This document shows positions 1-64,000 of a DNA stretch of 64,000 nucleotides, piece after piece. The number at the start of each line of letters is the position of its first letter. The stretch's first letter is position 1. This DNA is from Marmoricola sp. (lineage in GTDB: Bacteria; Actinomycetota; Actinomycetes; Propionibacteriales; Nocardioidaceae). The translations under genes and the position numbers were made by a program. The notes under the pieces are model-generated. The model saw only the letters and a list, made by a program, of their open reading frames with translations, did not search any database and was not told where the DNA came from. The stretch lies in the NCBI GenBank assembly GCA_025965315.1, contig JAOPXD010000159.1, positions 1-64,000 of the forward strand, in the 5' to 3' direction.

Positions 1-646
1 GGGAGTTCGCCACGATCTGGTCCGCCAGCTGCCCGCAGCACTCGAGCAGCTCGTCCTCGGGAACGACCCGGTTCACCAGGCCGATCCGCTCAGCCTCGTC
101 GGCATGGACCATGCGGCCCGTGAACGCAATCTCCGCAGCCGCCCCGGTACCGATGAGCCTGGGCAACAACCAGGAAGCTCCGAGGTCGCCGGCCGAGAGG
201 CCGATCCGCACGAATGCCGCGTTGAACTTCGCCTTCGGCGAAGCAATCCTGATGTCCGCGGCAAGTGCCAAGGACAGCCCACCGCCGGCGGCCGCGCCGT
301 TCACCGCGGCGATCACCGGAATGCCGAGCGCCCGTACCGCCCCCAGTGCCCGGGCAGCCAGCTCCTGCTGGTCGAGCGCCTGGGCAGTCGACAGCGTAGG
401 CAGGACCTCGGCGTCGTCGAGGTCGTAACCGCCGCAGAACGCGAAGCCTGCACCAGTGATGATCAGCACGCGCGCTCGGCGGGACGACCCGAGGGACCGG
501 GCCACGTCCTCGAGCTCTGCGAACATCGTGTTCGTCATCGCGTTGGCCCGATCCGGTCGGTTCAGGCTGGCCAGGAAGATTCCCGGTCGCAGCTCCTCGA
601 CGAGGACGGTCGAAACCTGGTCCGCCGACTGCTCCGAGGCGCTCAC
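1..646 (-). CDS. Enoyl-CoA hydratase/isomerase (crotonase), 3' end outside window
   Basis: Crotonase-family protein; about 215 residues are visible and the C-terminus lies beyond the window edge. The GTG start shares bases with the stop of the upstream crotonase (GTGA overlap), so the genes are translationally coupled. Visible motifs are an oxyanion-hole segment ITGAGFAFCGGYDL and the second glycine-rich segment NGAAAGGGLSLALA. The second segment has Ser where hydratases often carry the first catalytic Glu, so isomerase, hydrolase or atypical hydratase activity is possible. It is the last visible member of an operon running from the acyl-CoA dehydrogenase at 8389. Family assignment is firm; substrate is unknown. 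Confidence 0.85.
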   Translation of the reverse strand, partial: MSASEQSADQVSTVLVEELRPGIFLASLNRPDRANAMTNTMFAELEDVARSLGSSRRARVLIITGAGFAFCGGYDLDDAEVLPTLSTAQALDQQELAARALGAVRALGIPVIAAVNGAAAGGGLSLALAADIRIASPKAKFNAAFVRIGLSAGDLGASWLLPRLIGTGAAAEIAFTGRMVHADEAERIGLVNRVVPEDELLECCGQLADQIVANS

Positions 647-1428
647 GCGAAGTCCGGCGATCGCTTGCCGAGGAAGGCTCCGATGCCTTCTGCGGCCTCG
701 CCGTCCTCGAAGAGCGCTTGCTCCTGGGCGACCTCGAAGAGCAACCCATCCTCGAGCGACAGGTCGAACGAGGCGTCAACGGTCCTGACGACGGCCTGTT
801 GTGCCGGGAACGAGGAACGTCGGAGCTGGTCAGCGAGCTCACGTGCAACGGCCTCAGCCTGACCGTGCTCGGCCAGGCGATCGACGAGTCCGATGGCATG
901 TGCCTCCTGTGCAGGCACCTGGCGACCGGTGAGCATGATGTCGAGTGCGCGACCGCGACCCACCAGCCTCGGCAGCCGCTGGGTGCCACCGGCGCCGGGA
1001 ATCAGTCCGAGCTTCACCTCGGGCAGGCCGAACGACGCACGATCTCCGGCCACCCTCAAGGTGCAGGCCATCGCAAGCTCGAGGCCGCCGCCGAGCGCCA
1101 GGCCCTCGACGACGGCGATCGTGATCCGCTCGGCACCCGCGATCCGATCCAGCGATCCGCGGAGCTCGTCCCCGTACGCGGTGAACGATGCGGCATCGAT
1201 CGACGACATGTGCTTGATGTCAGCACCTGCTGCAAAGAGCCCTTCCAGCGCAGACGTCACCAGGACGACCTTCACCCCGCCCGCCGCGTCGGCCGCATCC
1301 AGCGCCGCGTGCAGGCCCTCCACGATCCGCGGTCCGAGCGCGTTCGCGGGCGGACTCTGCAGCACGATCTTCCAGATCGATTCGGTGATCGGCTCCCAGG
1401 TGACAGCGGGTGCGGGTGAGTCGGACAT
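643..1428 (-). CDS. Enoyl-CoA hydratase, BadK-like
   Basis: 261-residue crotonase expected to hydrate a 2-enoyl-CoA in the cytosol. Motifs seen: oxyanion-hole GADIKHMSS, GLALGGGLELAMAC with the first catalytic Glu, and LPEVKLGLIPGAGGTQRL with the second Glu, so the hydratase pair is intact. The ATG at 1428 was chosen over an upstream in-frame start because GGAAGG lies about 9 nt before it. It sits directly after a MenB-like crotonase and a BadH-like dehydrogenase. That is the gene set that hydrates cyclohex-1-ene-1-carboxyl-CoA, oxidises it and opens the ring in Rhodopseudomonas (BadK, BadH, BadI). The BadK role is inferred from this context; the family is certain. Confidence 0.85.
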   Translation of the reverse strand: MSDSPAPAVTWEPITESIWKIVLQSPPANALGPRIVEGLHAALDAADAAGGVKVVLVTSALEGLFAAGADIKHMSSIDAASFTAYGDELRGSLDRIAGAERITIAVVEGLALGGGLELAMACTLRVAGDRASFGLPEVKLGLIPGAGGTQRLPRLVGRGRALDIMLTGRQVPAQEAHAIGLVDRLAEHGQAEAVARELADQLRRSSFPAQQAVVRTVDASFDLSLEDGLLFEVAQEQALFEDGEAAEGIGAFLGKRSPDFA

Positions 1429-1460
1429 CGTGATGCCTTCCGGTTGGGTGAGGCCCCAGG

Positions 1461-2312
1461 TCAAGGACGTCGGGGGAACTGCTCGAAGCGCGGGCGACGG
1501 CGCTCCTTGAAGGCCTCGCGACCCTCCTTCGCCTCATCGGTCGCGTAGAACAGCAGGTTCGCGTCGTGGGCCAGCTGCTGGATGCCGGAGATGCCGTCCT
1601 CGGCCGCGTTGAAGCTCGCCTTCATCAGACGCAGGGCGAACGGCGAGAGGGCGAGCATCTCCCGGCACCACTCGACCGTGACCGCCTCGAGGTCGTCGAG
1701 AGGCACGACCGTGTTCACGAGACCCATCTGCCGGGCTTCCTGCGCGTCGTACTGGCGACAGAGGAACCAGATCTCCTTGGCTTTCTTGACACCGACCAGC
1801 TCCGCGAGCGCGCCGGCGCCGAACCCGCCGTCGAAGGACCCGACGCGCGGCCCGACCTGCCCGAACCGGGCGTTGTCCGCGGCGATCGTCAGGTCGCAGA
1901 CGAGGTGCAGCACGTGGCCGCCGCCGATGGCGTAGCCGGCGACCATGGCAACGACCGGCTTGGGCAGTCGGCGGATCTGGATCTGAAGATCGGTCACGTG
2001 GAAACGACCCACAGATCCAGGGTTCGACGGGTCAGTGAGGTAGCCGGTGTCTCCCCGCACGTTCTGGTCTCCGCCGGAGCAGAACGCCTCGGAACCCTCG
2101 CCGGTGAGGATGACCACGCCGATACCTTCGTCCTCCCGGGCGTGCGTCAGGGCATCGGACATCTCCATCAACGTCTGCGGCCGGAAGGCGTTGCGCACCT
2201 CTGGTCTGCAGATGGTGATCTTGGCGATCCCGTCATCGCTGACGTCCAGGCGGATGTCCTCGTACGAGCCGATCGTCGTCCAGGCGACAGGCACTGTGAC
2301 GACCTCCGTCAT
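1461..2312 (-). CDS. MenB-like crotonase, probable ring-opening 2-oxocycloalkanecarboxyl-CoA hydrolase
   Basis: 283-residue crotonase with strong naphthoate-synthase signatures: [49 protein letters not shown] and [12 protein letters not shown]. MenB performs a Dieckmann-type ring closure. Its relative BadI runs the reverse type of reaction, hydrolytic opening of 2-oxocyclohexanecarboxyl-CoA to pimeloyl-CoA. No other menaquinone gene is near. The ATG overlaps by 4 nt the stop of a BadH-like dehydrogenase, and a BadK-like hydratase follows, so a BadI-type role is the best reading. The VRGD..GY loop is more like MenB than the BadI sequence I recall, so this may be a separate recruitment of MenB. 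Family certain, reaction inferred. Confidence 0.82.
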
Positions 2313-3064
2313 GACATCGTCAGGCCACCGCTGACCGACAGCGTCTGACCGGTGATGTAGCTGGCCGCATCGGAAGCGAAGAAGGCGACGGCGACCGCGA
2401 TGTCCTCGGGCGATCCGAGACGCCGCATCGGTACGGCGCGCGTCATGCCGGTGATCACCTTGTCGGCGTCCTGACCGGCGTTTCCGGCGAACTTCCGCAG
2501 CGCGGGGGTGTCGGTCGGGCCGGGACAGACGGTGTTCACCGTGATGCCCTTGGTCGCGACCTCCCTGGCGAGCGTCTTGCTGAACGCGATCACGCCGCCC
2601 TTGGCTCCCGAGTAGACGGCTTCGAGGGACGAGCCGACGCGGCCTGCGTCCGAGCCGATGTTGATCACCCGGCCGTAGCCGCGCTCCACCATGCCTGGCA
2701 CGATCGCCTGGGTGACGCGCAGCCCACCCTTGAAGTTGATGTCGAGGATCTTGTCCCAGAACTCCTCGGTGGTGTCGAGGAACGGCATGAAGTCATCCCA
2801 GCCCGCATTGTTGACGACGATGTCGATCACGCCGAGCTCGTCGGTCACCGTCTTGACGGCCGTGGCGACCGAGGATGTGTCGGTCACGTCGACCTGCACC
2901 GCGATGGCCGTGCCGCCGGCTTCGTTGATCAGGGCTGCGGTGGCCTGCGCAGCTTCCAGATTCAGGTCTGCTACTGCCACGTGGTGGCCGTGCTGGCCGA
3001 GAACCGTGGAAATGCCCTGACCGATGCCCTGGGCACCACCAGTGACGAATGCAACTCTGCTCAT
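2309..3064 (-). CDS. badH: SDR, BadH-like 2-hydroxycyclohexanecarboxyl-CoA dehydrogenase
   Basis: 251-residue short-chain dehydrogenase. It has the NAD-binding TGGAQGIG near residues 8-15, NNAG at 85-88, and catalytic Ser138, Tyr151 and Lys155 (YSGAK). Beyond generic SDR features it shares with R. palustris BadH the stretches [31 protein letters not shown] and the C-terminal [14 protein letters not shown], from memory of that protein. BadH oxidises 2-hydroxycyclohexanecarboxyl-CoA to the 2-oxo thioester that BadI-type hydrolases cleave. GGAGAAAATCAC precedes the ATG. It lies between the HMG-CoA-lyase-like gene and the MenB-like hydrolase, which is the order expected for an alicyclic ring-opening module. 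Confidence 0.85.
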
Positions 3065-3089
3065 GTGATTTTCTCCGTGTCTCGTTGGA

Positions 3090-4019
3090 TCAGGATGCCG
3101 CAGGAGCCCAGTCGATGGGTCCCGCGATGATGGAGTGGCTGGTGAGCTTGCGGCCGAGCACGGTCTGCGCGGCGCGCGCGGCGTCGATGACCGCCGATAG
3201 GTCGAGTCCGGTCTGCACGCCCATCTCGTGGAACATGCTGACGAGGTCCTCGGTCGCGATGTTGCCCGTCGAGCCCGCCGGAACCGGGCAGCCGCCCAGC
3301 TCGCCGAAGCTCGACTCGAAGCTGGTGCAGCCGACCTCGAGCGCGGCGTAGGCATTCACCAGGCCCTGCCCACGGGTGTTGTGGAAGTGTGCTGTGACCT
3401 CCACGCCCGGGAGGCGGTCGAGTGCTGCGGTGAAGAACTCTGAGACGTAGGCAGGGTTCGCCATGCCCGTGGTGTCCCCGAATCCGATCTCGGTCACCCC
3501 GGCTGCAGCGAATTGCTCGGCGAGGACCAGGGTCTGGTCGAGCGGGATCGCGCCCTCGAACGGGCAGCCGAAGGAGGTCGCGATCACGGCCGAGCAGCCG
3601 AGGTCCTCGGCAACGATCCGCTTGGCCATCACCTCGTTGTCCGCCATGGTCTGGGAGACGGTGCGGTTGACGTTGCGCAGGTTGTGCGTCTCGGACGCAC
3701 TCACGAAGATCGCTACTTCGTGAAACTTGTCGCGCAGCCCCAGGGCGTTGTCGAGCCCCTTGGAGTTCGGGACCAGCACCATCAGCTGGACGTCGTCGGG
3801 AACGTCGATGCCGTTGAGCACCTCACGACCGTCGGAGAGCTGCGGGATCACGTCGGGTCTGACGAAGCTCGCGACCTCGATGCGCTTGAAGCCGGACCGA
3901 CCGAGGGCGTTGATGAGCCTGATCTTGTCAGCGGTGGGGATCAGCTCCGGCTCGTTCTGGAACCCGTCGCGTGGTCCGACCTCGCGGATGTGCACGGAGC
4001 TGGGTCGCTTGCTGTTCAC
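3090..4019 (-). CDS. Hydroxymethylglutaryl-CoA lyase-like protein
   Basis: 309-residue DRE-TIM metallolyase cleaving a 3-hydroxy-3-substituted acyl-CoA by retro-Claisen chemistry. Motifs: REVGPRDGFQNE at the N-terminus (metal Asp), the HFHNTRG pair of metal His, GELGGCPVPAGSTGNIATED with the catalytic Cys loop and metal Asn. The start is GTG, with GAGAGGAAA about 5-10 nt upstream, overlapping the stop of the CoA-transferase gene by 4 nt. HMG-CoA lyase normally serves leucine breakdown, but no leucine-pathway carboxylase is adjacent. Here it may cleave a branched intermediate formed after ring opening of a methyl- or isopropyl-substituted ring. That role is inference. Confidence 0.88.
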   Translation of the reverse strand: MNSKRPSSVHIREVGPRDGFQNEPELIPTADKIRLINALGRSGFKRIEVASFVRPDVIPQLSDGREVLNGIDVPDDVQLMVLVPNSKGLDNALGLRDKFHEVAIFVSASETHNLRNVNRTVSQTMADNEVMAKRIVAEDLGCSAVIATSFGCPFEGAIPLDQTLVLAEQFAAAGVTEIGFGDTTGMANPAYVSEFFTAALDRLPGVEVTAHFHNTRGQGLVNAYAALEVGCTSFESSFGELGGCPVPAGSTGNIATEDLVSMFHEMGVQTGLDLSAVIDAARAAQTVLGRKLTSHSIIAGPIDWAPAAS

Positions 4020-5275
4020 GATATTTCCTCTCGCCCGAAGGACTTGTGTTCCGTGGCTCGAACGGCCCGCTCGAGGGACTCACGGTGTGCCGGATCTGCG
4101 ATCGCGATGAGCCTCGCGGCGCGCTCGCGCAGGTTGCAGCCGCGCAGGTGAGCGACCCCGTGCTCGGTCACGACCACGTCGACGTCAGCGCGTGCTGTGG
4201 TGACCACGCCACTGGCCAGGTTCTGGTTGATCGTCGAGGCGCCCCCCGAGGTGGACCGCATCGCGATGATCGATCGGGCCCCGGTGAGCGACGCTGCGCT
4301 GGAGAAGTCGACCTGCCCACCGATGGCACCGACGTAGGAACCGCGCGCCATCTCGGCGCCGACCTGCCCGGTGAGGTCGACCTCGATCGCGGAGTTCACC
4401 GAAACCAACGACCGCAGCTGCGACAACGTCTCCGGGGCGTGGGTGTAGCTGGCCGGTCTGAACCGGATCGGCAGGTGCGGCAGGCTCGCGTAGAGCTCGG
4501 TGCTCCCCAAGGCCGCACCCGTCACGATCAGGCCCGGGTCGATCTCCTTGCGGCTTCCGGTGATGACGCCCTTGTCGACCAGGCGCAGCACGCTGTCCGA
4601 GATCATCCCCGAGTGGATCCCGAGGTCCTGGTGCCCGGAGAGCGCGTCCAGGACCGCGGTCGGCAGCGAGCCCACGCCGAACTGCACGGTGTCGCCGTCC
4701 TCGATCAGCGCAGCGACGTTGGCAGCGATCGCTGTCTCGATCTCGTCCGGGGTGCGCAACGGCATCTCGGCCAACGGGCGGTCCGTCTCGACGAAAGCGG
4801 CGAAGCGACTCAGTGGGATTCGCTCGGTGCCGATCGTCTCGGGCATCTGGGCGTTGACCTCGGCGATCAGGATCGGCGTGTGCTTGAGCGCATCGGCGGC
4901 GTAGTCGACGCCGATGCCGAGCGAGCAGGTGCCGTCGGCGTCGGGAGGCGAGACCTGGATCAGGCCGACATCGCACGGGAGGTGGCGTTCGGCGAACATC
5001 CGCGGCAACGCCGAGTAGTGGCACGGGACGACATCGAGACGGTGCGCCCTGCTGAGGACACGAAGTTCTCCGAGGCCGCCGTACGACATGATCGAGAGTC
5101 CCTCGGGCAGCTCCCGGGTGAGGCGTTTGTCCCAGGTCAGACCGCAGAACGCCGTGTGCGGACCCAGTGAGTCGCTCTGGTCGAGGAGTGCGTGCACGAG
5201 CGCTACCGGCTCGGCACCCGCCTGGCTCCACCAGATTCCCGCCCCGGGCGGGATGTGCTCACCGAGGTCGATCAT
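4016..5275 (-). CDS. Acetyl-CoA hydrolase / 4-hydroxybutyrate CoA-transferase family protein
   Basis: 419-residue family I CoA-transferase. Features seen are DVGLIQVSPPDADGTCSLG, the FGVGSLPTAV loop typical of the C-terminal half, GIHSGMISDSV, VNSAIEVDLTGQVGAE and the closing VVTEHGVAHLRG. Such enzymes move CoA between acyl groups or hydrolyse acetyl-CoA. Its start overlaps the thiolase stop by one base (TGATG). It could activate an acid released by the neighbouring lyase or recycle CoA from acetyl-CoA; the sequence does not decide between transferase and hydrolase. Confidence 0.85.
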   Translation of the reverse strand: MIDLGEHIPPGAGIWWSQAGAEPVALVHALLDQSDSLGPHTAFCGLTWDKRLTRELPEGLSIMSYGGLGELRVLSRAHRLDVVPCHYSALPRMFAERHLPCDVGLIQVSPPDADGTCSLGIGVDYAADALKHTPILIAEVNAQMPETIGTERIPLSRFAAFVETDRPLAEMPLRTPDEIETAIAANVAALIEDGDTVQFGVGSLPTAVLDALSGHQDLGIHSGMISDSVLRLVDKGVITGSRKEIDPGLIVTGAALGSTELYASLPHLPIRFRPASYTHAPETLSQLRSLVSVNSAIEVDLTGQVGAEMARGSYVGAIGGQVDFSSAASLTGARSIIAMRSTSGGASTINQNLASGVVTTARADVDVVVTEHGVAHLRGCNLRERAARLIAIADPAHRESLERAVRATEHKSFGREEIS

Positions 5276-6474
5276 CAGCTGATCCGCTGGACGAGGGTCG
5301 CCGTGCCCATGCCGCCGCCGCAGCACATCGTGACGAGCCCGAGCTCGGCGTCGCGGCGCTCCAGCTCGGCGACGATGGTCGCGATCAGTCGCGCACCGGT
5401 GGCGCCGACCGGGTGACCCAGCGCGATCGCACCTCCGTTGACGTTCACCCGGTCCAGGTCGGCCTTGACCTCGCGCTGCCAGGCGAGGACGACGGAGCTG
5501 AAGGCCTCGTTCACCTCGAACAGGTCGATGTCCGCGATGCTCAGGCCGTTGCGCTCGAGGATCTTGTGGGTCGCGGGGATCGGACCCGTGAGCATGATGA
5601 TCGGATCCACACCGACCGTGGTCTGGTCCACGATCCGCGCTCGCGCCCGGAGCCCGTGCTTGTTCGCAGCATCGCGCGAAGCCAGCAGGACCCCGGCTGC
5701 TCCGTCGCAGATCGGCGACGACGAACCCGCGGTGACGCGACCGTTGTCCTCGCGGAAAACCGTCTTCAGTGCCGCCAGCCCGGCCGCATCCGTGCTCCGG
5801 CGTACCGCTTGGTCGCTGGTGCGGACGGACCCGTCGAGGGACATCGGGATGATCTCCTCGGCGAACCTGCCGGCGTCGATCGCCTCGGCTGCCAGACGGT
5901 GGGACCTGACCGCGAACTCGTCCATCTCCGACCGGCTGATGTCCCAGCGGTCCGCGATCAGCTCGGCGCTCTCGCCCTGGCCCACGAAGTCGTAGCGAGC
6001 GCGGAGCTCGGGTGTCCAGGGATCGCCGTACAGCTCGGAGATCTTCGCGGGCGAGCTCATCGGGACGTGGCCCATGTGCTCGACCCCGCCGGCTAGAACC
6101 ACGTCGTGCGTTCCTGAGCCAATCAGCGCCGCCGCCATCTCGACAGCGGTCTGAGCCGATCCGCACCGTCGGTCTAGAACTGTCGCCGGGACCTCCGCCG
6201 GATAGCCTGCTTGGAGCCAGGCATTGCGCGCGACGTTGCGTGACTGCTCGCCGAACGGCGCTGTGCAGCCGATGACGAGGTCCTCCACGACGTCCGCGGC
6301 AAGCCCGGCACGACCGAGCAGCTCGGAGTACACGCTGCCCAGCATCGCGTTGGGGTGGGTGTCGCGAAACCACCCGCGGTCCGGGTTGGACTTGCCCATG
6401 GGCGTGCGCACCGCCTCGGCGATAACGACTTCTCGTGCCGTTCGCAGGAACGGTCCGCTCACCGACGCGGCCAT
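5275..6474 (-). CDS. Thiolase (acetyl-CoA acyltransferase)
   Basis: 399-residue degradative thiolase, expected to cleave 3-oxoacyl-CoA with CoA. The acyl-accepting Cys104 lies in DRRCGSAQTA; NEAFSS, GGAIALGHPVGATGAR (catalytic His) and CCGGGMGTA (second Cys) complete the active site, so it appears functional. Length fits the family. Start and stop both overlap neighbours by a single base (TGATG), giving tight coupling with the upstream SDR and downstream CoA-transferase. In this operon it probably releases acetyl-CoA from the chain produced by ring opening. Confidence 0.9.
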   Translation of the reverse strand: MAASVSGPFLRTAREVVIAEAVRTPMGKSNPDRGWFRDTHPNAMLGSVYSELLGRAGLAADVVEDLVIGCTAPFGEQSRNVARNAWLQAGYPAEVPATVLDRRCGSAQTAVEMAAALIGSGTHDVVLAGGVEHMGHVPMSSPAKISELYGDPWTPELRARYDFVGQGESAELIADRWDISRSEMDEFAVRSHRLAAEAIDAGRFAEEIIPMSLDGSVRTSDQAVRRSTDAAGLAALKTVFREDNGRVTAGSSSPICDGAAGVLLASRDAANKHGLRARARIVDQTTVGVDPIIMLTGPIPATHKILERNGLSIADIDLFEVNEAFSSVVLAWQREVKADLDRVNVNGGAIALGHPVGATGARLIATIVAELERRDAELGLVTMCCGGGMGTATLVQRIS

Positions 6475-7223
6475 CAGATGACCGTCCCACCGTCGACGGG
6501 AAGAACTTGGCCGGTGATGTAGCCAGCAGCGTCCGAAGCGAAGAAGACGAAGGTGTGCGCGATCTCGGCGGGCTCGGCCCAGCGTCCCAACGGGATGCGC
6601 TCCAGCGTCTTGGCAGCGAGCTTCTCGTTGGCCCGGATGCCCTCGGTCATCGCTGTCGCAGCAAGGGGCGCGATCGCATTGACCGTGATCTGGGACCGCG
6701 CGAGCTCCTTGGCGAGCGCCTTGGTCAGGCCGACGATGCCCGCCTTGGCTGCGGCGTAGTTGACCTGCCCGATCGTCCCGACGAGCCCGGCGGCCGAGGT
6801 CACGTTGATGACCCGCCCGGTCCCGTCGGTCGGAAGGTACTGGAGTGCTGCTTGGGTGCAGGTGAAGGATCCGGTCAGGTGGATGTCGACGATCCGGCGG
6901 AAGGCTTCCTCGTCCATCTTCGCGAACATCGCCGGCGAGATCGCCCCAGCGTTGTTGACCAGGACGCTCAGCGTTCCACCTGCGAGGTCGGCCGCACACC
7001 GCGCTGCGTCGTCGGCTGCAGTGCGATCGCGGACGTCGAGCTGGGCGGACGCGCTTCGCCCGCCGGCCAGCTCGATCTCGGCAGCAACGGCACTGGCGGC
7101 AGCAGGATCGATGTCCGTCACCATCACTGCGGCGCCGGCGGATGCAAGCGCCTTGGCCACGGCGGCCCCGATACCTCCACCTGCCCCGGTGACCATCGCG
7201 GCACGGCCCGCCAGACCGGTCAT
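6474..7223 (-). CDS. Short-chain dehydrogenase (FabG/3-hydroxyacyl-CoA dehydrogenase type)
   Basis: 249-residue SDR with TGAGGGIGAA cofactor motif, NNAG, catalytic Ser in NVTSAAG and YAAAK (Tyr and Lys), and the C-terminal SDAAGYITGQVLPVDGG. It belongs to the group covering FabG and catabolic 3-hydroxyacyl-CoA dehydrogenases. Lying between an acyl-CoA dehydrogenase and a thiolase, it most likely makes the 3-oxoacyl-CoA for the thiolase. It differs from the BadH-like SDR at 2309-3064, which carries the ring-specific signature. Confidence 0.85.
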   Translation of the reverse strand: MTGLAGRAAMVTGAGGGIGAAVAKALASAGAAVMVTDIDPAAASAVAAEIELAGGRSASAQLDVRDRTAADDAARCAADLAGGTLSVLVNNAGAISPAMFAKMDEEAFRRIVDIHLTGSFTCTQAALQYLPTDGTGRVINVTSAAGLVGTIGQVNYAAAKAGIVGLTKALAKELARSQITVNAIAPLAATAMTEGIRANEKLAAKTLERIPLGRWAEPAEIAHTFVFFASDAAGYITGQVLPVDGGTVI

Positions 7224-8389
7224 CAGTAGCTCCTCGGCAGTCCGAGAACGTGCGAGGCCAAGAAGTTCAGGACCATCTCCTGGCTGATCGGCGCGATCCT
7301 CAGCAGTCGCGCCTCCCGGAAGTAGCGGGCGACGTGGTACTCCTCGGAGTACCCCATCCCGCCGTGCGTCTGGAGCGCGCGATCAGCAGCGTCGAAGCCG
7401 GCATCGGCACAGAGGTACTTCGCGGTGTTCGCCTCGCGGGCACACGGGCGCCCGTTGTCGTAGAGCCAGGTGGCCTGGCGGAGAACAAGCTCGGCGGCGT
7501 CGAGTCGAGCCAGCGAATCGGCGAGCGGGAACTGGATGCCCTGGTTCTGCCCGATCGGACGTCCGAAGACGACCCGGTCGTTCGCGTACGAGACCGCTGC
7601 TCGCATCGCCGCGCGACCGAGGCCGAGCGCTTCGGCCGCGACGAGCATCCGCTCCGGGTTCAGACCGTCCAGGATGTACCTGAAGCCTTCGCCCTCCTCA
7701 CCGACCCGGTCCTCGACCGGGATCCGGAGGTTGTCGATGAAGAGCTCGTTGGAGGTGACCGCGTTCCGGCCCATCTTCCGGATCGGCCGGATCTCGACGG
7801 AGTTCCTGTCCAGGTCGGTCAGGAACAGGGTCATACCGTCGGTCTTCTTCTCGCAGTCCTCAAGCTTCGTCGTTCGGGTCAGCAGGAGGATCTTCTCCGA
7901 TTCCTGCGCCTTCGAGATCCAGACCTTGCGGCCGTTGACGACGTAGCTGTCGCCGTCGCGCTTGGCGAAGGTGGTGATCCTGGTCGTGTCCAGCCCGGCA
8001 TCAGGCTCGGTGACGCCGAAGCAGACGTGAAGGTCGCCGGTGACGATCCGCGGCAGGGTCCCGCGCTTCAGCTCCTCGGATCCGTGCACGATCACCGGGT
8101 GCATGCCGAAGATCGACAGGTGGATCGCACTCGCAGCGTTCATGCCGCCGCCGGACGCGGCAACAGCCTCGATCAGGAGGGCAGCTTCAGAGATGCCGAA
8201 TCCGTGGCCGCCGTACTCCTCGGGGGTCGTGATCCCCAGCCATCCGCCCTGGGCGATCGCGTCGTAGAACTCGGTGGGGAACTCGTGCGCGAGGTCCTTC
8301 TCCATCCAGTACTGGTCGTCGAACTTCGCGGCGAGCTCGGCCACGGCCTTCCGGATGGTGGCCTGGTCCTCTGTCAGATCGAATTCCAC
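7223..8389 (-). CDS. Acyl-CoA dehydrogenase with helix-G catalytic Glu
   Basis: 388-residue FAD acyl-CoA dehydrogenase, full length. FAD/substrate motifs: CFGVTEPDAGLDTT, KVWISKAQ, RVVFGRPIGQNQGIQFPLAD, QTHGGMGYSEEYHVARYFREAR. The C-terminal position where medium-chain enzymes carry the base in the EGTS loop reads RIAPISQEM and lacks that Glu. A Glu at residue 246 in GLNPERMLVAAE aligns with the helix-G base of isovaleryl-CoA and long-chain dehydrogenases. This predicts a branched or cyclic substrate. It is the first gene of the operon running to position 1, and a GGTCnGACC-type site lies about 40 nt upstream. Confidence 0.9.
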   Translation of the reverse strand: MEFDLTEDQATIRKAVAELAAKFDDQYWMEKDLAHEFPTEFYDAIAQGGWLGITTPEEYGGHGFGISEAALLIEAVAASGGGMNAASAIHLSIFGMHPVIVHGSEELKRGTLPRIVTGDLHVCFGVTEPDAGLDTTRITTFAKRDGDSYVVNGRKVWISKAQESEKILLLTRTTKLEDCEKKTDGMTLFLTDLDRNSVEIRPIRKMGRNAVTSNELFIDNLRIPVEDRVGEEGEGFRYILDGLNPERMLVAAEALGLGRAAMRAAVSYANDRVVFGRPIGQNQGIQFPLADSLARLDAAELVLRQATWLYDNGRPCAREANTAKYLCADAGFDAADRALQTHGGMGYSEEYHVARYFREARLLRIAPISQEMVLNFLASHVLGLPRSY

Positions 8390-8427
8390 GGGAACCCCTT
8401 CATTGGCTTTGGCCTAAACATACTAAA

Positions 8428-8436
8428 GGCCTGACC
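8428..8436. promoter_or_regulatory. GGTCnGACC-type operator, copy 1
   Basis: GGCCTGACC, flanked as AAAGGCCTGACCAAAG, 39 nt upstream of the acyl-CoA dehydrogenase start at 8389. A second partial half-site, TTTGGCCTAAA, is at 8408-8418. This one departs by one base from the GGTCnGACC form seen at 9601 and 13572. Probable binding site of the GntR regulator encoded at 9635. Confidence 0.55.
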
Positions 8437-8441
8437 AAAGT

Positions 8442-9524
8442 TCAAGAAGTCGAAGCCCCTGCCAGGTCGAGGAGCCCGGCGATACGCTCGTTCCAGGCCG
8501 CGGGCGACCCGAACAGTCGCTGGTCGAGCTTGGCGCGCTTGTAGAAGAACTGGAGATCGTGCTCCTGGGTGTAGCCGATCGCCCCGTGGATCGTGAGTGC
8601 GCCGTCGGCTGCCTTCACGGCCTGGGCCGTCACCTGCGCTTTGGCGGATGCCGCGTGCAGGCCGCGATCAGCGTGCAGCTCGTCGACGGACGCCGCGGCG
8701 AAGAAGACCACCGAACGGGCGGCCTCGACGTCAACGAGGATCGATGCTGCGGCGTGCTTGACAGCCTGGAAAGATCCGATCGGCGCTCCGAACTGGTGGC
8801 GCTGCTTGCTGTACTCGACCGCCAGGTCGAGCATCCGCTCCGACGCACCCAGCGCGTCTGCGGAGACCAGCACCGCGGCTCGCAGCGCGGCATCGGCGAG
8901 AAACTCGTCGGCATCGACGTCGAGCGGGACGGCGACTGCGTCCTCGAAGGTCACGTCGGCAGCCGACCGACTGCGGTCGAGCAGCATCCTCCGGTCCCGG
9001 TGGGTCCCAGCATCATCGGCTGCGACCAGGTACAGACGGATCTGGGATCCGTCGAGCGCCGGTGTCACGAAGTACGACGCCCGGTCTCCACCGAGCACGT
9101 TGGAGACGGTCCCCGAGACGTGCCCGTCGGTCGCGACCACCTTGGTCGTCCGGTCCGGCTGCGCGTCAGCGGCAACCGCCAGCACGACGAACTCAGCCCT
9201 CTCGAGCGATCCCTGCGCAATTTCTGCGAACTCCCCCAGCGCCGGCGCAGCCAGGACAGCACCCATCCAGCCGGACGAGGGCGCTGCGGTCCGCCCCAGC
9301 TCCTCGGCGGCGAGCGCGAGCTCGACCAGCCCCCCACCCTGTCCACCGAAGGCCTCCCCCGAGCCCACACCACACCAGCCTTCCTCCGCCAGCAGCTGCT
9401 CGAACGGTCCGTGTTCGTCAGCCTCGGCCCAGCTCCTGACGACGTCGCCAGGAGCGACGCGCTGGAGCCAACCGCTGAACGAGGCCTGGAACGCCGTCTG
9501 TTCTTCTGCGAGTTCCCACTGCAT
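8442..9524 (-). CDS. Acyl-CoA dehydrogenase, short form probably lacking its own catalytic base
   Basis: 360-residue acyl-CoA dehydrogenase homologue. The C-terminal domain is clear: SERMLDLAVEYSKQRHQFGAPIGSFQAVKH, then HGAIGYTQEHDLQFFYKRAK. The helix-G position has no Glu-Arg motif matching the other enzymes here, and the C-terminal loop reads LFGSPAAWNER instead of EGTSxIQ. Short FadE proteins of this kind often form heteromers in which the partner supplies the base, as in steroid side-chain dehydrogenases. GGAGGG lies about 8 nt before the ATG. It is transcribed divergently from the GntR gene across a perfect operator copy. Confidence 0.85.
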   Translation of the reverse strand: MQWELAEEQTAFQASFSGWLQRVAPGDVVRSWAEADEHGPFEQLLAEEGWCGVGSGEAFGGQGGGLVELALAAEELGRTAAPSSGWMGAVLAAPALGEFAEIAQGSLERAEFVVLAVAADAQPDRTTKVVATDGHVSGTVSNVLGGDRASYFVTPALDGSQIRLYLVAADDAGTHRDRRMLLDRSRSAADVTFEDAVAVPLDVDADEFLADAALRAAVLVSADALGASERMLDLAVEYSKQRHQFGAPIGSFQAVKHAAASILVDVEAARSVVFFAAASVDELHADRGLHAASAKAQVTAQAVKAADGALTIHGAIGYTQEHDLQFFYKRAKLDQRLFGSPAAWNERIAGLLDLAGASTS

Positions 9525-9600
9525 GGGGTCGACCCTCCGAAACGTTCGTGTGCGAGTATTTGCTGTCGTTCCACATCTGACTTTTGTGAATGGTAACTTA

Positions 9601-9617
9601 GGTCAGACCGTTAGACC
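9601..9617. promoter_or_regulatory. GGTCnGACC operator, copy 2 (autoregulatory)
   Basis: GGTCAGACCGTTAGACC: a perfect 9-bp GGTCAGACC followed by a second inverted half TTAGACC. It lies between the divergent acyl-CoA dehydrogenase (start 9524) and the GntR gene (start 9635), where a bound protein could control both. FadR-subfamily GntR proteins typically bind T-G-G-T-n3-A-C-C-A-like sites, which this matches. Confidence 0.65.
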
Positions 9618-9634
9618 ATAAGTAGGAGACATTC

Positions 9635-10408
9635 GTGACCTCCGAATCAACGCCTACCGGCGCCAGTCGATCGGCCATCTCGTTGAGTCCGATGGAAGTT
9701 CCGAAGGCGTCCGACGTGCTCGCCAATGAGTTGCGCGAACGCATCCTCAGCGGCGACTACGTGGAGGGCACGCCGCTGCCGCCGGAGCGGGAGCTCGTCG
9801 TCCAGACGCGGATGTCGCGGACGACCGTGCGCGAGGCACTGAGGATCCTGGAGGTCCAGGGCCTCGTCCGGATCAAGGCCGGCCGTGCCGGGGGTGCGTT
9901 CGTGACCACCCCGGGAGGCGAGTCGGTAGCCGACAGCATCGCGCTCCTGATCCGCGGTCGCCAGATCCGGTTGTCCTCGCTGCACCAGACGCGCGAGGCT
10001 CTCGAACCGTTCTGCGCGCGCCTCGCTGCCACGAACCGGACGGCGCACGACCTGCAGGTCCTCGACGAGGCGAACGAAGCCATCGCCACCAAGGGCACCC
10101 TCGAGGAGTTCCTCCAGGCCAACGTCGACTGGCATGTCGGTGTTGCGGCAGCGGGTCACAACGAGATCCTCTACGGGATGATGATCGGCCTCTCGAAGGC
10201 CATCTACACCCTGACGAACAACGAGGGTTTCGTCGACGACGAGGTCCGCTCGATCGCCCTGAAGGCCCACCGGTCCGTTACCGACGCGATCCGCAAGCAG
10301 GACGGCGACGCCGCCGTACGTCGGATGGAGCGCCACGTCCACGGGTACGCCGAAGCTGCGGCCCGAGCCGACGACCGTACGTCGATCTCCCTGGACCAGG
10401 ACGCCTGA
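9635..10408 (+). CDS. FadR-subfamily GntR transcriptional regulator
   Basis: 257 residues. A winged-helix domain at about 25-95 holds LANELRERILSGDYVEGTPLPPERELV and RTTVREALRILEVQGLVRI. A C-terminal all-helical FCD domain shows the metal/ligand residues of the family (Asp and His in NVDWHVGV, then His in KAHRSV and ERHVH). Such regulators respond to acyl-CoAs or organic acids. The GTG start has AGGAG 7 nt upstream. A perfect GGTCAGACC site precedes it, and related sites stand before most operons of the window, making it the prime candidate for the local master regulator. The effector is unknown; a ring-derived CoA ester is a guess. Confidence 0.92.
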   Translation: MTSESTPTGASRSAISLSPMEVPKASDVLANELRERILSGDYVEGTPLPPERELVVQTRMSRTTVREALRILEVQGLVRIKAGRAGGAFVTTPGGESVADSIALLIRGRQIRLSSLHQTREALEPFCARLAATNRTAHDLQVLDEANEAIATKGTLEEFLQANVDWHVGVAAAGHNEILYGMMIGLSKAIYTLTNNEGFVDDEVRSIALKAHRSVTDAIRKQDGDAAVRRMERHVHGYAEAAARADDRTSISLDQDA

Positions 10409-10414
10409 ACCTCC

Positions 10415-12352
10415 TCACAGCTCGTTGAGAACCGTCTGCCTGATCTCGTCGACGGCTTCCGGGTTCTCGGCACCGGAGAGGTCGCCCGGGTCCTGACCGA
10501 GGGCGGCCGCGCGGATCGCGCGGCGCAGGATCTTCGCGGAGCGGGTCTTGGGGAGCTGGCCGACGCGGACGACGACGCTCGGCGCGAACGGCTTGCCCAG
10601 CGCATCACCGACCATCGCGCGCAGCTCGCCCGTCAGGTCCTGGTCGTTCCCTTCGACACGAGGGACCCAGAACACCCAGACGGCCTCGCCCTTCTTCGGG
10701 TCAGGGATACCGACGGCAGCTGCCTCGGCAACCGCGGAGTGCATGGTCACGACCGATTCCACCTCGGCGGGAGCCAGCCGCTTCCCGGCCACGTTCATCA
10801 CGTCGTCCGACCGACCGAGGATGAACCACTGCCCGGAGTCGTCCGCCAGCGCGAAGTCACCGTGGTGCCAGATACCGGGGAACGTTGTCCAGTACGCCTC
10901 GAGGTAACGGTCTCGGTCGTTCCAGATCCCGCGGGTCATCGACGGCCAGGGTTGCCGGCAGACGAGCTCGCCGACGGTCCCGCGGACCGACGTCCCGTCG
11001 GCGTTCAGGACATCGACGTCCATGCCGAGCGACGGACCGCCCAAGGAGCAGCTCTGGATCTCCTCGACCGGGTAGGGCGCGAGGAAGGATCCACCGACCT
11101 CGGTCCCGCCGGAGAAGTTGATGATCGGCACGCGCCCACGGAACACGTCTCGTGCGAGCCAGTCGTAGGAGTCCGGATCCCAGGGCTCCCCCGTCGAGCC
11201 GATCACGTGGACCGCTGAGAGGTCGAACCGGGCGCCGGGATCCTCGCCGGTCCGAATCGCCCTGATCAGGGTCGGCGAGACCCCCAGCATCGTGACGCCG
11301 TGCCGTGCCGTCACGTCCCAGATACGACCGATGTCAGGGACGTCCGGCGAGCCTTCGTAGAGCAGGAGCGTGGCGCCGTTCGCATGGGTGCCGAAGATCG
11401 CCAGCGGCCCCATGATCCAGCCCATGTCGGTGATCCAGCAGAAGACACCGTCCCGGCCCACGTCGAACGAGTACGCGACCTCGCTCGCCGTCTTCACCAT
11501 GAAGCCGGCGTGCGTGTGCACAGCGCCCTTGGGACGACCGGTGGTACCCGAGGTGTAGCCGAGGAGCAGGGTGTCCATCGCGTCCATCCGCTCGGACGCG
11601 AACGATCCTGGATCGGCAGCGAGCAGATCGGCCCAAGCCACTTCGGCACCACGCGGGTCGACCTCGTCGAGGTTCCCGATCACCACCACGTGCTCGATGG
11701 ACGGACAGCTGGGGAGCGCCTCGTCGAGGGCAGCCTTCATGCCGACGGTCCGACCCCGACGAACGGTGCCGTCGGCGACGATCACTGCCTTTGCCGATGC
11801 GTCCTGGATCCGCGCCGCGATCGCTGACGGGGCGAACCCCGAGAACAGGGGTACCAGCACGGCACCGAGGCGAGCGACCGCGTGCACAGCGATGACGGCG
11901 TCGGCGGTCATCGGGACGAAGAGTGCGACCGCATCTCCTCGTTGGACTCCCATGGCCCGGAGCCCGTGGCTGACCTTGTCCACCGCTGCCGCGAGCGCCC
12001 GGTAGGTCAGTGAGCTGACGACTCCGTCCTCGGCCTCGTGGAGCACAGCGACCCGCTCCGCGTCCTCGGGATCTGAGAGCCAGCGGTCAAGGCAGGCATC
12101 GGTGATGTTGAGCTGACCTCCCACGAACCAGTCGGGGAACTCAGCTCCGGCGGTCAGGTCCACCACGTCCATGTACGGCTGCGCGAAGGGGAGGCCGAGG
12201 TCCAGGACCACCGCGTCCCAGTACCAGCCGATGTCGGCGACGGACCGGGTCCGCAGGTCCGGCAGGCCGGCGAGGCCGTTGGCCCGTGCGAGGCGGGTCA
12301 CGTTCGCACCTTCGACGTACTCGGTGCTCGGATGCCACGAATAGGTACCCAT
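10415..12352 (-). CDS. Acetyl-CoA synthetase-like acyl-CoA ligase
   Basis: 645-residue adenylate-forming enzyme with an Acs-type N-terminal region, suggesting acetyl/propionyl-CoA synthetase ancestry and not a fatty-acid ligase. Motifs: YTSGTTGRPKGAVHTH (P-loop), WITDMGWIMGP, GGTEVGGSF, HHGDFA and GRSDDVMNVAGKRLAPAEVES, then the C-terminal Lys in TRSAKILRRAI used for adenylation. It sits 1 nt downstream of an acyl-CoA dehydrogenase and has GAGGAG within that gene's 3' end, so the two are cotranscribed. It probably activates a carboxylic acid intermediate; the substrate cannot be read from sequence. Confidence 0.9.
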   Translation of the reverse strand: MGTYSWHPSTEYVEGANVTRLARANGLAGLPDLRTRSVADIGWYWDAVVLDLGLPFAQPYMDVVDLTAGAEFPDWFVGGQLNITDACLDRWLSDPEDAERVAVLHEAEDGVVSSLTYRALAAAVDKVSHGLRAMGVQRGDAVALFVPMTADAVIAVHAVARLGAVLVPLFSGFAPSAIAARIQDASAKAVIVADGTVRRGRTVGMKAALDEALPSCPSIEHVVVIGNLDEVDPRGAEVAWADLLAADPGSFASERMDAMDTLLLGYTSGTTGRPKGAVHTHAGFMVKTASEVAYSFDVGRDGVFCWITDMGWIMGPLAIFGTHANGATLLLYEGSPDVPDIGRIWDVTARHGVTMLGVSPTLIRAIRTGEDPGARFDLSAVHVIGSTGEPWDPDSYDWLARDVFRGRVPIINFSGGTEVGGSFLAPYPVEEIQSCSLGGPSLGMDVDVLNADGTSVRGTVGELVCRQPWPSMTRGIWNDRDRYLEAYWTTFPGIWHHGDFALADDSGQWFILGRSDDVMNVAGKRLAPAEVESVVTMHSAVAEAAAVGIPDPKKGEAVWVFWVPRVEGNDQDLTGELRAMVGDALGKPFAPSVVVRVGQLPKTRSAKILRRAIRAAALGQDPGDLSGAENPEAVDEIRQTVLNEL

Positions 12353-12353
12353 G

Positions 12354-13538
12354 TCAGCTCCTCGGCATTCCGAGAAGCCGCTCGGAAACGATGTTCTTCT
12401 GGATGAAGGTGGAACCGCCGGCGATCGCGGATCCCCGGGACTGGTAGGCGAGCCGGAGCCACCGTTCGTCCTCGAAGCCTGGGTCGGAAGCCAGGTACTG
12501 CCCGGAGAGCTCCCCCAGGGACAGCCGGAAGTCGGCGATGTCGTCGACCAACGGGCAGAAGTAGAGCTTTCCGATCGACGTCACCGATCCCGGCGGTGCA
12601 TCGCTCGCGGCCAGCGAGATCACCCGCTGGCCGATCGTGTAGTGGATCAGCGCTCGGCCGTAGAGGTCGGCCACCCGTTGCCTGACCAGCGGGTCGGCAC
12701 CAAGCGGGTCGCCGTTCTCGTCGACTGCGGCGCGAACGTCCGAGATCACGTCGGCGACCGCTCGGGTCGTGTTCACCCGCCCCGTCGCGATCGCCACCCG
12801 CTCGTGACCGAGGGTCGCCATCGCGACTGCCCAACCTCCGTCGACCTCACCGAGAACGAGGTCGTCAGGGATGAACACGTCGTCCAGGAACACCTCGTTG
12901 AACTCGGCCTCGCCGAGCATGTGCTCCAACGGCCGGACAGTGACTCCGTCACTGTCCATCGGCAGCAGGAAGTAGGTAATTCCCTTGTGGCGTGCGCCGC
13001 CACCGGTCCGTGCGAGCAGGATCGCGACACTCGCGAGGTGTGCACGGCTGGTCCAGATCTTCTGGCCGGTGACCTTCCAACCGCCCTCGACCTTGACAGC
13101 CTTGGTGCGCAGTGACGCCAGGTCCGATCCGGACTCGGGCTCGGAGAACAGCTGGCACCAGATCTGGTCACCGGTCAGGATGGGGCGGAGGAAGCGCTCC
13201 TTCTGGTCCGACGTCCCGAACTGGACGATGGTCGGGCCCGCGAAGTCCTCACCGATCGTGTTCAGCCGCTCCGGAGTCCCGGCGCGATCGCACTCCTCGC
13301 TGAAGACTGCTCGGATCTTGGCGTCGGCTCCCTGACCGCCGTACTCCGTCGGCCAGGAGATGCCGGCGAAGCCTCCGTCGTACAGCAGCTTCTGCCACTG
13401 CTCCCAGAACGGGCGCTTGTCGACCAGGTCAGCCGGCTCCGGCCACGGCAGCTTGGGCAGCGCAATCTCGAGCCAGGAGCGCAGCCGATCGCGGAACTCT
13501 GCCTCTTCGCGGGTGTCCGACAGATCCATTGTCTCCAC
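12354..13538 (-). CDS. Acyl-CoA dehydrogenase, FadE type with helix-G Glu
   Basis: 394 residues. FSEPESGSDLASL and KIWTSRAH mark the FAD/substrate site; the C-terminus is RGSAIAGGSTFIQKNIVSERLLGMPR. The EGTS-loop Glu is absent (AGGS), while Glu246 in TLGHERVAIATG sits at the helix-G position used by isovaleryl-CoA dehydrogenase and mycobacterial steroid FadE enzymes. The start is uncertain: GTG at 13538 follows GGAAGG closely, and an ATG 9 nt further on is the alternative. It is transcribed away from the MaoC pair, with two operator copies between. Confidence 0.9.
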   Translation of the reverse strand: METMDLSDTREEAEFRDRLRSWLEIALPKLPWPEPADLVDKRPFWEQWQKLLYDGGFAGISWPTEYGGQGADAKIRAVFSEECDRAGTPERLNTIGEDFAGPTIVQFGTSDQKERFLRPILTGDQIWCQLFSEPESGSDLASLRTKAVKVEGGWKVTGQKIWTSRAHLASVAILLARTGGGARHKGITYFLLPMDSDGVTVRPLEHMLGEAEFNEVFLDDVFIPDDLVLGEVDGGWAVAMATLGHERVAIATGRVNTTRAVADVISDVRAAVDENGDPLGADPLVRQRVADLYGRALIHYTIGQRVISLAASDAPPGSVTSIGKLYFCPLVDDIADFRLSLGELSGQYLASDPGFEDERWLRLAYQSRGSAIAGGSTFIQKNIVSERLLGMPRS

Positions 13539-13554
13539 AGATCCTTCCAGGTTA

Positions 13555-13580
13555 GGTCTGATGATAGTATCGGTCAGACC
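13555..13580. promoter_or_regulatory. GGTCnGACC operator, copies 3a and 3b in inverted arrangement
   Basis: GGTCTGATG (13555-13563) and perfect GGTCAGACC (13572-13580), so that GGTCTGA and TCAGACC form inverted arms 12 nt apart. The pair lies between the divergent starts at 13538 and 13605, suitable for joint control of the acyl-CoA dehydrogenase/ligase operon and the MaoC operon. Confidence 0.62.
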
Positions 13581-13604
13581 AAAGTCGCACTAGTAGGAGG
13601 GTCC

Positions 13605-14063
13605 GTGGAAACCATCGAATCGTTGGTGGGGATCGTCGTCGACGACATCGCCTTCACGGTTGAGCGCGGAAAGATCCGCGAGTTCCAGCGGGCCACGAGC
13701 ACGTGCGACCCCGTCCATCACGACCGGGCGGCCGCCGCCGATGCCGGGTACGCCGACGTCCTGGCCACACCGACCCATGTGGTCGTCGCCGGCCACTACC
13801 GCGACCAGAGCGCGTTCGTGAGCATGCTCGGACTCGACATCGCCAGGATCGTCGTCGGGTCGGTGACCTGGGAGTTCGGTCGTCCGGTGGTCGCGGGTGA
13901 CGAGCTCCGTGGCATCAGGGTCGTCGTCGCCGACGAGGTCCGGCAGGGGCGTCGCGGCGGACTCATGCGAATCGTCACCCTCGAGACACCCTATTGCGAC
14001 GCCACTGGAACGGCCGTCGTCACCGTGCGGGAAGAGCTGATCGAACGAGGGGCTTCGTCGTGA
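13605..14063 (+). CDS. MaoC-like dehydratase subunit, FAS1/HadA-like N-terminal type
   Basis: 152-residue hot-dog-fold protein. It resembles the HadA/FAS1-like half of R-specific dehydratases: a REFQRATSTCDPVHHDRAAAADAGY segment followed by ATPTHVVV and VGSVTWEFGRPVVAGDEL. The catalytic Asp/His hydratase motif is in the next gene, not here, so this is likely the substrate-binding partner of a heterodimer, as in steroid-degrading MaoC pairs. The GTG start has GTAGGAGGG before it. It overlaps the next gene by 4 nt (GTGA), as expected for subunits made in equal amounts. Confidence 0.82.
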   Translation: METIESLVGIVVDDIAFTVERGKIREFQRATSTCDPVHHDRAAAADAGYADVLATPTHVVVAGHYRDQSAFVSMLGLDIARIVVGSVTWEFGRPVVAGDELRGIRVVVADEVRQGRRGGLMRIVTLETPYCDATGTAVVTVREELIERGASS

Positions 14064-14476
14064 GGCCGGCAGTCGACGTCAGCGTGGGCTTTCAGCCCGA
14101 ACCCGGTTCGTTCGGTCCCGTCACCCAGACGGACATCGTTCGTTTCGCCGGCGCCGCGGGAGACTTCAACCCTCTCCACCACGACGCCGACTACGTGTCA
14201 CGGACCGGGTTCCGGACCGTGATCGCGATGGGCCAGCTGCAGGCCGGGATCCTCGCCGGTTGGCTGACCGACTGGTGCGGTGTCGAGCACCTGAGGTCCT
14301 TCACCGTCAGGTTCTCGGCTCCAGTCAGCCTGGGTGACGAACTCCAGCTCTCGGCCGAGGTCATCGACGTGCGCACCGAGGACGGGGTCGAGGTCGCCGA
14401 CCTGGCGGTCGTGGCTCGCTGCGGCCAGACCGCGGTCGTCCACGGCACTGCCTGCATCCAGCGCCGCTCGTCCTGA
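14060..14476 (+). CDS. MaoC-like (R)-specific enoyl-CoA hydratase, catalytic subunit
   Basis: 138-residue hot-dog protein with the hydratase 2 motif: FAGAAGDFNPLHHDADYV contains the catalytic Asp and His. A second segment, SFTVRFSAPVSLGDEL, fits the HadB half of the heterodimer. It is translated from a GTG embedded in the stop of the preceding MaoC subunit. Together they should hydrate a bulky enoyl-CoA, an alternative to the crotonases in the window. Confidence 0.87.
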   Translation: MRPAVDVSVGFQPEPGSFGPVTQTDIVRFAGAAGDFNPLHHDADYVSRTGFRTVIAMGQLQAGILAGWLTDWCGVEHLRSFTVRFSAPVSLGDELQLSAEVIDVRTEDGVEVADLAVVARCGQTAVVHGTACIQRRSS

Positions 14477-14484
14477 CGGAGGCG

Positions 14485-15270
14485 TCAGCGCAGCCTCCAC
14501 ACCGGAGCGCGCTTGTCGCGGAACGCGGCAACGCCCTCGCCGATGTCCTCGGTCGTGAACGCGAGCGCGAGCTGCGACTGGAGCGAGTCGAGCGCCTCGT
14601 CGAGGCTCATGTCCCGGGTGGCGTTGATCGCGTTCTTGCCGAGCCGCATCAGCAGCGGCGACTTGGCAGCCACTCTCCTGGCGATGTCGGTGACGTAGTC
14701 GTCGTAGTCCTCAGCAGGAACGACCCAGTTGACCATGCCGAGCGCCAGCGCCTCGTCCGCGTCGACGAGCTCCCCGAGCATCATCAGCTCGTTGGCCTTG
14801 AGCCGGTCGATGTTGCGGTAGATGAGCGCGGAGATCATGAACGGGAACACCCCGACGTTGATCTCCGGGCAGCCGAACCGCACGCCCCGCTTCGCGATCA
14901 CCAGATCACAGGCGAGCGCTACTCCGAACGCACCAGCGAGCACGTCGCCGTTAGCGGCGCAGATCACCGGCTTCCCGAGAGCACCGATGAGCCTGTACAG
15001 GCGTGGGAACCGGTCGAGACCGGCGTACTTGTCGATGGTCGGGACGTCGGAGGCAAAGGCCTTGAGATCACCACCCGCGGAGAAGATCCGGTCGTGCGAC
15101 GAGGTGAGTACGACGACGCGGACCTCCACGGACCGGCGCGCAGAATCCAGGGCCTCGTGCAGCTGATCGAGCAGCTCGTCGCCCAGGGCGTTGCGGGTCT
15201 CGGGCGAGTTCAGCGTGATCGTGCAGATCCCGTGCTCGTCGGTCTCGGACCTAACGATCTCTGTAGTCAT
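14485..15270 (-). CDS. Enoyl-CoA hydratase/isomerase (crotonase)
   Basis: 261-residue crotonase. Oxyanion-hole segments are FSAGGDLKAF and GDVLAGAFGVALACDLVIA; FGCPEINVGVFPF follows with one acidic residue at the second catalytic position. The first catalytic Glu of true hydratases is replaced (AGAFG), so isomerase or hydrolase activity is possible. The ATG at 15270 was chosen because AGGAGAAGGA precedes it directly. It converges on the MaoC pair and lies downstream of the MDR reductase, with which it is probably cotranscribed. Confidence 0.85.
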   Translation of the reverse strand: MTTEIVRSETDEHGICTITLNSPETRNALGDELLDQLHEALDSARRSVEVRVVVLTSSHDRIFSAGGDLKAFASDVPTIDKYAGLDRFPRLYRLIGALGKPVICAANGDVLAGAFGVALACDLVIAKRGVRFGCPEINVGVFPFMISALIYRNIDRLKANELMMLGELVDADEALALGMVNWVVPAEDYDDYVTDIARRVAAKSPLLMRLGKNAINATRDMSLDEALDSLQSQLALAFTTEDIGEGVAAFRDKRAPVWRLR

Positions 15271-15290
15271 TCCTTCTCCTTGGTCAACAC

Positions 15291-16271
15291 TCAGACCTGC
15301 TCGAGGATCACTTTGCCGAAACCGGCACCGCTCTCCAGGTACGCGTGCGCCTCGGCCGCTCGGTCGAGCGGGAAGCACCTGTCCACGACCGGTGGCGGAA
15401 CGGCATGGGTCTTGACCAGGGTGAGGAAGTCGGCGAAGTCACGAGGACTCCCCATCGTGGTTCCCAGCAGGTCGTACTGCCCGAAGTAGAACGGACGGAC
15501 CTCGAGCGTTGCGAGGTCCGCGCGCGAGGCTCCCAGCACGACGACGCGTCCGCCTGGTCGAACAGCCGACACCGACGACTGCCAGGTCCCCACCGAGTCC
15601 AGGACCAGGTCGAACCCACTGCCGTCGGGCGACAGCTCCCGCGCAGCGCTCGGCCAGTCGTCCTCGGTGTACAGGACACCTCCTGAAGCACCCAGGGACT
15701 CGGCCAACCGGATCTTCTCCTCGCTCGACGAGGTGACCACCACCGTGCAACCGATAGCCGCAGCGATCGAGACAGCCATCGTCGCTACCCCGCCGCCGGC
15801 ACCGAGGACCAGCAAGGACTCGCCTGCCTTCAGGCGCCCCCTGCTGAAGAGGGCTCGATAGGTGGTGACGCCCACCAGCGGCAACGCCGCGGACTGGGCC
15901 CACGAGAGCCCGGACGGCGCCGGGTACACGGATTCCGCCGGAACCCTGACCAGCTCTGCGTAGGTGCCCTGGCGGTGGTCGCCCAGGATCTCCCACTGGC
16001 CTCCCGGAGCGCTCTCATCGGCACCCCACCACAGTGACGGGAGCACGACCACGGACTCACCGGTCTCGGCGTCTACACCGGAACCGTCGGCTCCGGGAAC
16101 ATGCGGCAGCGGCGAGCCGTACTGACCTTTCCGGACCAGGACGTCATGCCAGTTCAGGGCAGCGGCGTGCAGCCGCACGACCTTCCAGCCGGACGCGGCT
16201 CGGGGGTCGGGGAGGTCGCCCAGCTGAAGGCACTCGGGTCCTCCGTACTCGCTCATAACGACGGCGCGCAT
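15291..16271 (-). CDS. MDR-family NAD(P)H-dependent oxidoreductase (quinone reductase-like)
   Basis: 326-residue medium-chain dehydrogenase/reductase. The N-terminal GroES-like domain carries ALNWHDVLVRKGQY and HVPGADGSGV; the Rossmann part has LVLGAGGGVATMAVSIAAA. The structural-zinc cysteine cluster of alcohol dehydrogenases is missing, which suggests an enoyl or quinone reductase type. ATG at 16271 has AAAGGAGAT upstream. It is the first gene of a short operon with the crotonase at 14485; a full 17-bp operator copy sits 14 nt upstream of its start codon. Confidence 0.85.
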   Translation of the reverse strand: MRAVVMSEYGGPECLQLGDLPDPRAASGWKVVRLHAAALNWHDVLVRKGQYGSPLPHVPGADGSGVDAETGESVVVLPSLWWGADESAPGGQWEILGDHRQGTYAELVRVPAESVYPAPSGLSWAQSAALPLVGVTTYRALFSRGRLKAGESLLVLGAGGGVATMAVSIAAAIGCTVVVTSSSEEKIRLAESLGASGGVLYTEDDWPSAARELSPDGSGFDLVLDSVGTWQSSVSAVRPGGRVVVLGASRADLATLEVRPFYFGQYDLLGTTMGSPRDFADFLTLVKTHAVPPPVVDRCFPLDRAAEAHAYLESGAGFGKVILEQV

Positions 16272-16284
16272 GAGATCTCCTTTC

Positions 16285-16301
16285 GGTCCAACCATTAGAC
16301 C
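16285..16301. promoter_or_regulatory. GGTCnGACC-type operator, copy 4 (17-bp dyad)
   Basis: GGTCCAACCATTAGACC has dyad symmetry (GGTC...GACC with YAA/TTR inside). The 16-nt block TTTCGGTCCAACCATT starting at 16281 recurs exactly, inverted, at 18660-18675 before the ligase operon. It lies 14-30 nt upstream of the reductase ATG, where binding would block transcription or initiation. Confidence 0.6.
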
Positions 16302-16351
16302 CTAATTGGTTCGGGCCAGATGAGCAACAGTGCGGACGATGCCGTCCGAGG

Positions 16352-16371
16352 CTGTGAACGATCGTTCACAG
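16352..16371. promoter_or_regulatory. Perfect 20-bp palindrome, probable TetR operator
   Basis: CTGTGAACGATCGTTCACAG is a perfect 20-bp inverted repeat centred 28 nt before the GTG start of the adjacent TetR gene. Position and symmetry fit autorepression. It does not match the KstR (AAC-n2-GTT) or KstR2 steroid motifs, because the half-sites are spaced differently. Confidence 0.7.
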
Positions 16372-16389
16372 TTGTGCTAGTTTCGTCCC

Positions 16390-16944
16390 GTGGACAGGGA
16401 CCGGAAGATCCTCAGCACCGCGGCGGCGATGTTCTACGACAAGGGTTTTCACGGCGTCGGGATGGACGAGCTCGGAGTCGCTGCCGGCATGAGCGGACCC
16501 TCGCTGTACCGCCACTTCGGCAGCAAGAACGAGATCCTCGCGGCGCTCTTCAACGAGGCGATGGACCAGCTCTACGCCGCGACCTTCGCCGCCCCTGAGG
16601 ACGCCAGCTCGGCGCTCGACCAGCTCGTCCGGCACCACGTCGCGTTCACCGTCGGCAACCGTCACCTCGTCAACGTCTACCAGCGGGAGGACCGGTCCCT
16701 GGTGGATCCGTGGAGGCGGCACTTCGACCGCCGCAGACGCCAGTACGTCGAACGCTGGGATGCGCTCGTCGCTGCCCGGTTCCCCGATGCCGATCGGGCG
16801 GAGGTGTCCGTCCGCACCCAAGCCGCGCTCGGCCTGATCTTCTCGATCGCGTACTGGCCGGCAAAGGTCGCCGCGGATCCCCGGGTCTCGACCGTGCTCG
16901 TCGAGCAGGTCCTCGAGGCCTTGCGACCGCACGACCCGACCTAG
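16390..16944 (+). CDS. TetR-family transcriptional regulator
   Basis: 184 residues. The N-terminal HTH spans about residues 5-50 (ILSTAAAMFYDKGFHGVGMDELGVAAGMSGPSLYRHFGSKNEI, given as landmarks ILSTAAAMF and SLYRHFGSK). The C-terminal ligand domain is not assignable to a substrate class. The start is GTG. A perfect 20-bp palindrome directly upstream is its likely operator. It converges on the CoA ligase at 16949 with a 4-nt gap and may control that gene, the divergent reductase operon, or only itself. Confidence 0.9.
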   Translation: MDRDRKILSTAAAMFYDKGFHGVGMDELGVAAGMSGPSLYRHFGSKNEILAALFNEAMDQLYAATFAAPEDASSALDQLVRHHVAFTVGNRHLVNVYQREDRSLVDPWRRHFDRRRRQYVERWDALVAARFPDADRAEVSVRTQAALGLIFSIAYWPAKVAADPRVSTVLVEQVLEALRPHDPT

Positions 16945-16948
16945 GAGC

Positions 16949-18601
16949 TCAGCGCACCTTCTGCGCGATGTCTGCGCGGAGCAGGTGCTTCTGCACCTTG
17001 CCGGTGGCCGTGAGCGGAAGCGCCTCGATGATCTCGAGTCGCTCGGGAAGCTTCTGGGTCGCCACCTTGCGACTGCGCAGGTAAGCCACGACCTCGTCGA
17101 GCGTGAGCGACGCCCCGGGGGTCGACGGCACCACGTAGACGCACACCCGCTCCCCCAGCAGCTCGTCGGGCATCCCGACGACGGCGACGTTCGCGATCGA
17201 CGGCAGCTCGGAGAGCAGGTCCTCGATCTCGCGAGCGCTGATGTTCATGCCGCCGCGGATCACGATGTCCTTGAGCCGGCCGGTGACCCGCACGTAGCCG
17301 TCCGCGGTCATCCGCCCGAGGTCCCCTGAGCGGGAGTAGCCCTCTGCGGTGAACAGGGCCGCCGTCTGGTCGGGGTCGTGGTAGTACTCGAGCATGTGGC
17401 TCGGGCCCTTGTAGGCGATGTCGCCCTCCTCGCCCGGCCCGACCGCGTTGCCGTCGACGTCGACGATCTGCACCTGGGCGCCACGGAGCGCGGACCCGTC
17501 GGACTCGATCGCCCTGGTCGGGTCGTCGCCGACGGTGCACATCGTCGTCAGGAAGTTCTCCGACCTGCCGTACAGGGAGAGGACCTTGCCACCCGACAGC
17601 ATCTCGCGGGCCTTCTCGACGACGCTGCCGGGGATCGGAGCGCCGGCGCACACCCAGACGCGCATGCCGCCGACGTCGTGCTTCTCCGGGTCGTGGACCC
17701 CCATCATCATCTGCAGGAACGCCGTTGCGGAGACCGCGACCGTGCAGCCGTGCTCCTTGATCCGACTCATGCCCTCGACCGGCTCCCACGCCTCCATCAG
17801 GTGCGAGGAGGCGCCCTTGAGAAGCGGGAGCATGAAGCTCGTGATGATTCCGGTGCTGTGCGCGATGGGTGAAGGTCCGAACTGGACGTCGTTCTCGGTG
17901 TAGTCGAGGCTGAGCGCCATCGAGGCGACCGTTGCCCGCAAGGTGTTGAGGGTGTGGAGGCAGCCCTTGGGTCGTGACGTCGTACCCGAGGTGTAGACGA
18001 CGAGCAGGCCCTCGTCCGGACCTCGGTCGGAGCCGAGCTCGGCCTCGACCTCTGCCAGCGTTCCGTCCAGCACGATCAGGCTCTCCAGCGGCGTGCCGGG
18101 TTGGCCGGCACTCGCACGCACCGACACCACGTGTTCCAGGGCGGGCGCTCCAGCCGCAAGGGTCTCGAACATGTCGAGGTACCCGAAGCCCTTGAACTGC
18201 TCGCAGGTGATGGCGACCTTCGCCCCCGAGTGCCCCAGCACGAATCCGACCTCGTCCTCGCGGTAGATCGGCATGATCGGGACCAGCACGCCCCCGGCGC
18301 GGTTGATCGCCACCGCGATCAGCGCGAACTCTGCCCAGTTCGGCAGCTGCACCGCGACCCGGTCCCCTCGGACGACACCCAACCTGCGGAGGCCGAGCGC
18401 CAGTCGCGCACCGGACTCGTGGAGCTCGGCAAAGCTGATCGATCGGGTGCTGTCGAAGATGAACGGCTTGTCGCCGAACGCGGCAGCCTGCTGCGCCACC
18501 AGGTCGAACAGGCTGCCGTCCTCCCAGTAGCCCTGCTCGTAGAACGAGGAGATCTCCTCGTCGCTGTACCTGTCCCGGACGGTCACATCAGCGTTCGACA
18601 T
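16949..18601 (-). CDS. Acyl-CoA ligase, cyclohexanecarboxylate-CoA ligase (AliA)-like
   Basis: 550-residue ANL-superfamily ligase. Motifs: YTSGTTSRPKGCLHTLNTL (P-loop), SPIAHSTGI, LYGRSENF, RSGDLGRMTADGYVRVTGRLKD and the C-terminal Lys in LTATGKVQKHLL. The HTLNTL stretch and the overall layout resemble the cyclohexanecarboxylate-CoA ligase/CaiC group. ATG at 18601 was preferred to an upstream GTG because AGAGG is correctly spaced from it. With BadK/BadH-like enzymes in the same window, activation of an alicyclic carboxylic acid is a good hypothesis. An operator copy stands about 60 nt upstream. Confidence 0.85.
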   Translation of the reverse strand: MSNADVTVRDRYSDEEISSFYEQGYWEDGSLFDLVAQQAAAFGDKPFIFDSTRSISFAELHESGARLALGLRRLGVVRGDRVAVQLPNWAEFALIAVAINRAGGVLVPIMPIYREDEVGFVLGHSGAKVAITCEQFKGFGYLDMFETLAAGAPALEHVVSVRASAGQPGTPLESLIVLDGTLAEVEAELGSDRGPDEGLLVVYTSGTTSRPKGCLHTLNTLRATVASMALSLDYTENDVQFGPSPIAHSTGIITSFMLPLLKGASSHLMEAWEPVEGMSRIKEHGCTVAVSATAFLQMMMGVHDPEKHDVGGMRVWVCAGAPIPGSVVEKAREMLSGGKVLSLYGRSENFLTTMCTVGDDPTRAIESDGSALRGAQVQIVDVDGNAVGPGEEGDIAYKGPSHMLEYYHDPDQTAALFTAEGYSRSGDLGRMTADGYVRVTGRLKDIVIRGGMNISAREIEDLLSELPSIANVAVVGMPDELLGERVCVYVVPSTPGASLTLDEVVAYLRSRKVATQKLPERLEIIEALPLTATGKVQKHLLRADIAQKVR

Positions 18602-18662
18602 CGGGCGCACCTCTTCTGAGTGATTCCGGGATGAGTGGCGAATATTGGCACGATATTAGAAT

Positions 18663-18671
18663 GGTTGGACC
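18663..18671. promoter_or_regulatory. GGTCnGACC-type operator, copy 5
   Basis: GGTTGGACC (minus strand GGTCCAACC) inside the 16-nt block shared exactly with 16281-16296. It lies upstream of the CoA ligase start (18601) and downstream of the hydrolase gene. AATATTGGCACGATATT, an imperfect inverted repeat, is adjacent at 18641-18657. Confidence 0.55.
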
Positions 18672-18695
18672 GAAACGGCAAGAGCTTCGCCACCC

Positions 18696-19658
18696 TCATC
18701 CGTCAGCGAGGTGAGCCGCGACCGCCTGGCCGACCAGCTCGGGCTCCTGGAGCCACGGCGCGTGACCCGCCCCTGGAATCTCGACCAGGTGCGCGTCCCG
18801 GATCGCCGAGATCGAGCGGCTCGCTGACGCGGGTGTCTGGAACACGTCCTGGTCACCCCACACGAGCAGCACCGGCAGGGCCAGCTCGTGGAGGTCACTG
18901 ATCGGGATGGCGACGCCGTCGCGGATCTTGGAACGCCTGATCAGCGCCCGGAAGAAGCTGGCCACGCTGCGAGCCAGACCCCGGCGACGAGCGATCAACC
19001 GTCCTGCGGACACCAACCCGTGCGGAGCACGTCCCAACGCACCCGCTCCCAAGCCCGTCTCGGTGTTCCTGATGAATGCCTTCTCCGACATCGGAGCCGA
19101 CAGCAGCCTGGCTCCGATCCCCGGGATGGCCAGCATCACCATCACCGGCAGCGGCCGCACTCCTTCGAAGGCTGCACCGGGCGCACCGACCAGGGCGATC
19201 CGGCGGACCCGATCGCGGAGGTCCAGCGCTGCGTATAGTCCGAACTGGCCACCGAGCGAGTGGCCGACGACGTCGACGACCGGGATCGAGAGGACCTCGA
19301 GCACCGACCGGATCGTGATCACGGCATGGTCACGCACCGCGGTCCCCTTCGGCAGGACGTAGGTACCGGACAGCCCGTGCCCCGGCCAGTCAACGGCTAT
19401 CACCCGCCGCCCGGGCAGGTGCAGCACCAGCTCCGCGCCGAACACCGAGACCGAACCGATCCCGTGCAGGAGCAGAACCGGGACGTCCCGACTCTCGGTC
19501 GGCCCGAATTCGACGATCCGGACGTCGACCGTCGACCGTCCGACGAGCACGCGGATCGTCCGTTCCCGACCAAGTAGACCGAAGTGCTCGTAGACCTCGT
19601 TCTCGTGCGCACGGATCCTGGCGTCGAGGGCATCGCGTCCCAGGCTCCGGCGACTCAT
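18696..19658 (-). CDS. Alpha/beta hydrolase
   Basis: 320-residue alpha/beta hydrolase. VLLLHGIGS is the oxyanion-hole loop, GHSLGGQFG holds the nucleophile Ser, WGDQD the acid and GAGHAPWLQEP the His, so the triad looks complete. No signal peptide is seen. The ATG overlaps by 4 nt the stop of the WS/DGAT gene, suggesting paired action on acylglycerols or wax esters, for example lipase or thioesterase activity. The exact substrate is unknown. Confidence 0.87.
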   Translation of the reverse strand: MSRRSLGRDALDARIRAHENEVYEHFGLLGRERTIRVLVGRSTVDVRIVEFGPTESRDVPVLLLHGIGSVSVFGAELVLHLPGRRVIAVDWPGHGLSGTYVLPKGTAVRDHAVITIRSVLEVLSIPVVDVVGHSLGGQFGLYAALDLRDRVRRIALVGAPGAAFEGVRPLPVMVMLAIPGIGARLLSAPMSEKAFIRNTETGLGAGALGRAPHGLVSAGRLIARRRGLARSVASFFRALIRRSKIRDGVAIPISDLHELALPVLLVWGDQDVFQTPASASRSISAIRDAHLVEIPGAGHAPWLQEPELVGQAVAAHLADG

Positions 19659-21103
19659 CGGGTCGCTCGCTTGCGTCGTACCGGCGCCACGGCGACGACT
19701 TCTGCGAAGCCCTCCGCCATCGCTTGCTCGAGCACCTCGAGGTCGACGAAGACGTCAGGATCGACGTTGAGCCCCAAGCAGCAGGTTCCGTCGTAGGTGA
19801 TCATCGCGACCATCAGGGCGACCCCGGGTCGCGGGCCGAGCGGGAAGGTGCGGAGCACGCGGACCCCTGCCAGCTCGACCGGCGCGGCCAGGCCCCTGAT
19901 GTTGGAGACCTGCACGTCCGATGCCGAGGTCAGACTGGCCGACAGCTCGATGATCGCCGCGTTGGGCAGCTTCGTCAGGATCGGCGACAGGTGATCGAGA
20001 AACCCGATCGCAGGTTCCTCGCGAGCGCTTGCCACCAGCGTACGCACCTGTTGCATGCGTGCGCTCGGGTCGAGCTCGGCTACCGGCCCCGACAAGCGCA
20101 CCCCGGCGAACCGGTTGCCTCCCATCGGGTCGCCGGCCCGGCGCAAGCTCACGGGCATGCCGAAAGGCACCGCGTCCACGTGCGTTCCGTGAAACTCGTG
20201 GTAGCGCCGGACACCGCCGAGAACTGCGGCGACGAACGCGTCGTTGACCGAGCATCCGGCTGTGGTCGCCGCGGCCCGGAGATCGGCGAGCGGGACCTCC
20301 AGGGTGAGGAACCGCTTTCCCGATCCTGACCCGGCGAGCAGCGGCGAACCCTGTGCGGCTGGGGGCGTCAGAACGCGCACCAGCGACTGGCTGAAGCGCG
20401 ACGCCCTGCTTGCCGAGCCGATCGGGTCGGACGCGACCCTTCCGAGGACTCCCAGGACGGATCCCGCACCACGCAGGAGCTGTACCGGCGCACCGCGTAC
20501 CGAGTCGACGACCCGGTCTCGCGTCAGCGAGTCTCCGGTGATGCTGGGTCGCGAGGAGTCGGCGCGTCCGGGCTCGAGCCGCGAAGGGTCGAGCGGACCG
20601 TGCACGATCTCGAGGAGCTGGATCAGGCCGACCCCGTCAGTCAGGCTGTGGTGGAACTTCAGCACGTACGCCGACCGGCCCTCGGGGAGACCCGTGACCA
20701 GGACTGCCGCCCACGGAGGCCGGGCCGGGTCGAGAGGAAGCGCCAGCTCCTTCTCGCACAGATCGAGCAGATCACGGTGGGCGACATCGGCAACGTCGGC
20801 CGGCGCGAGGTCGATCTGCTCGAGGTGCTGGTCCAGGTCGAAGTTCAGGTCCTCGGTCCACACGGGTTGGCCGATCGCGATCCTCGGCACCACGACACGG
20901 TCACGAAGCCGGGGCACCACGCGGACGGTTTCCTCGTGCAGCGCACGGAAGCGGTGCCAGTCAGGGGTCCCGTCCAGCATCTCCAGGAGGATCCCGGTCG
21001 AGCTTGTTCGCGCATCGCCCTCCGCACGCCACATCAAGCCCTCCCACGCACTCATCTCCGCGGTGCCGCCCCACGTCGTCGTACTGCCCGTCTGGTCGCT
21101 CAT
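19655..21103 (-). CDS. Wax ester synthase / diacylglycerol acyltransferase (WS/DGAT)
   Basis: 482 residues. The family motif HHSLTDG (residues 151-157) carries catalytic His152 and Asp156. Further landmarks are NDAFVAAVLGG, PVSLRRAGDPMGGNRF and VSNIRG. WS/DGAT proteins esterify acyl-CoA to diacylglycerol or fatty alcohol to make storage lipid and work at the membrane/lipid-body surface. It is first in a two-gene operon with the hydrolase and divergent from the HAD-PlsC and PlsB-like genes, forming a lipid-assembly group. An operator pair lies in the shared promoter. Confidence 0.9.
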   Translation of the reverse strand: MSDQTGSTTTWGGTAEMSAWEGLMWRAEGDARTSSTGILLEMLDGTPDWHRFRALHEETVRVVPRLRDRVVVPRIAIGQPVWTEDLNFDLDQHLEQIDLAPADVADVAHRDLLDLCEKELALPLDPARPPWAAVLVTGLPEGRSAYVLKFHHSLTDGVGLIQLLEIVHGPLDPSRLEPGRADSSRPSITGDSLTRDRVVDSVRGAPVQLLRGAGSVLGVLGRVASDPIGSASRASRFSQSLVRVLTPPAAQGSPLLAGSGSGKRFLTLEVPLADLRAAATTAGCSVNDAFVAAVLGGVRRYHEFHGTHVDAVPFGMPVSLRRAGDPMGGNRFAGVRLSGPVAELDPSARMQQVRTLVASAREEPAIGFLDHLSPILTKLPNAAIIELSASLTSASDVQVSNIRGLAAPVELAGVRVLRTFPLGPRPGVALMVAMITYDGTCCLGLNVDPDVFVDLEVLEQAMAEGFAEVVAVAPVRRKRATR

Positions 21104-21141
21104 CGCACCTGTACCTCACCCGAAGCCTTGCTCGATGTTCC

Positions 21142-21166
21142 GGTCTGATATATAAATGATTAGACC
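21142..21166. promoter_or_regulatory. GGTCnGACC-type operator, copies 6a and 6b
   Basis: GGTCTGAT (21142-21149) and ATTAGACC (21159-21166) are inverted 8-bp arms with one mismatch and a 9-nt AT-rich spacer. They lie between divergent starts at 21103 and 21203, arranged much like the pair at 13555-13580. Confidence 0.58.
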
Positions 21167-21202
21167 AATGTACCTCAGGTCGACTGCTGCACGGAAGGTC
21201 AC

Positions 21203-22681
21203 ATGGACATCGAGGACCTACTGCTCTCGATCGAGGAGGCGCCTCCGGGGCCACGCGTCGGCGCGTTCTTCGATTTCGACGGCACCCTGATCGACGGCTA
21301 CTCAGCGACAGCGCTCTACGCGCACCGCCTGAAGAAACACGAGATCAGCCTCGGTGAAGCCATCCGAACCGTGCGGGCAGGAATGGGCGGCACGCTCGAC
21401 GAGACGCAGTTCGCGGTGCTGCTGACCGAGGGCATCTCGGGCTGGGCGGGCCGGCCCGTCGACGAGCTCGACGAGCTGGGCAAGGACCTGTACCGGACCG
21501 ACATCAGTGGTCGGCTGGTCCACGACATGTGGCGGGTGGTCAAGGCACACCAACGTCGCGGTCACACCGTCGCCATCGCGTCCTCAGCCACTCGCTTCCA
21601 GGTGGATTCGCTCGCCAACGACCTGGGCATCGATCACGTCCTCTGCACGCAGCTGGAGTCGCACCGCGGAAAGCTCACCGGCAGGCTCCTCGGACGCCCC
21701 CTCTGGGGACCGGGGAAGCTCGCTGCGGTCGAGAAGTTCATCGACGAAAGGACTCTCGACTCCTCGATGTCCTTCGCCTACGCCAACGGGGACGAGGACC
21801 CACCGTTCCTCGAGACCGTCGGCCATCCGCACGCCGTGAATCCTCAGCCAGAGCTTGCTGCAATCGCGCAGGACCGGGATTGGCCCGTCATCCTGACCAC
21901 GCGCCGACCGCACCCTCTGGACCCTGCTCCCGCCCTGCGGACGGCAGCCATGTACGGCGCGATGGCGGGCGCAGGGGTCTCCGGGATCGTGCTCGGACTC
22001 GTCGGCGGAAGCAAGCGTGCGGGGATAGACCTCGCGACCTCCTCCTTCGCGCAGGTCGCCGGGGTCCTCGGCGGAATCCGGGTGCAGGTGACCGGCGAGG
22101 AGAACGTGTGGTCCCAGCGTCCTGCCGTGTTCATGATCAACCACCAGAGCGCGCTGGTGGACGCCCTGGTGACGTCGACGGTGCTCCGCAGCGGGTTCAC
22201 GGCGGTGGCGAAGAAGGAGGCGGCTTCGGTGCCGGTCCTCGGTCCGATGCTGAGACTCGCGGACTTCGCGTTCATCGATCGGACCGACCCGGCCCAGTCG
22301 CGGACCATGCTCGACGAAGCCGTGTCACGGCTGGCATCAGGCACGTCGATCGTGATCTCGCCGGAAGGTACGCGCTCCTACACCCCGGCGATCGGACCGT
22401 TCAAGAAGGGCGGTTTCCACCTGGCCATGCGGGCAGGGGTGCCGATCGTGCCCATCGTGATCAGGAACGCCGGTGCGCTGATGGCGCGCACCTCCCGCAC
22501 CGCCCGAACCGGCACGGTCGAGGTGCGTGTCCTGGAACCGATCAGCACGAGCACGTGGACCAGGCGCGATCTCGACCGCTGCGCCACCTCCCTGCACGCG
22601 CGCTACCGCGACATCCTCGAGAACTGGCCTGGCGATGTGTCCGAGTCACCAGAACCGACCGTGGGGAGCGTCCGGACATGA
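21203..22681 (+). CDS. HAD phosphatase-PlsC acyltransferase fusion
   Basis: 492 residues with two domains. Residues about 20-225 form a SerB-type HAD hydrolase: FFDFDGTLIDG, then SSATRF, then GDEDPPFLETVG. Residues about 290-470 form a PlsC 1-acylglycerol-3-phosphate acyltransferase: NHQSALVD (HX4D) and SPEGTRS. A hydrophobic stretch near 250-270 probably anchors the linker. Actinobacterial fusions of this type are known and are thought to act in phospholipid or triacylglycerol synthesis, one half acylating and the other dephosphorylating. GGAAGG precedes the ATG. It overlaps the PlsB-like gene by 4 nt. Confidence 0.9.
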   Translation: MDIEDLLLSIEEAPPGPRVGAFFDFDGTLIDGYSATALYAHRLKKHEISLGEAIRTVRAGMGGTLDETQFAVLLTEGISGWAGRPVDELDELGKDLYRTDISGRLVHDMWRVVKAHQRRGHTVAIASSATRFQVDSLANDLGIDHVLCTQLESHRGKLTGRLLGRPLWGPGKLAAVEKFIDERTLDSSMSFAYANGDEDPPFLETVGHPHAVNPQPELAAIAQDRDWPVILTTRRPHPLDPAPALRTAAMYGAMAGAGVSGIVLGLVGGSKRAGIDLATSSFAQVAGVLGGIRVQVTGEENVWSQRPAVFMINHQSALVDALVTSTVLRSGFTAVAKKEAASVPVLGPMLRLADFAFIDRTDPAQSRTMLDEAVSRLASGTSIVISPEGTRSYTPAIGPFKKGGFHLAMRAGVPIVPIVIRNAGALMARTSRTARTGTVEVRVLEPISTSTWTRRDLDRCATSLHARYRDILENWPGDVSESPEPTVGSVRT

Positions 22682-24486
22682 CCCGGCAGCCGCTGACGTC
22701 GGACGCCCGCGAGGTGAGCCAGCTCCTGGCGTCTCCGGACTTCACCTCCGGGCTGGACGCGATCGCGACCAGGCTCGGCCGGGCGCCCGCGGAGGTCCGG
22801 GAAGAGGCCAGCGCCCACCTCCGGGAGCTCTCGGCTACGCACAACGACCGGGTGACCGCCGGGTGGCAGCGCGTCGGCCGTTGGATGCTGCGCGGATTTG
22901 ATCGGCTCACCGACGAGGAGAGCATGCTTGCTCTTCGCGCACTCGACCACGAGCACTCCCTGATCTTCCTGATCTCCCACCGTTCCTACCTCGACGAGTG
23001 GGCAGTGCCGCCCGTGGTGGCGGACTTCGGGATCGCGGCACCGTTCGGCCTGGCAGGCGCGAACCTGGACTTCTTCCCGCTGGGAACGATCGCGCGTCGT
23101 ACCGGCATCATCCACATCCGCCGATCAACGGCCGACATGCCGGTGTACAAGTTCGCGCTGCGCTCGTTCATGGGCCAGCTCGTCACCAACCGCTCGAACC
23201 TGATCTGGTCGATCGAGGGCGGGCGCACCCGGACCGGGAAGCTCCGCCCGCCTCGACTCGGACTCCTCCGCTACGTCATCGATGCTCTCGACGGCATCGA
23301 GGAGAGCAAAGAGGTGTACCTCGTCCCCGTGTCGATCCAGTACGACCAGCTTCCGAGTCACGAGGTCGAGCTGATGGCCTCCGAGGCGCGCGGCAACGGC
23401 AAGACACCGGAGAACGCCCGCTGGTTCTTCGACTACCTGTTGGGCCTTCGCAAGCGGATCGGGCGGATCTACGTCGACTTCGGCGAGCCCCTTCCCCTCC
23501 GATCGCGCCTGGCGGACCTCCACGCCGAAGACCCTGCAGGCACCCACTCGGTGGAACGGGTCGCTCTGGAGCTGTGTCACCGGATCAACCTCGCGACACC
23601 CGTGACACCGACAGCGATCGTGTGCGGGGCCCTGCTCCCCTCCGATCGTGCGCTGACCCTGGACCAGGTCCTGGAGACCGTGACGCCGCTCGCCACCTAC
23701 TTGGAGCGTCGCGGCTGGCCTACCGCTGGGGCCGCGACCCTCAATGACCGGGGCACGATCCGCCGAGCCCTGCAGGACCTCGTCAGCTCAGGGGTCGTCA
23801 CCAGCTTCGCCGGCAAGACCACGGTCTGGCGGATCGCACCCGAGCAGCACCTGATCGCATCGGTGTACCGGAACAGCGCGATCCACACGCTCGTTCCCCG
23901 GGCGATCGCCGAGGTCGTCCTCAGCGCCGTCGAGGAGACGACGGACGGGACGACCGACGCCTGGGCTCTTGCCCTGCGCCTGCGCGAGCTGCTCAAGTTC
24001 GAGTTCTTCTTCGCGAGCCGCAGCCAGTTCGCGACCGAGCTGCAGAAGGAGCTCGAGCTCGTGACGCCGGTCGCGGACGTGGCTTCTCGTGATCTCACCA
24101 GCAGCCAGGCCCAGGCCTACCTGGACGGCATGGACCTGCTGGTGGCGCCCCTGGTGCTGCGACCGTTCCTCGATGCCTACGCCGTCGTCGCGGACCAGCT
24201 GCTCGAGCTCGGCACCTCCAGCAACTTCGAGGAGGAGCGCTTCATGGAGCGGTGCCTGCAGCTCGGCGAGCAGTGGGCTCTTCAGAAGACCATCGGTAGC
24301 GCCGAATCTGCGTCGGCGGAGATGTTCCGCACCGCGCTCCGGCTCGCCCGGTACCGCGGGATCGTCGACGTACCGGCTCCCGATCTCCTCGCTCGCCGCC
24401 AGGCGTTCGTGGACGACGTCGACGCCGCACGCAGACAGATCGGCCGCGTGTCCAGGCGTGCGAGGCGACCTGCCTCCGCCACCTAG
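22678..24486 (+). CDS. plsB: Glycerol-3-phosphate acyltransferase, PlsB-like
   Basis: 602-residue acyltransferase of the PlsB class. The acyltransferase motifs are SHRSYLDEW (HX4D), GTIARRTGIIHIRR, SIEGGRTRTGKLRPPRLG and VPVSIQYDQ. It is shorter than E. coli PlsB (about 800 residues), mainly at the N-terminus. The first step of glycerolipid synthesis (acylation of glycerol-3-phosphate) would feed the PlsC domain encoded just upstream and the WS/DGAT encoded divergently. The ATG shares bases with the previous stop (ATGA). Confidence 0.87.
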   Translation: MTRQPLTSDAREVSQLLASPDFTSGLDAIATRLGRAPAEVREEASAHLRELSATHNDRVTAGWQRVGRWMLRGFDRLTDEESMLALRALDHEHSLIFLISHRSYLDEWAVPPVVADFGIAAPFGLAGANLDFFPLGTIARRTGIIHIRRSTADMPVYKFALRSFMGQLVTNRSNLIWSIEGGRTRTGKLRPPRLGLLRYVIDALDGIEESKEVYLVPVSIQYDQLPSHEVELMASEARGNGKTPENARWFFDYLLGLRKRIGRIYVDFGEPLPLRSRLADLHAEDPAGTHSVERVALELCHRINLATPVTPTAIVCGALLPSDRALTLDQVLETVTPLATYLERRGWPTAGAATLNDRGTIRRALQDLVSSGVVTSFAGKTTVWRIAPEQHLIASVYRNSAIHTLVPRAIAEVVLSAVEETTDGTTDAWALALRLRELLKFEFFFASRSQFATELQKELELVTPVADVASRDLTSSQAQAYLDGMDLLVAPLVLRPFLDAYAVVADQLLELGTSSNFEEERFMERCLQLGEQWALQKTIGSAESASAEMFRTALRLARYRGIVDVPAPDLLARRQAFVDDVDAARRQIGRVSRRARRPASAT

Positions 24487-24492
24487 GCCGGG

Positions 24493-25425
24493 TCAGCCGG
24501 GAATTGCCGGGAATTGCTTGTGCAGCAGGGCGCGCACCTCGGCGACTGCTTCGATCCCGAGGTGGGCCGACCCAGCCGCGGGAACGATGGTCAGGTGCCG
24601 CGCGCCGGCTTCGACGTACGGCGCGAACCATTCAGCGACGTCCTCGGGTGTCCCCGAGGTCGTGACGTGCTCGAACTTCTCGTACGGGAGGTTGTAGAGC
24701 GACTGCATCTGATCGGCGACCATCCGCCGTGCGGCTGTCGCGTCGGAGTCCAGGCCGCACCAAGCGCTGAGCCCGAACCACGTCGGAAGCGGGCGGCCGC
24801 GGTCAGCGGCAGCCGACAGGATCTCCTCGTGGGTCTGGGCGAAGCGACGCGACGAGCAGAAGATGCCCAGCCAGCCATCGCCGAATTCTGCGGTCCGGCG
24901 TACAGCCGCGGCACCACTACCCCCGATCACGAGTGGCACGATCGGGTCTGGCGACGGAAGGATCGATGCGCCCTCGAGGGTGAAGAACTCCCCCGAGTGA
25001 TCCACTGTCTCACCTGTCGCCAGCCGACGCAGGAGGCCGAGGGACTCGTCGAGGCGCCGACCGCGCGTCGACGGATCCACTCCGGAGTTCGTGACCTCGG
25101 ATCGGTCCTCGCCGCCGACCCCGACCCCGAGGACGAGGCGCCCGGGCGCGATCTGCGAGATCGACGACAGCTGTCGAGCTGCGAGCACCGGGTGCCGCAA
25201 CGCCAGCTGGTAGACCCCGACCAGGACGTTGGTCTCGTCGTGGGTCGCGAGCACCGCCGTCGCCGCCACGAGGCCGTCGAAGCCCGTTCCACCGTGAAAG
25301 CTGACGTGGTCGCCCACGGTCACGTGATCGAGTCCGGCGTCGTGGGCGTGCTGGAGGAGGTGACGCCGCGCGGAGGGGTCCGCTGTCATCAGGCTGTCGT
25401 GGACCGAGACACCGACGGCGATCAC
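24493..25425 (-). CDS. LLM-class (luciferase-like) flavin or F420-dependent oxidoreductase
   Basis: 310-residue TIM-barrel protein of the bacterial-luciferase superfamily: AGLDHVTVGDHVSFHGG near the N-terminus, ISQIAPGRLVLGVGVGGED, VPLVIGGSGAAAVRRTAEFGDGWLG. The style is that of actinobacterial F420-dependent enzymes, but FMN cannot be excluded. The start is GTG overlapping the stop of the acyl-CoA dehydrogenase (GTGA). It is the second gene in that operon. It could oxidise or reduce a ring or side-chain carbonyl; the substrate is unknown. Confidence 0.85.
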   Translation of the reverse strand: MIAVGVSVHDSLMTADPSARRHLLQHAHDAGLDHVTVGDHVSFHGGTGFDGLVAATAVLATHDETNVLVGVYQLALRHPVLAARQLSSISQIAPGRLVLGVGVGGEDRSEVTNSGVDPSTRGRRLDESLGLLRRLATGETVDHSGEFFTLEGASILPSPDPIVPLVIGGSGAAAVRRTAEFGDGWLGIFCSSRRFAQTHEEILSAAADRGRPLPTWFGLSAWCGLDSDATAARRMVADQMQSLYNLPYEKFEHVTTSGTPEDVAEWFAPYVEAGARHLTIVPAAGSAHLGIEAVAEVRALLHKQFPAIPG

Positions 25426-26576
25426 AGGGCCGCGACCTTCCCCATCATCGTGGTCGCGATGATCCGCTTCTGGATGCCGGCAGTGCCGTCGGCGATCAAG
25501 TAGCTCATCACGTCCCGGTGCCGCTGCTGGAGCGACATCTCGGTCGAGTAGCCCAGGTTCCCGAAGGTGACGATGGCTGTCTCGATGGCGTTCTTCGCGA
25601 CCAGCGGTGGCCACCACTTCGACATCGCCGCGTAGTGCGTGTGCTTCTCCCCAGCGGTCCGCGACCACAGCGACCGGTAGCAGAGCCACCTCGCTGCTTC
25701 CATGTACGTCGCGTGCTCGGCGAGCGGGAAGGAGACGCCCTGGAACGCAGCGATGGGGCGTCCGAACGCCTCGCGCTGCTGCGCCCAGGCAACGGCCTCG
25801 TCGACGCTGGCCTGCGCTGCACCGAGGCAGAGCAGACCAAGACCCGGGCGGCTGAAGTCGAAGTGCTCCATGGCACCGGCGAAGCCGCGACCCTGCTCGC
25901 CGACCAGGTGCTCGTCGGAGACGAAGACGTTCTCGAACACGAGCCCTCCCCAGCACAGCGGCAGTGCTCCCATCCCGGGAGTGTGCGAGCGGCTGACGCC
26001 TACGGCGTCCAGCGGTACGGCGAAGCAGCTGATCCCGGCGTAGCCGGTAGTACCGGGTTCGCGGGCGTAGACAAGAGCCACGGCTGCCGAGGTCGCATGC
26101 GTGATGGCGATCTTCTCCCCCGTGATCTCCCAGCCACCGACGACCTTGCGGGCCTCGGTCGTGAGGTTGGAGACATCCGACCCACCGATCGGCTCGGTGA
26201 CCGCGATGGCAGCGACGACCTCTCCGGCGATGAGCTTCGGCAACCACTCCTTGACGACCGACGGGTGGCCTTCGTGCGCGAGCTGCGCGGCAACCAGGCC
26301 GACCTGGACCGGTGCAGCGGCGACGTTCACGTCTCCGTACGCGAGCGCCTCGGTGGCGAGACCGAGGGTGACCGGGTCGGCGGACCCGGTGCCGCCGTAC
26401 TCCTCGGGAAGCCCGATACCGAGGACACCGAGATCCGCGAGCTGCCGGTGCGCCTCCCACGAGAACTCCGCCTTGGCGGAGCGCTCCTGGTACTTGGGCG
26501 CCAATTCGGCGATGGCGAACTTACGCAGCTGGGACCGGAAGTCCTCTTGCTCGTCGCTGAACGCGAACGAGATCAT
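25422..26576 (-). CDS. Acyl-CoA dehydrogenase with Asp at the EGTS-loop position
   Basis: 384 residues. FAD site: AVTEPIGGSDVSNLTTEA and KIAITHATSA; then AQQREAFGRPIAAFQGVSFPLAEHATYMEAARWL. The C-terminal loop reads LIADGTAGIQKRII: Asp363 replaces the catalytic Glu of medium-chain dehydrogenases. The helix-G segment (FSRPGLGLLCLGAA) has no Glu either. Enzymes acting on cyclohexane- and cyclohexenecarboxyl-CoA are reported to use an Asp base, though elsewhere in the fold. This is therefore a candidate ring dehydrogenase, feeding the BadK-like hydratase. It heads a two-gene operon behind an operator copy. Confidence 0.87.
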   Translation of the reverse strand: MISFAFSDEQEDFRSQLRKFAIAELAPKYQERSAKAEFSWEAHRQLADLGVLGIGLPEEYGGTGSADPVTLGLATEALAYGDVNVAAAPVQVGLVAAQLAHEGHPSVVKEWLPKLIAGEVVAAIAVTEPIGGSDVSNLTTEARKVVGGWEITGEKIAITHATSAAVALVYAREPGTTGYAGISCFAVPLDAVGVSRSHTPGMGALPLCWGGLVFENVFVSDEHLVGEQGRGFAGAMEHFDFSRPGLGLLCLGAAQASVDEAVAWAQQREAFGRPIAAFQGVSFPLAEHATYMEAARWLCYRSLWSRTAGEKHTHYAAMSKWWPPLVAKNAIETAIVTFGNLGYSTEMSLQQRHRDVMSYLIADGTAGIQKRIIATTMMGKVAAL

Positions 26577-26589
26577 CGCGACTCCTTAT

Positions 26590-26606
26590 TGTCCAATGGT
26601 ATGACC
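26590..26606. promoter_or_regulatory. GGTCnGACC-type operator, copy 7 (17-bp dyad)
   Basis: TGTCCAATGGTATGACC; its complement GGTCATACCATTGGACA matches the 17-bp dyad at 16285 at most positions. It lies 14-30 nt upstream of the acyl-CoA dehydrogenase start at 26576, the same spacing as copy 4 to its gene. Confidence 0.58.
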
Positions 26607-26665
26607 GAAGCGTACTCTTGACTCCGGAACCCAGCAAGGCATCGCGACCGAGGACCGGGTTCTGT

Positions 26666-26697
26666 TTTGGTCTGATCGTGTCGTTTCAGATACCAAA
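26666..26697. promoter_or_regulatory. GGTCnGACC-type operator, copy 8, in an inverted repeat
   Basis: TTTGGTCTGA (26666-26675) and TCAGATACCAAA (26686-26697) are inverted arms, the second with two extra bases. They end just before the ATG at 26700 of the plus-strand LLM oxidoreductase, so binding would block transcription of that gene. Confidence 0.5.
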
Positions 26698-26699
26698 CT

Positions 26700-27731
26700 A
26701 TGGCGGGGAGAACGGTGACCACTCGAGGCATCACAGTCCTGGCCGGTGGCATCACGGAAGCCCGGGAGACCGCGGCTGCCGCAGCGGAAGCCGGCTTCGA
26801 CATGGCGTGGTCGGGGGAGTTCCTCAACCGCTCGGCCGTGGTCACGGTGGCCGCCATGGCAGCAGCTGGTCACGGCATCGGCGTCGGCACAGCGATCGCC
26901 TACGCGGTCGGGAGATCTCCGCTCGTGCTTGCCAACGACGCCCGGTACCTCGACGAGCTGAGCGGCGGACGCTTCGTGCTCGGCCTCGGAACCGGGACCC
27001 GGACGATGATGACCCAGTGGCACGGCGTGCTCGACCCGGACGCCCCAGCCTTGCGGATGGAGGAGCTCGTTCCGCTGATCCGGCGGCTCTGGTCGCTCGA
27101 CAGGGGCAGGGTCCAGCACTCCGGCCGCTTCTACTCGCTCGACATCACGCCGACGGCCGAGATCGATGCTCCGTTGCGACGAGAGATCCCGATCTACACC
27201 GCAGGAGTCAATCCACGCATGATCGAGGTTGCCGGTCGGGTGTCGGAAGGCCTCATCTGCCATCCCACCGTGACACCCCGCTACCTCGAGTCCGTCGTGC
27301 AGCCCGCGCTTGCGCGTGGAGCCGCCAAGGCATCCGCTCCGCGCAGCCGCGCGCTCCTGTCCGGCGTCGTGATCTGCGCGATCGCGGACAGCACGATCAG
27401 TGCACGGCGCGAGGCTGCGGCTCAGATCGCCTTCTACGCCGCACCGAAGTCCTACGCCCCGGTGCTGGAAGCTTGTGGCTTCGGGAGCGAAGCTGCCGAG
27501 ATCCGCGCAGCGTTCCTGCGGGGAGACCACGAGGCGATGATCGACGCAGTCTCGGACCGGATGATCGACGAGATGGCGGTTGCGGGGACTCCTGCCGAGG
27601 TGCGCGAATCGTTCCCCGAGTTCGAGCGGCGCTACGACCACGTGTCGCTCTACTCACCGAGCTTCACCCTGTCACCCGAGCGGGTCTCCGAGAACACCGC
27701 TGCCATCGTGGAGACGTTCGCGCGCTCGTGA
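26700..27731 (+). CDS. LLM-class flavin or F420-dependent oxidoreductase
   Basis: 343 residues: TEARETAAAAAEAGFDMAWSGEFLNR, YLDELSGGRFVLGLGTGTRTM, then REIPIYTAGVNPRMIEVAGRVSEGLI. Clearly luciferase-like, and different from the LLM protein at 24493. The ATG at 26700 has no Shine-Dalgarno and would be nearly leaderless; GTG at 26715 has GGGGAG 4 nt upstream and is an alternative start. It is transcribed divergently from the acyl-CoA dehydrogenase/LLM operon across two operator copies, so both LLM enzymes are probably induced together. Confidence 0.85.
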   Translation: MAGRTVTTRGITVLAGGITEARETAAAAAEAGFDMAWSGEFLNRSAVVTVAAMAAAGHGIGVGTAIAYAVGRSPLVLANDARYLDELSGGRFVLGLGTGTRTMMTQWHGVLDPDAPALRMEELVPLIRRLWSLDRGRVQHSGRFYSLDITPTAEIDAPLRREIPIYTAGVNPRMIEVAGRVSEGLICHPTVTPRYLESVVQPALARGAAKASAPRSRALLSGVVICAIADSTISARREAAAQIAFYAAPKSYAPVLEACGFGSEAAEIRAAFLRGDHEAMIDAVSDRMIDEMAVAGTPAEVRESFPEFERRYDHVSLYSPSFTLSPERVSENTAAIVETFARS

Positions 27732-27739
27732 TGGCCGGG

Positions 27740-28630
27740 TCACGCCGGAGTGCTCAAGAACCCCGCTACCTGGGCCACCAGAGCGCGGCCCGCAGCCGCT
27801 GTCTCGGGCTGGTCCCAGAACCCGTGGATCTGGCCCTGGTAGCGGGTCGACACGATCGATGCTCCCTGCTCGGCAGCCAGACGCACGAGATGCTCGCCCT
27901 CGGCTCGCAACGGGTCGTGCTCCGCGGTCACGACGAGCGTCCTCGGCAGCGACCAGAGACCTGAGGCCCCCAGCGGCGCGATGTCCGGGTGACCGAGCTG
28001 GTCCTGGTCCGCGTACTGGGCCCAGTACCAGGCTGCTTCACGAAGTCCGTCTCCACCGAGCTCGGTCCGGTAGGAGTCGAAGCGAGCCGACGGGTCGAGG
28101 AACGGGCAGACGAGTACCAGGGCGCCGAACCGGGCGGGGTGCCGCAGCGCCGCGGTCAGCGCCAGGTTGGCACCGGCCCCGTCACCGTGGAGGAGGAGCG
28201 CGCCGCCAAGTCCGTGACTGCTACCGGACCGCTCGATCCAGTCGAGCACCGTCTCGAGGTCGTCCTGAGCCGCGGGGAAGCGGTGCTCGGGAGCCTGCCG
28301 GTAACCGACCGAGACCACCGCCAGCCCGCTCCGGTTCGCCAGCGCCCGGGCCAGCGGGTCCCGGACCTCGAGGTCGTGGAAGACGAACCCGGCGCCCTGG
28401 AGATCGAGGATCACCGCGCGCCGGTCGAACGACGGCACGAGCGGCCGGAACACGCGCACCGGGACGCCGTCGGCGTCCAGGTCGAGCACCTCGCCGACGG
28501 CCTCACGAGAGCGGATCGAGGCGAGCTCACGTGCCGTTCGTCGCGCAGCAGCGATGTCGAAGCCCTCGTCGTACACCTTCGTGCGGCCAGCTCGCTGCGA
28601 GACCAGGCGCCGTACGTCCGGGAACAGCAT
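27740..28630 (-). CDS. HSL-type esterase homologue lacking the nucleophile (probable pseudo-enzyme)
   Basis: 296 residues of the hormone-sensitive-lipase family. The fold signatures are clear (YRQAPEHRFPAAQDD, EHDPLRAEG with the acid, IHGFW with the His). The oxyanion motif HGGG is QGAG (78-81), and the nucleophile motif GDSAG is GDGAG (149-153), so the catalytic Ser is Gly; the codons read clearly as Gly. Loss in two separate motifs argues against a working esterase. It is the last gene of the mce operon, 12 nt after the PpiC-type gene. A binding or scaffold role is possible; this is inference. Confidence 0.85.
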   Translation of the reverse strand: MLFPDVRRLVSQRAGRTKVYDEGFDIAAARRTARELASIRSREAVGEVLDLDADGVPVRVFRPLVPSFDRRAVILDLQGAGFVFHDLEVRDPLARALANRSGLAVVSVGYRQAPEHRFPAAQDDLETVLDWIERSGSSHGLGGALLLHGDGAGANLALTAALRHPARFGALVLVCPFLDPSARFDSYRTELGGDGLREAAWYWAQYADQDQLGHPDIAPLGASGLWSLPRTLVVTAEHDPLRAEGEHLVRLAAEQGASIVSTRYQGQIHGFWDQPETAAAGRALVAQVAGFLSTPA

Positions 28631-28642
28631 GACCGGCCCGCG

Positions 28643-29677
28643 TCACTGACCGGTGACGGACTCTTGCCCGGTCATCGCGGGAACCTCGTCGGGCTTGGCC
28701 GGCTGGAACCTCTTCGCGTAGACGATGTGGGCATTCTTGATGACGGTGCCCAGCCAGGAGCGCCAAGCCTTGACGGACTGCTCACCGAGGAGCTCCTCCT
28801 TCAGGCTCGTCGATACGCCGGCGAGGGTGGCGACCACCGCGGGCACCACTTTCTCGACGACCCCGACGTTCCACCCGGACTTCGTCCGCACCGGACCGAA
28901 CGGTTGGCCTGGACTGGCCGCGAACGCAGCAGCCGCATACCCGGTCTCCAGCTGAGCACTGGCGAGCGTTCCGAGCACGCCGCCCTTCATCCGGGTCGCT
29001 TCGTCCAGGCTGAACTTCTTGGCCAGGGGTCCGAAGGCGCTGCCGCGCTGCAGCTTCTTCAGCAGCTGCCTTGCTGCTGGCAAGGTCGAGACGACGATGT
29101 TGCGGATCTGCCGTCGCTCTGGTGTGCCCAGCGAGGCACGGCGCTTCGTGAAAGCGGCATCGACCGCAGTGCTGGACACCGAGATCTTGTCGGTGACCAG
29201 GTCGAAGAGCCGAGCAATCAACATCTGCTCCTTGATCTCGGCGATGACCTGCGCCTCGGACGCACCCATGGTCCCGAGTGCCTGGATGAACGCTTGACGA
29301 CCACCATCGGGATAGCGCTGCTGGATCAACGCAGTCAGCGCGTCGGAAGCAGCCTTGTCGCTGATCACGATCCCGTGCTTGCGGGCCTGCTCGCCCAGAA
29401 GCTTCTCCACGGCGACCGACTTCGCCGAGTCCCGTCGGAACGAGTCGATCTTGGCGGCTCCAACGGGCTTCGCGATGCCGTACAGGGCCTGGAGGGACTT
29501 CATCCGCTCGTCGACCTGGGTCGCGGTGACCACAGTGCCACCGATCCGGAAGGCGGCGTCAGAGGGCAGGTCGTCGTGCCGGTGCACCAGGACGACGAGC
29601 CCGGTGGCGACGAGACCTGCCACGACCACGGATGCACCGAATGCGACGATCCGGCGGCGGGTGAGGTGAGGGAACAT
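28643..29677 (-). CDS. Membrane-anchored SurA/PpiC-type peptidyl-prolyl isomerase or foldase
   Basis: 344 residues. One N-terminal transmembrane helix (about 10-30) follows a basic start (MFPHLTRRR), then a SurA-like chaperone region with long helices, then a parvulin-like domain (ERRQIRNIVVSTLPAARQLLKK, FGPLAKKFSLDEATRMKGGVLG, GWNVGVVEKVVP). It should act outside the membrane on exported proteins. AGGAG lies 7 nt before the ATG, and 2 nt separate it from the MMPL gene. A foldase inside an mce operon suggests help in folding or assembling the Mce or MMPL extracytoplasmic domains. Confidence 0.8.
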   Translation of the reverse strand: MFPHLTRRRIVAFGASVVVAGLVATGLVVLVHRHDDLPSDAAFRIGGTVVTATQVDERMKSLQALYGIAKPVGAAKIDSFRRDSAKSVAVEKLLGEQARKHGIVISDKAASDALTALIQQRYPDGGRQAFIQALGTMGASEAQVIAEIKEQMLIARLFDLVTDKISVSSTAVDAAFTKRRASLGTPERRQIRNIVVSTLPAARQLLKKLQRGSAFGPLAKKFSLDEATRMKGGVLGTLASAQLETGYAAAAFAASPGQPFGPVRTKSGWNVGVVEKVVPAVVATLAGVSTSLKEELLGEQSVKAWRSWLGTVIKNAHIVYAKRFQPAKPDEVPAMTGQESVTGQ

Positions 29678-29679
29678 GA

Positions 29680-31923
29680 TCAGACTCCTACTTCTTCCAG
29701 GCTTCGAACTGCTTCCATCTCCACGGCCGGTTCTGTCGGAGGCCGTACGGGTCGCACCAGCTGGGCGACCGCTGTCGCGCTCAGCAGCGCAAGCGCAACA
29801 GCACCGACCAACGTCATGCCGAACTGACGGACGACCTCCAGCCCGGACAGCAGCAGGACCCCGTACCCAGCGACCGACAAGCTCGACGCCAGGTACACCG
29901 AACGGCGCAAGCTCTCGTCGCCGGTCCGTCTGGCGGTGACCAGCAGGACCGCGAATTCGCATCCGGCGGCCGCGGTCAACGGGCCCAGGGCCAACGTCAG
30001 CGGGTTCAGCGCCGTTCCGGTCAACCAGATCGTGAAGACCCCGAGACCGGTCGCAATCGCAGCCGACAGGAGCGCGAGCAACGCGTCCCGACGGCGACGA
30101 AGGGCAACGGCGAGGACCCCCGCAGCCGCGAGGACTCCCAGGATGTTCGCGGCGTACCGCGATGACGAGACGAGGTCGTAGCCTCGCGCAGCGGCGACGG
30201 GAAGGCCTGTCACGCTGGCCGTGTAACCGGGTGGTGCGGGCGGCAACCGGTGCTCGATGCCCGCGATGACATCGGTCTTGTCGTTGAGTGCTTGCCAGTC
30301 ACCGCCCAGCGAGATGACACCGCGGGTACGGTCGCTGGTCACCGCCGCACCACTGACGTACGACGGGAGAAGCTCCATCGCGGCATCGACCTGGCCAGGC
30401 GTCGGCGAGGTACCCAGGAACGAGAGCAGGTCGGTCGGGGAGACCAGCGGTCGCACCCGGTTGCCGTACTGCAGCACGATTCCGTTCTCCGCCTGGCGGA
30501 ACCAGGTCCGCCCTGCCGGGGACAGCACGTCCGGCCCGTGCAGGATCACGTCGACCTCGCCCGAGAAGCCCAGGACGTCCTCGACGTGGGTTGCCTGGTC
30601 GAATCCAGGCAGGCCGGCGATCAACCGTTGCGGATCGGTCTGGATCGGGATCTTCGGCAGCACCACCCATCCGATGCAGGCGAGCACGGCGAGCAGCGCG
30701 AACCCTGCCTTCCGGATCTCGCGCCGACCGGGCTTCGTCACCTCGACGTCCGGGTACCGCTGGGGCACCACGACCGGGTGCGGGCTGGCCGCAGGTGTCA
30801 CCACGAGACTGAGCACGAGGCTGACCAGGACCACGAAACCGATTCCCAGGGCGATGGCGGTTCCGAGGTCACGGACGAACGGGAGCGGCGAGAAGGTCAG
30901 GGTCGCGAACGCGGCTGCGGCCGCGCCAGCGACGGCCAGGACCAGACGGCGGTGCTCCCGCTGCGCGAGGTACACGGGGTAGTAGCTGCCCACGCCCAGG
31001 ATGACCGGCAGGAACGCGACGGCTCCCAATGACACCGGTGTCCCTCGCAGTCCGAAGGTCGCGAGGGTGAGCAGCGTCGCCAAGGTCATCGGAACCATCG
31101 GCGCGAGCCGGCGCGAACGACGGGTCCAGGGGAAGATCAGCAGCACCAGCGCCACCGCCGCGAGCGCGGCCAGGCCGAGCTTCGGGAGCTCCGAGCGTGC
31201 TGTGCTGCCCAGCTCTGCGGTCACTGCGGGCGCGCCCGTCACCGTGACCCGGCTGGCCCCCGTGTCGACCGAGCGAACCGCTCGTACGACGTTGTCGGTC
31301 AGCGCTTCGGCGGACTTCTGGTCGAGCCCGTTGCGCGGCCTGACGTAGATGACGACGGCGCGGTGGGACGGGACGAACTGCGACCACGAAGGTCGCACGA
31401 CCGTCCCGGCACCGTAGAGGACGCGAGCGACGAACGTGGGGTTGCGCAGCGTCGGAAGGCCGCCAGGAAGGCTGCGAACCACGAGGCTGCCGTAGCGCTC
31501 GTTGAAACTTTTGAGCTCAGCGGTCTTGCCGGCCTCGCTCAGCGCATCCCGCTCGCCGCTGAGGTTGGCGAGCATCTCCTTGATCCGCAGGACGGTCTGG
31601 TTCAGCGTGGTGGCCGGACCGTAGGTGACAGCCACGTCGGGCAGCGCGGCGAGAAGTCCCTCGAGGTGCAGCAGGTTCGGCAGGTGGTTCTCGTCGAGCA
31701 GCGAGTCCGCCTTCGTCGACTCGAGCATGACGACGACAGGGTCGCCTCCGAACGAGTTCGCCATCGTCTTCAGCGCCGTCACCGACGCGTCACTAGCCGG
31801 GAGGTAGGAGTCCACTCCCGAGCCCACCTGGAGCCGCGGCAACCCGACGCCTATCCAGGCCGCGGCGATCAGCATGAAGATCGCTACAGCCGTGAACCGG
31901 CGTCCGGGTCGCGCAGTTGTCAT
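29680..31923 (-). CDS. MMPL/RND-family membrane transporter
   Basis: 747 residues with the RND layout: an N-terminal helix (about 11-30), a large external domain (35-240), a cluster of helices (about 248-385), a second external domain (about 425-585) and five more helices to the C-terminus. The QVGSGVDSYLP segment resembles MMPL/hopanoid-type transporters. Proteins of this family export or move lipids using the proton gradient. The start overlaps the MceF stop by 4 nt, so it is a true member of the mce operon and probably works with the Mce complex. The direction of transport is not readable. Confidence 0.87.
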   Translation of the reverse strand: MTTARPGRRFTAVAIFMLIAAAWIGVGLPRLQVGSGVDSYLPASDASVTALKTMANSFGGDPVVVMLESTKADSLLDENHLPNLLHLEGLLAALPDVAVTYGPATTLNQTVLRIKEMLANLSGERDALSEAGKTAELKSFNERYGSLVVRSLPGGLPTLRNPTFVARVLYGAGTVVRPSWSQFVPSHRAVVIYVRPRNGLDQKSAEALTDNVVRAVRSVDTGASRVTVTGAPAVTAELGSTARSELPKLGLAALAAVALVLLIFPWTRRSRRLAPMVPMTLATLLTLATFGLRGTPVSLGAVAFLPVILGVGSYYPVYLAQREHRRLVLAVAGAAAAAFATLTFSPLPFVRDLGTAIALGIGFVVLVSLVLSLVVTPAASPHPVVVPQRYPDVEVTKPGRREIRKAGFALLAVLACIGWVVLPKIPIQTDPQRLIAGLPGFDQATHVEDVLGFSGEVDVILHGPDVLSPAGRTWFRQAENGIVLQYGNRVRPLVSPTDLLSFLGTSPTPGQVDAAMELLPSYVSGAAVTSDRTRGVISLGGDWQALNDKTDVIAGIEHRLPPAPPGYTASVTGLPVAAARGYDLVSSSRYAANILGVLAAAGVLAVALRRRRDALLALLSAAIATGLGVFTIWLTGTALNPLTLALGPLTAAAGCEFAVLLVTARRTGDESLRRSVYLASSLSVAGYGVLLLSGLEVVRQFGMTLVGAVALALLSATAVAQLVRPVRPPTEPAVEMEAVRSLEEVGV

Positions 31924-33230
31924 CGCGCGTCAGGCTCCACTCGCGGGTACTTGCCCTCGAACGGGCCAGGCGTGTTGCTGCCACCGGGCGCTGGGTAGGC
32001 GTTCGACTTGTCGAGGAACCCGGTGTTCAGCGGAAGCGGGACCGGGATCCCCTTGACACTTTGCTCGTTGACCACAGGGAAGATCCTCAGGTAGTGGCCG
32101 TTCGCATCGCTGTGCTGAAGCATCGCGGTCCAGTTGGTGAAGAACGCTGCGAGATCGGGACCGTACGGCTTGAGGAAGGCGACGACGGGGTTCACGTCGG
32201 AGAGGTTGATACGAGCGGTAGGAACCAGGTCGTCGAGAGCACCCGATGCACCAGGAACAGCCTTCAGGGTCGCCGGAGCCTTGACGAGGGTGCCGTTGAG
32301 CGCGGGCATCAGGCCACGCAACGACCTGGTGACAGCCGGAAGCTGGACCAGTGCCTCGTTCAGCGGACCTGCGGCCGATCGGAGGTTCTTGGCGATCGGG
32401 TCGAGAGCGGTGGACAGGGTCGAGAGGCTGCCGGTCGCAGAGCGCGCCTTGGTCACCAGGCCCGGCAGCCGCGAGATCGTCGCCTGAAGGTCCTTGTTGC
32501 TGGCCGCGGTTGCCCCGGTCAGGCGATTCGCACCGTCAGCGAGAGCGACGATCTGACCCTGGTGGGTGTCCATCGCCGAGACGATCTTCGCCGACTCGGC
32601 CACCATCGCCTTGAGGTCGGAGGACTGCGCAGCGAGTGCGTCGAGGGCGTCGTGCCCCTCGCCCCCCAACATCCCCAGACCCCGAACGGTCTGCGCGAGC
32701 TGTGCCTGAGTCATGTTCGTCCCAGCACTGAGGGACTGGAGCGAGTGCTGGAGCGCAACCCGGGTCGGCGCGTTGAGCGAGCGCAGGACCTGGTCGAGCT
32801 GCACGCTCGGCTTGATCGCGCTCGCGGGTAGCGCCGCGTTGTCCGCGATGGGAGCACCGTGGCCGTCGGTGATCTCGAGGTAGGTCTCCTCGATGAGCGT
32901 CTTGGCGCGCACGTGCACGACTGCCCCGGCGTGCAGCGGCGTCACCCCGGAGTCCTTGTTCAGCTGGATCACCACGTGGGCCATGCCGTCGCTCTCGGTG
33001 AGCTTGCGGACCTTTCCCACCCGCACCCCCGCGACCATGACGTCGGAGTCGTAGACCAGGTTGTCGACGTCCGGGACCTGCATCGAGACGCGGTAGCCGG
33101 TCTTGGACACCCCGGGAATGATCCCGCCCATGTTCGTCCAGAGGTACCCGAAGAAGAGCGCGCAGACGATGAAGAACACCATCAGGACACCCAGCCGTAG
33201 CCGCGGCATGGCGGCGTGCGGAATCTTCAT
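31920..33230 (-). CDS. mceF: Mce-family substrate-binding protein (MceF position)
   Basis: 436 residues: an N-terminal signal anchor (about 11-32), an MCE/MlaD domain (GYRVSMQVPDVDNLVYDSDVMVAGVRVGKV, about 45-120), a long helical region and the C-terminal motif DANGHYLRIFPVV. MCE proteins form a hexameric channel carrying lipids or hydrophobic molecules between outer layer and inner-membrane permease. QLDQVLRSLNAPTR after the MCE domain is shared by its paralogues here. The single Cys lies within the anchor without a lipobox. It ends in a 4-nt overlap with the MMPL gene. Confidence 0.9.
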   Translation of the reverse strand: MKIPHAAMPRLRLGVLMVFFIVCALFFGYLWTNMGGIIPGVSKTGYRVSMQVPDVDNLVYDSDVMVAGVRVGKVRKLTESDGMAHVVIQLNKDSGVTPLHAGAVVHVRAKTLIEETYLEITDGHGAPIADNAALPASAIKPSVQLDQVLRSLNAPTRVALQHSLQSLSAGTNMTQAQLAQTVRGLGMLGGEGHDALDALAAQSSDLKAMVAESAKIVSAMDTHQGQIVALADGANRLTGATAASNKDLQATISRLPGLVTKARSATGSLSTLSTALDPIAKNLRSAAGPLNEALVQLPAVTRSLRGLMPALNGTLVKAPATLKAVPGASGALDDLVPTARINLSDVNPVVAFLKPYGPDLAAFFTNWTAMLQHSDANGHYLRIFPVVNEQSVKGIPVPLPLNTGFLDKSNAYPAPGGSNTPGPFEGKYPRVEPDAR

Positions 33231-33231
33231 G

Positions 33232-34491
33232 TCAGTTGTCTCCCAACCCGGTCGGAAGCGTGGTGGTGTTGACCTGGATCTGGCCGCGGAGGATTCCGCC
33301 GTTCGCGTCCTGGAGGCTCACGAATGATGCTGTGTTCCAGATGAACGCCTGAAGGTCGTTGAGGGACCCGACGATCTGGGCAGTGGCACTGTCCAGACGA
33401 CCGGTGATCGCGCTCGCGTCCGCCAGCGATGCCGAGAGGTTGGCCGCGAACGGACGAAGATCGTCGGCAACGGGAACCAGGCCCCGCACCAGCGGTGCCG
33501 CGCTCGCGGCAGTCGTCTTGATCGCATCAGCGGTGGTGGAGAGTCGGCCCAGCGCCCCGGGCAGCGACGACGAGGCCGTGCGGACGTCGTCGAGCGTCGG
33601 GTTGAGCTGACCACCCAACGAACGCAGCTGGCCGGTAGCGCTCCCCAGCTCACGGCTGAGCCCGGGGAGGGTGGAGAGCGAGGCGCGCAGGTCGTCGTCG
33701 TGACTGGTGATGGTCGACAACGTCGAGTCCAGCGACGCCGTCAGGCGAGCCAGACGGGTGTCGTCGCCGCCAGCTGCCTGCGAGATGTCGCCCAGCTCGG
33801 TGACCAGGCGAGCGATCTTCGCTCGCCGCGTCTCCAGCGCGACCACCACCGGCTTGAGCTTCTTGGCCGTGGCGTCGGTGGCGTTCAGCGCGGACGGAAC
33901 ATCGGCCGGGGCAGATGCCAGCGCGTCGTCGGACTCATCGAGCAGCGACGTCAGGGCTACCCGGGTCCGGTCGTCCAGGTGCTGGAGGACCGCGTCGACC
34001 TCGACAGGATCGCTCGTCTGGCTCACCGGAAGCTCCTGGCCGGACCTGAGCTGCTTCGCAGGGGCGCTACCCTGGCTCATCTCGACGTACATGTCGTTGA
34101 GCGGCGTCTTCGGCCGCAGGACCAGGCGGGCGTTGCTGTAGACCTTGTAGCCGGGGTCCAGGGCAAGCGTCAGCCGGGCCAGTCCCGCATCGGTGACATC
34201 AGCCTTCGTGATGCGACCGACGGTGACCCCGGCGATCCTGACCTCCTGGCCGTTTCCGGGACTGATGCCCGGCACTTCCTTGAAGTCGGCGGCGAACACG
34301 AACTGGTTCTGCCACGGCCAGTGGACCCGCTGCTTGGCGAGGATCCCGCCGGCCGCGGTCAGGCCGAGGACCATGATCACGATGATGGCCGTGACGTCAC
34401 GGCCGAGTCCCGGCACCGTCCGGACGGTGTCCGCCAGACGTGCGACGCGGGAGCGAGAGCTCTTGGATGCGGAACTCGTGGGTGTGGTCAC
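33232..34491 (-). CDS. mceE: Mce-family substrate-binding protein (MceE position)
   Basis: 419 residues: cytoplasmic N-terminal tail of about 30, transmembrane anchor (about 33-52), MCE domain ([29 protein letters not shown]), [14 protein letters not shown], helical tail and terminal [13 protein letters not shown]. In mycobacterial operons the fifth Mce protein is usually a lipoprotein; this one has no Cys and no lipobox, so it must be held by its uncleaved anchor. The stop-to-start gap to MceF is 1 nt. Confidence 0.88.
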
Positions 34492-35798
34492 TTGGGGCCT
34501 CCCGGGTAGAGCAGCATCTTGAAGAGCTGCTCGAGACTGATGGGCAGGTCGCTGACCGAGCCCACGCCGAACCCTGGCTGGAAGTGGATGGTCGAACCGT
34601 TCCGGTCCGTCATCTTGCTGGCGTTGTCCATGCCGGCGATCATCGTTCCCAGCTCCTTATAGAACGGGGTGGTCGTGCTGCCGCTGCCGGCGTACTGACC
34701 GGTTCCTGTCCAGGGCGACAGCAACGTGTGGATGATCGGCCCGTTGACGCGCTCCAAGGGTGCTCCGTCGACATCGTGGAGAACCTTGGTGCCGACCCGG
34801 GCGGACGGAACCAGTGATTGCACCAACGGTCGCAGGTCCACCAGCGCCGGACGCAGGTCGTGCACCACCGGGCGTGCCTCGACCAGTGCGGGCTGCAACC
34901 GTGCGAGCAGGTGGTCGAGTCGTGTCGCGACCGGCTCGGCGCTCTTCGAGGTGGCCTTGAGGTGGTCGAGCGAGACACTTAGAGCCGCCAGTCCGGTCCG
35001 GGCGTTGCTCAACGCTTGAGGCATCAGCTTGATGGAGCTGCTGATGGCGTACTTCTGGTCGTCGAGGATCGCGCTGGTGCGGTCGAGTCCGTCGATGACC
35101 GCTGCGAGCTGCCCCTGCTTCGCCGTCAGCACCCGACCGATGTTGTCGAGGTTCGAGACGATCTTGCTCAGGTCCGTGTTCGGGTTGGTGCCGCGGAGCG
35201 CTTCAAGAACCGCACCCGCGGGTCGCAGCGTCCCGGGCGCATCCTTGAGAACCTGCCGGACGCTCGTCTGTCCCTTCGGCGTCAACGTGGAGTTGAGGTC
35301 GCGGACTGTTCGCTGTACCCCGACCCGTGCAGCCGGGTTGAGCGTCTCCAGGACGCGGTCCAGCTCGACCGGGATCGTGGTGCGGGAGTCAGGGATGACG
35401 CTGTGCAGCGTTCCGGGATCGCCGCCCGGGCGGAGGTCGACGTAGTAGTTGCCACCGAGAAGCGTGGTGGGGCGGATCGCCGCCATCGGGGACAGTCGCA
35501 GCTTGGTGCTGGTGCCGTCGTCGACCTTCATCGTGACCCGGGTGACACCCGAGGGATCGTGGTGCACGCCGGTGACGATGCCGACCGGGACCCCGGCGAT
35601 CTTGACCTTGGTCACGTACGGCCGCATCCGGTAGTCACGCTTGAAGTCGGCCTGGACCGCCTCGCCGCGGTGAAGAGTCGTCGAGATGCGTGCCTTCTGG
35701 AACAGCGACAGCGCCACGACGAGCGCGATCGTCAGGAGCACGACGCCGAGCTTGAAGCTCGATGCGCGCTCGAGGCGTCCTAGCAGCCCACCCTTCAT
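34488..35798 (-). CDS. mceD: Mce-family substrate-binding protein (MceD position)
   Basis: 436 residues: anchor helix (about 16-33), MCE domain ([40 protein letters not shown]), [14 protein letters not shown], then helical repeats and a divergent C-terminus ([20 protein letters not shown]). It contains no cysteine. Start and stop overlap MceC and MceE by 4 nt each. Assigned to the fourth position by order; sequence shows it to be the most divergent of the six at the C-terminus. Confidence 0.88.
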
Positions 35799-37072
35799 CG
35801 TCCGTTACCTCCGAGAATGGTCGTTGCACGTTCCTGCGAAGCCTTGCCAGGAGCGGGATAGGGGTCGCGGTGGACGAACGGGTCCCGGATTCCGAGAATC
35901 CCGTCCGCAGATTCAGGCCGCACCACGAGATCGATCCGGAGGTAGTGGCCGGACTTGTCGGAGGGACGGTTCGCGCTGTCCCAGTAGGTGAAGAACCGAG
36001 CGATCTCCGGTGCGTACGGCGCCAGCACTGCGGTAGGAGTCCGGGCTGAGTTGAGCAGTGCCTCGACCTCGGGGGACAACGGCCGCGCGTCAGCCAGCAG
36101 GTGCGTCAGGGACGTCACCGCAGGCGCCGCCGTCCTGGCAACGCCCGGGACCTTGTCCAACGGCGACACGACGTCGTCGAGCGTTCCTTCCAGGTTGGCT
36201 TCCGAGGCCCCCAAGGCGCGTGCGCCGGGGCTGAGCGTGCGCATCCCTGCCTGGAGGTCGGCCAGCGGACTACGCAGAGCGACCAGGGCACGGCGGGCCG
36301 AGCTCAGCGTCGCCGGTGCTTCGTCGAGGGTCTGGCCGATCGCTGACGCATCGGCGCCCTTGCCGCTGTCCAGCGCCGCGAGGGTGGTGCCGAGGTTCTT
36401 GGTCAGCTCTGCAACGGTCGCCGAGCGTCCGCGGAACCGGCTGGCAAGAGTATCGGTGTTGACGAGCAGGCCGGCGAGATTCGTCTGGGGTGCGGCGGCG
36501 GCACGAGACACGGTGCCGAGGTCCGGCAGGACCACGGGAGCCTGCGTCAGGAAGTCCTGCAGCGCCTGACTCTGTCCGTCGAGACCGCCACCCACCTGCT
36601 GGAGCAAGCCTCGGGTGGCATTCCGGGTCTTCGCGTCGAACGTATCGAGCACCTGGTCGAGCGCAGCCGGCGGCGTCGTGCGCGACTCGGTGATCATGTC
36701 GTTCGCAGTGATCTGACCGGTCCGGCGAGTGCCTTGGGTGAGCTCCACGAAGTTCTGACCGAGTGCCGATCGTGACGACACCTCGGCGGTCGCGTCGCGG
36801 TACACCTTCTGGTCCGGGTCGAGCTGCAGCTCAACGACAGCGCGGTCGCCCTTCAGCTCGATCGACCGGACCTGACCGATGCGAACGCTCGCTTCTCGCA
36901 CGTCGTCCCCGACGCGAAGGTCACCGACCGAGGAGAACGACGCATTGACGAAGGAGTGGCGCTGGCCCGGCAGGCCCGTCGACGCCGTCAGGGCGATGTA
37001 GACCGCACCTGCCAGTACGGCGAGCAGCCCGACCCCCACCCACATGGTTTTCGCAGTCGACGTCGTACTCAT
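35795..37072 (-). CDS. mceC: Mce-family substrate-binding protein (MceC position)
   Basis: 425 residues: anchor (about 9-30), MCE domain (FVNASFSSVGDLRVGDDVREASVRIGQVRSI), ALGQNFVELTQG, ALDQVLDTFDAKTR, helical region and C-terminal DKSGHYLRIDLVV. It contains no cysteine and no lipobox. Overlaps MceD by 4 nt. The aligned DxVLxxxDxxTR and GHYLR motifs show common descent with the other Mce proteins of this operon. Confidence 0.88.
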   Translation of the reverse strand: MSTTSTAKTMWVGVGLLAVLAGAVYIALTASTGLPGQRHSFVNASFSSVGDLRVGDDVREASVRIGQVRSIELKGDRAVVELQLDPDQKVYRDATAEVSSRSALGQNFVELTQGTRRTGQITANDMITESRTTPPAALDQVLDTFDAKTRNATRGLLQQVGGGLDGQSQALQDFLTQAPVVLPDLGTVSRAAAAPQTNLAGLLVNTDTLASRFRGRSATVAELTKNLGTTLAALDSGKGADASAIGQTLDEAPATLSSARRALVALRSPLADLQAGMRTLSPGARALGASEANLEGTLDDVVSPLDKVPGVARTAAPAVTSLTHLLADARPLSPEVEALLNSARTPTAVLAPYAPEIARFFTYWDSANRPSDKSGHYLRIDLVVRPESADGILGIRDPFVHRDPYPAPGKASQERATTILGGNGR

Positions 37073-37073
37073 G

Positions 37074-38453
37074 TCAGAGACCCCCTAGCAGTGAGCTCAG
37101 GAGGTTGTTCTCCTGCTTTTCGGTCAGTCCGGTACCGGGAGCCTTCGTCGTCGAGGAACTCGACTTCGAGCCGCCGAGCAACCCGCTCAGAAGACCACCG
37201 AGCGAGCCCTTCTTCTTGCCGCCGGACGCAGCCCCCGAGCCGGAGAGCCCCCCGAGAAGCCCGGAGAGCGAGCCGCCTCCCTTGGTCGCCGGCACCAGGC
37301 CGGTGGCGATCTCAGTAGTGATGACGAGATGGGCCCGGAAGTAGTGGGACAGGCCATCCTCGCCGTTGGTGGTCAGAGCCCAGTACTTCACGAAGTCGAG
37401 CACGTCCGAGAGGTTGTCGAGCAGGTGCTGGGCGATCGGGCGCGCGCTGTGCACCGTCCCCTGGAGATCAGGACCGGCCCGGCGAAGCGATTCAGCGACC
37501 GGCAACGCGTTCTGGATCAGCGCCTTTCCCTGGACCAGGACCGGATCAAGCGCCTTCAGCGCCGGGTCGGCTGCAGCGGAAAAGGTGTCCAGCTCACGGC
37601 TGAGGTCGACCAGGCGATCCGTGGTGGGGCGGATCGCACGCAGGTTCGGGGTCGTCGCCGCCGCGGCGCCGGCGAGGTCGTGCAACGTCGCCTTCGCGTC
37701 CACGAGCGCACTGGGCAGCTCGGAGAGGGTCTGGTCGAGCTGCGGCTGCTTGGCAGCCGTCACGCGCAGAAGCGAGTCTGCCGTTCCCACCAGCTTGTTC
37801 AGGCTGCGGCCTCGATCGGTGGCGAGTGCCCCGGTCAGCGGCTCCAACGAGGTGATCAGGTGCGTGAGGACGGAGCTCTGGTCGTTCAGGACCCCCACCA
37901 GCTCGTCGGTGCTCTGCAGCGCAGGGGTGAGCGCCTTGATCGCGTTCCGGGTGTTCGCCCCGTTTCCGGCGAGTCCTTCGCCGAGCGTGGTCACCAACGC
38001 CGAGAGCGCCGCTCCGGTGGGCTGGTCCACGGTGTCGAGAACCTGGTCGAGGTCGGTGGCGGCCCCGGTGTGAGCAGTACTGAGCGCTCCCCCCGTAGGC
38101 AGCACCGGCGCCGAGGCGGTCCCCCGGGTCAGGTCGACGTAGCGCTCTCCGAGCAAGCCCACCGGTCGGACGGTCGCCCGAGCGTCCGTGTGGACCGGGA
38201 GGGCTTCCTTCTCGAGACGGATGCCGACCTTGGCCTTGCCGTGGTCGACCTTGATCGAGTCGATCACGCCGACCTTGACGCCGTTCATCTTCACGTCGTT
38301 GCCCTTGATCAGCGGGCTTGCGTCGGTGAAGTACGCGTACATGGTCGTCTGGTCCGCTCCACCCTTGACGAAGGTGAGTCCCAGGACGGATACCAACCCG
38401 AAGACGGTCACACCGATGACCCATCGAGCCGGGACCGAGAGTCTGCCGATCAT
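37074..38453 (-). CDS. mceB: Mce-family substrate-binding protein (MceB position) with low-complexity tail
   Basis: 459 residues: anchor (about 10-30), MCE domain (YAYFTDASPLIKGNDVKMNGVKVGVI), LLGERYVDLTRG, DLDQVLDTVDQPT, helical part and GLSHYFRAHLVI. The last 80 residues or so are low complexity, rich in Gly, Leu, Ser and Lys, with repeated SGLLGGLSG-like units (LSGLLGGL, LGGLLSGLLGG, LLSSLLGGL). Such a tail is not seen in the other five and could bind wall polymer or help assembly. It contains no cysteine. Confidence 0.88.
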   Translation of the reverse strand: MIGRLSVPARWVIGVTVFGLVSVLGLTFVKGGADQTTMYAYFTDASPLIKGNDVKMNGVKVGVIDSIKVDHGKAKVGIRLEKEALPVHTDARATVRPVGLLGERYVDLTRGTASAPVLPTGGALSTAHTGAATDLDQVLDTVDQPTGAALSALVTTLGEGLAGNGANTRNAIKALTPALQSTDELVGVLNDQSSVLTHLITSLEPLTGALATDRGRSLNKLVGTADSLLRVTAAKQPQLDQTLSELPSALVDAKATLHDLAGAAAATTPNLRAIRPTTDRLVDLSRELDTFSAAADPALKALDPVLVQGKALIQNALPVAESLRRAGPDLQGTVHSARPIAQHLLDNLSDVLDFVKYWALTTNGEDGLSHYFRAHLVITTEIATGLVPATKGGGSLSGLLGGLSGSGAASGGKKKGSLGGLLSGLLGGSKSSSSTTKAPGTGLTEKQENNLLSSLLGGL

Positions 38454-39685
38454 TGGAGGCCGCTTCCGTTGGCGTCAGTCCAGGGCTGCCCCTCGGCCTC
38501 ACCGGGAAGACGCGTAGACGTCTTGGTGATGCCGGGCGGCAGGATCCCCGGGTTTACGTTCACACTTGTCGTGCCCTCTTCGACGAAGGCCCGCAGGTAG
38601 TGGCCGTTGCTGTCGTAGTTCGCTGCCGCGGAGCCCCAGTTGGACAACCACCCGGCCAGCTCGGGGGTGTACGGGCGCAGGTACTTGATCGCAGGTTCGG
38701 CATTCGTCCCCGCGGTCTTGAGCTGGGGCACCACCGAGCTCAAGCCGGCAAGAAGGCCTGGAGTCTCGCCGAGAAGCTGGTCGAGGGCACCGAGGGTCGG
38801 CTCGAGCTCTGCGACAGCGGGCCTGAGATCCTGCAGGACCGGGCTGAGCTCCCGGGCTACCGCGGGAAGGCGCGCTGTGGCCGGCTTGAGATCCGCCAGC
38901 AGCGGTAGCGCCGCCTGAACCGTCGAGGGAACCTTGTCCAACGTCGTGTCAGCCTGATCGATGGTTCCGGGCAGCTCCGCGAGTACCTGCTGCAGTGCTT
39001 CGCGACTTGCTGCGACAACGTTCACCGACGACGTCAGGTGGCTGATGGTCGAGGAGACGCTGGCGTCCTTCGCCTGCACGATCGAGCTCATCTGGTGGAG
39101 CCGGGTGACCAACGTGCGGATGGCGGGACCGTCGGATCCGATTCCCTCCAGCACCTGGCCCAGTGCCTGTACGGCGGGGCCTGCGCTCTGGAGCGTGGAC
39201 TGAAGGTTCGACTGGCTGCCGGACAAGGTCGTGTCGAGCCGGGCGAGCAACGACTGCAGGGCGGCGCGCGTCGGAGCGTCCAGCGCGGCCAGGACCTGGT
39301 CGAGCTCGACACGATCGGTCGAGCCCTCGATCAGCGCGCCGTTCGGGAGCTTCGCGTTCTTGCTGGGTCCAGCGGTCAGGTCGACGATTCGCTCGCCGAG
39401 CAAGGCCTTCCAGGAGATGCGTGCCGTGGTTCCGTCGTGGAGCGGAGCGAACGAGCTCTTCAGCTTCAGGGTGACGACGGCCTTGCCGTCCTTGGCCTGG
39501 AGCTTCGCCACCGACCCTGCCGGGGCGCCGTTGACCTGGACCTGAGAACCCTTCACGAGGTTCGTCGCGGCTGGCATCACCACCTGAACCTCGTAGCCCC
39601 CACCGCCGCCTCGGAGCGCGACGATGCCGACGCCCGCGAGAACGACAGCACCCGCGACGATGACAGCAGTTGGACGACCGGCCAT
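38450..39685 (-). CDS. mceA: Mce-family substrate-binding protein (MceA position)
   Basis: 411 residues starting at the ATG 1 nt after the ATPase gene; a longer reading would run into that gene. Short anchor (about 5-23), MCE domain (YEVQVVMPAATNLVKGSQVQVNGAPAGSV), LLGERIVDLTAG, ELDQVLAALDAPTR, helical tail, then DSNGHYLRAFVEEG. No cysteine. First of six Mce genes; overlaps MceB by 4 nt. Confidence 0.88.
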   Translation of the reverse strand: MAGRPTAVIVAGAVVLAGVGIVALRGGGGGYEVQVVMPAATNLVKGSQVQVNGAPAGSVAKLQAKDGKAVVTLKLKSSFAPLHDGTTARISWKALLGERIVDLTAGPSKNAKLPNGALIEGSTDRVELDQVLAALDAPTRAALQSLLARLDTTLSGSQSNLQSTLQSAGPAVQALGQVLEGIGSDGPAIRTLVTRLHQMSSIVQAKDASVSSTISHLTSSVNVVAASREALQQVLAELPGTIDQADTTLDKVPSTVQAALPLLADLKPATARLPAVARELSPVLQDLRPAVAELEPTLGALDQLLGETPGLLAGLSSVVPQLKTAGTNAEPAIKYLRPYTPELAGWLSNWGSAAANYDSNGHYLRAFVEEGTTSVNVNPGILPPGITKTSTRLPGEAEGQPWTDANGSGLQ

Positions 39686-39686
39686 C

Positions 39687-40523
39687 TCAGTCCATCCCCA
39701 GCGGACCGGCGGAGTCGCCGGCGAGGAACTGGCGGACGAACGGGTCCTCCGTGGCGAACGCATCCTCGGTGGCCCCGTAGTGCACGAGCTTGCCCTGCCA
39801 CACCATCCCGACGTAGTCGCTGGTGGAGCGCGCCGCCTGGATGTTGTGCGTGACCAGGAGGTAGGTGCCGCCGTGCTCGTCGTGCATCTTCTTGATCAGG
39901 TCGCACAACAAGCTGGTGCGCACCGGGTCCAGACCGGAGTCCGGCTCGTCGAACAGCACGATGTCGGGGTTGAGGATGAGACCGCGGGCGAACCCTGCGC
40001 GCTTGCGCATCCCACCGGAGACCTCGCTGGGGAACTTGTGCGCCGAACGCTCGAGACCGACCTCGGACAACCGGGTCATCACCGTGTGCCCGATCTCCGC
40101 CTCGGACAGATCGGTGTGCTTGCGCAGGGGGAACGCGACGTTGTCGTAGACGTTCATGGATCCGAACAGCGCACCGTCCTGGAACAGGACTCCGAACCGC
40201 TTGCGCATCTCGTAGCGCTCGTGCTCGCTCAGCTTCCAGATGTCCTGCCCGAAAACGCGTACCTCTCCCTGGTCGGGCGCGAGCAGGCCCACCAGGTGCT
40301 TGAGCAGGACGCTCTTGCCGGTACCTGACGGCCCGAGGACCGTCGTGATCGCGTTGTCCTTGAAATCGATCGTCAGGCCCTGCAGGACCTTGAAGTCGCC
40401 GAACGCCTTGTGCACGTCGCGAACCTGCATGGTGTGGTTGGTGCTCGCACCCGTGGTAGGCGCGTTCTGGTCCGACCGGTGCAGCGGAGCTGTCGTCGGC
40501 GAGAGGTCGAGGGCTGCGTTCAT
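39687..40523 (-). CDS. mceG: Mce transporter ATPase (MceG/MlaF type)
   Basis: 278-residue ABC ATPase: Walker A GPSGTGKS, Q-loop FGVLFQDGALFG, signature VSGGMRKRAGFARGL, Walker B IVLFDEPDSGLDP, switch His in LLVTHN. The LFQDGALF and SGGMRKR patterns are those of MlaF/MceG, powering YrbE permeases. About 30 extra residues precede the core. In mycobacteria MceG is encoded away from the mce operons; here it is between the permease and Mce genes, so this operon is self-sufficient. AGGAG is 7 nt before the ATG. Confidence 0.93.
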   Translation of the reverse strand: MNAALDLSPTTAPLHRSDQNAPTTGASTNHTMQVRDVHKAFGDFKVLQGLTIDFKDNAITTVLGPSGTGKSVLLKHLVGLLAPDQGEVRVFGQDIWKLSEHERYEMRKRFGVLFQDGALFGSMNVYDNVAFPLRKHTDLSEAEIGHTVMTRLSEVGLERSAHKFPSEVSGGMRKRAGFARGLILNPDIVLFDEPDSGLDPVRTSLLCDLIKKMHDEHGGTYLLVTHNIQAARSTSDYVGMVWQGKLVHYGATEDAFATEDPFVRQFLAGDSAGPLGMD

Positions 40524-40558
40524 GTCAGGTCTCCTGGAGGCGGGATCGGGTAGGCCGG

Positions 40559-41419
40559 CTAGTTGCCGATAGGAGCGTTGGGGGCCAAGCCCCAGAACAG
40601 CTGCGTGGTCAGGAGGCCGATCACGTGGATCAGGACCATGTTCAGCATCATCGACTTGGCGGTGTTCCTGCCGACGCCGACCGGGCCGCCCTTGGCGGTG
40701 AATCCGTAGTAGCAGCCGACGAACACGATGACCGTGCCCATGATCATCACCTTGGTCAGGGAGTAGGTGAAGTCGAGCGGGTTCTGGAAGAGCCAGAAGA
40801 TCAGGGAGTAGCCGCCGTGCGATACCCCGCCGTACTGGACGACCGCGACGAGCCACTGCGAGAAGTACATGACGGCAAGACCGACGAAGTAGAGGAACGG
40901 CATCGCGATCCAGGCGGCCAGGACACGGGTACCGACCAGGTAGCTTCGCGACCTGATCCCCATCACCTCCATCGCGTCGATCTCCTCGGAGATGCGCATC
41001 GATCCGATCTCGGCGACGAGGCCGCACCCGACCTTCGCAGCGAGGATGTAGCCCCACATGTACGGCGACAGCTCGCGGAGGCTGCAGTACGCCGTGAACA
41101 CGCCGGTGTAGCTCGGGGCGCCGATTGCCTTGAGCGTGTAGTTCGCCTCGGTGCCGCAGACCGTTCCGATCACGAACTCCATCGCCCAGATGATCAAGGC
41201 GCTGGACATGACCAGGACGGCGCACTGCCGGATGATCTCGAAGACGTAGAGCCGCAGGGTCGGTAGCTCCCTGACCGTCTGCGCCGAGAAGCGGGCGATG
41301 TCGCCGGCCGTCGACACGGCAGCCTTCACGCCTGCGCCCACGCCGGCGAAGCTGATCTCGCCGTCCTCGGGCTGGGGTGGCGCAAGGGTCTCGGGGGCAC
41401 GCTCCAGATGAGTGGTCAT
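40559..41419 (-). CDS. yrbEB: YrbE/MlaE-type permease, subunit B
   Basis: 286-residue integral membrane permease of the MlaE family with about five to six helices. Landmarks: EIGSMRISEEIDAMEVMGI (the conserved coupling-helix region), then KGGPVGVGRNTAKSMM near the C-terminus. It pairs with YrbEA to form the inner-membrane channel on which the Mce hexamer sits. The N-terminal 35 residues are polar and cytoplasmic. Confidence 0.92.
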   Translation of the reverse strand: MTTHLERAPETLAPPQPEDGEISFAGVGAGVKAAVSTAGDIARFSAQTVRELPTLRLYVFEIIRQCAVLVMSSALIIWAMEFVIGTVCGTEANYTLKAIGAPSYTGVFTAYCSLRELSPYMWGYILAAKVGCGLVAEIGSMRISEEIDAMEVMGIRSRSYLVGTRVLAAWIAMPFLYFVGLAVMYFSQWLVAVVQYGGVSHGGYSLIFWLFQNPLDFTYSLTKVMIMGTVIVFVGCYYGFTAKGGPVGVGRNTAKSMMLNMVLIHVIGLLTTQLFWGLAPNAPIGN

Positions 41420-41432
41420 GCGTCGTACGTCC

Positions 41433-42314
41433 TCACTTGTAGACCTGCATGTTCGGGTTCAAGCCGAGAAGGACTGCGGTGAAGAGGGAGTTGACGACGA
41501 AGATCCCGGCGAACGAGATGACCACCGCCTGGTTCACGGCTCGTCCCACACCGATCGGACCGCCCTGGGCGTTCAACCCCTTGTAGCAGCAGACGACCCC
41601 GATGATCAGACCGAAGATCGTGGTCTTCAGGACGCTGCCCCACAGGTCGGTGACCGTCGCGTTGGCAAAGAAGCTGGAGAGGAACCCGCCGGACGTCGCC
41701 CCGAGGATCGGGACAGCCGCGATGTAGCCGCCCAGGCATCCGAACGAGAGCGCGACGAGGTCGAGCAGGCCGGTCATGATCGTCACGGCGATGACCCGCG
41801 GTACGACGAGCGCCCGCACGGGATCGATACCCAGGACCTCGAGCGCGTCGATCTCCTCCCGGATGCGTCGCGCGCCGAGGTCGGCGGTCATCGCGGCGCC
41901 GACGACGCCGGCCACGACCATCGCGTTGATCCAGGGAGCGAACTCCCGGACGCTGGCCATGATGAAGAAGGACCCGAGGCGCTCGGGGATGCCGAACAAG
42001 TTGTAGATGTTGCCACCCTGGAGACCAGGAGCTCCGAATCCGAAGGCGACGGTCGATACGGCCATCGGGATCCAGCAGAGCTTGAGAACGTCGAACATCT
42101 GGTCGCGGACGTCACCCCAGTACCCCCGCGGGTGCCGGACAGCACTCCACACGACGGTCCCGAGCAGCAGGCCCATCTCGCCCATCGGGATCAGGATGCG
42201 CTCGACCCACCGCGGGGTCCGGATGGCCGGAGCCCTGGTGGCCACGGCGGACGATCCGTCGACGGGGCCTTGACTCGATCCGACAGCGGGCACTCGCTCA
42301 GATGTTGATGTCAT
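41433..42314 (-). CDS. yrbEA: YrbE/MlaE-type permease, subunit A
   Basis: 293-residue MlaE-family permease and first gene of the mce operon. Landmarks: ADLGARRIREEIDALEVLGIDPVRALVVPR and NAQGGPIGVGRAVNQAVV. ATG at 42314 was chosen because AGGAG lies 9 nt upstream; a longer in-frame extension would run through the promoter. An operator copy lies 56 nt upstream of the start. Together with YrbEB, the ATPase and MceA-F it forms a complete lipid-type importer. Confidence 0.92.
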   Translation of the reverse strand: MTSTSERVPAVGSSQGPVDGSSAVATRAPAIRTPRWVERILIPMGEMGLLLGTVVWSAVRHPRGYWGDVRDQMFDVLKLCWIPMAVSTVAFGFGAPGLQGGNIYNLFGIPERLGSFFIMASVREFAPWINAMVVAGVVGAAMTADLGARRIREEIDALEVLGIDPVRALVVPRVIAVTIMTGLLDLVALSFGCLGGYIAAVPILGATSGGFLSSFFANATVTDLWGSVLKTTIFGLIIGVVCCYKGLNAQGGPIGVGRAVNQAVVISFAGIFVVNSLFTAVLLGLNPNMQVYK

Positions 42315-42369
42315 GAATCGCTGCTCCTGTCCGCTGCGCAGTGCTCGATGAATGGGCGCTCGTTTTTCT

Positions 42370-42378
42370 GGTAGGACC
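42370..42378. promoter_or_regulatory. GGTCnGACC-type operator, copy 9, before the mce operon
   Basis: GGTAGGACC in the context TTCTGGTAGGACCAAACTC, 56 nt upstream of yrbEA. On the minus strand it reads TTTGGTCCTACC, sharing the TTTGGTC half with copies 1, 3 and 8. It ties the transporter to the same putative regulon. Confidence 0.5.
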
Positions 42379-42411
42379 AAACTCCTCTGTCCAGCCGTCT
42401 CGGGCATCCCC

Positions 42412-42439
42412 CCTTGGGTAGATCCCCGTCCCCCGATGA
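42412..42439. promoter_or_regulatory. G-rich element upstream of yrbEA
   Basis: On the minus strand the sequence contains GGGGGACGGGGATC and GGGGGGA. Similar minus-strand G-rich strings (GGGGGAGAGA, GGGGGAGGGAG) occur before the SCP2/reductase genes and the alcohol dehydrogenase. MalT-type LuxR activators use GGGGA-rich boxes. Weak evidence, noted for comparison. Confidence 0.25.
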
Positions 42440-42443
42440 GCCA

Positions 42444-43676
42444 TTACGACGCCAGCTCCTTGAGCGGGGTCCCCGGATCGCGGAGCTTGTCGAGGTCCAC
42501 CTCGGTGCCCCGGTCGATCAGCTGCTTGCCGAGCATGAAATCGGCGCCGCTGTTCACCGTCTCGACAGCCCGGACGCGTCGTCCCTCGCAGTGGTACATC
42601 GCGAACCGCCCGGAGGCCTGGTCGCCTCGGACGATCGCGGTGTCGGCGGTGTGCAGCAGCCCCACGATCTTGACCTTCACGTCGAACTGGTCCGACCAGA
42701 ACCAGGGGACCTCGGGCTTCGGAGCACCCTGACCCAGGATGGTCGACACAGCCTGCTTGGCCTGTTCGACCGCGCTCGGGATGCTTTCCAGGCGGAAGCT
42801 CCCGGGGTAGTGCTGCAGTGGGCGACGGGTGACGTCGCCGACCGCGAAGACCGCGGGGTCGCTCGTCCGGGCGTGCCCGTCGACGACGACCCCGCCGTCG
42901 CAGGCGAGCCCGGCATCGCGGGCAAGCCTGTCGTGCGGCAGTGCGCCGACCCCGACGAGGGTTCCGTCGCACGCGAGCTCACGACCGTCCTCGAGGGCCA
43001 CTGCCCCGACCGATCCATCGCCCCGGTCGAGGAATCCCGCCACCTGGGCGGCGGTGAGGATCTCGGTTCCCTGCTCTCGGTGGTGCCGATCGAGCCAGGC
43101 GGCGAGCTCGGGGCTGGCTACCCGGGCCAGAACCCGGTCCTCACGCTCGATCACCGTGGCCGTTCCTCCGAGGTGGTGCGATGACGCCGCTACCTCCAGC
43201 CCGACATAGCCGCCTCCGACCACCGCCAGGTGCTTCCCCGGCTGCACCAGCGTCGAGAGCTGGTGGGCGTCGCCCCGGGTACGGAGCTCGTGGACGTTGC
43301 GCAGCGCGCTGCCCGGCAGGTCGAGTCGTCGCGGCACTGCGCCAGTGGCGAGGACCAGGACGTCGTACCCGAGAACTTCTCCGGACCCCAGGGTGAGCTT
43401 CTTCGCCGCGAGGTCCAGGGAGTCGACCTCGGTACCGAGCCGGAGGTCGATGCGTTGCTCACCGTAGAAGCTCTCGGGGCGGATCAGGAGCTCCTCAGCC
43501 GACATCTGTGCCTTGAGGTAGCTCTTGGAGAGGGGTGGCCTCTGGTAGGGGAGATCCAGCTCCTCGCTGAGCAGGACGACGTCTCCGTCGAACCCGTGCT
43601 GCCGGAGGAGCGCTGCCGCATTTGCACCGCCGTGGCCAGCGCCGACGATCACGACACGCTCAGCGGACAGATTCAT
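42444..43676 (-). CDS. FAD-dependent ferredoxin reductase (rhodocoxin/putidaredoxin reductase type)
   Basis: 410 residues: FAD-binding VVIVGAGHGGANAAALLR, LPYQRPPLSKSYLK, ATGAVPRRLDLPG, NAD-binding VVGGGYVGLEVAAS, VFAVGDVTRRP and a C-terminal domain with WFWSDQFDVKVKIVGL. These match reductases that pass electrons from NADH to a [2Fe-2S] ferredoxin for P450s. A matching ferredoxin and P450 lie at 47958-49618, completing a class I system though separated by regulators. It overlaps the SCP2-like gene by 17 nt. Confidence 0.92.
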   Translation of the reverse strand: MNLSAERVVIVGAGHGGANAAALLRQHGFDGDVVLLSEELDLPYQRPPLSKSYLKAQMSAEELLIRPESFYGEQRIDLRLGTEVDSLDLAAKKLTLGSGEVLGYDVLVLATGAVPRRLDLPGSALRNVHELRTRGDAHQLSTLVQPGKHLAVVGGGYVGLEVAASSHHLGGTATVIEREDRVLARVASPELAAWLDRHHREQGTEILTAAQVAGFLDRGDGSVGAVALEDGRELACDGTLVGVGALPHDRLARDAGLACDGGVVVDGHARTSDPAVFAVGDVTRRPLQHYPGSFRLESIPSAVEQAKQAVSTILGQGAPKPEVPWFWSDQFDVKVKIVGLLHTADTAIVRGDQASGRFAMYHCEGRRVRAVETVNSGADFMLGKQLIDRGTEVDLDKLRDPGTPLKELAS

Positions 43677-44139
43677 CGGTGACTCCTAGTACGAGCTGGG
43701 GAGTGCGAAGTTCGGAGCTCTGCGTCCGCTGAGTGGGAACCGGAGCGGGCTGTGACCTCCGCGCGACGAGCTCGAGGTAGCGCGGGATCATCAGACGCGT
43801 CGCCGGAAGGACCTTGAGGACGCGAGAAATGCGCCCGGACGCCCCCACCTCGCCCCGGGCGAGACCGTCGAGCAGGCTGTAGTCCCCGCTCCAGTAGGTG
43901 TGCAGCCTGTCCGCAGTGATCGTCAGCGTGACGTCGGTCGCCTTCGAGCCGGCGCCGAAGGTCACCGCCACCGGGTCGGAGAGCTCTACGGTGAGCTCGC
44001 AATCGGGGTCGCGGACCACGATGCGGAGCGAGGTCCCGGCGCTGGCGAGACGTGGGCCGACGATCTGATCTGCCGCGGCAAGACGGAATATGCCGCCGAT
44101 GCACTCGTCGACGTCGCGCGCGGTGGCGAAGAATGCCAT
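43660..44139 (-). CDS. SCP2 sterol-carrier-like protein
   Basis: 159 residues resembling the SCP2 fold: ELTVELSDPVAVTFGAGSKATDVTLTITADRLHTYWSGDYSLLDGLARGEV followed by SGRISRVLKVLPATRLMIPRYLEL (landmarks only). SCP2 domains bind sterols, acyl-CoAs or other hydrophobic molecules. The ATG at 44139 has GAGGAAGG upstream. Its 3' end overlaps the ferredoxin reductase start, so the two are coexpressed. It may present a hydrophobic substrate to the P450; that is inference. Confidence 0.7.
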   Translation of the reverse strand: MAFFATARDVDECIGGIFRLAAADQIVGPRLASAGTSLRIVVRDPDCELTVELSDPVAVTFGAGSKATDVTLTITADRLHTYWSGDYSLLDGLARGEVGASGRISRVLKVLPATRLMIPRYLELVARRSQPAPVPTQRTQSSELRTPQLVLGVTDESVR

Positions 44140-44220
44140 GGGCACCTTCCTCAAGGTCTGGTACCAGCGGCGGCTGGCCCTTGAAGTTAGGCGTCGTCGG
44201 ACCCGACCCGAATCGACCGC

Positions 44221-44241
44221 AGGGGGTGAATCTCTCCCCCT
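44221..44241. promoter_or_regulatory. G-rich inverted repeat upstream of the SCP2-like/reductase operon
   Basis: AGGGGG and CCCCCT are perfect arms with a 9-nt loop, about 80 nt before the SCP2-like start and 33 nt past the stop of the LuxR ATPase gene. No T-run follows in either direction, so a regulatory site is as likely as a terminator. Confidence 0.35.
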
Positions 44242-44273
44242 ATCGGCACATCACGTCCGAGCCGGCAGCGGAG

Positions 44274-46604
44274 TCAGTGCCGAATGCGACGTTCGGCGAC
44301 CCAGGCCGCGATCTGGCTCCGCGAGTGGAACCCGAACTTCGCCAGCACGTTCTCGACGTGCCCCTCGGCAGTGCGCTGCGCGATCACCAATCTCTCCGAG
44401 ATCGCCTTGTTGGTGAGGCCTTCTGCCACCAGGTCGGCGATCTCGAGCTCCCGCGGCGTCAAGACCAGATCAGACAGGGCGGGCGCCAGCTCCGGGGCCG
44501 CCGTCTCCTTGAGCGCGAAGGCGAGAGCCTCCTCCTGGCTCATGCGTTCTCCAGCGTCGAACGCGTCGGAGTAGGCCTTCGAGCCCAACGTGGCGTGACA
44601 CTGCTCCACCGCCGTACGGCGTTGGGCCAACCAGTGCTCGGAACCGAACAGCCGTGCACCGAAGCCGTCCCACTGACGTGATGCCGCTCCCAGGAGCAGG
44701 GCTGCTTCGTGGTCCTCGCCGGCCTCTGCACTCGCCCAGGCCATCAGGTCGAGACAGACCGCAAGTCCGAGCGCGTCACGGAAGAACCTCTTGATGACGA
44801 CGGCCTCGCGTGTGCGTGCCAGCGACCCGGGTAGGTCTCCGCGAAGCTTCTGGATGAACGCCTGCCCGTACAACGCGTACGACAACAGCCACCGCTCCCC
44901 GGTCAGGGTGCACAGCTGGTGGCACAGGTCGAACTGGGCAGCAGACTCCTCGATCGCACCCTGGAACAGCAGTGCGAGACCCAGCTGGACTCGCAGCGCC
45001 ACCACGAGGTCGTCGGCGGCGTCGTCGTCGAGCTCGTACAGCTCGAGGCCTTCGTTCAACAACTGGACTGCGCGGTCCGGGTCGTGGAACAGCGCCGCAA
45101 GTCCGAGGACGTGCGTGCTGTAGGCCCGGGTCGCGATGTCACCGATCTCGACCGCCATTGCCCTGCTCTGGTCGAGGAAGGAGATCGCGGCCGCCGTATC
45201 CCCCTGGAGTGCTGCGACGTACCCGGCCGTTGCCAGCGCTCGCGCGCGGGGGACGCTCGGGTCGGACGGCAGGCCGAGCGCTCGTTCGAGCCAGACCCGA
45301 CCTTCATCGAGGAAGAGCGCAACCCAGAGGAACCACGGCTCGCCCAACAAGGAGAGCGCCATCTCCTCGCACCCAGGCTGGTTGAGGCAGTGCTCTGCCG
45401 CAGCGCGCACGTTCGCTTGCTCGAGTCGCAGGGTCACGCACCAGCGTTCCTGCGCCGGACCGAACCACTGCAAGCACGATTCGCTGATCAGGTTCGCGCA
45501 CCAGGCAAGGTGGCGGTCCTGCGCGCGGGCCAGTGCACCGTCGCGGCCCAGCTCGGCCAGACCGTGCTCGCGCAACGGCTCCAGGAACCTGAAACGAGTG
45601 TGCCCGTTGACCTCGGACCGGGTCAGGATCGACTTGTCCACGAGACCGGAGATGGCGTTCAGGACGCCCTCGCGCGGAAGGTGGTCGTCGCTGCAGCAGA
45701 TCTCGGCCGCGTCGACACCGAACCCGCCGACAAAGACGGAGGCTCGCGCCCACAGGATGCGCTCCTCGGGCGTACACAGCTCGTAGCTCCAGTTGATCGT
45801 TGCCTGGAGCGAGTCGTGACGCGACCTGTTGGCACGGCCGCTCGGCGAGAGCAGCTCGAGCCAGGAGCCCAGCCTGAGGTCCAGCTCCTCGACCGACAAC
45901 ACCTTGAGCTTGACCGTCGCCAGCTCGATCGCCAGTGGGATCCCGTCGAGCTTGCGGCAGATGCTCGCGACCGCGGCCTGGTTGCTGGAGGAGAGGGCGA
46001 AGGTACCGGCCGATGCCTCGGCACGCTCCCGGAAGAGGACCAGGGCGGGGTAGGCCACCCCCGCGCCGGGCTCTGCGGCCTGGTCGGCCGTCGGCACCTC
46101 CAGCGGCGCGATCGGCCGGAGGCACTCACCGGCGAGACCGAGCGCCTGGCGGCTGGTGACCAGGATCCGGAGCTTCGGGGCGGCCTTCAGGAGTTCGCCG
46201 ACCACGTCGGCACAGGCGTCGAGGAGGTGCTCGGCGTTGTCGAGGACCAGGAGGAGGGACCGCTCACGCAGGTGTTCGCGCAGGATGGCCATCGGGTCTC
46301 GCCCTGACTTGACCTCGATCTCGAGGCGATCCTCGATGACCTGCGCCAGCAGGGACGGATCGCGGAGGTCTGCGAGCTCGACCCATCCCACGCCGTCGGG
46401 AAACTGCCGGCGCAGCTCGGTGGCCGCTCGGAGCGCAAGTCGGGTCTTCCCCACCCCGCCGACCCCGGTCAAGGTAACCAGCCTGAAATCCCCGACCGAC
46501 CGCTTGATCTCGACCAGCTCCGACCTGCGCCCGACGAAGCTAGTGGTGTCTGCGGGGAGACTGCGACTGCGCATCGCGTCCGCGCCAGTTCCGTGATCAC
46601 GCAT
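44274..46604 (-). CDS. Large LuxR-family (LAL/STAND-type) ATP-binding regulator
   Basis: 776 residues. The N-terminal NTPase has the P-loop LTGVGGVGKTRLAL near residue 40 and LLLVLDNAEHLLD as Walker B; a helical, TPR-like middle follows; the C-terminal LuxR HTH begins LTPRELEIADLVAEGLTNKAISERL. STAND-type activators oligomerise on ligand and ATP binding and then activate transcription. ATG at 46604 was chosen at the start of family homology; its ribosome site is weak. It is transcribed divergently from another LuxR-type gene. Likely target: the P450, dehydrogenase and reductase genes around it. Confidence 0.88.
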   Translation of the reverse strand: MRDHGTGADAMRSRSLPADTTSFVGRRSELVEIKRSVGDFRLVTLTGVGGVGKTRLALRAATELRRQFPDGVGWVELADLRDPSLLAQVIEDRLEIEVKSGRDPMAILREHLRERSLLLVLDNAEHLLDACADVVGELLKAAPKLRILVTSRQALGLAGECLRPIAPLEVPTADQAAEPGAGVAYPALVLFRERAEASAGTFALSSSNQAAVASICRKLDGIPLAIELATVKLKVLSVEELDLRLGSWLELLSPSGRANRSRHDSLQATINWSYELCTPEERILWARASVFVGGFGVDAAEICCSDDHLPREGVLNAISGLVDKSILTRSEVNGHTRFRFLEPLREHGLAELGRDGALARAQDRHLAWCANLISESCLQWFGPAQERWCVTLRLEQANVRAAAEHCLNQPGCEEMALSLLGEPWFLWVALFLDEGRVWLERALGLPSDPSVPRARALATAGYVAALQGDTAAAISFLDQSRAMAVEIGDIATRAYSTHVLGLAALFHDPDRAVQLLNEGLELYELDDDAADDLVVALRVQLGLALLFQGAIEESAAQFDLCHQLCTLTGERWLLSYALYGQAFIQKLRGDLPGSLARTREAVVIKRFFRDALGLAVCLDLMAWASAEAGEDHEAALLLGAASRQWDGFGARLFGSEHWLAQRRTAVEQCHATLGSKAYSDAFDAGERMSQEEALAFALKETAAPELAPALSDLVLTPRELEIADLVAEGLTNKAISERLVIAQRTAEGHVENVLAKFGFHSRSQIAAWVAERRIRH

Positions 46605-46685
46605 GGGCAGTAATCCATTCCTTCGGCCTGGTGCGCTCGCCACGCCCTGCGGATGAGTCTCAGGTGGTCGGCCTGAAGTGTCAAC

Positions 46686-46716
46686 TATAGGACCAAAGTC
46701 AAAACTACCTAGGTAG
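46686..46716. promoter_or_regulatory. Divergent regulatory region: weak GGTCnGACC copy and CTACCTAGGTAG palindrome
   Basis: TATAGGACC (46686-46694) is a weak copy of the window-wide element. CTACCTAGGTAG (46705-46716) is a perfect 12-bp palindrome, and its half-site GGTAGT recurs as direct copies at 46725-46730 and 46737-46742. All lie between the divergent LuxR-type genes (starts 46604 and 46827), fitting control of one or both by a dimeric regulator. Confidence 0.45.
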
Positions 46717-46826
46717 CGAGTCCAGGTAGTCATCCGGGTAGTACTCCCGTCGGCTATTGGTGACCGAGATCGCACAGTGATGGCGGACACATCGTTAACT
46801 CACTCACTGCTTGGCAAAGGTCTCCG

Positions 46827-47876
46827 ATGAAATCGCTCACCGCTCCCGATGAACGTGTGCTGAACACCTACGACACGATCGAGGGCTGGCCCACCGGGTC
46901 AGTCCCGGGTCCTGCGCCGTTCTTCCCTGTAGCTGTTCCGCGTCAACGGGTCAGCTCGCCCATCCCGGACGACGAACCACAGGGATGGGCAGCGGTGGCC
47001 CGGGTGCAGCGCATCATCGGCGACCTCCGCGAGATCCGCACCATCAGCCAGCTCGTCGCGGCAACTCCTGCGGCCGTCTGCCGGCTCGGGTTCGATCGAG
47101 CCATGGTCTCCCGCGTCGACGAGTCGAGCTGGGTCGTGGAAAAGTTCCACAGCACGTCGGACCCCGTGTGGGCGGCCGAGATCAACGCCGTGGCCGCTAC
47201 CGCGTCCCTCCGCCTTGCTCCCACCCTGTTCGAGACCGACATGATCCGGCGCCGCGCGCCGGTACTGGTCCTGAAGGCCCAGGACAACGATCGGGTGAAC
47301 CAGGACCTGGCGAACGTCACGATGTCGCGGTCGTACGTCGCTGCGCCGATCATGCCCGACGGACAGGTGATCGGTTTCCTGCACGCCGACCGCTACGACC
47401 AGGGTGTCGACGTCAGTGCCGCAGACCTTCAGACCCTCGCCTACTTCACCGACCAATTCGGCCAGCTCGTCGCCCGGACGCTGCTGCTCGAACGCCTCGA
47501 CTCGCTCGGCAGCAGCGTGTCGCAGCTGACCGAGGCCTTGAACGGGACTGTGGCCGACTGCCGTCAGGCACCGATCGCGATGTCACCGAGCGGTGTCGGA
47601 TCCTCGTCCGGGCTCACCTCGCCCCTGGCGGCGTTCTCCAGCTCCTTCCGAGCCCCCGGCCCGGCCTCGCCCGACACCGTGCTGACCTCGCGGGAGCTCG
47701 AGGTACTGAGGCACATGGCAGCCGGCGACACGAACTCCCGGATCGCTTCCCGACTGGTCATCTCCGAGGGCACGGTGAAGTCGCACGTGAAGCACATCCT
47801 GCGCAAGCTCGGCGCAGCGAACCGGGCAGAGGCTGTCTGCCGGTGGCTGCAGAAGTCCCAGGCCACGGTCGCCTGA
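46827..47876 (+). CDS. GAF-domain LuxR-family regulator
   Basis: 349 residues. A GAF-like sensor spans about 80-220 (RLGFDRAMVSRVDESSWV, FETDMIRRRAPVLVLKAQ, SYVAAPIMPDGQVIGFLHADRYDQ). A linker follows, then a C-terminal LuxR HTH (LTSRELEVLRHMAAGDTNSRIASRLVISEGTVKSHVKHILRKL). The same phrases recur in the regulator at 59253-60182, so the two are paralogues. No receiver domain is present; the GAF domain probably binds a small molecule directly. It ends at a strong terminator before the ferredoxin gene. Confidence 0.88.
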   Translation: MKSLTAPDERVLNTYDTIEGWPTGSVPGPAPFFPVAVPRQRVSSPIPDDEPQGWAAVARVQRIIGDLREIRTISQLVAATPAAVCRLGFDRAMVSRVDESSWVVEKFHSTSDPVWAAEINAVAATASLRLAPTLFETDMIRRRAPVLVLKAQDNDRVNQDLANVTMSRSYVAAPIMPDGQVIGFLHADRYDQGVDVSAADLQTLAYFTDQFGQLVARTLLLERLDSLGSSVSQLTEALNGTVADCRQAPIAMSPSGVGSSSGLTSPLAAFSSSFRAPGPASPDTVLTSRELEVLRHMAAGDTNSRIASRLVISEGTVKSHVKHILRKLGAANRAEAVCRWLQKSQATVA

Positions 47877-47903
47877 GAGCACGTTCTCCGGACCCGCGCA
47901 CGA

Positions 47904-47937
47904 AAGATGCCCCAGACCTGTCGGCCTGGGGCATCTT
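47904..47937. terminator. Bidirectional intrinsic-type hairpin
   Basis: AAGATGCCCCAG and CTGGGGCATCTT form a perfect 12-bp stem with a 10-nt loop. It lies between the convergent GAF-LuxR gene (stop 47876) and ferredoxin gene (stop 47958). U-tracts are short, but stem strength and placement make it a terminator for both directions. Confidence 0.8.
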
Positions 47938-47957
47938 CTGCTGCACCGGAGCGCTGG

Positions 47958-48278
47958 TCAGCCCTCGTTCGACGCAACCACGACCCGAAGGCCGTCCGAC
48001 CCGTCGGTCACGATGAGCTGGCAGGCGAGGCGTGAGCTGTCCCGAGCACCGTCGGCGAAGGAGAGCAGATCCAGCTCCTCCTCGGTCGCCGCGTCGAACG
48101 CTTCGCGCCACTCAGCGTCTACGTAGACGTGGCACGTGGCACACGAGCAGCTCCCGCCGCACTCGGCAACGATCCCCGGGAGGTTGTTGCGGACCGAGCC
48201 GTCCATGACGCTCTGACCGAGCGGTACGTCCACGACGTGCTCGGACTCGTCAGCGAGGACGTAGGTGACCTTGGGCAC
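47958..48278 (-). CDS. [2Fe-2S] ferredoxin, adrenodoxin/putidaredoxin type
   Basis: 106 residues. Cluster ligands C40, C46, C49 (C-x5-C-x2-C in ECGGSCSCATC) and C86 in RLACQL give the classic vertebrate-type ferredoxin pattern; C44 is an extra non-ligand Cys. EEELDLL in the interaction helix is typical for P450 partners. It lies 11 nt downstream of the P450 gene. It should shuttle electrons from the reductase at 42444-43676 to that P450. Confidence 0.93.
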   Translation of the reverse strand: MPKVTYVLADESEHVVDVPLGQSVMDGSVRNNLPGIVAECGGSCSCATCHVYVDAEWREAFDAATEEELDLLSFADGARDSSRLACQLIVTDGSDGLRVVVASNEG

Positions 48279-48289
48279 GGGAGTGTTCC

Positions 48290-49618
48290 TTATGGCTCGA
48301 GGGTCAGGGAGACCGGGAGATTCTTGAGACCCCCGACGAAGTTGGTCTGGACGACCTTGCGCTCGCCGACGATCTCCAGAGCAGAGATCCGCGGGAGGAG
48401 CTCCTCGAACATCACCCGGAGCTCAAGCTTCGCCAGGTGTTGACCGATGCACATGTGCGGCCCGTAACCGAACGCGATCTGCTTGTTCGGTTTGCGGTCG
48501 AGCCTGAATTCGTCCGGCGCCTCGAACACGTCAGCGTCGCGGTTTGCCGATTGGTACAGCAGCATGAAGCGATCGCCGGCGCTCACCGGTACGCCTCCCA
48601 CCGTGGTGTCCACGACAGTTCTGCGCGCAAAGCTCTTGACCGGCGAGGCCCACCGGAGGCCCTCGTTGACGAGGTCCGGGATCAGACCGAGGTCCGCCTG
48701 CACCCGAGCCAGCTGGTCCGGGTGAAGGGCGAGCTGCTCGATCGTCGTCGACATCGTGCTCGAGGTGGTGTCGTGGCCGGCTGTTGCGATCGCCGTGAAC
48801 CACCCGTACGCGAAGGTCTTCGGGTAGTACTCCCCGTCCGGCTGGCGGGCCGAGGCGATCAAGGTGGCCAGGTCGTCGCGTGGGTTCGCGCGACGGTCCT
48901 CCACCAGGACGTCGAAGTAGGCGAAGAAGTCCTGGATCGCGGCAGCCCACTGCTGGGCCGCAGCTTCCGGGCTCAGCGGTTCGACGTCGTCGCGGGCCAG
49001 GTCGGGATCCTGGGTTCCGAAGAACTCCTGGGTCAGCGCCATCATCCGCGGTTCGTCTGCTTCGGGAACCCCGAACAGCGTCATGATCACGTGCAGCGGG
49101 TAGTACACGGCGAAGTCCTTGACGAAGTCGACCTCGTTGACCCCTGGCTTGAGGAACTTGTCGATCGCGGTGCGGGCGAGGTCCCTGATCGAGTCCTCCC
49201 ACTGCTTGAGCTGCGCCGGCCGGAACCAGGCGGCTGCGATGTCCTTGACGGCGGTGTGCTCAGGCGGGTCGAGGTAGGTGATGGTGTCCAGGATCCGAAG
49301 GCTGCCGCCGGTGAGGCCCTTGGTGAACTCGTCGCCAGCCTGGTTCTGGACGATCGGGTTGTGCGACCCCGGCTCGTCACCGCCACCGCTGGTGAAGATG
49401 TCCGGCTGGCGCTCGATCTCCATGATGTCGGCGTGCTTGCTCACCAGCCACAGCTTGTCGAACCCGTCGACGTCCGACTGCCCGAGAGGAAGGTTCTCGC
49501 GGAGCCAGGCATAGGCACCGAAGAGTGCAGTTTCGTCGCGGTGGCCCTCCGCGAGCACGATCTGCTCGGCGATCTCGGTCGGGACCAGGTGGCTCTGCAC
49601 GATCTCTGATGTCGTCAT
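48290..49618 (-). CDS. Cytochrome P450, CYP108 (P450terp)-like
   Basis: 442 residues: I-helix AGHDTTSST, ExxR in [16 protein letters not shown], heme loop [17 protein letters not shown] with ligand Cys390. Similarity to P450terp (CYP108), recalled from memory, extends along the protein: PLGQ...[64 protein letters not shown]450terp hydroxylates the ring methyl of alpha-terpineol. Downstream ferredoxin and upstream aldehyde and alcohol dehydrogenases form the route from methyl to acid. Substrate class (p-menthane or similar) is inferred from family. Confidence 0.9.
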
Positions 49619-49670
49619 GGGGCTTCCTTTCGTTAAGGATCGAAGTCGTGGGCGGGCTCGCCGGGTCGGT

Positions 49671-51146
49671 TCAGACCCAACCGGCCTTGGTGGCGACCTC
49701 GGCGTCCAGGTACACGGTCTTGAACTGCTGGAACGCGGCGAGGCCTTCGGGGCCGAACTCGCGGCCGATGCCGCTGGACTTGATCCCGCCGAACGGGGCC
49801 GTCGGGTCGTTCATGTACCCGTTGATGCCGATGGTTCCGGTCTGCACGTTGCGGGCGAAGGCCACGCCGCGCTCCGGGTCCTCGGTCCACACGGAGCCGC
49901 CCAGGCCGTAGTCGGAGTTGTTGGCGATCTGCACCGCCTGTGCCTCGTCCGTGTACGAGATCACCGACAGCACCGGGCCGAAGATCTCCTCCTGGGCGAT
50001 CGTGTGGTTCTGGTCGACGTCACCGAACACGGTCGGTTCCAGGAACCAGCCGCGGTCCCGGCTGGCCGGCCGGCCGCCACCGGTGGTCAGACGAGCGCCG
50101 TCGGAGCTGCCCTTGGCGATGTATCCCTCGATGCGCTCGCGCTGCCGCTGCGAGACGACCGGACCGATCTGCGTCCCCCGATCGGCCGGGTCTCCGACGA
50201 CGAGCGACGACGCGAGGCCGGTGATCGTGTCGAGTACTTCGGCGTACCGGCTCGCCGGGGCCAGGACCCGGGTGCCGAGCCAGCAGATCTGACCGTTGTT
50301 CAGGAGTGTCGCCGCGAAGAACTTCTCGATGTTCGACACGAGGTCGGCATCGTCGAGGACGATCGCGGCCGACTTGCCGCCGAGCTCGAGGGTCACCGGA
50401 CGCAGCAGCCGACCGCAGGTCTCCGCGATCGCACGGCCTGCACCGGTCGACCCGGTGAACGACACCTTGTCGACGCCGGGGTGCTCGACGAGGTAGGCGC
50501 CGACCTCGCGGCCGGCAGGCACGATGTTCAGCACGCCGGCAGGCAGGCCCGCAGCGACCGCGGCCTCAGCCATCAGGAACGCGTCAAGCACGGTCTCGGG
50601 TGCCGGCTTGAGAACAACGGTGCACCCAGCAGCCAACGCCGGGGCCACCTTGAGGAAGGTGATGCCCTGGGGAACGTTCCACGGGACGATCGCGGCGACG
50701 ACGCCCACCGGGTCGCGGCGCACCAACGACGCGCCACCGAGCATCCCCGGACGGATCTCCTCCTGGGGGACCTCGACCATCAGGCCGGCGTAGTAGCGCA
50801 CGAGCAGCGCCGGGAATCCGGCCTCGAACATCTCGGCGACCACGATCGGCATGCCGTTCTGCTGCGAGACCCGGGACGCGGTCTCGGCACCACGCGCCTC
50901 GAGCTCGTCGGCGAAGCGGTTGAGTACCTCGGCCCGCCGCGAAGGCTCCCACCGCGACCAACCGTCAGGGGCGTCAAAGGCGGTGCGGGCCGCGTCGACG
51001 GCCGCGTCGATGTCGCGCTCGGTGCCCAGCGGGACCGAGCCGATCTGCTCCTCGGTCGTGGGCGAGATCACCGGGATGACCTCCGTGCCCAACGGTGCGT
51101 TCCAGTCGCCGCCGACGTACAGCTTGTCGTAGTACATGGTGCTCAT
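49671..51146 (-). CDS. NAD(P)-dependent aldehyde dehydrogenase
   Basis: 491 residues. PWNVPQ and [10 protein letters not shown] bind cofactor, FTGSTGAGR is the Rossmann loop, TLELGGKSA carries the general-base Glu, and [13 protein letters not shown] the catalytic Cys; [18 protein letters not shown] closes the protein. Full length, all key residues present. It lies between the alcohol dehydrogenase and the P450, so it should oxidise the aldehyde derived from the P450 product to a carboxylic acid for a CoA ligase. Confidence 0.92.
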
Positions 51147-51187
51147 GTGAGGTGCCTTTCGGAGAGGGAAGGAGGGATTGGCGTCAA

Positions 51188-52291
51188 TCAGCCGTGGACG
51201 AGGACGACCTTGACGGCGTCACCCTGTGCCTGGACCGCGATGGCCTCGTTGATCTGGGAGAACGGCATGATGGTGACGAGCTTCTCGACCGGGAACCTGC
51301 CGGCCTGCTGGAGTGCGATGAGCTCGGGGATGAAGACGTCCGGGTCGCTGTCGCCCTCGACGATGCCGATCACGGACGCGCCGAGGATCTGCACACCCAT
51401 CAGGCTCAGCGGAAAGGCCGCGGCCGGGTCGGCCGGAACTCCGAGCAGGCCGAGCTTGCCGCGGTGGGCGAGCGAGGCGAATGCCTGCTCGATCACCGCA
51501 AGGTTGGCGGTCGTGTCGATGATGTAGTTCACGCCCTCGGGGAGAAGGGCTCGAAGCTGCTCCGACACGGGGCCGTCCGCAGGGTCGAAGGCATGGGTTG
51601 CTCCGAGGGACAGCGCGAGCTCCCGGCGCTTGGCGACGGGCTCGACCACGATGATGGTGCTGAGCTCCCGCACGACGGCAGCTAGGACGGCTGAGAGGCC
51701 GACGGAGCCGCCGCCCATCACCAGCAAGGATCCCCCGGCCTGGCAGTCGAGCGAGTTCATCACGGCGCCGGCACCGGTCTGGACGCCGCATCCCAGCGGG
51801 CTGACCATGGCCAGGTCCGCAGCGGGATCGACCTTGACCACGTTGCGTTCGTGAGCGATGGCGTGGGTCGCGAAGGACGACTGACCGAAGAAGTTGCTGC
51901 CGATCGCCTTCTCGTCGATCGTCAGCGCCGAGGTGCCGTCGGGACGCGCTCCGCCGAAGTTCGACGGCATGAACTCGAGGCAGTACGACGGGTGGTCGGC
52001 CCGGCACGACGTGCAGTCCCCACAGCTGTTGAAGGTGAGCGCGACCTTGTCGCCGGCGCTGACCTTGGTGACGCCGTCGCCGACGGAGACCACGGTTCCG
52101 CTGCCTTCGTGGCCGAAGACACCGGGAAGCGGGAACGGCAGGTGTCCGTGCTGGGCGGCGAGGTCGGTGTGGCAGAGCCCGACAGCGGCGATGGCGACCA
52201 GGACCTCGCCAGCTACCGGCTCACCCAGGGTGACGGTTTCGAGCTGGAAGTCGGCACCCAGCTCGTGGACGACTGCTGCGGTGATCTCCAT
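51188..52291 (-). CDS. Zinc-dependent aryl/allylic-alcohol dehydrogenase
   Basis: 367-residue medium-chain alcohol dehydrogenase. Catalytic zinc ligands lie in VGLCHTDLA and GHEGSGTV and a Cys in PLGCGVQTGAGAV; the structural-zinc lobe is CGDCTSCRADHPSYC. NAD site GGGSVGLSAV. It is of the benzyl-/perillyl-alcohol dehydrogenase type, suited to a bulky primary alcohol. First gene of the operon ADH-ALDH-P450-ferredoxin. Its promoter region (52292-52582) is rich in inverted repeats. Confidence 0.92.
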   Translation of the reverse strand: MEITAAVVHELGADFQLETVTLGEPVAGEVLVAIAAVGLCHTDLAAQHGHLPFPLPGVFGHEGSGTVVSVGDGVTKVSAGDKVALTFNSCGDCTSCRADHPSYCLEFMPSNFGGARPDGTSALTIDEKAIGSNFFGQSSFATHAIAHERNVVKVDPAADLAMVSPLGCGVQTGAGAVMNSLDCQAGGSLLVMGGGSVGLSAVLAAVVRELSTIIVVEPVAKRRELALSLGATHAFDPADGPVSEQLRALLPEGVNYIIDTTANLAVIEQAFASLAHRGKLGLLGVPADPAAAFPLSLMGVQILGASVIGIVEGDSDPDVFIPELIALQQAGRFPVEKLVTIMPFSQINEAIAVQAQGDAVKVVLVHG

Positions 52292-52387
52292 CGCGAGTTC
52301 CTCTCGGATCGTGTTCGGTGTTGACGGAGATCACGGGGGTCTCACGTCGAGATGTCCAGTTTCGGGAGCGCCAGGACACCCGACATC

Positions 52388-52402
52388 ACCCCTAGGAGGG
52401 GT
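52388..52402. promoter_or_regulatory. Inverted repeat ACCCCT-AGG-AGGGGT
   Basis: Perfect 6-bp arms around a 3-nt centre, about 100 nt upstream of the alcohol dehydrogenase start, followed by a C-rich run. Placement in a divergent promoter region suggests an activator site for one of the LuxR-type regulators. No experimental counterpart is known to me. Confidence 0.45.
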
Positions 52403-52419
52403 CTCCCTCCCCCGTTGAG

Positions 52420-52437
52420 CGGGTCGAAGGCGACCCG
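52420..52437. repeat. Short hairpin CGGGTCG-aagg-CGACCCG
   Basis: A perfect 7-bp stem with a 4-nt loop in the 291-bp region between the divergent alcohol dehydrogenase and hydrolase genes. There is no T-run, so it is unlikely to terminate transcription. It may be a binding site or chance. Confidence 0.3.
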
Positions 52438-52469
52438 TGTCGGCTTCCCGTCGGAGCGCAGGCCATTTT

Positions 52470-52511
52470 GGTCTGAAGATTCTCAAACTCAGTGGGTCAA
52501 TATTTGGCCCA
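52470..52511. promoter_or_regulatory. Hydrolase/ADH intergenic region: weak GGTCnGACC copy and 19-bp inverted repeat
   Basis: GGTCTGAAG (52470-52478, in CATTTTGGTCTGAAG) is a half copy of the window-wide element. TGGGTCAATATTTGGCCCA (52493-52511) is an imperfect dyad centred on 52502. Both lie upstream of the hydrolase start at 52583. Confidence 0.4.
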
Positions 52512-52582
52512 GTGGATGTACGGTGCCGGAATCACACCTGCGACAGCAGCTTGCCGATCGTCTTCCCGCTCAAGGAGAGCTC

Positions 52583-53470
52583 ATGACCACCGAACCGGTT
52601 CGATTCGACCTCGAGGGCAGTGACGGCCACCGGCTAGCTGGATACCGCTGGGATCCGTCGGTCGCGCCCTTGGCGGCGATCCAGCTTGCTCACGGCGTCG
52701 GCGAATACGCGCTCCGGTACGCACCTCTGGCAGAGCAGCTCGCCAGCGCCGGCTTTGTCGTCGTCGCGCACGATCACCGTGGGCACGGAAGCAGCGTCGA
52801 GCCGGGCGAGGAGTACGGGGTGCTCGGCGAGAGCGGTTGGTCGGCCCTGGTCGCCGACCTCGGGTCCGTCGGATCGCTCGTCAGATCTACCTATCCGTCC
52901 CTGCAGCTGACGCTGATCGCGCACAGCCTTGGTTCGTTCGCGACCCAGCAATTCCTGCTCGACCGCAGCGCCGAGGTCGACGCGGTGGTCCTGTCTGGAA
53001 CCGCGTCGATCGATCTGCTCGAACCCGCGATGGACCTCGACGCTGCGATGGACCTCGCGATGTTCAACGCTCCTTTCCAGCCGGCGCGAACAGACTTCGA
53101 CTGGCTGAGCCGTGACGAAGCACAGGTCGATGCCTACATCGCCGACCCGCTCTGCGGATTCGGTCTGGACGTCGCCGGGGGCAAGGCGATGTTCGTAGGA
53201 GCACGCGCTCTCGCCGACCCAGCCGTCGTGGCAAGGATGCGCAACGACCTACCCGTTCTGATCGCGGTCGGTGACATGGACCCTGTCAACGGCGGCCTCG
53301 CGCTCGTCCAGGTCCTCGTCGACCGTTATCGCCAGGCGGGCCTGACGAACGTCTCACTGAAGACCTACCCGGGCGCACGGCACGAGATCTTCAATGAGAC
53401 CAACCGTCAGGAAGTCGTCGCCGACGTCATCGCCTGGCTCGGAGGCAACCTCTCCGTCGCCCAGTCATGA
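52583..53470 (+). CDS. Alpha/beta hydrolase, monoacylglycerol-lipase-like
   Basis: 295 residues. LAHGVGEYALRYAPLAEQLASAGFVVVAHDHRGHG is the lysophospholipase/monoglyceride lipase signature (landmarks only). The nucleophile elbow reads AHSLGSF, with Ala for the first Gly; acid in GDMDPVNGG and His in GARHEIFNE. The triad is complete. ATG at 52583 has AAGGAGAG upstream; a longer in-frame reading would cross the promoter. It overlaps the DsbA-like gene by 4 nt. It may release acids from esters, but the substrate is not known. Confidence 0.87.
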   Translation: MTTEPVRFDLEGSDGHRLAGYRWDPSVAPLAAIQLAHGVGEYALRYAPLAEQLASAGFVVVAHDHRGHGSSVEPGEEYGVLGESGWSALVADLGSVGSLVRSTYPSLQLTLIAHSLGSFATQQFLLDRSAEVDAVVLSGTASIDLLEPAMDLDAAMDLAMFNAPFQPARTDFDWLSRDEAQVDAYIADPLCGFGLDVAGGKAMFVGARALADPAVVARMRNDLPVLIAVGDMDPVNGGLALVQVLVDRYRQAGLTNVSLKTYPGARHEIFNETNRQEVVADVIAWLGGNLSVAQS

Positions 53471-54174
53471 GGACCGACCCCGCGTACGCGCGACGGTCGA
53501 TCCGAGGCGGCGACATCGCTTGGGCCGCGGTCGGTATCGCCATCGTCGTCGCTCTCGTCGTCGGTCTGGTCGTCCAGAGCCGGAGCACGGCTCGTGCGAT
53601 CAGCGACCTTCCCAGGAACTTCGAGCGGGACGGAGGCTTCATCGTCGGGGATCGTTCGGCCCCGGTGACCGTCACCGTTGTCCTGGACTACCAGTGCCCA
53701 GCCTGCAAGAGCCTCGAGGAGCTGGACGGCGCACTGTTCTCGCAGTACGCCCAAGGGCACCAGGTCCGCATCGACTACCGGCCGATCGCCTTCCTCGACC
53801 AGATGTCGTCGACGCGCTACTCCACCAGAGCCATGAATGCCTCAGGATGCGTCGGTGCAGCTGCACCGGACGCATGGAAGTCCTTCACCGGGCTGCTGTT
53901 CGCGCGTCAGCCTGCCGAACACTCCGCCGGTCTCACCAATGCCGCGATCGAGAAGATCGCCGCCACGGCAGGCGCCGGAGGTACAGCGGTCACGAGATGC
54001 ATCGAGGGGCAGCAGTACAAGCGTTGGGTCTCCAGCGCCACGGCCGCCCAAACGCACGCGTTCACCTTTGCAGGGACCCCGACGGTTCTCGTCGACGGCC
54101 ACCGGGTCACGAACCCGACGTCGGACGCGATCCGGGACGCTGTGCAGGAGCACCTGCCGCGGCCCTCGGTCTAG
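53467..54174 (+). CDS. Membrane-anchored DsbA-like thiol-disulfide protein
   Basis: 235 residues: one transmembrane helix (about 17-37), then a thioredoxin-fold domain outside the membrane. Active-site CPAC is at 77-80 (DYQCPACKS), cis-Pro in AGTPTVLVDG, and a further Cys pair (SGCVG, TRCIEG) lies in the helical insertion. It resembles actinobacterial DsbA/MdbA-type oxidases. Coupled to the hydrolase by ATGA. Its stop overlaps on the opposite strand the stop of the SRPBCC gene (shared CTAG). Confidence 0.85.
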   Translation: MRTDPAYARRSIRGGDIAWAAVGIAIVVALVVGLVVQSRSTARAISDLPRNFERDGGFIVGDRSAPVTVTVVLDYQCPACKSLEELDGALFSQYAQGHQVRIDYRPIAFLDQMSSTRYSTRAMNASGCVGAAAPDAWKSFTGLLFARQPAEHSAGLTNAAIEKIAATAGAGGTAVTRCIEGQQYKRWVSSATAAQTHAFTFAGTPTVLVDGHRVTNPTSDAIRDAVQEHLPRPSV

Positions 54175-54647
54175 TGTGCTCGTACCCCGAAGTGCTTGCG
54201 CGTGTCGGCGAAGATGCTCTTGAAGAGCAGTCCGTTGACAGGGCTGCCGAGCTTGCCGACCAGGGTCGGCGCAAGACCGGCGCGCCAGGTGAACCGGCAC
54301 GCGTCAGGCCCGTCCGGCTCGACGAGGTAGTCCTCGGCTAGGTGCTTGAACATCGGGAGGTTCGCGGACTCGACGCAGAACGCCATCCGGCGCCCTTCCT
54401 CCCAGAGGAAGTAGCGCTCGTTGACGATGATCACGCCACCGAGGATCTTGGCCGTGCGGGTCGTCCCGACCCCGAAAGGACGTGCAGACGTCCAGTGAAT
54501 GCTCAGGACCCGGCACCAGTCCAACGGCCGGTCGCTCACCAGGTCCTTCCAGACCGCTTCAGCCGGACGTGGGATGTGGAACGTCTCGGAGACGCGGAAC
54601 GGCGCTGAGTCGAAGAAGTCTGCATCGACAGGCTCGACCTGGGGCAT
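54171..54647 (-). CDS. SRPBCC-family (START-like) protein
   Basis: 158 residues with the START/polyketide-cyclase pattern: FHIPRPAEAVWKDLVSDRPLDWCRVL, then RYFLWEEGRRMAFCVES, then DACRFTWRAGLAP and a C-terminal helix. These small barrels bind hydrophobic ligands. ATG at 54647 with AAGAGA upstream. Third gene after the SnoaL-like and flavoprotein genes, so it may deliver or cyclise the same substrate. No catalytic residues can be assigned. Confidence 0.78.
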   Translation of the reverse strand: MPQVEPVDADFFDSAPFRVSETFHIPRPAEAVWKDLVSDRPLDWCRVLSIHWTSARPFGVGTTRTAKILGGVIIVNERYFLWEEGRRMAFCVESANLPMFKHLAEDYLVEPDGPDACRFTWRAGLAPTLVGKLGSPVNGLLFKSIFADTRKHFGVRAH

Positions 54648-54684
54648 AGCGGGGTCTCTTCTCGAGGGCTCGGTGGTCGGGGGA

Positions 54685-56136
54685 TCAGTTCGCGGCTGCA
54701 GGCGCAGCGGCATCGGCGCTGACGACGGCGGCAGGGCGCCAGGACGGCGGATTGGGCGCTGTCCCGACGTCCCAGCCCTCGCGCTCGGTCCCTGCGGACC
54801 GCGTCGAACGGAACCCGTCAAGGAGCCGGTGACGGCGTGCGCCGATCTCGGCCGGGAGCTCGCCAACGACCTCGCGCAAGATCGCCCGGCGGTCAGCACC
54901 GGGGGCCCGGAGAGCGTTGATCAGGCCCTTGACCATCCGGCGTGGGGTGATGATCGCCTCGATCGGCCTGGCCCGGTTGAAGGTATCGGAGAGGTTCGGG
55001 GCATCGTTGCCGGCGAATGTCCGCAGTACCTCGCGCACCAACGGTGACGATGGTCCGGGCCGCGATTCACGGTTCCCCCAGTGGTACGTCGAGATGGTGT
55101 CGGCGTCGCGGGCTGCCTCCCAGGCACGCAGGGCGCGGTCGAGCTGCTCGGGGTCGTCGAGCGTGGCGGCCGCGGCCTCGCCGAGCAGGCGGCCGAACTT
55201 CAACGCGTCCCGCATGCCGTTGCCGGTGACCGGGTCCTTGAAGTGACCGGAGTCTCCGGCGAGCGCCCACGCCGGGCCGGTGGAGCGTCGGTAGTAGGCA
55301 GAGAGGTCATCAGTGCTGCGGACCGAGCTCATGTTCGTCGCACCGCCCACCCGCTCGTTGAGCACGGGATCGAGGTCGAGCATCTCCTGCCACCCCGCCT
55401 CCGGATCGGCACGGATGCCCTTGATCTTCGTGGCGTCGGTCATGTTGACGACGAGCGTGCGCCCGGCCGGGCAGGACGGCAGGACGAGCACCTGGTTGCC
55501 GTGCGCCCGGAAGATCTGGAAAGCACTGGGAGCGTCCGCACCCTGAGGGTCGTCGAGGTAGCGGAACGCGAACCCGCGGCCGTTCCTGGAGGCGCGGTAC
55601 GGCGTCCAGGAGTCGACCTCGGCCGCGACGCGCGACTTGCGTCCGTCGGCGCCGATGACGAGCTTGGCGTGGATCTCGTAGTCGCCCTCACTGGTCTTGC
55701 AGTGAACGCCCGCAGCGCGACCGTCGCGCCAGACGACCTCCGTCATCGCGGTGCGCTCCCGTACGTCTGCTCCCGCGTCGCGCGCGGCCTCGACCAGCAG
55801 CACGTCCTGCTGGTCCCGGGGGATGCAGATGCCGTAGTCGATCCCCGAGAACGGCTTGAACCGCTCCACGACCTCGAGCCCGTCATCGTCGTGGAGCGTC
55901 AGGTAGCGGCTCTTAGCGGGGTTCAGCGCCAGGATCTTGTCCAGGGCCCCCATGAACTGGAGCTCCTGCACGCCGTTGGGAACCAGGACGTGCGTCGACA
56001 TCGTGTCGGCCGGGAACTTCGCCTTGTCGATCACGATGACCTTGAGTCCCGCACGGGCCAGCGGAACGGCCGCCGCCGTCCCGGCGCAGCGAGCGCCGAC
56101 GATGACGACGTCGGCTTGTTCGATTCTGAAGCTCAT
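54685..56136 (-). CDS. FAD-dependent oxidoreductase, geranylgeranyl-reductase/PHBH-like
   Basis: 483 residues: FAD motif VVIVGARCAGTAAAVPLARAG, VIGADGRKSRVA (DG motif) and WALAGDSGHFKDPVTGNGMRDALKFGRLL (GD motif). The group covers geranylgeranyl reductases and aromatic-type monooxygenases. About 100 residues after the GD motif form a separate C-terminal region ending in an Ala-rich tail. It could add oxygen to or saturate a terpenoid-like molecule; which of the two cannot be told from sequence. Operon with SnoaL-like and SRPBCC genes. Confidence 0.87.
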   Translation of the reverse strand: MSFRIEQADVVIVGARCAGTAAAVPLARAGLKVIVIDKAKFPADTMSTHVLVPNGVQELQFMGALDKILALNPAKSRYLTLHDDDGLEVVERFKPFSGIDYGICIPRDQQDVLLVEAARDAGADVRERTAMTEVVWRDGRAAGVHCKTSEGDYEIHAKLVIGADGRKSRVAAEVDSWTPYRASRNGRGFAFRYLDDPQGADAPSAFQIFRAHGNQVLVLPSCPAGRTLVVNMTDATKIKGIRADPEAGWQEMLDLDPVLNERVGGATNMSSVRSTDDLSAYYRRSTGPAWALAGDSGHFKDPVTGNGMRDALKFGRLLGEAAAATLDDPEQLDRALRAWEAARDADTISTYHWGNRESRPGPSSPLVREVLRTFAGNDAPNLSDTFNRARPIEAIITPRRMVKGLINALRAPGADRRAILREVVGELPAEIGARRHRLLDGFRSTRSAGTEREGWDVGTAPNPPSWRPAAVVSADAAAPAAAN

Positions 56137-56172
56137 GGCAGATCCTCGGTGAGTTAAGGGCGGACGGACGGT

Positions 56173-56607
56173 TCAGGCGAGGCCGATAGCGCGCAGCAGG
56201 GTCAAGGTGTCGTAGTGGGCGTGGACCGAGACGGCACGACCGTCCTGGCCGACCTCCCAGGTATCGCTGCCAACCACGCTGAAGGAGTTCCCGCTGATCG
56301 GCGCACCGGGGGGAAACTCGCCCGTGTGCGTCCCGGTCATCCGCCACTCGGCCGACACCCGGCTGTTCGCAGCATCGACGAGCGGCTCGCCGAGGAGCTC
56401 GAAGGCGATGTCCGGGAAGCCCTGCCACGCGCCTTGGAAGAAGCCGGTTGCGCCCTCGTGCCCGGAAAATGGTTCAGGGAGCAACGGATCGACCCAGTGG
56501 ACGTCGGCGCTGACGACATCCAGCGCCTCGGCGAGGTCGCGTTGGCTCCAGGCGGCGCAGTAGCGCGCCGGGTAGGCAGTGAGCACGTCTGTGGGAGTGG
56601 TCGGCAT
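56173..56607 (-). CDS. SnoaL-like (NTF2-fold) protein
   Basis: 144 residues with the SnoaL pattern: RYCAAWSQRDLAEALDVVSADVHWVDP, FSGHEGATGFFQGAWQGFPDI, VSAEWRMTGTHTGEFPPGAPISG (landmarks). Such proteins act as cyclases, hydrolases or binding proteins. I considered limonene-epoxide hydrolase, but its Asp-Arg-Asp triad pattern is not visible. ATG at 56607 with AGAGGAAA upstream. First gene of the minus-strand operon with the flavoprotein. Confidence 0.8.
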   Translation of the reverse strand: MPTTPTDVLTAYPARYCAAWSQRDLAEALDVVSADVHWVDPLLPEPFSGHEGATGFFQGAWQGFPDIAFELLGEPLVDAANSRVSAEWRMTGTHTGEFPPGAPISGNSFSVVGSDTWEVGQDGRAVSVHAHYDTLTLLRAIGLA

Positions 56608-56718
56608 CACGGATTTCCTCTGAACTCGAAGGGGCCGGCCAGGACCGGCGATCTGCGACGCGAGGCTGTCCGCGTCGTCAGTGAACTCCATCACCTTGGC
56701 ATACGAAAGGGTTGGTCA

Positions 56719-56734
56719 ACTCATCCCATTGAGT
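56719..56734. promoter_or_regulatory. Inverted repeat ACTCA-tcccat-TGAGT
   Basis: 5-bp perfect arms in the 166-bp region between the divergent SnoaL-like gene and the CoA ligase. Positioned 40-55 nt before the ligase start. Possible regulator site; too short to be sure. Confidence 0.3.
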
Positions 56735-56773
56735 GGTTCCCATCGCTGAACGGGCGCAACCTGCTAGCCGACT

Positions 56774-58381
56774 GTGAAAGCGGCGTGGTTCTCTCGTTCC
56801 GTGACCACCGACACATTCAAGCCTGCCACCCGATCGTCAGTTCCGATCCTCGGATCCGTACCGGCCGAGATCGATCTCGCCGCCATCCTCGAGCGGCGGG
56901 CCCACGCATCGAGGGAGCGCGGGGCGGTGACGTTCGACGGCCAGACCCGCAGCTTCGGTGAGGTCCTGGACCGGGTACGCCGGTTCGCGACGGTCCTTGC
57001 GGACGGCGGCGTCGAGCACGGGGATCGGGTCGCCTACCTCGGTCTCAACGACCCTGCGATCCTCGAGGCGCTGTTCGCGGCCGCTCACCTCGGCGCAGTC
57101 CTGGTGCCGCTCAATTTTCGGTTGACGGGCCCCGAGCTCGCATTCATGATCGAGGACGCCGGGGTGCACACGCTGCTGGTCGACGAGCAGCACGCGCCGG
57201 TGATCGACAGTGTTCGTGAGGGTCTGTCCGTACGGCGGTTCGTCCACGTAGCCGCCGGGTCCACGACCGAGGGCTGGGAGGACGGCGACGCCTTGATCGC
57301 GGACGCGATCCCGTTGGCATGCCGTGTTCCGGTGAGTGCCGAGGATCCAGCGGTGATCATGTACACGTCGGGAACCACGGGCTATCCGAAGGGAGCGGTC
57401 CTTACCCACGCGAACCTCTGGTGGCACAACATCGGCGTCGTGCTGGCTCTCGACGTCGCGCACGACGACGTTTCGCTCGTCTGCGCTCCGATGTTTCACA
57501 TCGGCGCATTGAACGTCACCACGATCTCCACGTGGATCAAGGGCGGACGCCTGGTGATCCACCGTGGCTTCGACGCCCAGGTCGTCCTCGACGATCTCGA
57601 GCGCGAGGGGGTCACCACCATGTTCGGCGTCCCCGTCATGTGCGACGCGCTGTCGTCGTTGCCCGGGTTCGCCGAAGCCGACCTCTCCGCCCTGCGGCTC
57701 ATCATCACCGGCGGTGCACCGGTTCCGATCGCGTTGATCCGTCGCTTCCAGGAACGCGGCGTCGATCTCGCCCAGGGTTACGGGTTGACCGAAGCCGCAC
57801 CGGTGGCTTCCTTCCTGACGGCCGAGAACGCCGAGCGCAAGCTGGGATCCGCCGGACGCCCCCTGCTGCTGTGCGACATGCGGATCGTCGACGCAGGCGG
57901 CGCGCCCGTCGCTGCCGGGATCCAGGGCGAGATCGAGGTCCGGGGCCCCAGCGTCACGGTCGGCTACTGGAACAACCCCGAGGCGACCGCCAAGACGATG
58001 AACGGCTCCTGGCTCCGGACCGGGGACGGAGGTCACCTCGACGACGAGGGTTTCGTGTTCATCGCCGACCGCCTCAAGGACATGGTCATCACCGGTGGGG
58101 AGAACGTCTATCCGGCGGAGGTCGAGAGCGTGCTCTTCGAGCACCCTGCGATCGCCGAGGTCGCTGTGATCGGCACCGATGACCCCAAGTGGGGCGAGCG
58201 CGTGTGCGCCGTCGTGGCACTGCAGGCTGGCACCGAGCTGACGCTCGAGTCGCTGCGGGAGTTCGGCGATGGACGACTGGCTCGCTACAAGTTGCCGTTG
58301 CAGCTGGAGGTCGTCGACGAGCTTCCTCGCAACGCGACCGGCAAGGTGTTGAAGACGGTCCTGCGCGAGCGCTTCGCCTGA
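56774..58381 (+). CDS. Acyl-CoA ligase (AMP-binding), FadD/medium-chain type
   Basis: 535 residues: YTSGTTGYPKGAVLTHANLWWHN (P-loop, landmark), PMFHIGALN, GYGLTEAAP, TGDGGHLDDEGFVFIADRLKDMVITGGENVYPAEVE, and the C-terminal Lys in NATGKVLKTVL. A complete ligase of the FadD/aryl-CoA-ligase kind. The start is uncertain: GTG at 56774 gives no Shine-Dalgarno, and GTG at 56801 is an alternative. Divergent from the flavoprotein operon and convergent with the LuxR genes. A candidate activator for the acid made by the P450-dehydrogenase route. Confidence 0.88.
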   Translation: MKAAWFSRSVTTDTFKPATRSSVPILGSVPAEIDLAAILERRAHASRERGAVTFDGQTRSFGEVLDRVRRFATVLADGGVEHGDRVAYLGLNDPAILEALFAAAHLGAVLVPLNFRLTGPELAFMIEDAGVHTLLVDEQHAPVIDSVREGLSVRRFVHVAAGSTTEGWEDGDALIADAIPLACRVPVSAEDPAVIMYTSGTTGYPKGAVLTHANLWWHNIGVVLALDVAHDDVSLVCAPMFHIGALNVTTISTWIKGGRLVIHRGFDAQVVLDDLEREGVTTMFGVPVMCDALSSLPGFAEADLSALRLIITGGAPVPIALIRRFQERGVDLAQGYGLTEAAPVASFLTAENAERKLGSAGRPLLLCDMRIVDAGGAPVAAGIQGEIEVRGPSVTVGYWNNPEATAKTMNGSWLRTGDGGHLDDEGFVFIADRLKDMVITGGENVYPAEVESVLFEHPAIAEVAVIGTDDPKWGERVCAVVALQAGTELTLESLREFGDGRLARYKLPLQLEVVDELPRNATGKVLKTVLRERFA

Positions 58382-58405
58382 CCCGTCCCGTGCGTTGACC
58401 TCCGG

Positions 58406-59260
58406 TCAGTCGGCGGCATCGTGCGAACGGGCCTGGCTGAACCGGGTCACGGCCTCTGCGCGGTTCACGGCACCAACGGCCCGGAGTACAGCGCGCACAT
58501 GACTCTTGACCGTGGGCACCGCCACGACGAGTCGATCGGCGATCTGAGCGTTCGACTGACCGGCGAGGATGAGGTCGAGCACCTCGAGCTGGCGCTCGGT
58601 CAGGAGCGCCCGGGTGCTGCCCGCCGGCCCGTCAGGACTCGTCGTCGGACCTCCGCCGGCGCCGAGCTTCCGTACTGCCACGAGCTCTATCGGATCGTTC
58701 CTCCGCAGGTCTTCGAGGTCAGCGGCCAGCGTGCCCAGCACAAGCCCTTGGTTCCGGACCCGGTCGCGGACGTCGACCAGCGCGAACATCGACGAGAGCG
58801 CGTCTGCGAACGCCTCGACGATCACTGGGTGCCCGGTGCCCGTCGCCGAGACGTGCAGGAGACCGACGACAGTTCCCGCGCTCCGCACGCCGGCCACGAT
58901 GACGTCTACGTCGGTCGTCGATGCGCTGCTCCGGCGGCGTCCGCCAGGGTGTCCGCGGCGCACCTGGGCGCGTCCGGTCCTGGCGACCTCTCGTTCGGTG
59001 GGGAGCTGCTCGAGAGCAACCGGCGCGAATGGCACCAGCGGCGCCAGGTCCTCGGTGGCAGCCGCTGCCCGCCACGGGGACCAGACCCCGTCACGGATCC
59101 GACCGAGCGCGACACGATCAGCACCACAGGACGACATCGCGAGGGTGCAGGCCCGGTCGGCGAGCTCGTTCGCATCACGACAGCTGCGCAGCTCTGCGAG
59201 TCCGGCGTCGAGCTCGTCCCACGCTGCCATCCAGTCAGACGCGCGCTCCCGATCACTCAT
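58406..59260 (-). CDS. LuxR-family regulator with degenerate GAF-like sensor
   Basis: 284 residues. The N-terminal 200 look like a reduced GAF-type sensor (ACTLAMSSCGADRVALGRI, VDVIVAGVRSAGTVVGLLHVS); the C-terminal HTH is LTERQLEVLDLILAGQSNAQIADRLVVAVPTVKSHVRAVLRAVG. ATG at 59260 overlaps the end of the upstream LuxR gene by 8 nt. Two LuxR regulators in one operon suggest a heteromeric or cascade switch. Weak relatedness to the 46827 protein is visible. Confidence 0.83.
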   Translation of the reverse strand: MSDRERASDWMAAWDELDAGLAELRSCRDANELADRACTLAMSSCGADRVALGRIRDGVWSPWRAAAATEDLAPLVPFAPVALEQLPTEREVARTGRAQVRRGHPGGRRRSSASTTDVDVIVAGVRSAGTVVGLLHVSATGTGHPVIVEAFADALSSMFALVDVRDRVRNQGLVLGTLAADLEDLRRNDPIELVAVRKLGAGGGPTTSPDGPAGSTRALLTERQLEVLDLILAGQSNAQIADRLVVAVPTVKSHVRAVLRAVGAVNRAEAVTRFSQARSHDAAD

Positions 59261-60182
59261 CACCAGACCCCCGGAGCCGCACGTAGCGAGCCACGGCGGC
59301 GCTGCGGCTGGAGACGCGGAGCTTGCGGAGGACACCACGCATGTGTGTCTTGATGGTGTCCTCCGACAGGGTCAGCCGGGATGCGATCGTCGCATTGGTG
59401 GCGCCTTCCGCGACGAGCTCGAGGATCTCTCGCTCGCGCGCGGTGAGCAGAGCGTCGCGGCGCGGCGCAGGCGCAGTGCCGTCGTGCCGTTCTCCTGTCA
59501 CCTCGATGCTCGCCCCGAGACTCCGGCTCGGGGCAGTGAAGCGGACGAGCGAGCCTTTGGCCGCGGACATCGTTTCCTCGAACCCTCGATGCCTCCCGAG
59601 AAGCAGCTCGGTCCAGCTCTGCTGCTGGTAGAGGACAGCCAGCTCTGCGGCGAAAGCAGCGATGGTGCGACGGTCGGCTTCGCCGGGCGCCCGTGCTTGG
59701 CCAACCCGGTCGGCGTGCATGAAACCGATCGTCCGACCATCGACCAGCAATGGCGCAGCGACGTACCCCGTGCTCTGAGCTATGGAGATGATGGGTTTGT
59801 ACGTGCGTCGGTCCAGCAGCGCGTCGTCGATCAGGACGGCTTTGCGCCGACGAACCATCTCGGTCTCCGCCAGCATCGTCGCGAGCGGAATCTCTACGTC
59901 GCTCGCCACGAACGCGCGGAACGCAGCGGCCTCGGGATCTAGGGAGTCCTGCGTGTAGAGCACCAGCGGCACCCACCGGTTGCCGTGCACCGCCGAGATC
60001 ATCGCCCGGGTGAAACCGCACGCTTCGCAGAGCTCGCGCGGTGCAGCCGCACGCAGCGCATCGGTGGAAGGGGCGTCACCGAGTCGCCGGAGAGCAGAGC
60101 CAAGGCGGGAGCGGACTGCCTGCCAATCTTGCTCCTCCTTGGCCGGACGATCACCGTGCGCTGCGTCTGAGCGTCCACTCAT
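59253..60182 (-). CDS. GAF-domain LuxR-family regulator
   Basis: 309 residues. Sensor: CGFTRAMISAVHGNRWVPL, ETEMVRRRKAVLIDDA, GYVAAPLLVDGRTIGFMHADR. C-terminal HTH: LTAREREILELVAEGATNATIASRLTLSEDTIKTHMRGVLRKL. The phrases match the regulator at 46827-47876 closely (TEMVRRR against TDMIRRR; YVAAP..DG..IGF.HADR), so they are duplicates with diverged DNA-binding helices. ATG at 60182, with GAGG 6 nt upstream, was preferred to a GTG nine codons earlier. Confidence 0.86.
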   Translation of the reverse strand: MSGRSDAAHGDRPAKEEQDWQAVRSRLGSALRRLGDAPSTDALRAAAPRELCEACGFTRAMISAVHGNRWVPLVLYTQDSLDPEAAAFRAFVASDVEIPLATMLAETEMVRRRKAVLIDDALLDRRTYKPIISIAQSTGYVAAPLLVDGRTIGFMHADRVGQARAPGEADRRTIAAFAAELAVLYQQQSWTELLLGRHRGFEETMSAAKGSLVRFTAPSRSLGASIEVTGERHDGTAPAPRRDALLTAREREILELVAEGATNATIASRLTLSEDTIKTHMRGVLRKLRVSSRSAAVARYVRLRGSGDE

Positions 60183-60717
60183 GCCAGCCTCGTACGGTGC
60201 TCTAAGCACCCGATCCGCCGACCCTCTTCAGACAATGCCGGCAGACCAGCGCGGCGTGCCTTCGGTGGCCCGGAATCGCGCCCGGCCACGGGACAAGCCA
60301 ACCGAAATCCTGAAGGAGACCTCTCGACGACGGTTGCGACGTTCACGGAACGACGGTACCGAATCAGCGGGACGCGTGCGCTGGTCGTCGTCCTGCCGTG
60401 TCACAGACTTCCGCACATCAAATGTACGCGCGGGAGCAGATCCTCCAAGCCCTCTCCCCGACCGAGCGACTGTCATCCGATGAGTGTCACTAGACTCGCA
60501 GTCGGCGCGCAGAGGATCACCTCACGTATTTATGCACGTCCCGCCCCAGTAGGGCATGCGTAAAACTGTAGGCATACCGTGTGACCTGCAGGGTTATCGG
60601 CGCGCGTCGGACGCCCAGAAGGGATCTCCCGACGAAGCGGAAGGCCTGATTGGGTTCGTTTCGCGAAATCGGCCACCGAGCGATTCAGATTGGGTTCGTT
60701 TCGCGAGACCTGCTACA
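60183..60717. other. Gene-free region with a direct repeat; possible edge of an inserted segment
   Basis: No convincing gene. It holds the promoter side of the LuxR operon and a 19-nt direct repeat (see 60648-60706). From about 60.4 kb onward base composition looks less GC-rich and gene density falls compared with the catabolic block. A plus-strand reading frame at 60556-60858 has no homology I can recognise and runs antisense into the hypothetical gene. Confidence 0.5.
60648..60706. repeat. 19-nt direct repeat, two copies 40 bp apart
   Basis: GATTGGGTTCGTTTCGCGA occurs at 60648-60666 and 60688-60706. The period of 40 bp is close to four helical turns, so a protein could bind both on one face. 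It lies just past the stop of the hypothetical gene at 60718. Only two copies are present, so it is not a CRISPR. Confidence 0.7.
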
Positions 60718-61590
60718 TCACCTAAGTTCGCGGCTCTTGAACATCTCGTACACGGCCAGCAGTTTGACTTTGTCCTGGAGCAAACGAGTCCTCAACTGGG
60801 TCCCACGTTCCAGAACCGCCATGGAGTTCAGAGCGACTTCGCGGCTTGCGGCCAATGAAGTCCTAATGCTCGCGTCCTCGCGGTGAGACTCGTCCAGGCG
60901 CAACCAGATCCCTAGGTCGTGCGGGGCCGGAAAAAAGCGGCTGACAAGAACTTCGAACAAGTCACGCCATGCCAAAGGGGTGTCACGCTCGACCGTCTCG
61001 GTCCAGAGGTCCGCCACCCATTCCCGCGAAGGCTTCGACGCCTTCAGGTACGTGGCCATCTCCTTCCACGGGAAATCGATCTGCGCAGCCGTCACGATCG
61101 ACGCGTCTCCGTCGATACGCGCTCGGTCCCACGCCCCGATCTCGCGACGCGCGGCCGCGCCGGCAACATCACCCGCCACGAAGCGGCCGAAGTGGAAGAC
61201 GCGTTCGTCGGCTAGTAGCTGGCCATCCTCGAAAGCGGCAACGCGGCGCTCCTTCAAGCAGATCAGGGCGATTTCAGAAGCAGTGCCCGCTTCAAGGACG
61301 TCGCGGGGCGCAAGCGCAGCGATGACCGCTCGAACCTGGCCATCGAGTTCGTCTTGGTCCTCCGGGTACGGGCCCGTAAGGATCGCCGCACACTTGGTCG
61401 CGTAGAGGCCATGCTTCACGGCGTTCTCACCACTCCGCGCCTTGCCCTCGGCGGTTCGGGGCCCAGTCGAACGTTTCGCGTTATCCCGATTCGCCTTCAG
61501 TTGGGCTTCTGACGCCTGCTTGATCGGCACAAGCACTCCACCTGTGGCTGCTTGACCGTTGTCGCCGAGGTCTGCCTTGTCGTTTTCCAC
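60718..61590 (-). CDS. Hypothetical protein with ANRDNAKRSTGPRTAEGK motif
   Basis: 290 residues, function unknown. The N-terminal part (about 30-70) has LKANRDNAKRSTGPRTAEGKARSGENAVKHGLYA, given here as landmarks NAKRSTGPRTAEGK and NAVKHGL. This phrase recurs in many uncharacterised bacterial proteins, often in mobile or genome-specific regions. The rest is charged and mainly helical, without signal peptide or membrane segment. GTG start with AAGGGAG 6 nt upstream. A hairpin stands 25 nt before the start. It looks less GC-rich than the catabolic genes and is probably acquired. Confidence 0.75.
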   Translation of the reverse strand: MENDKADLGDNGQAATGGVLVPIKQASEAQLKANRDNAKRSTGPRTAEGKARSGENAVKHGLYATKCAAILTGPYPEDQDELDGQVRAVIAALAPRDVLEAGTASEIALICLKERRVAAFEDGQLLADERVFHFGRFVAGDVAGAAARREIGAWDRARIDGDASIVTAAQIDFPWKEMATYLKASKPSREWVADLWTETVERDTPLAWRDLFEVLVSRFFPAPHDLGIWLRLDESHREDASIRTSLAASREVALNSMAVLERGTQLRTRLLQDKVKLLAVYEMFKSRELR

Positions 61591-62268
61591 GTTATTGCTC
61601 CCTTTGTTCGCCGATTTGGAGGGTCTGATCCTCCAAAATTTTCGTTTTCCCTACGGGGGGTAATTCGACATCCGGGGCCACCGAACCCGTTCCCGGTCCA
61701 GACCAGTGCCGCTTCAACGCTCCGCAGAGACCTCTCACGGGTGCGCGTCGGGGCGTCTCCAGCCCCAAGGACGTGCAGCCTGAATAGGAGATCGTGTTGC
61801 TGAGGATCCGTCAGCATCGACCCTGGGAGTTACGCGTCTCCCAGCCAGGCCCCAAAACACGTCGCTGATCGAAGGCGGGGGTTGGGCAGCGACCACGACA
61901 CGAAGGTCGAGCGTTGCGTGAGAGCTTGCTGCCCGCTCGTCAGGTTCTTGCGCTAAACCAATTCGACCCGGCGACGAAAACGAACCCTCCCAGTCCCGAT
62001 TCAAGATCAGGCCTCGTGGAGTCGGATCCAACAAACTGGCCGCGTCGCCTCCACTCTGATCGGATCACATATCCGGTCGCATGGCTTCCGCGTCATTCTG
62101 GCTGGAAGGCTGGGTCGCCAAGTGCGATCCTGGACAACACCCGGCCAATATTTGACCGGCGCCCCGCATCTGATCCTTGACTTTGGGTTTGCGCGCTTGG
62201 TCGCGGGCGTAGAAGTAGACGTCGTGGCCGTCAGGTCTGGTCGTCCAGGGCGCCCGCGGGGGCGAACC
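61591..62268. other. Gene-poor region between hypothetical protein and TetR gene
   Basis: 678 bp without a convincing gene. Reading frames of about 85-100 codons on both strands lack recognisable domains and ribosome sites. It contains the hairpin at 61615-61637 and possible degraded coding sequence. Part of the minus strand around 62080-62240 is open but matches nothing I know. Confidence 0.5.
61615..61637. promoter_or_regulatory. Hairpin TTTGGAGG-gtctgat-CCTCCAAA before the hypothetical gene
   Basis: Perfect 8-bp stem, 7-nt loop, followed on the plus strand by AAAATTTTCGTTTT. It could terminate plus-strand transcription or act as an operator for the minus-strand gene starting at 61590. Confidence 0.45.
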
Positions 62269-62847
62269 TCAGGATGCGCCAGAGTCCGGGCTCAACAACA
62301 CCCGGACAGCTTCGGCGACGTACCTGTGACGGTCTTCTCGAGATCGCGGTTCCACAGATGCCAGGTACTCCGGGTTGGCGGCAGACCACATGGTCGCGAT
62401 TGTCAGGATCAGACCGAGCGTCACATCAGGCGGGAACCGGTCCGAGACACGGCCATCTTGTTGTGCTCGCGCGATTGCCGCGACCTTCGCAGCGGTCGCC
62501 TCGACTGCCATCTGGATAGGCGGCGAACCTGCGCGTTCGAGCCGTGCCCAGGTGGCCAACCTGGCGATCTCGGGGTGATCGTCGTAACCCTTGGCTAGCG
62601 TGGCCGCGTAAGCCGGCAGGTCGTCGACACTGATAGGTGCCTCACTGACCGTCATCTGAACGATCATTTCGAATGCAGCCTCGAACAACGCTTCCTTGCT
62701 GCCGAAGTAGTGGTAGATCTGTGCCTTGTTGGCTGACGCGACCTTTGCGATCCGGTCAACCCTCGCCCCAGCGATACCGAGCTCGGCAAACTCAGCCAGA
62801 GCGGCTACCAGGAGTCGTTGTCTGGTCGCACTTGAATCTCTCGGCAC
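62269..62847 (-). CDS. TetR-family transcriptional regulator
   Basis: 192 residues: HTH in the first 55 (LLVAALAEFAELGIAGARVDRIAKVASANKAQIYHYFGSKEALFE, landmarks AELGIAGARV and IYHYFGSKE), then a ligand domain. The C-terminal half resembles TetR_C-type regulators of drug or lipid genes. GTG start with no Shine-Dalgarno and a TAGATT about 13 nt upstream, so the mRNA may be leaderless. Divergent from the hydrolase at 62945 with two palindromes between. Likely represses both itself and the hydrolase. Confidence 0.88.
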   Translation of the reverse strand: MPRDSSATRQRLLVAALAEFAELGIAGARVDRIAKVASANKAQIYHYFGSKEALFEAAFEMIVQMTVSEAPISVDDLPAYAATLAKGYDDHPEIARLATWARLERAGSPPIQMAVEATAAKVAAIARAQQDGRVSDRFPPDVTLGLILTIATMWSAANPEYLASVEPRSREDRHRYVAEAVRVLLSPDSGAS

Positions 62848-62860
62848 CAGGCAAATCTAG

Positions 62861-62878
62861 CAACTAACCAGGTAGTTG
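62861..62878. promoter_or_regulatory. TetR operator 1: CAACTA-n6-TAGTTG
   Basis: CAACTAACCAGGTAGTTG, inverted arms of 6 bp. It overlaps the -35 hexamer TTGACA (62876-62881) of the hydrolase promoter and lies 14-31 nt before the TetR start, so one bound dimer could block both promoters. Confidence 0.65.
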
Positions 62879-62922
62879 ACAGCCAAGCCTTCACAATCGT
62901 ATGTTTCTAACTATCTAGTTAG
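62876..62922 (+). promoter_or_regulatory. Hydrolase promoter with TetR operator 2
   Basis: TTGACA (62876-62881), an 18-nt spacer and TATGTT (62900-62905) form a near-consensus promoter for the gene at 62945. CTAACTATCTAGTTAG (62907-62922), a 16-bp dyad with a 2-nt centre, covers the expected transcription start. It shares the AACTA/TAGTT arms with operator 1, 45-46 bp away between centres. Confidence 0.65.
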
Positions 62923-62944
62923 TTTTCTATCGAGAAGGTCTTCA

Positions 62945-63880
62945 ATGCTTCGCAGAGATCCCAAGGTCGCATGGGGCCCCGCCTTTCAGGCACGCGCGTT
63001 CCAAGCCGTTTTTCCCATGGTTTTCCGGATCCAGTCGTCGCCCAGGACCTACTTCAACACGAAGAAGATCGAACCTCCGACGAAGGTTTTGGTACCGACT
63101 CGACACGGCGACGTGCCAACACTCGTCTATGCGCCGACGGCTGCGACGATCGAAGACGCCGCTCGCGCAGGGAGACGACCTCCGGCCCATCTCATCACCC
63201 ACGGGGGCGCTTTCATCATTCGCGTTCCCGAACAGGAAGACAACGTCGCGCAGTACCTCGCTTCGTCGGTCGGCTGCTACGTCGTCATCCCCGACTACGA
63301 CAGCGCCCCGCAAGTATGCTTTCCAGTCGCCGAGGAGCAGACATACGACGTGTTCCGCTGGATGCACGAGTCCGGCAGTGCCGAAGGCTGGGACGTCGAG
63401 CGAATCTCGGTGGGTGGGCCAAGCGCTGGCGGAAAGTACGCCGTCAGCGTCGTCACCCAGGCGATCGATGATGGCTACCACCTGCCCGTTGCGCTAACTG
63501 CGGAGTACGGGTGTGTCGACTTCGTGCGGAGCGACACCGATAGGACCTCTACCGCGAAGCGCCCCGTCGTCCCCCCGGCTCTCATGAAGTTGGTGAGGAA
63601 TACGTACTTCGTTGGTGCGGACGTCCACGACCCGCTCGTCTCGCCGTTCCACTACGAGCGGCTGGAAGACTTCCCTCCCACTCTTATCCTCACCGCCGAG
63701 CTGGACACACTACGCAGAGAGATGACCGAGTTCGCCGACAAGCTTGCGAATGTCGGTGTCGATGTCACCTACCGCGAGTTCGCCGGGGTCGATCACGGCT
63801 TCACTCACGCAAAGCCCGTTGCGGTCGCACGTGAGGCCATCATGATGATCGGAGATCATCTCAAGAAGGCGTACGCCTAA
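62945..63880 (+). CDS. HSL-type alpha/beta hydrolase (esterase)
   Basis: 311 residues. Oxyanion motif HGGAF (86-90), nucleophile Ser160 in GGPSAGGKYA, acid in AELDTLR and His in VDHGFTH: a complete triad, unlike the homologue at 27740. ATG at 62945 was chosen because an upstream in-frame start would place the operators inside the gene; GAAGG is present upstream. Divergent from a TetR gene, so probably induced by its substrate or product. Confidence 0.9.
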   Translation: MLRRDPKVAWGPAFQARAFQAVFPMVFRIQSSPRTYFNTKKIEPPTKVLVPTRHGDVPTLVYAPTAATIEDAARAGRRPPAHLITHGGAFIIRVPEQEDNVAQYLASSVGCYVVIPDYDSAPQVCFPVAEEQTYDVFRWMHESGSAEGWDVERISVGGPSAGGKYAVSVVTQAIDDGYHLPVALTAEYGCVDFVRSDTDRTSTAKRPVVPPALMKLVRNTYFVGADVHDPLVSPFHYERLEDFPPTLILTAELDTLRREMTEFADKLANVGVDVTYREFAGVDHGFTHAKPVAVAREAIMMIGDHLKKAYA

Positions 63881-64000
63881 GCCTTTCGTCGGGTTCGACG
63901 CGGGATTCGATCCTTCCGTCGCCGACGCCAGCCCGCGGAGTCGTCGACCTCGATCCCTGCCTCTCGGACCTCATGGCGTGCCTCAACACAAACATGCCGA

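Follow-up and report, generated by a model that had tools for sequence, protein, structure and literature searches.

The window, i.e. the whole stretch of 64,000 nucleotides that was analysed, harbors an mce operon whose last gene, here termed EST, encodes an esterase-like protein with changed catalytic motifs. The genes at the locus are as follows.

16949 to 18610, minus strand: acyl-CoA synthetase (AMP-binding)
26700 to 27731, plus strand: luciferase-like (F420/LLM class) oxidoreductase, convergent, with 8 bp between its stop codon and that of EST
27740 to 28630, minus strand: EST, 296-aa Abhydrolase_3/HSL-fold protein in which QGAG replaces HGGG and GDGAG replaces GDSAG, Asp239 and His269 kept
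28643 to 29680, minus strand: PPI, SurA/PPIC-type peptidyl-prolyl isomerase-like gene, the usual end of such operons, 12 bp upstream of EST
29680 to 31923, minus strand: MMPL/RND-family transporter
31920 to 39763, minus strand: mceA-F, six Mce (MlaD-domain) genes
39687 to 40523, minus strand: MlaF/Mkl-type ABC ATPase, flanked by yrbEB and mceA within the operon
40559 to 42407, minus strand: two YrbE/MlaE-type permeases

All genes of the operon lie on the minus strand in the order yrbEA-yrbEB-ATPase-mceA..F-mmpl-ppi-est and are separated by 13, 35, −77, −4, 1, −4, −4, 1, −4, −1 and 12 bp, respectively, whereby the start of PPI is inferred, its longest ORF reaching 29962 and overlapping mmpl. 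An apparent 795-bp gap in the operon proved to contain the ATPase gene. For this genome, the spacing bears out the description of EST in the earlier note as the last gene of a tightly coupled operon, and from it we infer that EST is probably co-transcribed with PPI and the mce genes. A scan of 27600-29900 revealed neither a terminator-like nor a sigma-70-like site, although this is a weak test in a high-GC genome.

Between the acyl-CoA synthetase and EST (18696-26576) lies a block of lipid-related genes, comprising WS/DGAT, an alpha/beta hydrolase, a HAD-acyltransferase fusion, a GPAT-like acyltransferase, a luciferase-like oxidoreductase and an acyl-CoA dehydrogenase. Elsewhere in the same genome (4.1 Mb), 37 MlaD/Mce-domain matches are distributed over seven contigs (C42, C50, C102, C158, C191, C192 and C120), which would suffice for about six mce operons. 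A SurA/PPIC-type PPIase gene follows MMPL at mce operon ends across Nocardioidaceae (28643-29680 on the minus strand here; loci L054-L089), and this recurrence suggests a real role of the PPIase in the Mce system. The mce phylogenomic paper of 2007 describes Mas proteins at the operon end and makes no mention of an isomerase (PMC1810536).

EST reads from an ATG start through 296 amino acids with no internal stop, in line with the earlier note, which had called the gene intact. In the translation, the motifs stand in the contexts L-Q78-G-A80-G81-F, H-G-D150-G151-A-G, EHD239PL and IH269GFW (codons: Q78 CAG, A80 GCC, G151 GGG, D239 GAC, H269 CAC). This direct reading confirms the reported changes of HGGG to QGAG and of GDSAG to GDGAG, and Asp239 and His269, said to remain, indeed align with the catalytic Asp and His of the homologues. 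The further claim that both the oxyanion hole and the Ser are lost is correct for the Ser, but too strong for the oxyanion hole, which is altered rather than proven lost, since an exchange of Gly for Ala leaves the backbone NH. Because several independent codons are changed, a sequencing slip in the motifs is unlikely.

The family membership of EST is supported by an Abhydrolase_3 (PF07859) match of 150.4 bits (cut-off: 25), and its score with the LipP1 equivalog (NF058653) is 175.3 bits, below the curated cut-off of 350. The AlphaFold model (mean pLDDT 95, pTM 0.93) predicts an alpha/beta-hydrolase fold of the HSL type, whereby its confidence stems from the alignment of active relatives, and the mutations themselves are not probed by it. 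The top PDB matches of the model are HSL esterases, with TM scores of 0.83-0.91 among the first twelve. By descent and predicted fold, EST is thus a member of the HSL family that lacks two defining features of an HSL esterase, namely the GDSAG elbow with its Ser and the HGGG oxyanion motif.

Ser occupies the nucleophile elbow in 73 of the 73 homologues in which the motif was read (58 in the alignment, 14 retrieved subsequently and the copy on contig C49 of the same genome), while EST has Gly. All 58 aligned homologues, 46 of which are at least 48% identical to EST, carry GDS[AS]G, and HGGG is present in all close ones. The alignment that the earlier note had proposed in order to see if the Gly is conserved among orthologues yielded no orthologue with Gly. 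Four residues that are each 100% conserved in the 46 closest homologues, i.e. H76, H78, G80 and S151, are all changed in EST (H76D, H78Q, G80A, S151G), whereby H76 precedes the His of HGGG by two positions. Given this complete conservation, the departure of EST at the four columns is, as judged from the alignment, no chance effect. Besides H76D, two further changes at invariant positions, F194D and R273D, lead to acidic residues.

Among 342 family genomes, the best full-length identity to EST was 59%, and the pattern HGDGAG[A/G]N matched EST alone. A GTDB-wide peptide-pattern scan returned just two relatives, one from Propionibacteriales and one from an Actinomycetes MAG, both with GDSAG. Since every match at E ≤ 1e-50 in a class-wide sample fell within EST's own family and none outside Nocardioidaceae-type relatives, transfer from outside the family was rejected. 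In the tree, EST groups inside a 50-row family clade (support 98/98), within which it is unplaced, on a branch of length 0.92 (median: 0.21); an in-genus duplication was not rejected (p-AU 0.34) and a position as sister of its own C49 copy not firmly rejected (0.093). The homologues of the genus carry GDSAG and lie at a conserved locus elsewhere; across many Nocardioidaceae, too, the esterase gene is GDSAG-bearing and at a locus other than that of EST. One such genus-type GDSAG orthologue is located on contig C49 of the same genome (L033, 10187-11052); it is 81% identical to the genus homologue L008 and frameshifted at a run of G, which may reflect either a genuine loss or faulty assembly.

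A PPI-anchored search of 295 family genomes, covering 1.5-kb flanks, repeatedly met the mce-MMPL-PPI tail in Nocardioidaceae, but none of the other tails examined had an EST orthologue behind the PPIase; only L087 has a 26%-identical gene there, on the opposite strand. In three of the nearest relatives of the operon (L066-L068), the slot behind the PPIase is taken by a pair of small ORFs (about 72 and 130 aa), followed by an acyl-CoA synthetase about 0.8 kb behind the PPIase, to which the synthetase located about 9 kb behind EST is 52-58% identical over the part seen. From this distance we conclude that EST sits in a stretch that is absent between PPIase and synthetase in the relatives. No mce genes were found near close EST homologues. 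As EST does not recur in these flanks behind mce-MMPL-PPIase in relatives, it was rejected as a conserved component of mce operons, and the wording of the earlier note that the gene is kept in the mce operon is not supported: the other tails examined are without an EST orthologue, and no Gly orthologue exists to show retention. The pattern by which the note would have recognized a recent decay, i.e. GDSAG in syntenic orthologues, does not literally occur, because syntenic orthologues are absent; what was found are the GDSAG homologues of the genus at another locus.

The absence behind the other mce tails examined, the C49 orthologue in the same genome and the identity of at most 59% in the family genomes together indicate that EST is a private, fast-diverged extra copy. 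Judged by this identity ceiling, the lack of matches at E 1e-50 outside the family and the motif pattern in EST alone, it would have arisen as a private paralogue or by transfer from an unsampled family member.

The GC3 of EST (0.85) is like that of neighbouring genes, and the differences from its nearest homologue are concentrated at third codon positions (0.28/0.28/0.49). EST departs from the majority at 18% of the columns with at least 95% conservation, compared to 70% of the unconserved columns. It deviates at 20 of the 114 invariant columns, compared to 2 on average and at most 11 in close homologues; for two GDSAG homologues of similar divergence, the counts are 22 and 17. The ratio of conserved to variable changes is 0.32 for EST, 0.32 for the GDSAG homologue L022 and 0.25 for the GDSAG homologue L023, and among these three proteins the catalytic motifs are changed in EST alone. 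The overall constraint on EST thus appears about as tight as that on active relatives, the difference being which residues changed. Four of the 20 changes fall into the motif columns (10 of the 114), and this concentration is not claimed as a signal (P = 0.07). In a neutral-drift simulation to the same divergence from three starting genes, 3/200, 10/200 and 8/200 reading frames stayed open, indels not being counted; such a low share agrees with constraint on EST. EST does not appear to be an obviously rotting pseudogene, since it changed no more at conserved columns than an equally divergent GDSAG homologue and shows third-position bias, a normal GC3 and a confident fold. The pattern supports a folded protein and is not that of simple decay, although most of the constraint may predate the loss of the serine. 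To this extent, as well as in the missing nucleophile and the intact gene, the interpretation in the earlier note is borne out; the binding or regulatory role that it suggested is putative.

We consider that an extra copy of a family-IV (HSL-like) esterase came to lie behind the PPIase of an mce operon, with which it is probably co-transcribed, and that it lost the Ser-based mechanism through S151G, H78Q, H76D and G80A, while the fold and the family-wide constraint, as suggested by the conservation and the confident model, were kept. Since a signal peptide is not obvious, EST is predicted to be cytoplasmic and would be placed at the inner face of the YrbE/ATPase importer. There, the old substrate pocket could bind an acyl or sterol-type ester without cleavage, and EST could act as cargo buffer, sensor or partner subunit. 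We give an even chance to EST being a cytoplasmic binding pseudoenzyme, with roles other than cargo binding included. It is possible, though somewhat unlikely, that the gene is instead in early decay, i.e. that an esterase gene reached the end of the mce operon by duplication or transfer, served no need there, and after losing its active site now drifts with a still unbroken ORF. Such a course would fit the single-genome distribution, the long branch, the lack of a conserved position in mce operons and the spread of the 20 changes at family-invariant columns over the protein; the frameshift of the C49 copy, if real, would also mean that esterase loss may be tolerated. However, the intact ORF, the normal GC3, the third-position bias and the conserved-column change about equal to that of active homologues of similar divergence speak against it, and while a very recent loss would fit these data, four separate active-site substitutions argue against a very young one.

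Some alpha/beta-hydrolase-fold enzymes act without a nucleophilic serine, and EST kept the Asp and the His but lost the Ser and both motif histidines, besides gaining polar or acidic residues at invariant positions (H76D, F194D, R273D). His269-Asp239 might therefore serve as general base in a rebuilt pocket (Q78, D76, A80, D194, D273) for a serine-independent chemistry of the lyase, isomerase, hydratase or dioxygenase type. We regard this as unlikely, as the changes are shared by no homologue, so that nothing shows selection for them, and the retention of Asp and His over one lineage requires no function. An assembly or sequencing artefact, be it a chimeric junction between PPI and EST or miscalled bases within the motifs, is very improbable: even though the genome is a draft (217 contigs, 90.5% complete, 3.4% contamination) and EST is without a counterpart elsewhere, the four separate codon-level changes preserve the reading frame, the GC3 is the same as in the operon and the gene is located well inside a 76-kb contig.

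Returning to the binding pseudoenzyme, EST looks like one more catalytically dead relative of an enzyme family, so far from a single genome. Its most specific form, in which EST would be an HSL-fold cargo receptor or handover protein of mce lipid import that binds the imported lipid ester uncleaved, is proposed by analogy to the esterase-to-receptor route of the plant receptor GID1, whose bacterial counterpart it would be, and is a long shot. Should EST bind the operon cargo, it would provide a soluble handle on the substrate of actinobacterial Mce import, typically a difficult thing to identify, and would add a bacterial example of an esterase that became a receptor. As a mere relic, EST would be an ordinary dead duplicate.

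With family IV/HSL-like esterases (PF07859; LipP1 NF058653; PDB 3wj1 SshEstI and 4ypv Est8), EST shares the sequence family, the predicted fold (TM about 0.9) and the Asp and His of the triad, but it is without the nucleophilic Ser and the HGGG His and lies far under the LipP1 cut-off. The Nocardioidaceae GDSAG esterase (e.g. L008 in G020; the C49 copy) belongs to the same clade at roughly 42-59% identity; in contrast to EST, it has HGGG and GDSAG and is encoded at another locus, outside mce operons. A literature search for bacterial HSL pseudoenzymes gave nothing specific. With its Ser present and its His lost, the gibberellin receptor GID1 is the reverse of EST. This plant HSL-family pseudoenzyme, a detectable sequence relative of EST (3ebl), is a precedent for a dead hydrolase with a binding role (PMC11060689); however, it is conserved across land plants with ligand and partner known, whereas EST is a singleton with neither. 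Neuroligins likewise have an alpha/beta-hydrolase fold without a catalytic serine and a non-catalytic role in protein-protein contacts (PMC12931606), but differ from EST as membrane adhesion proteins of the cholinesterase branch that occur only in animals.
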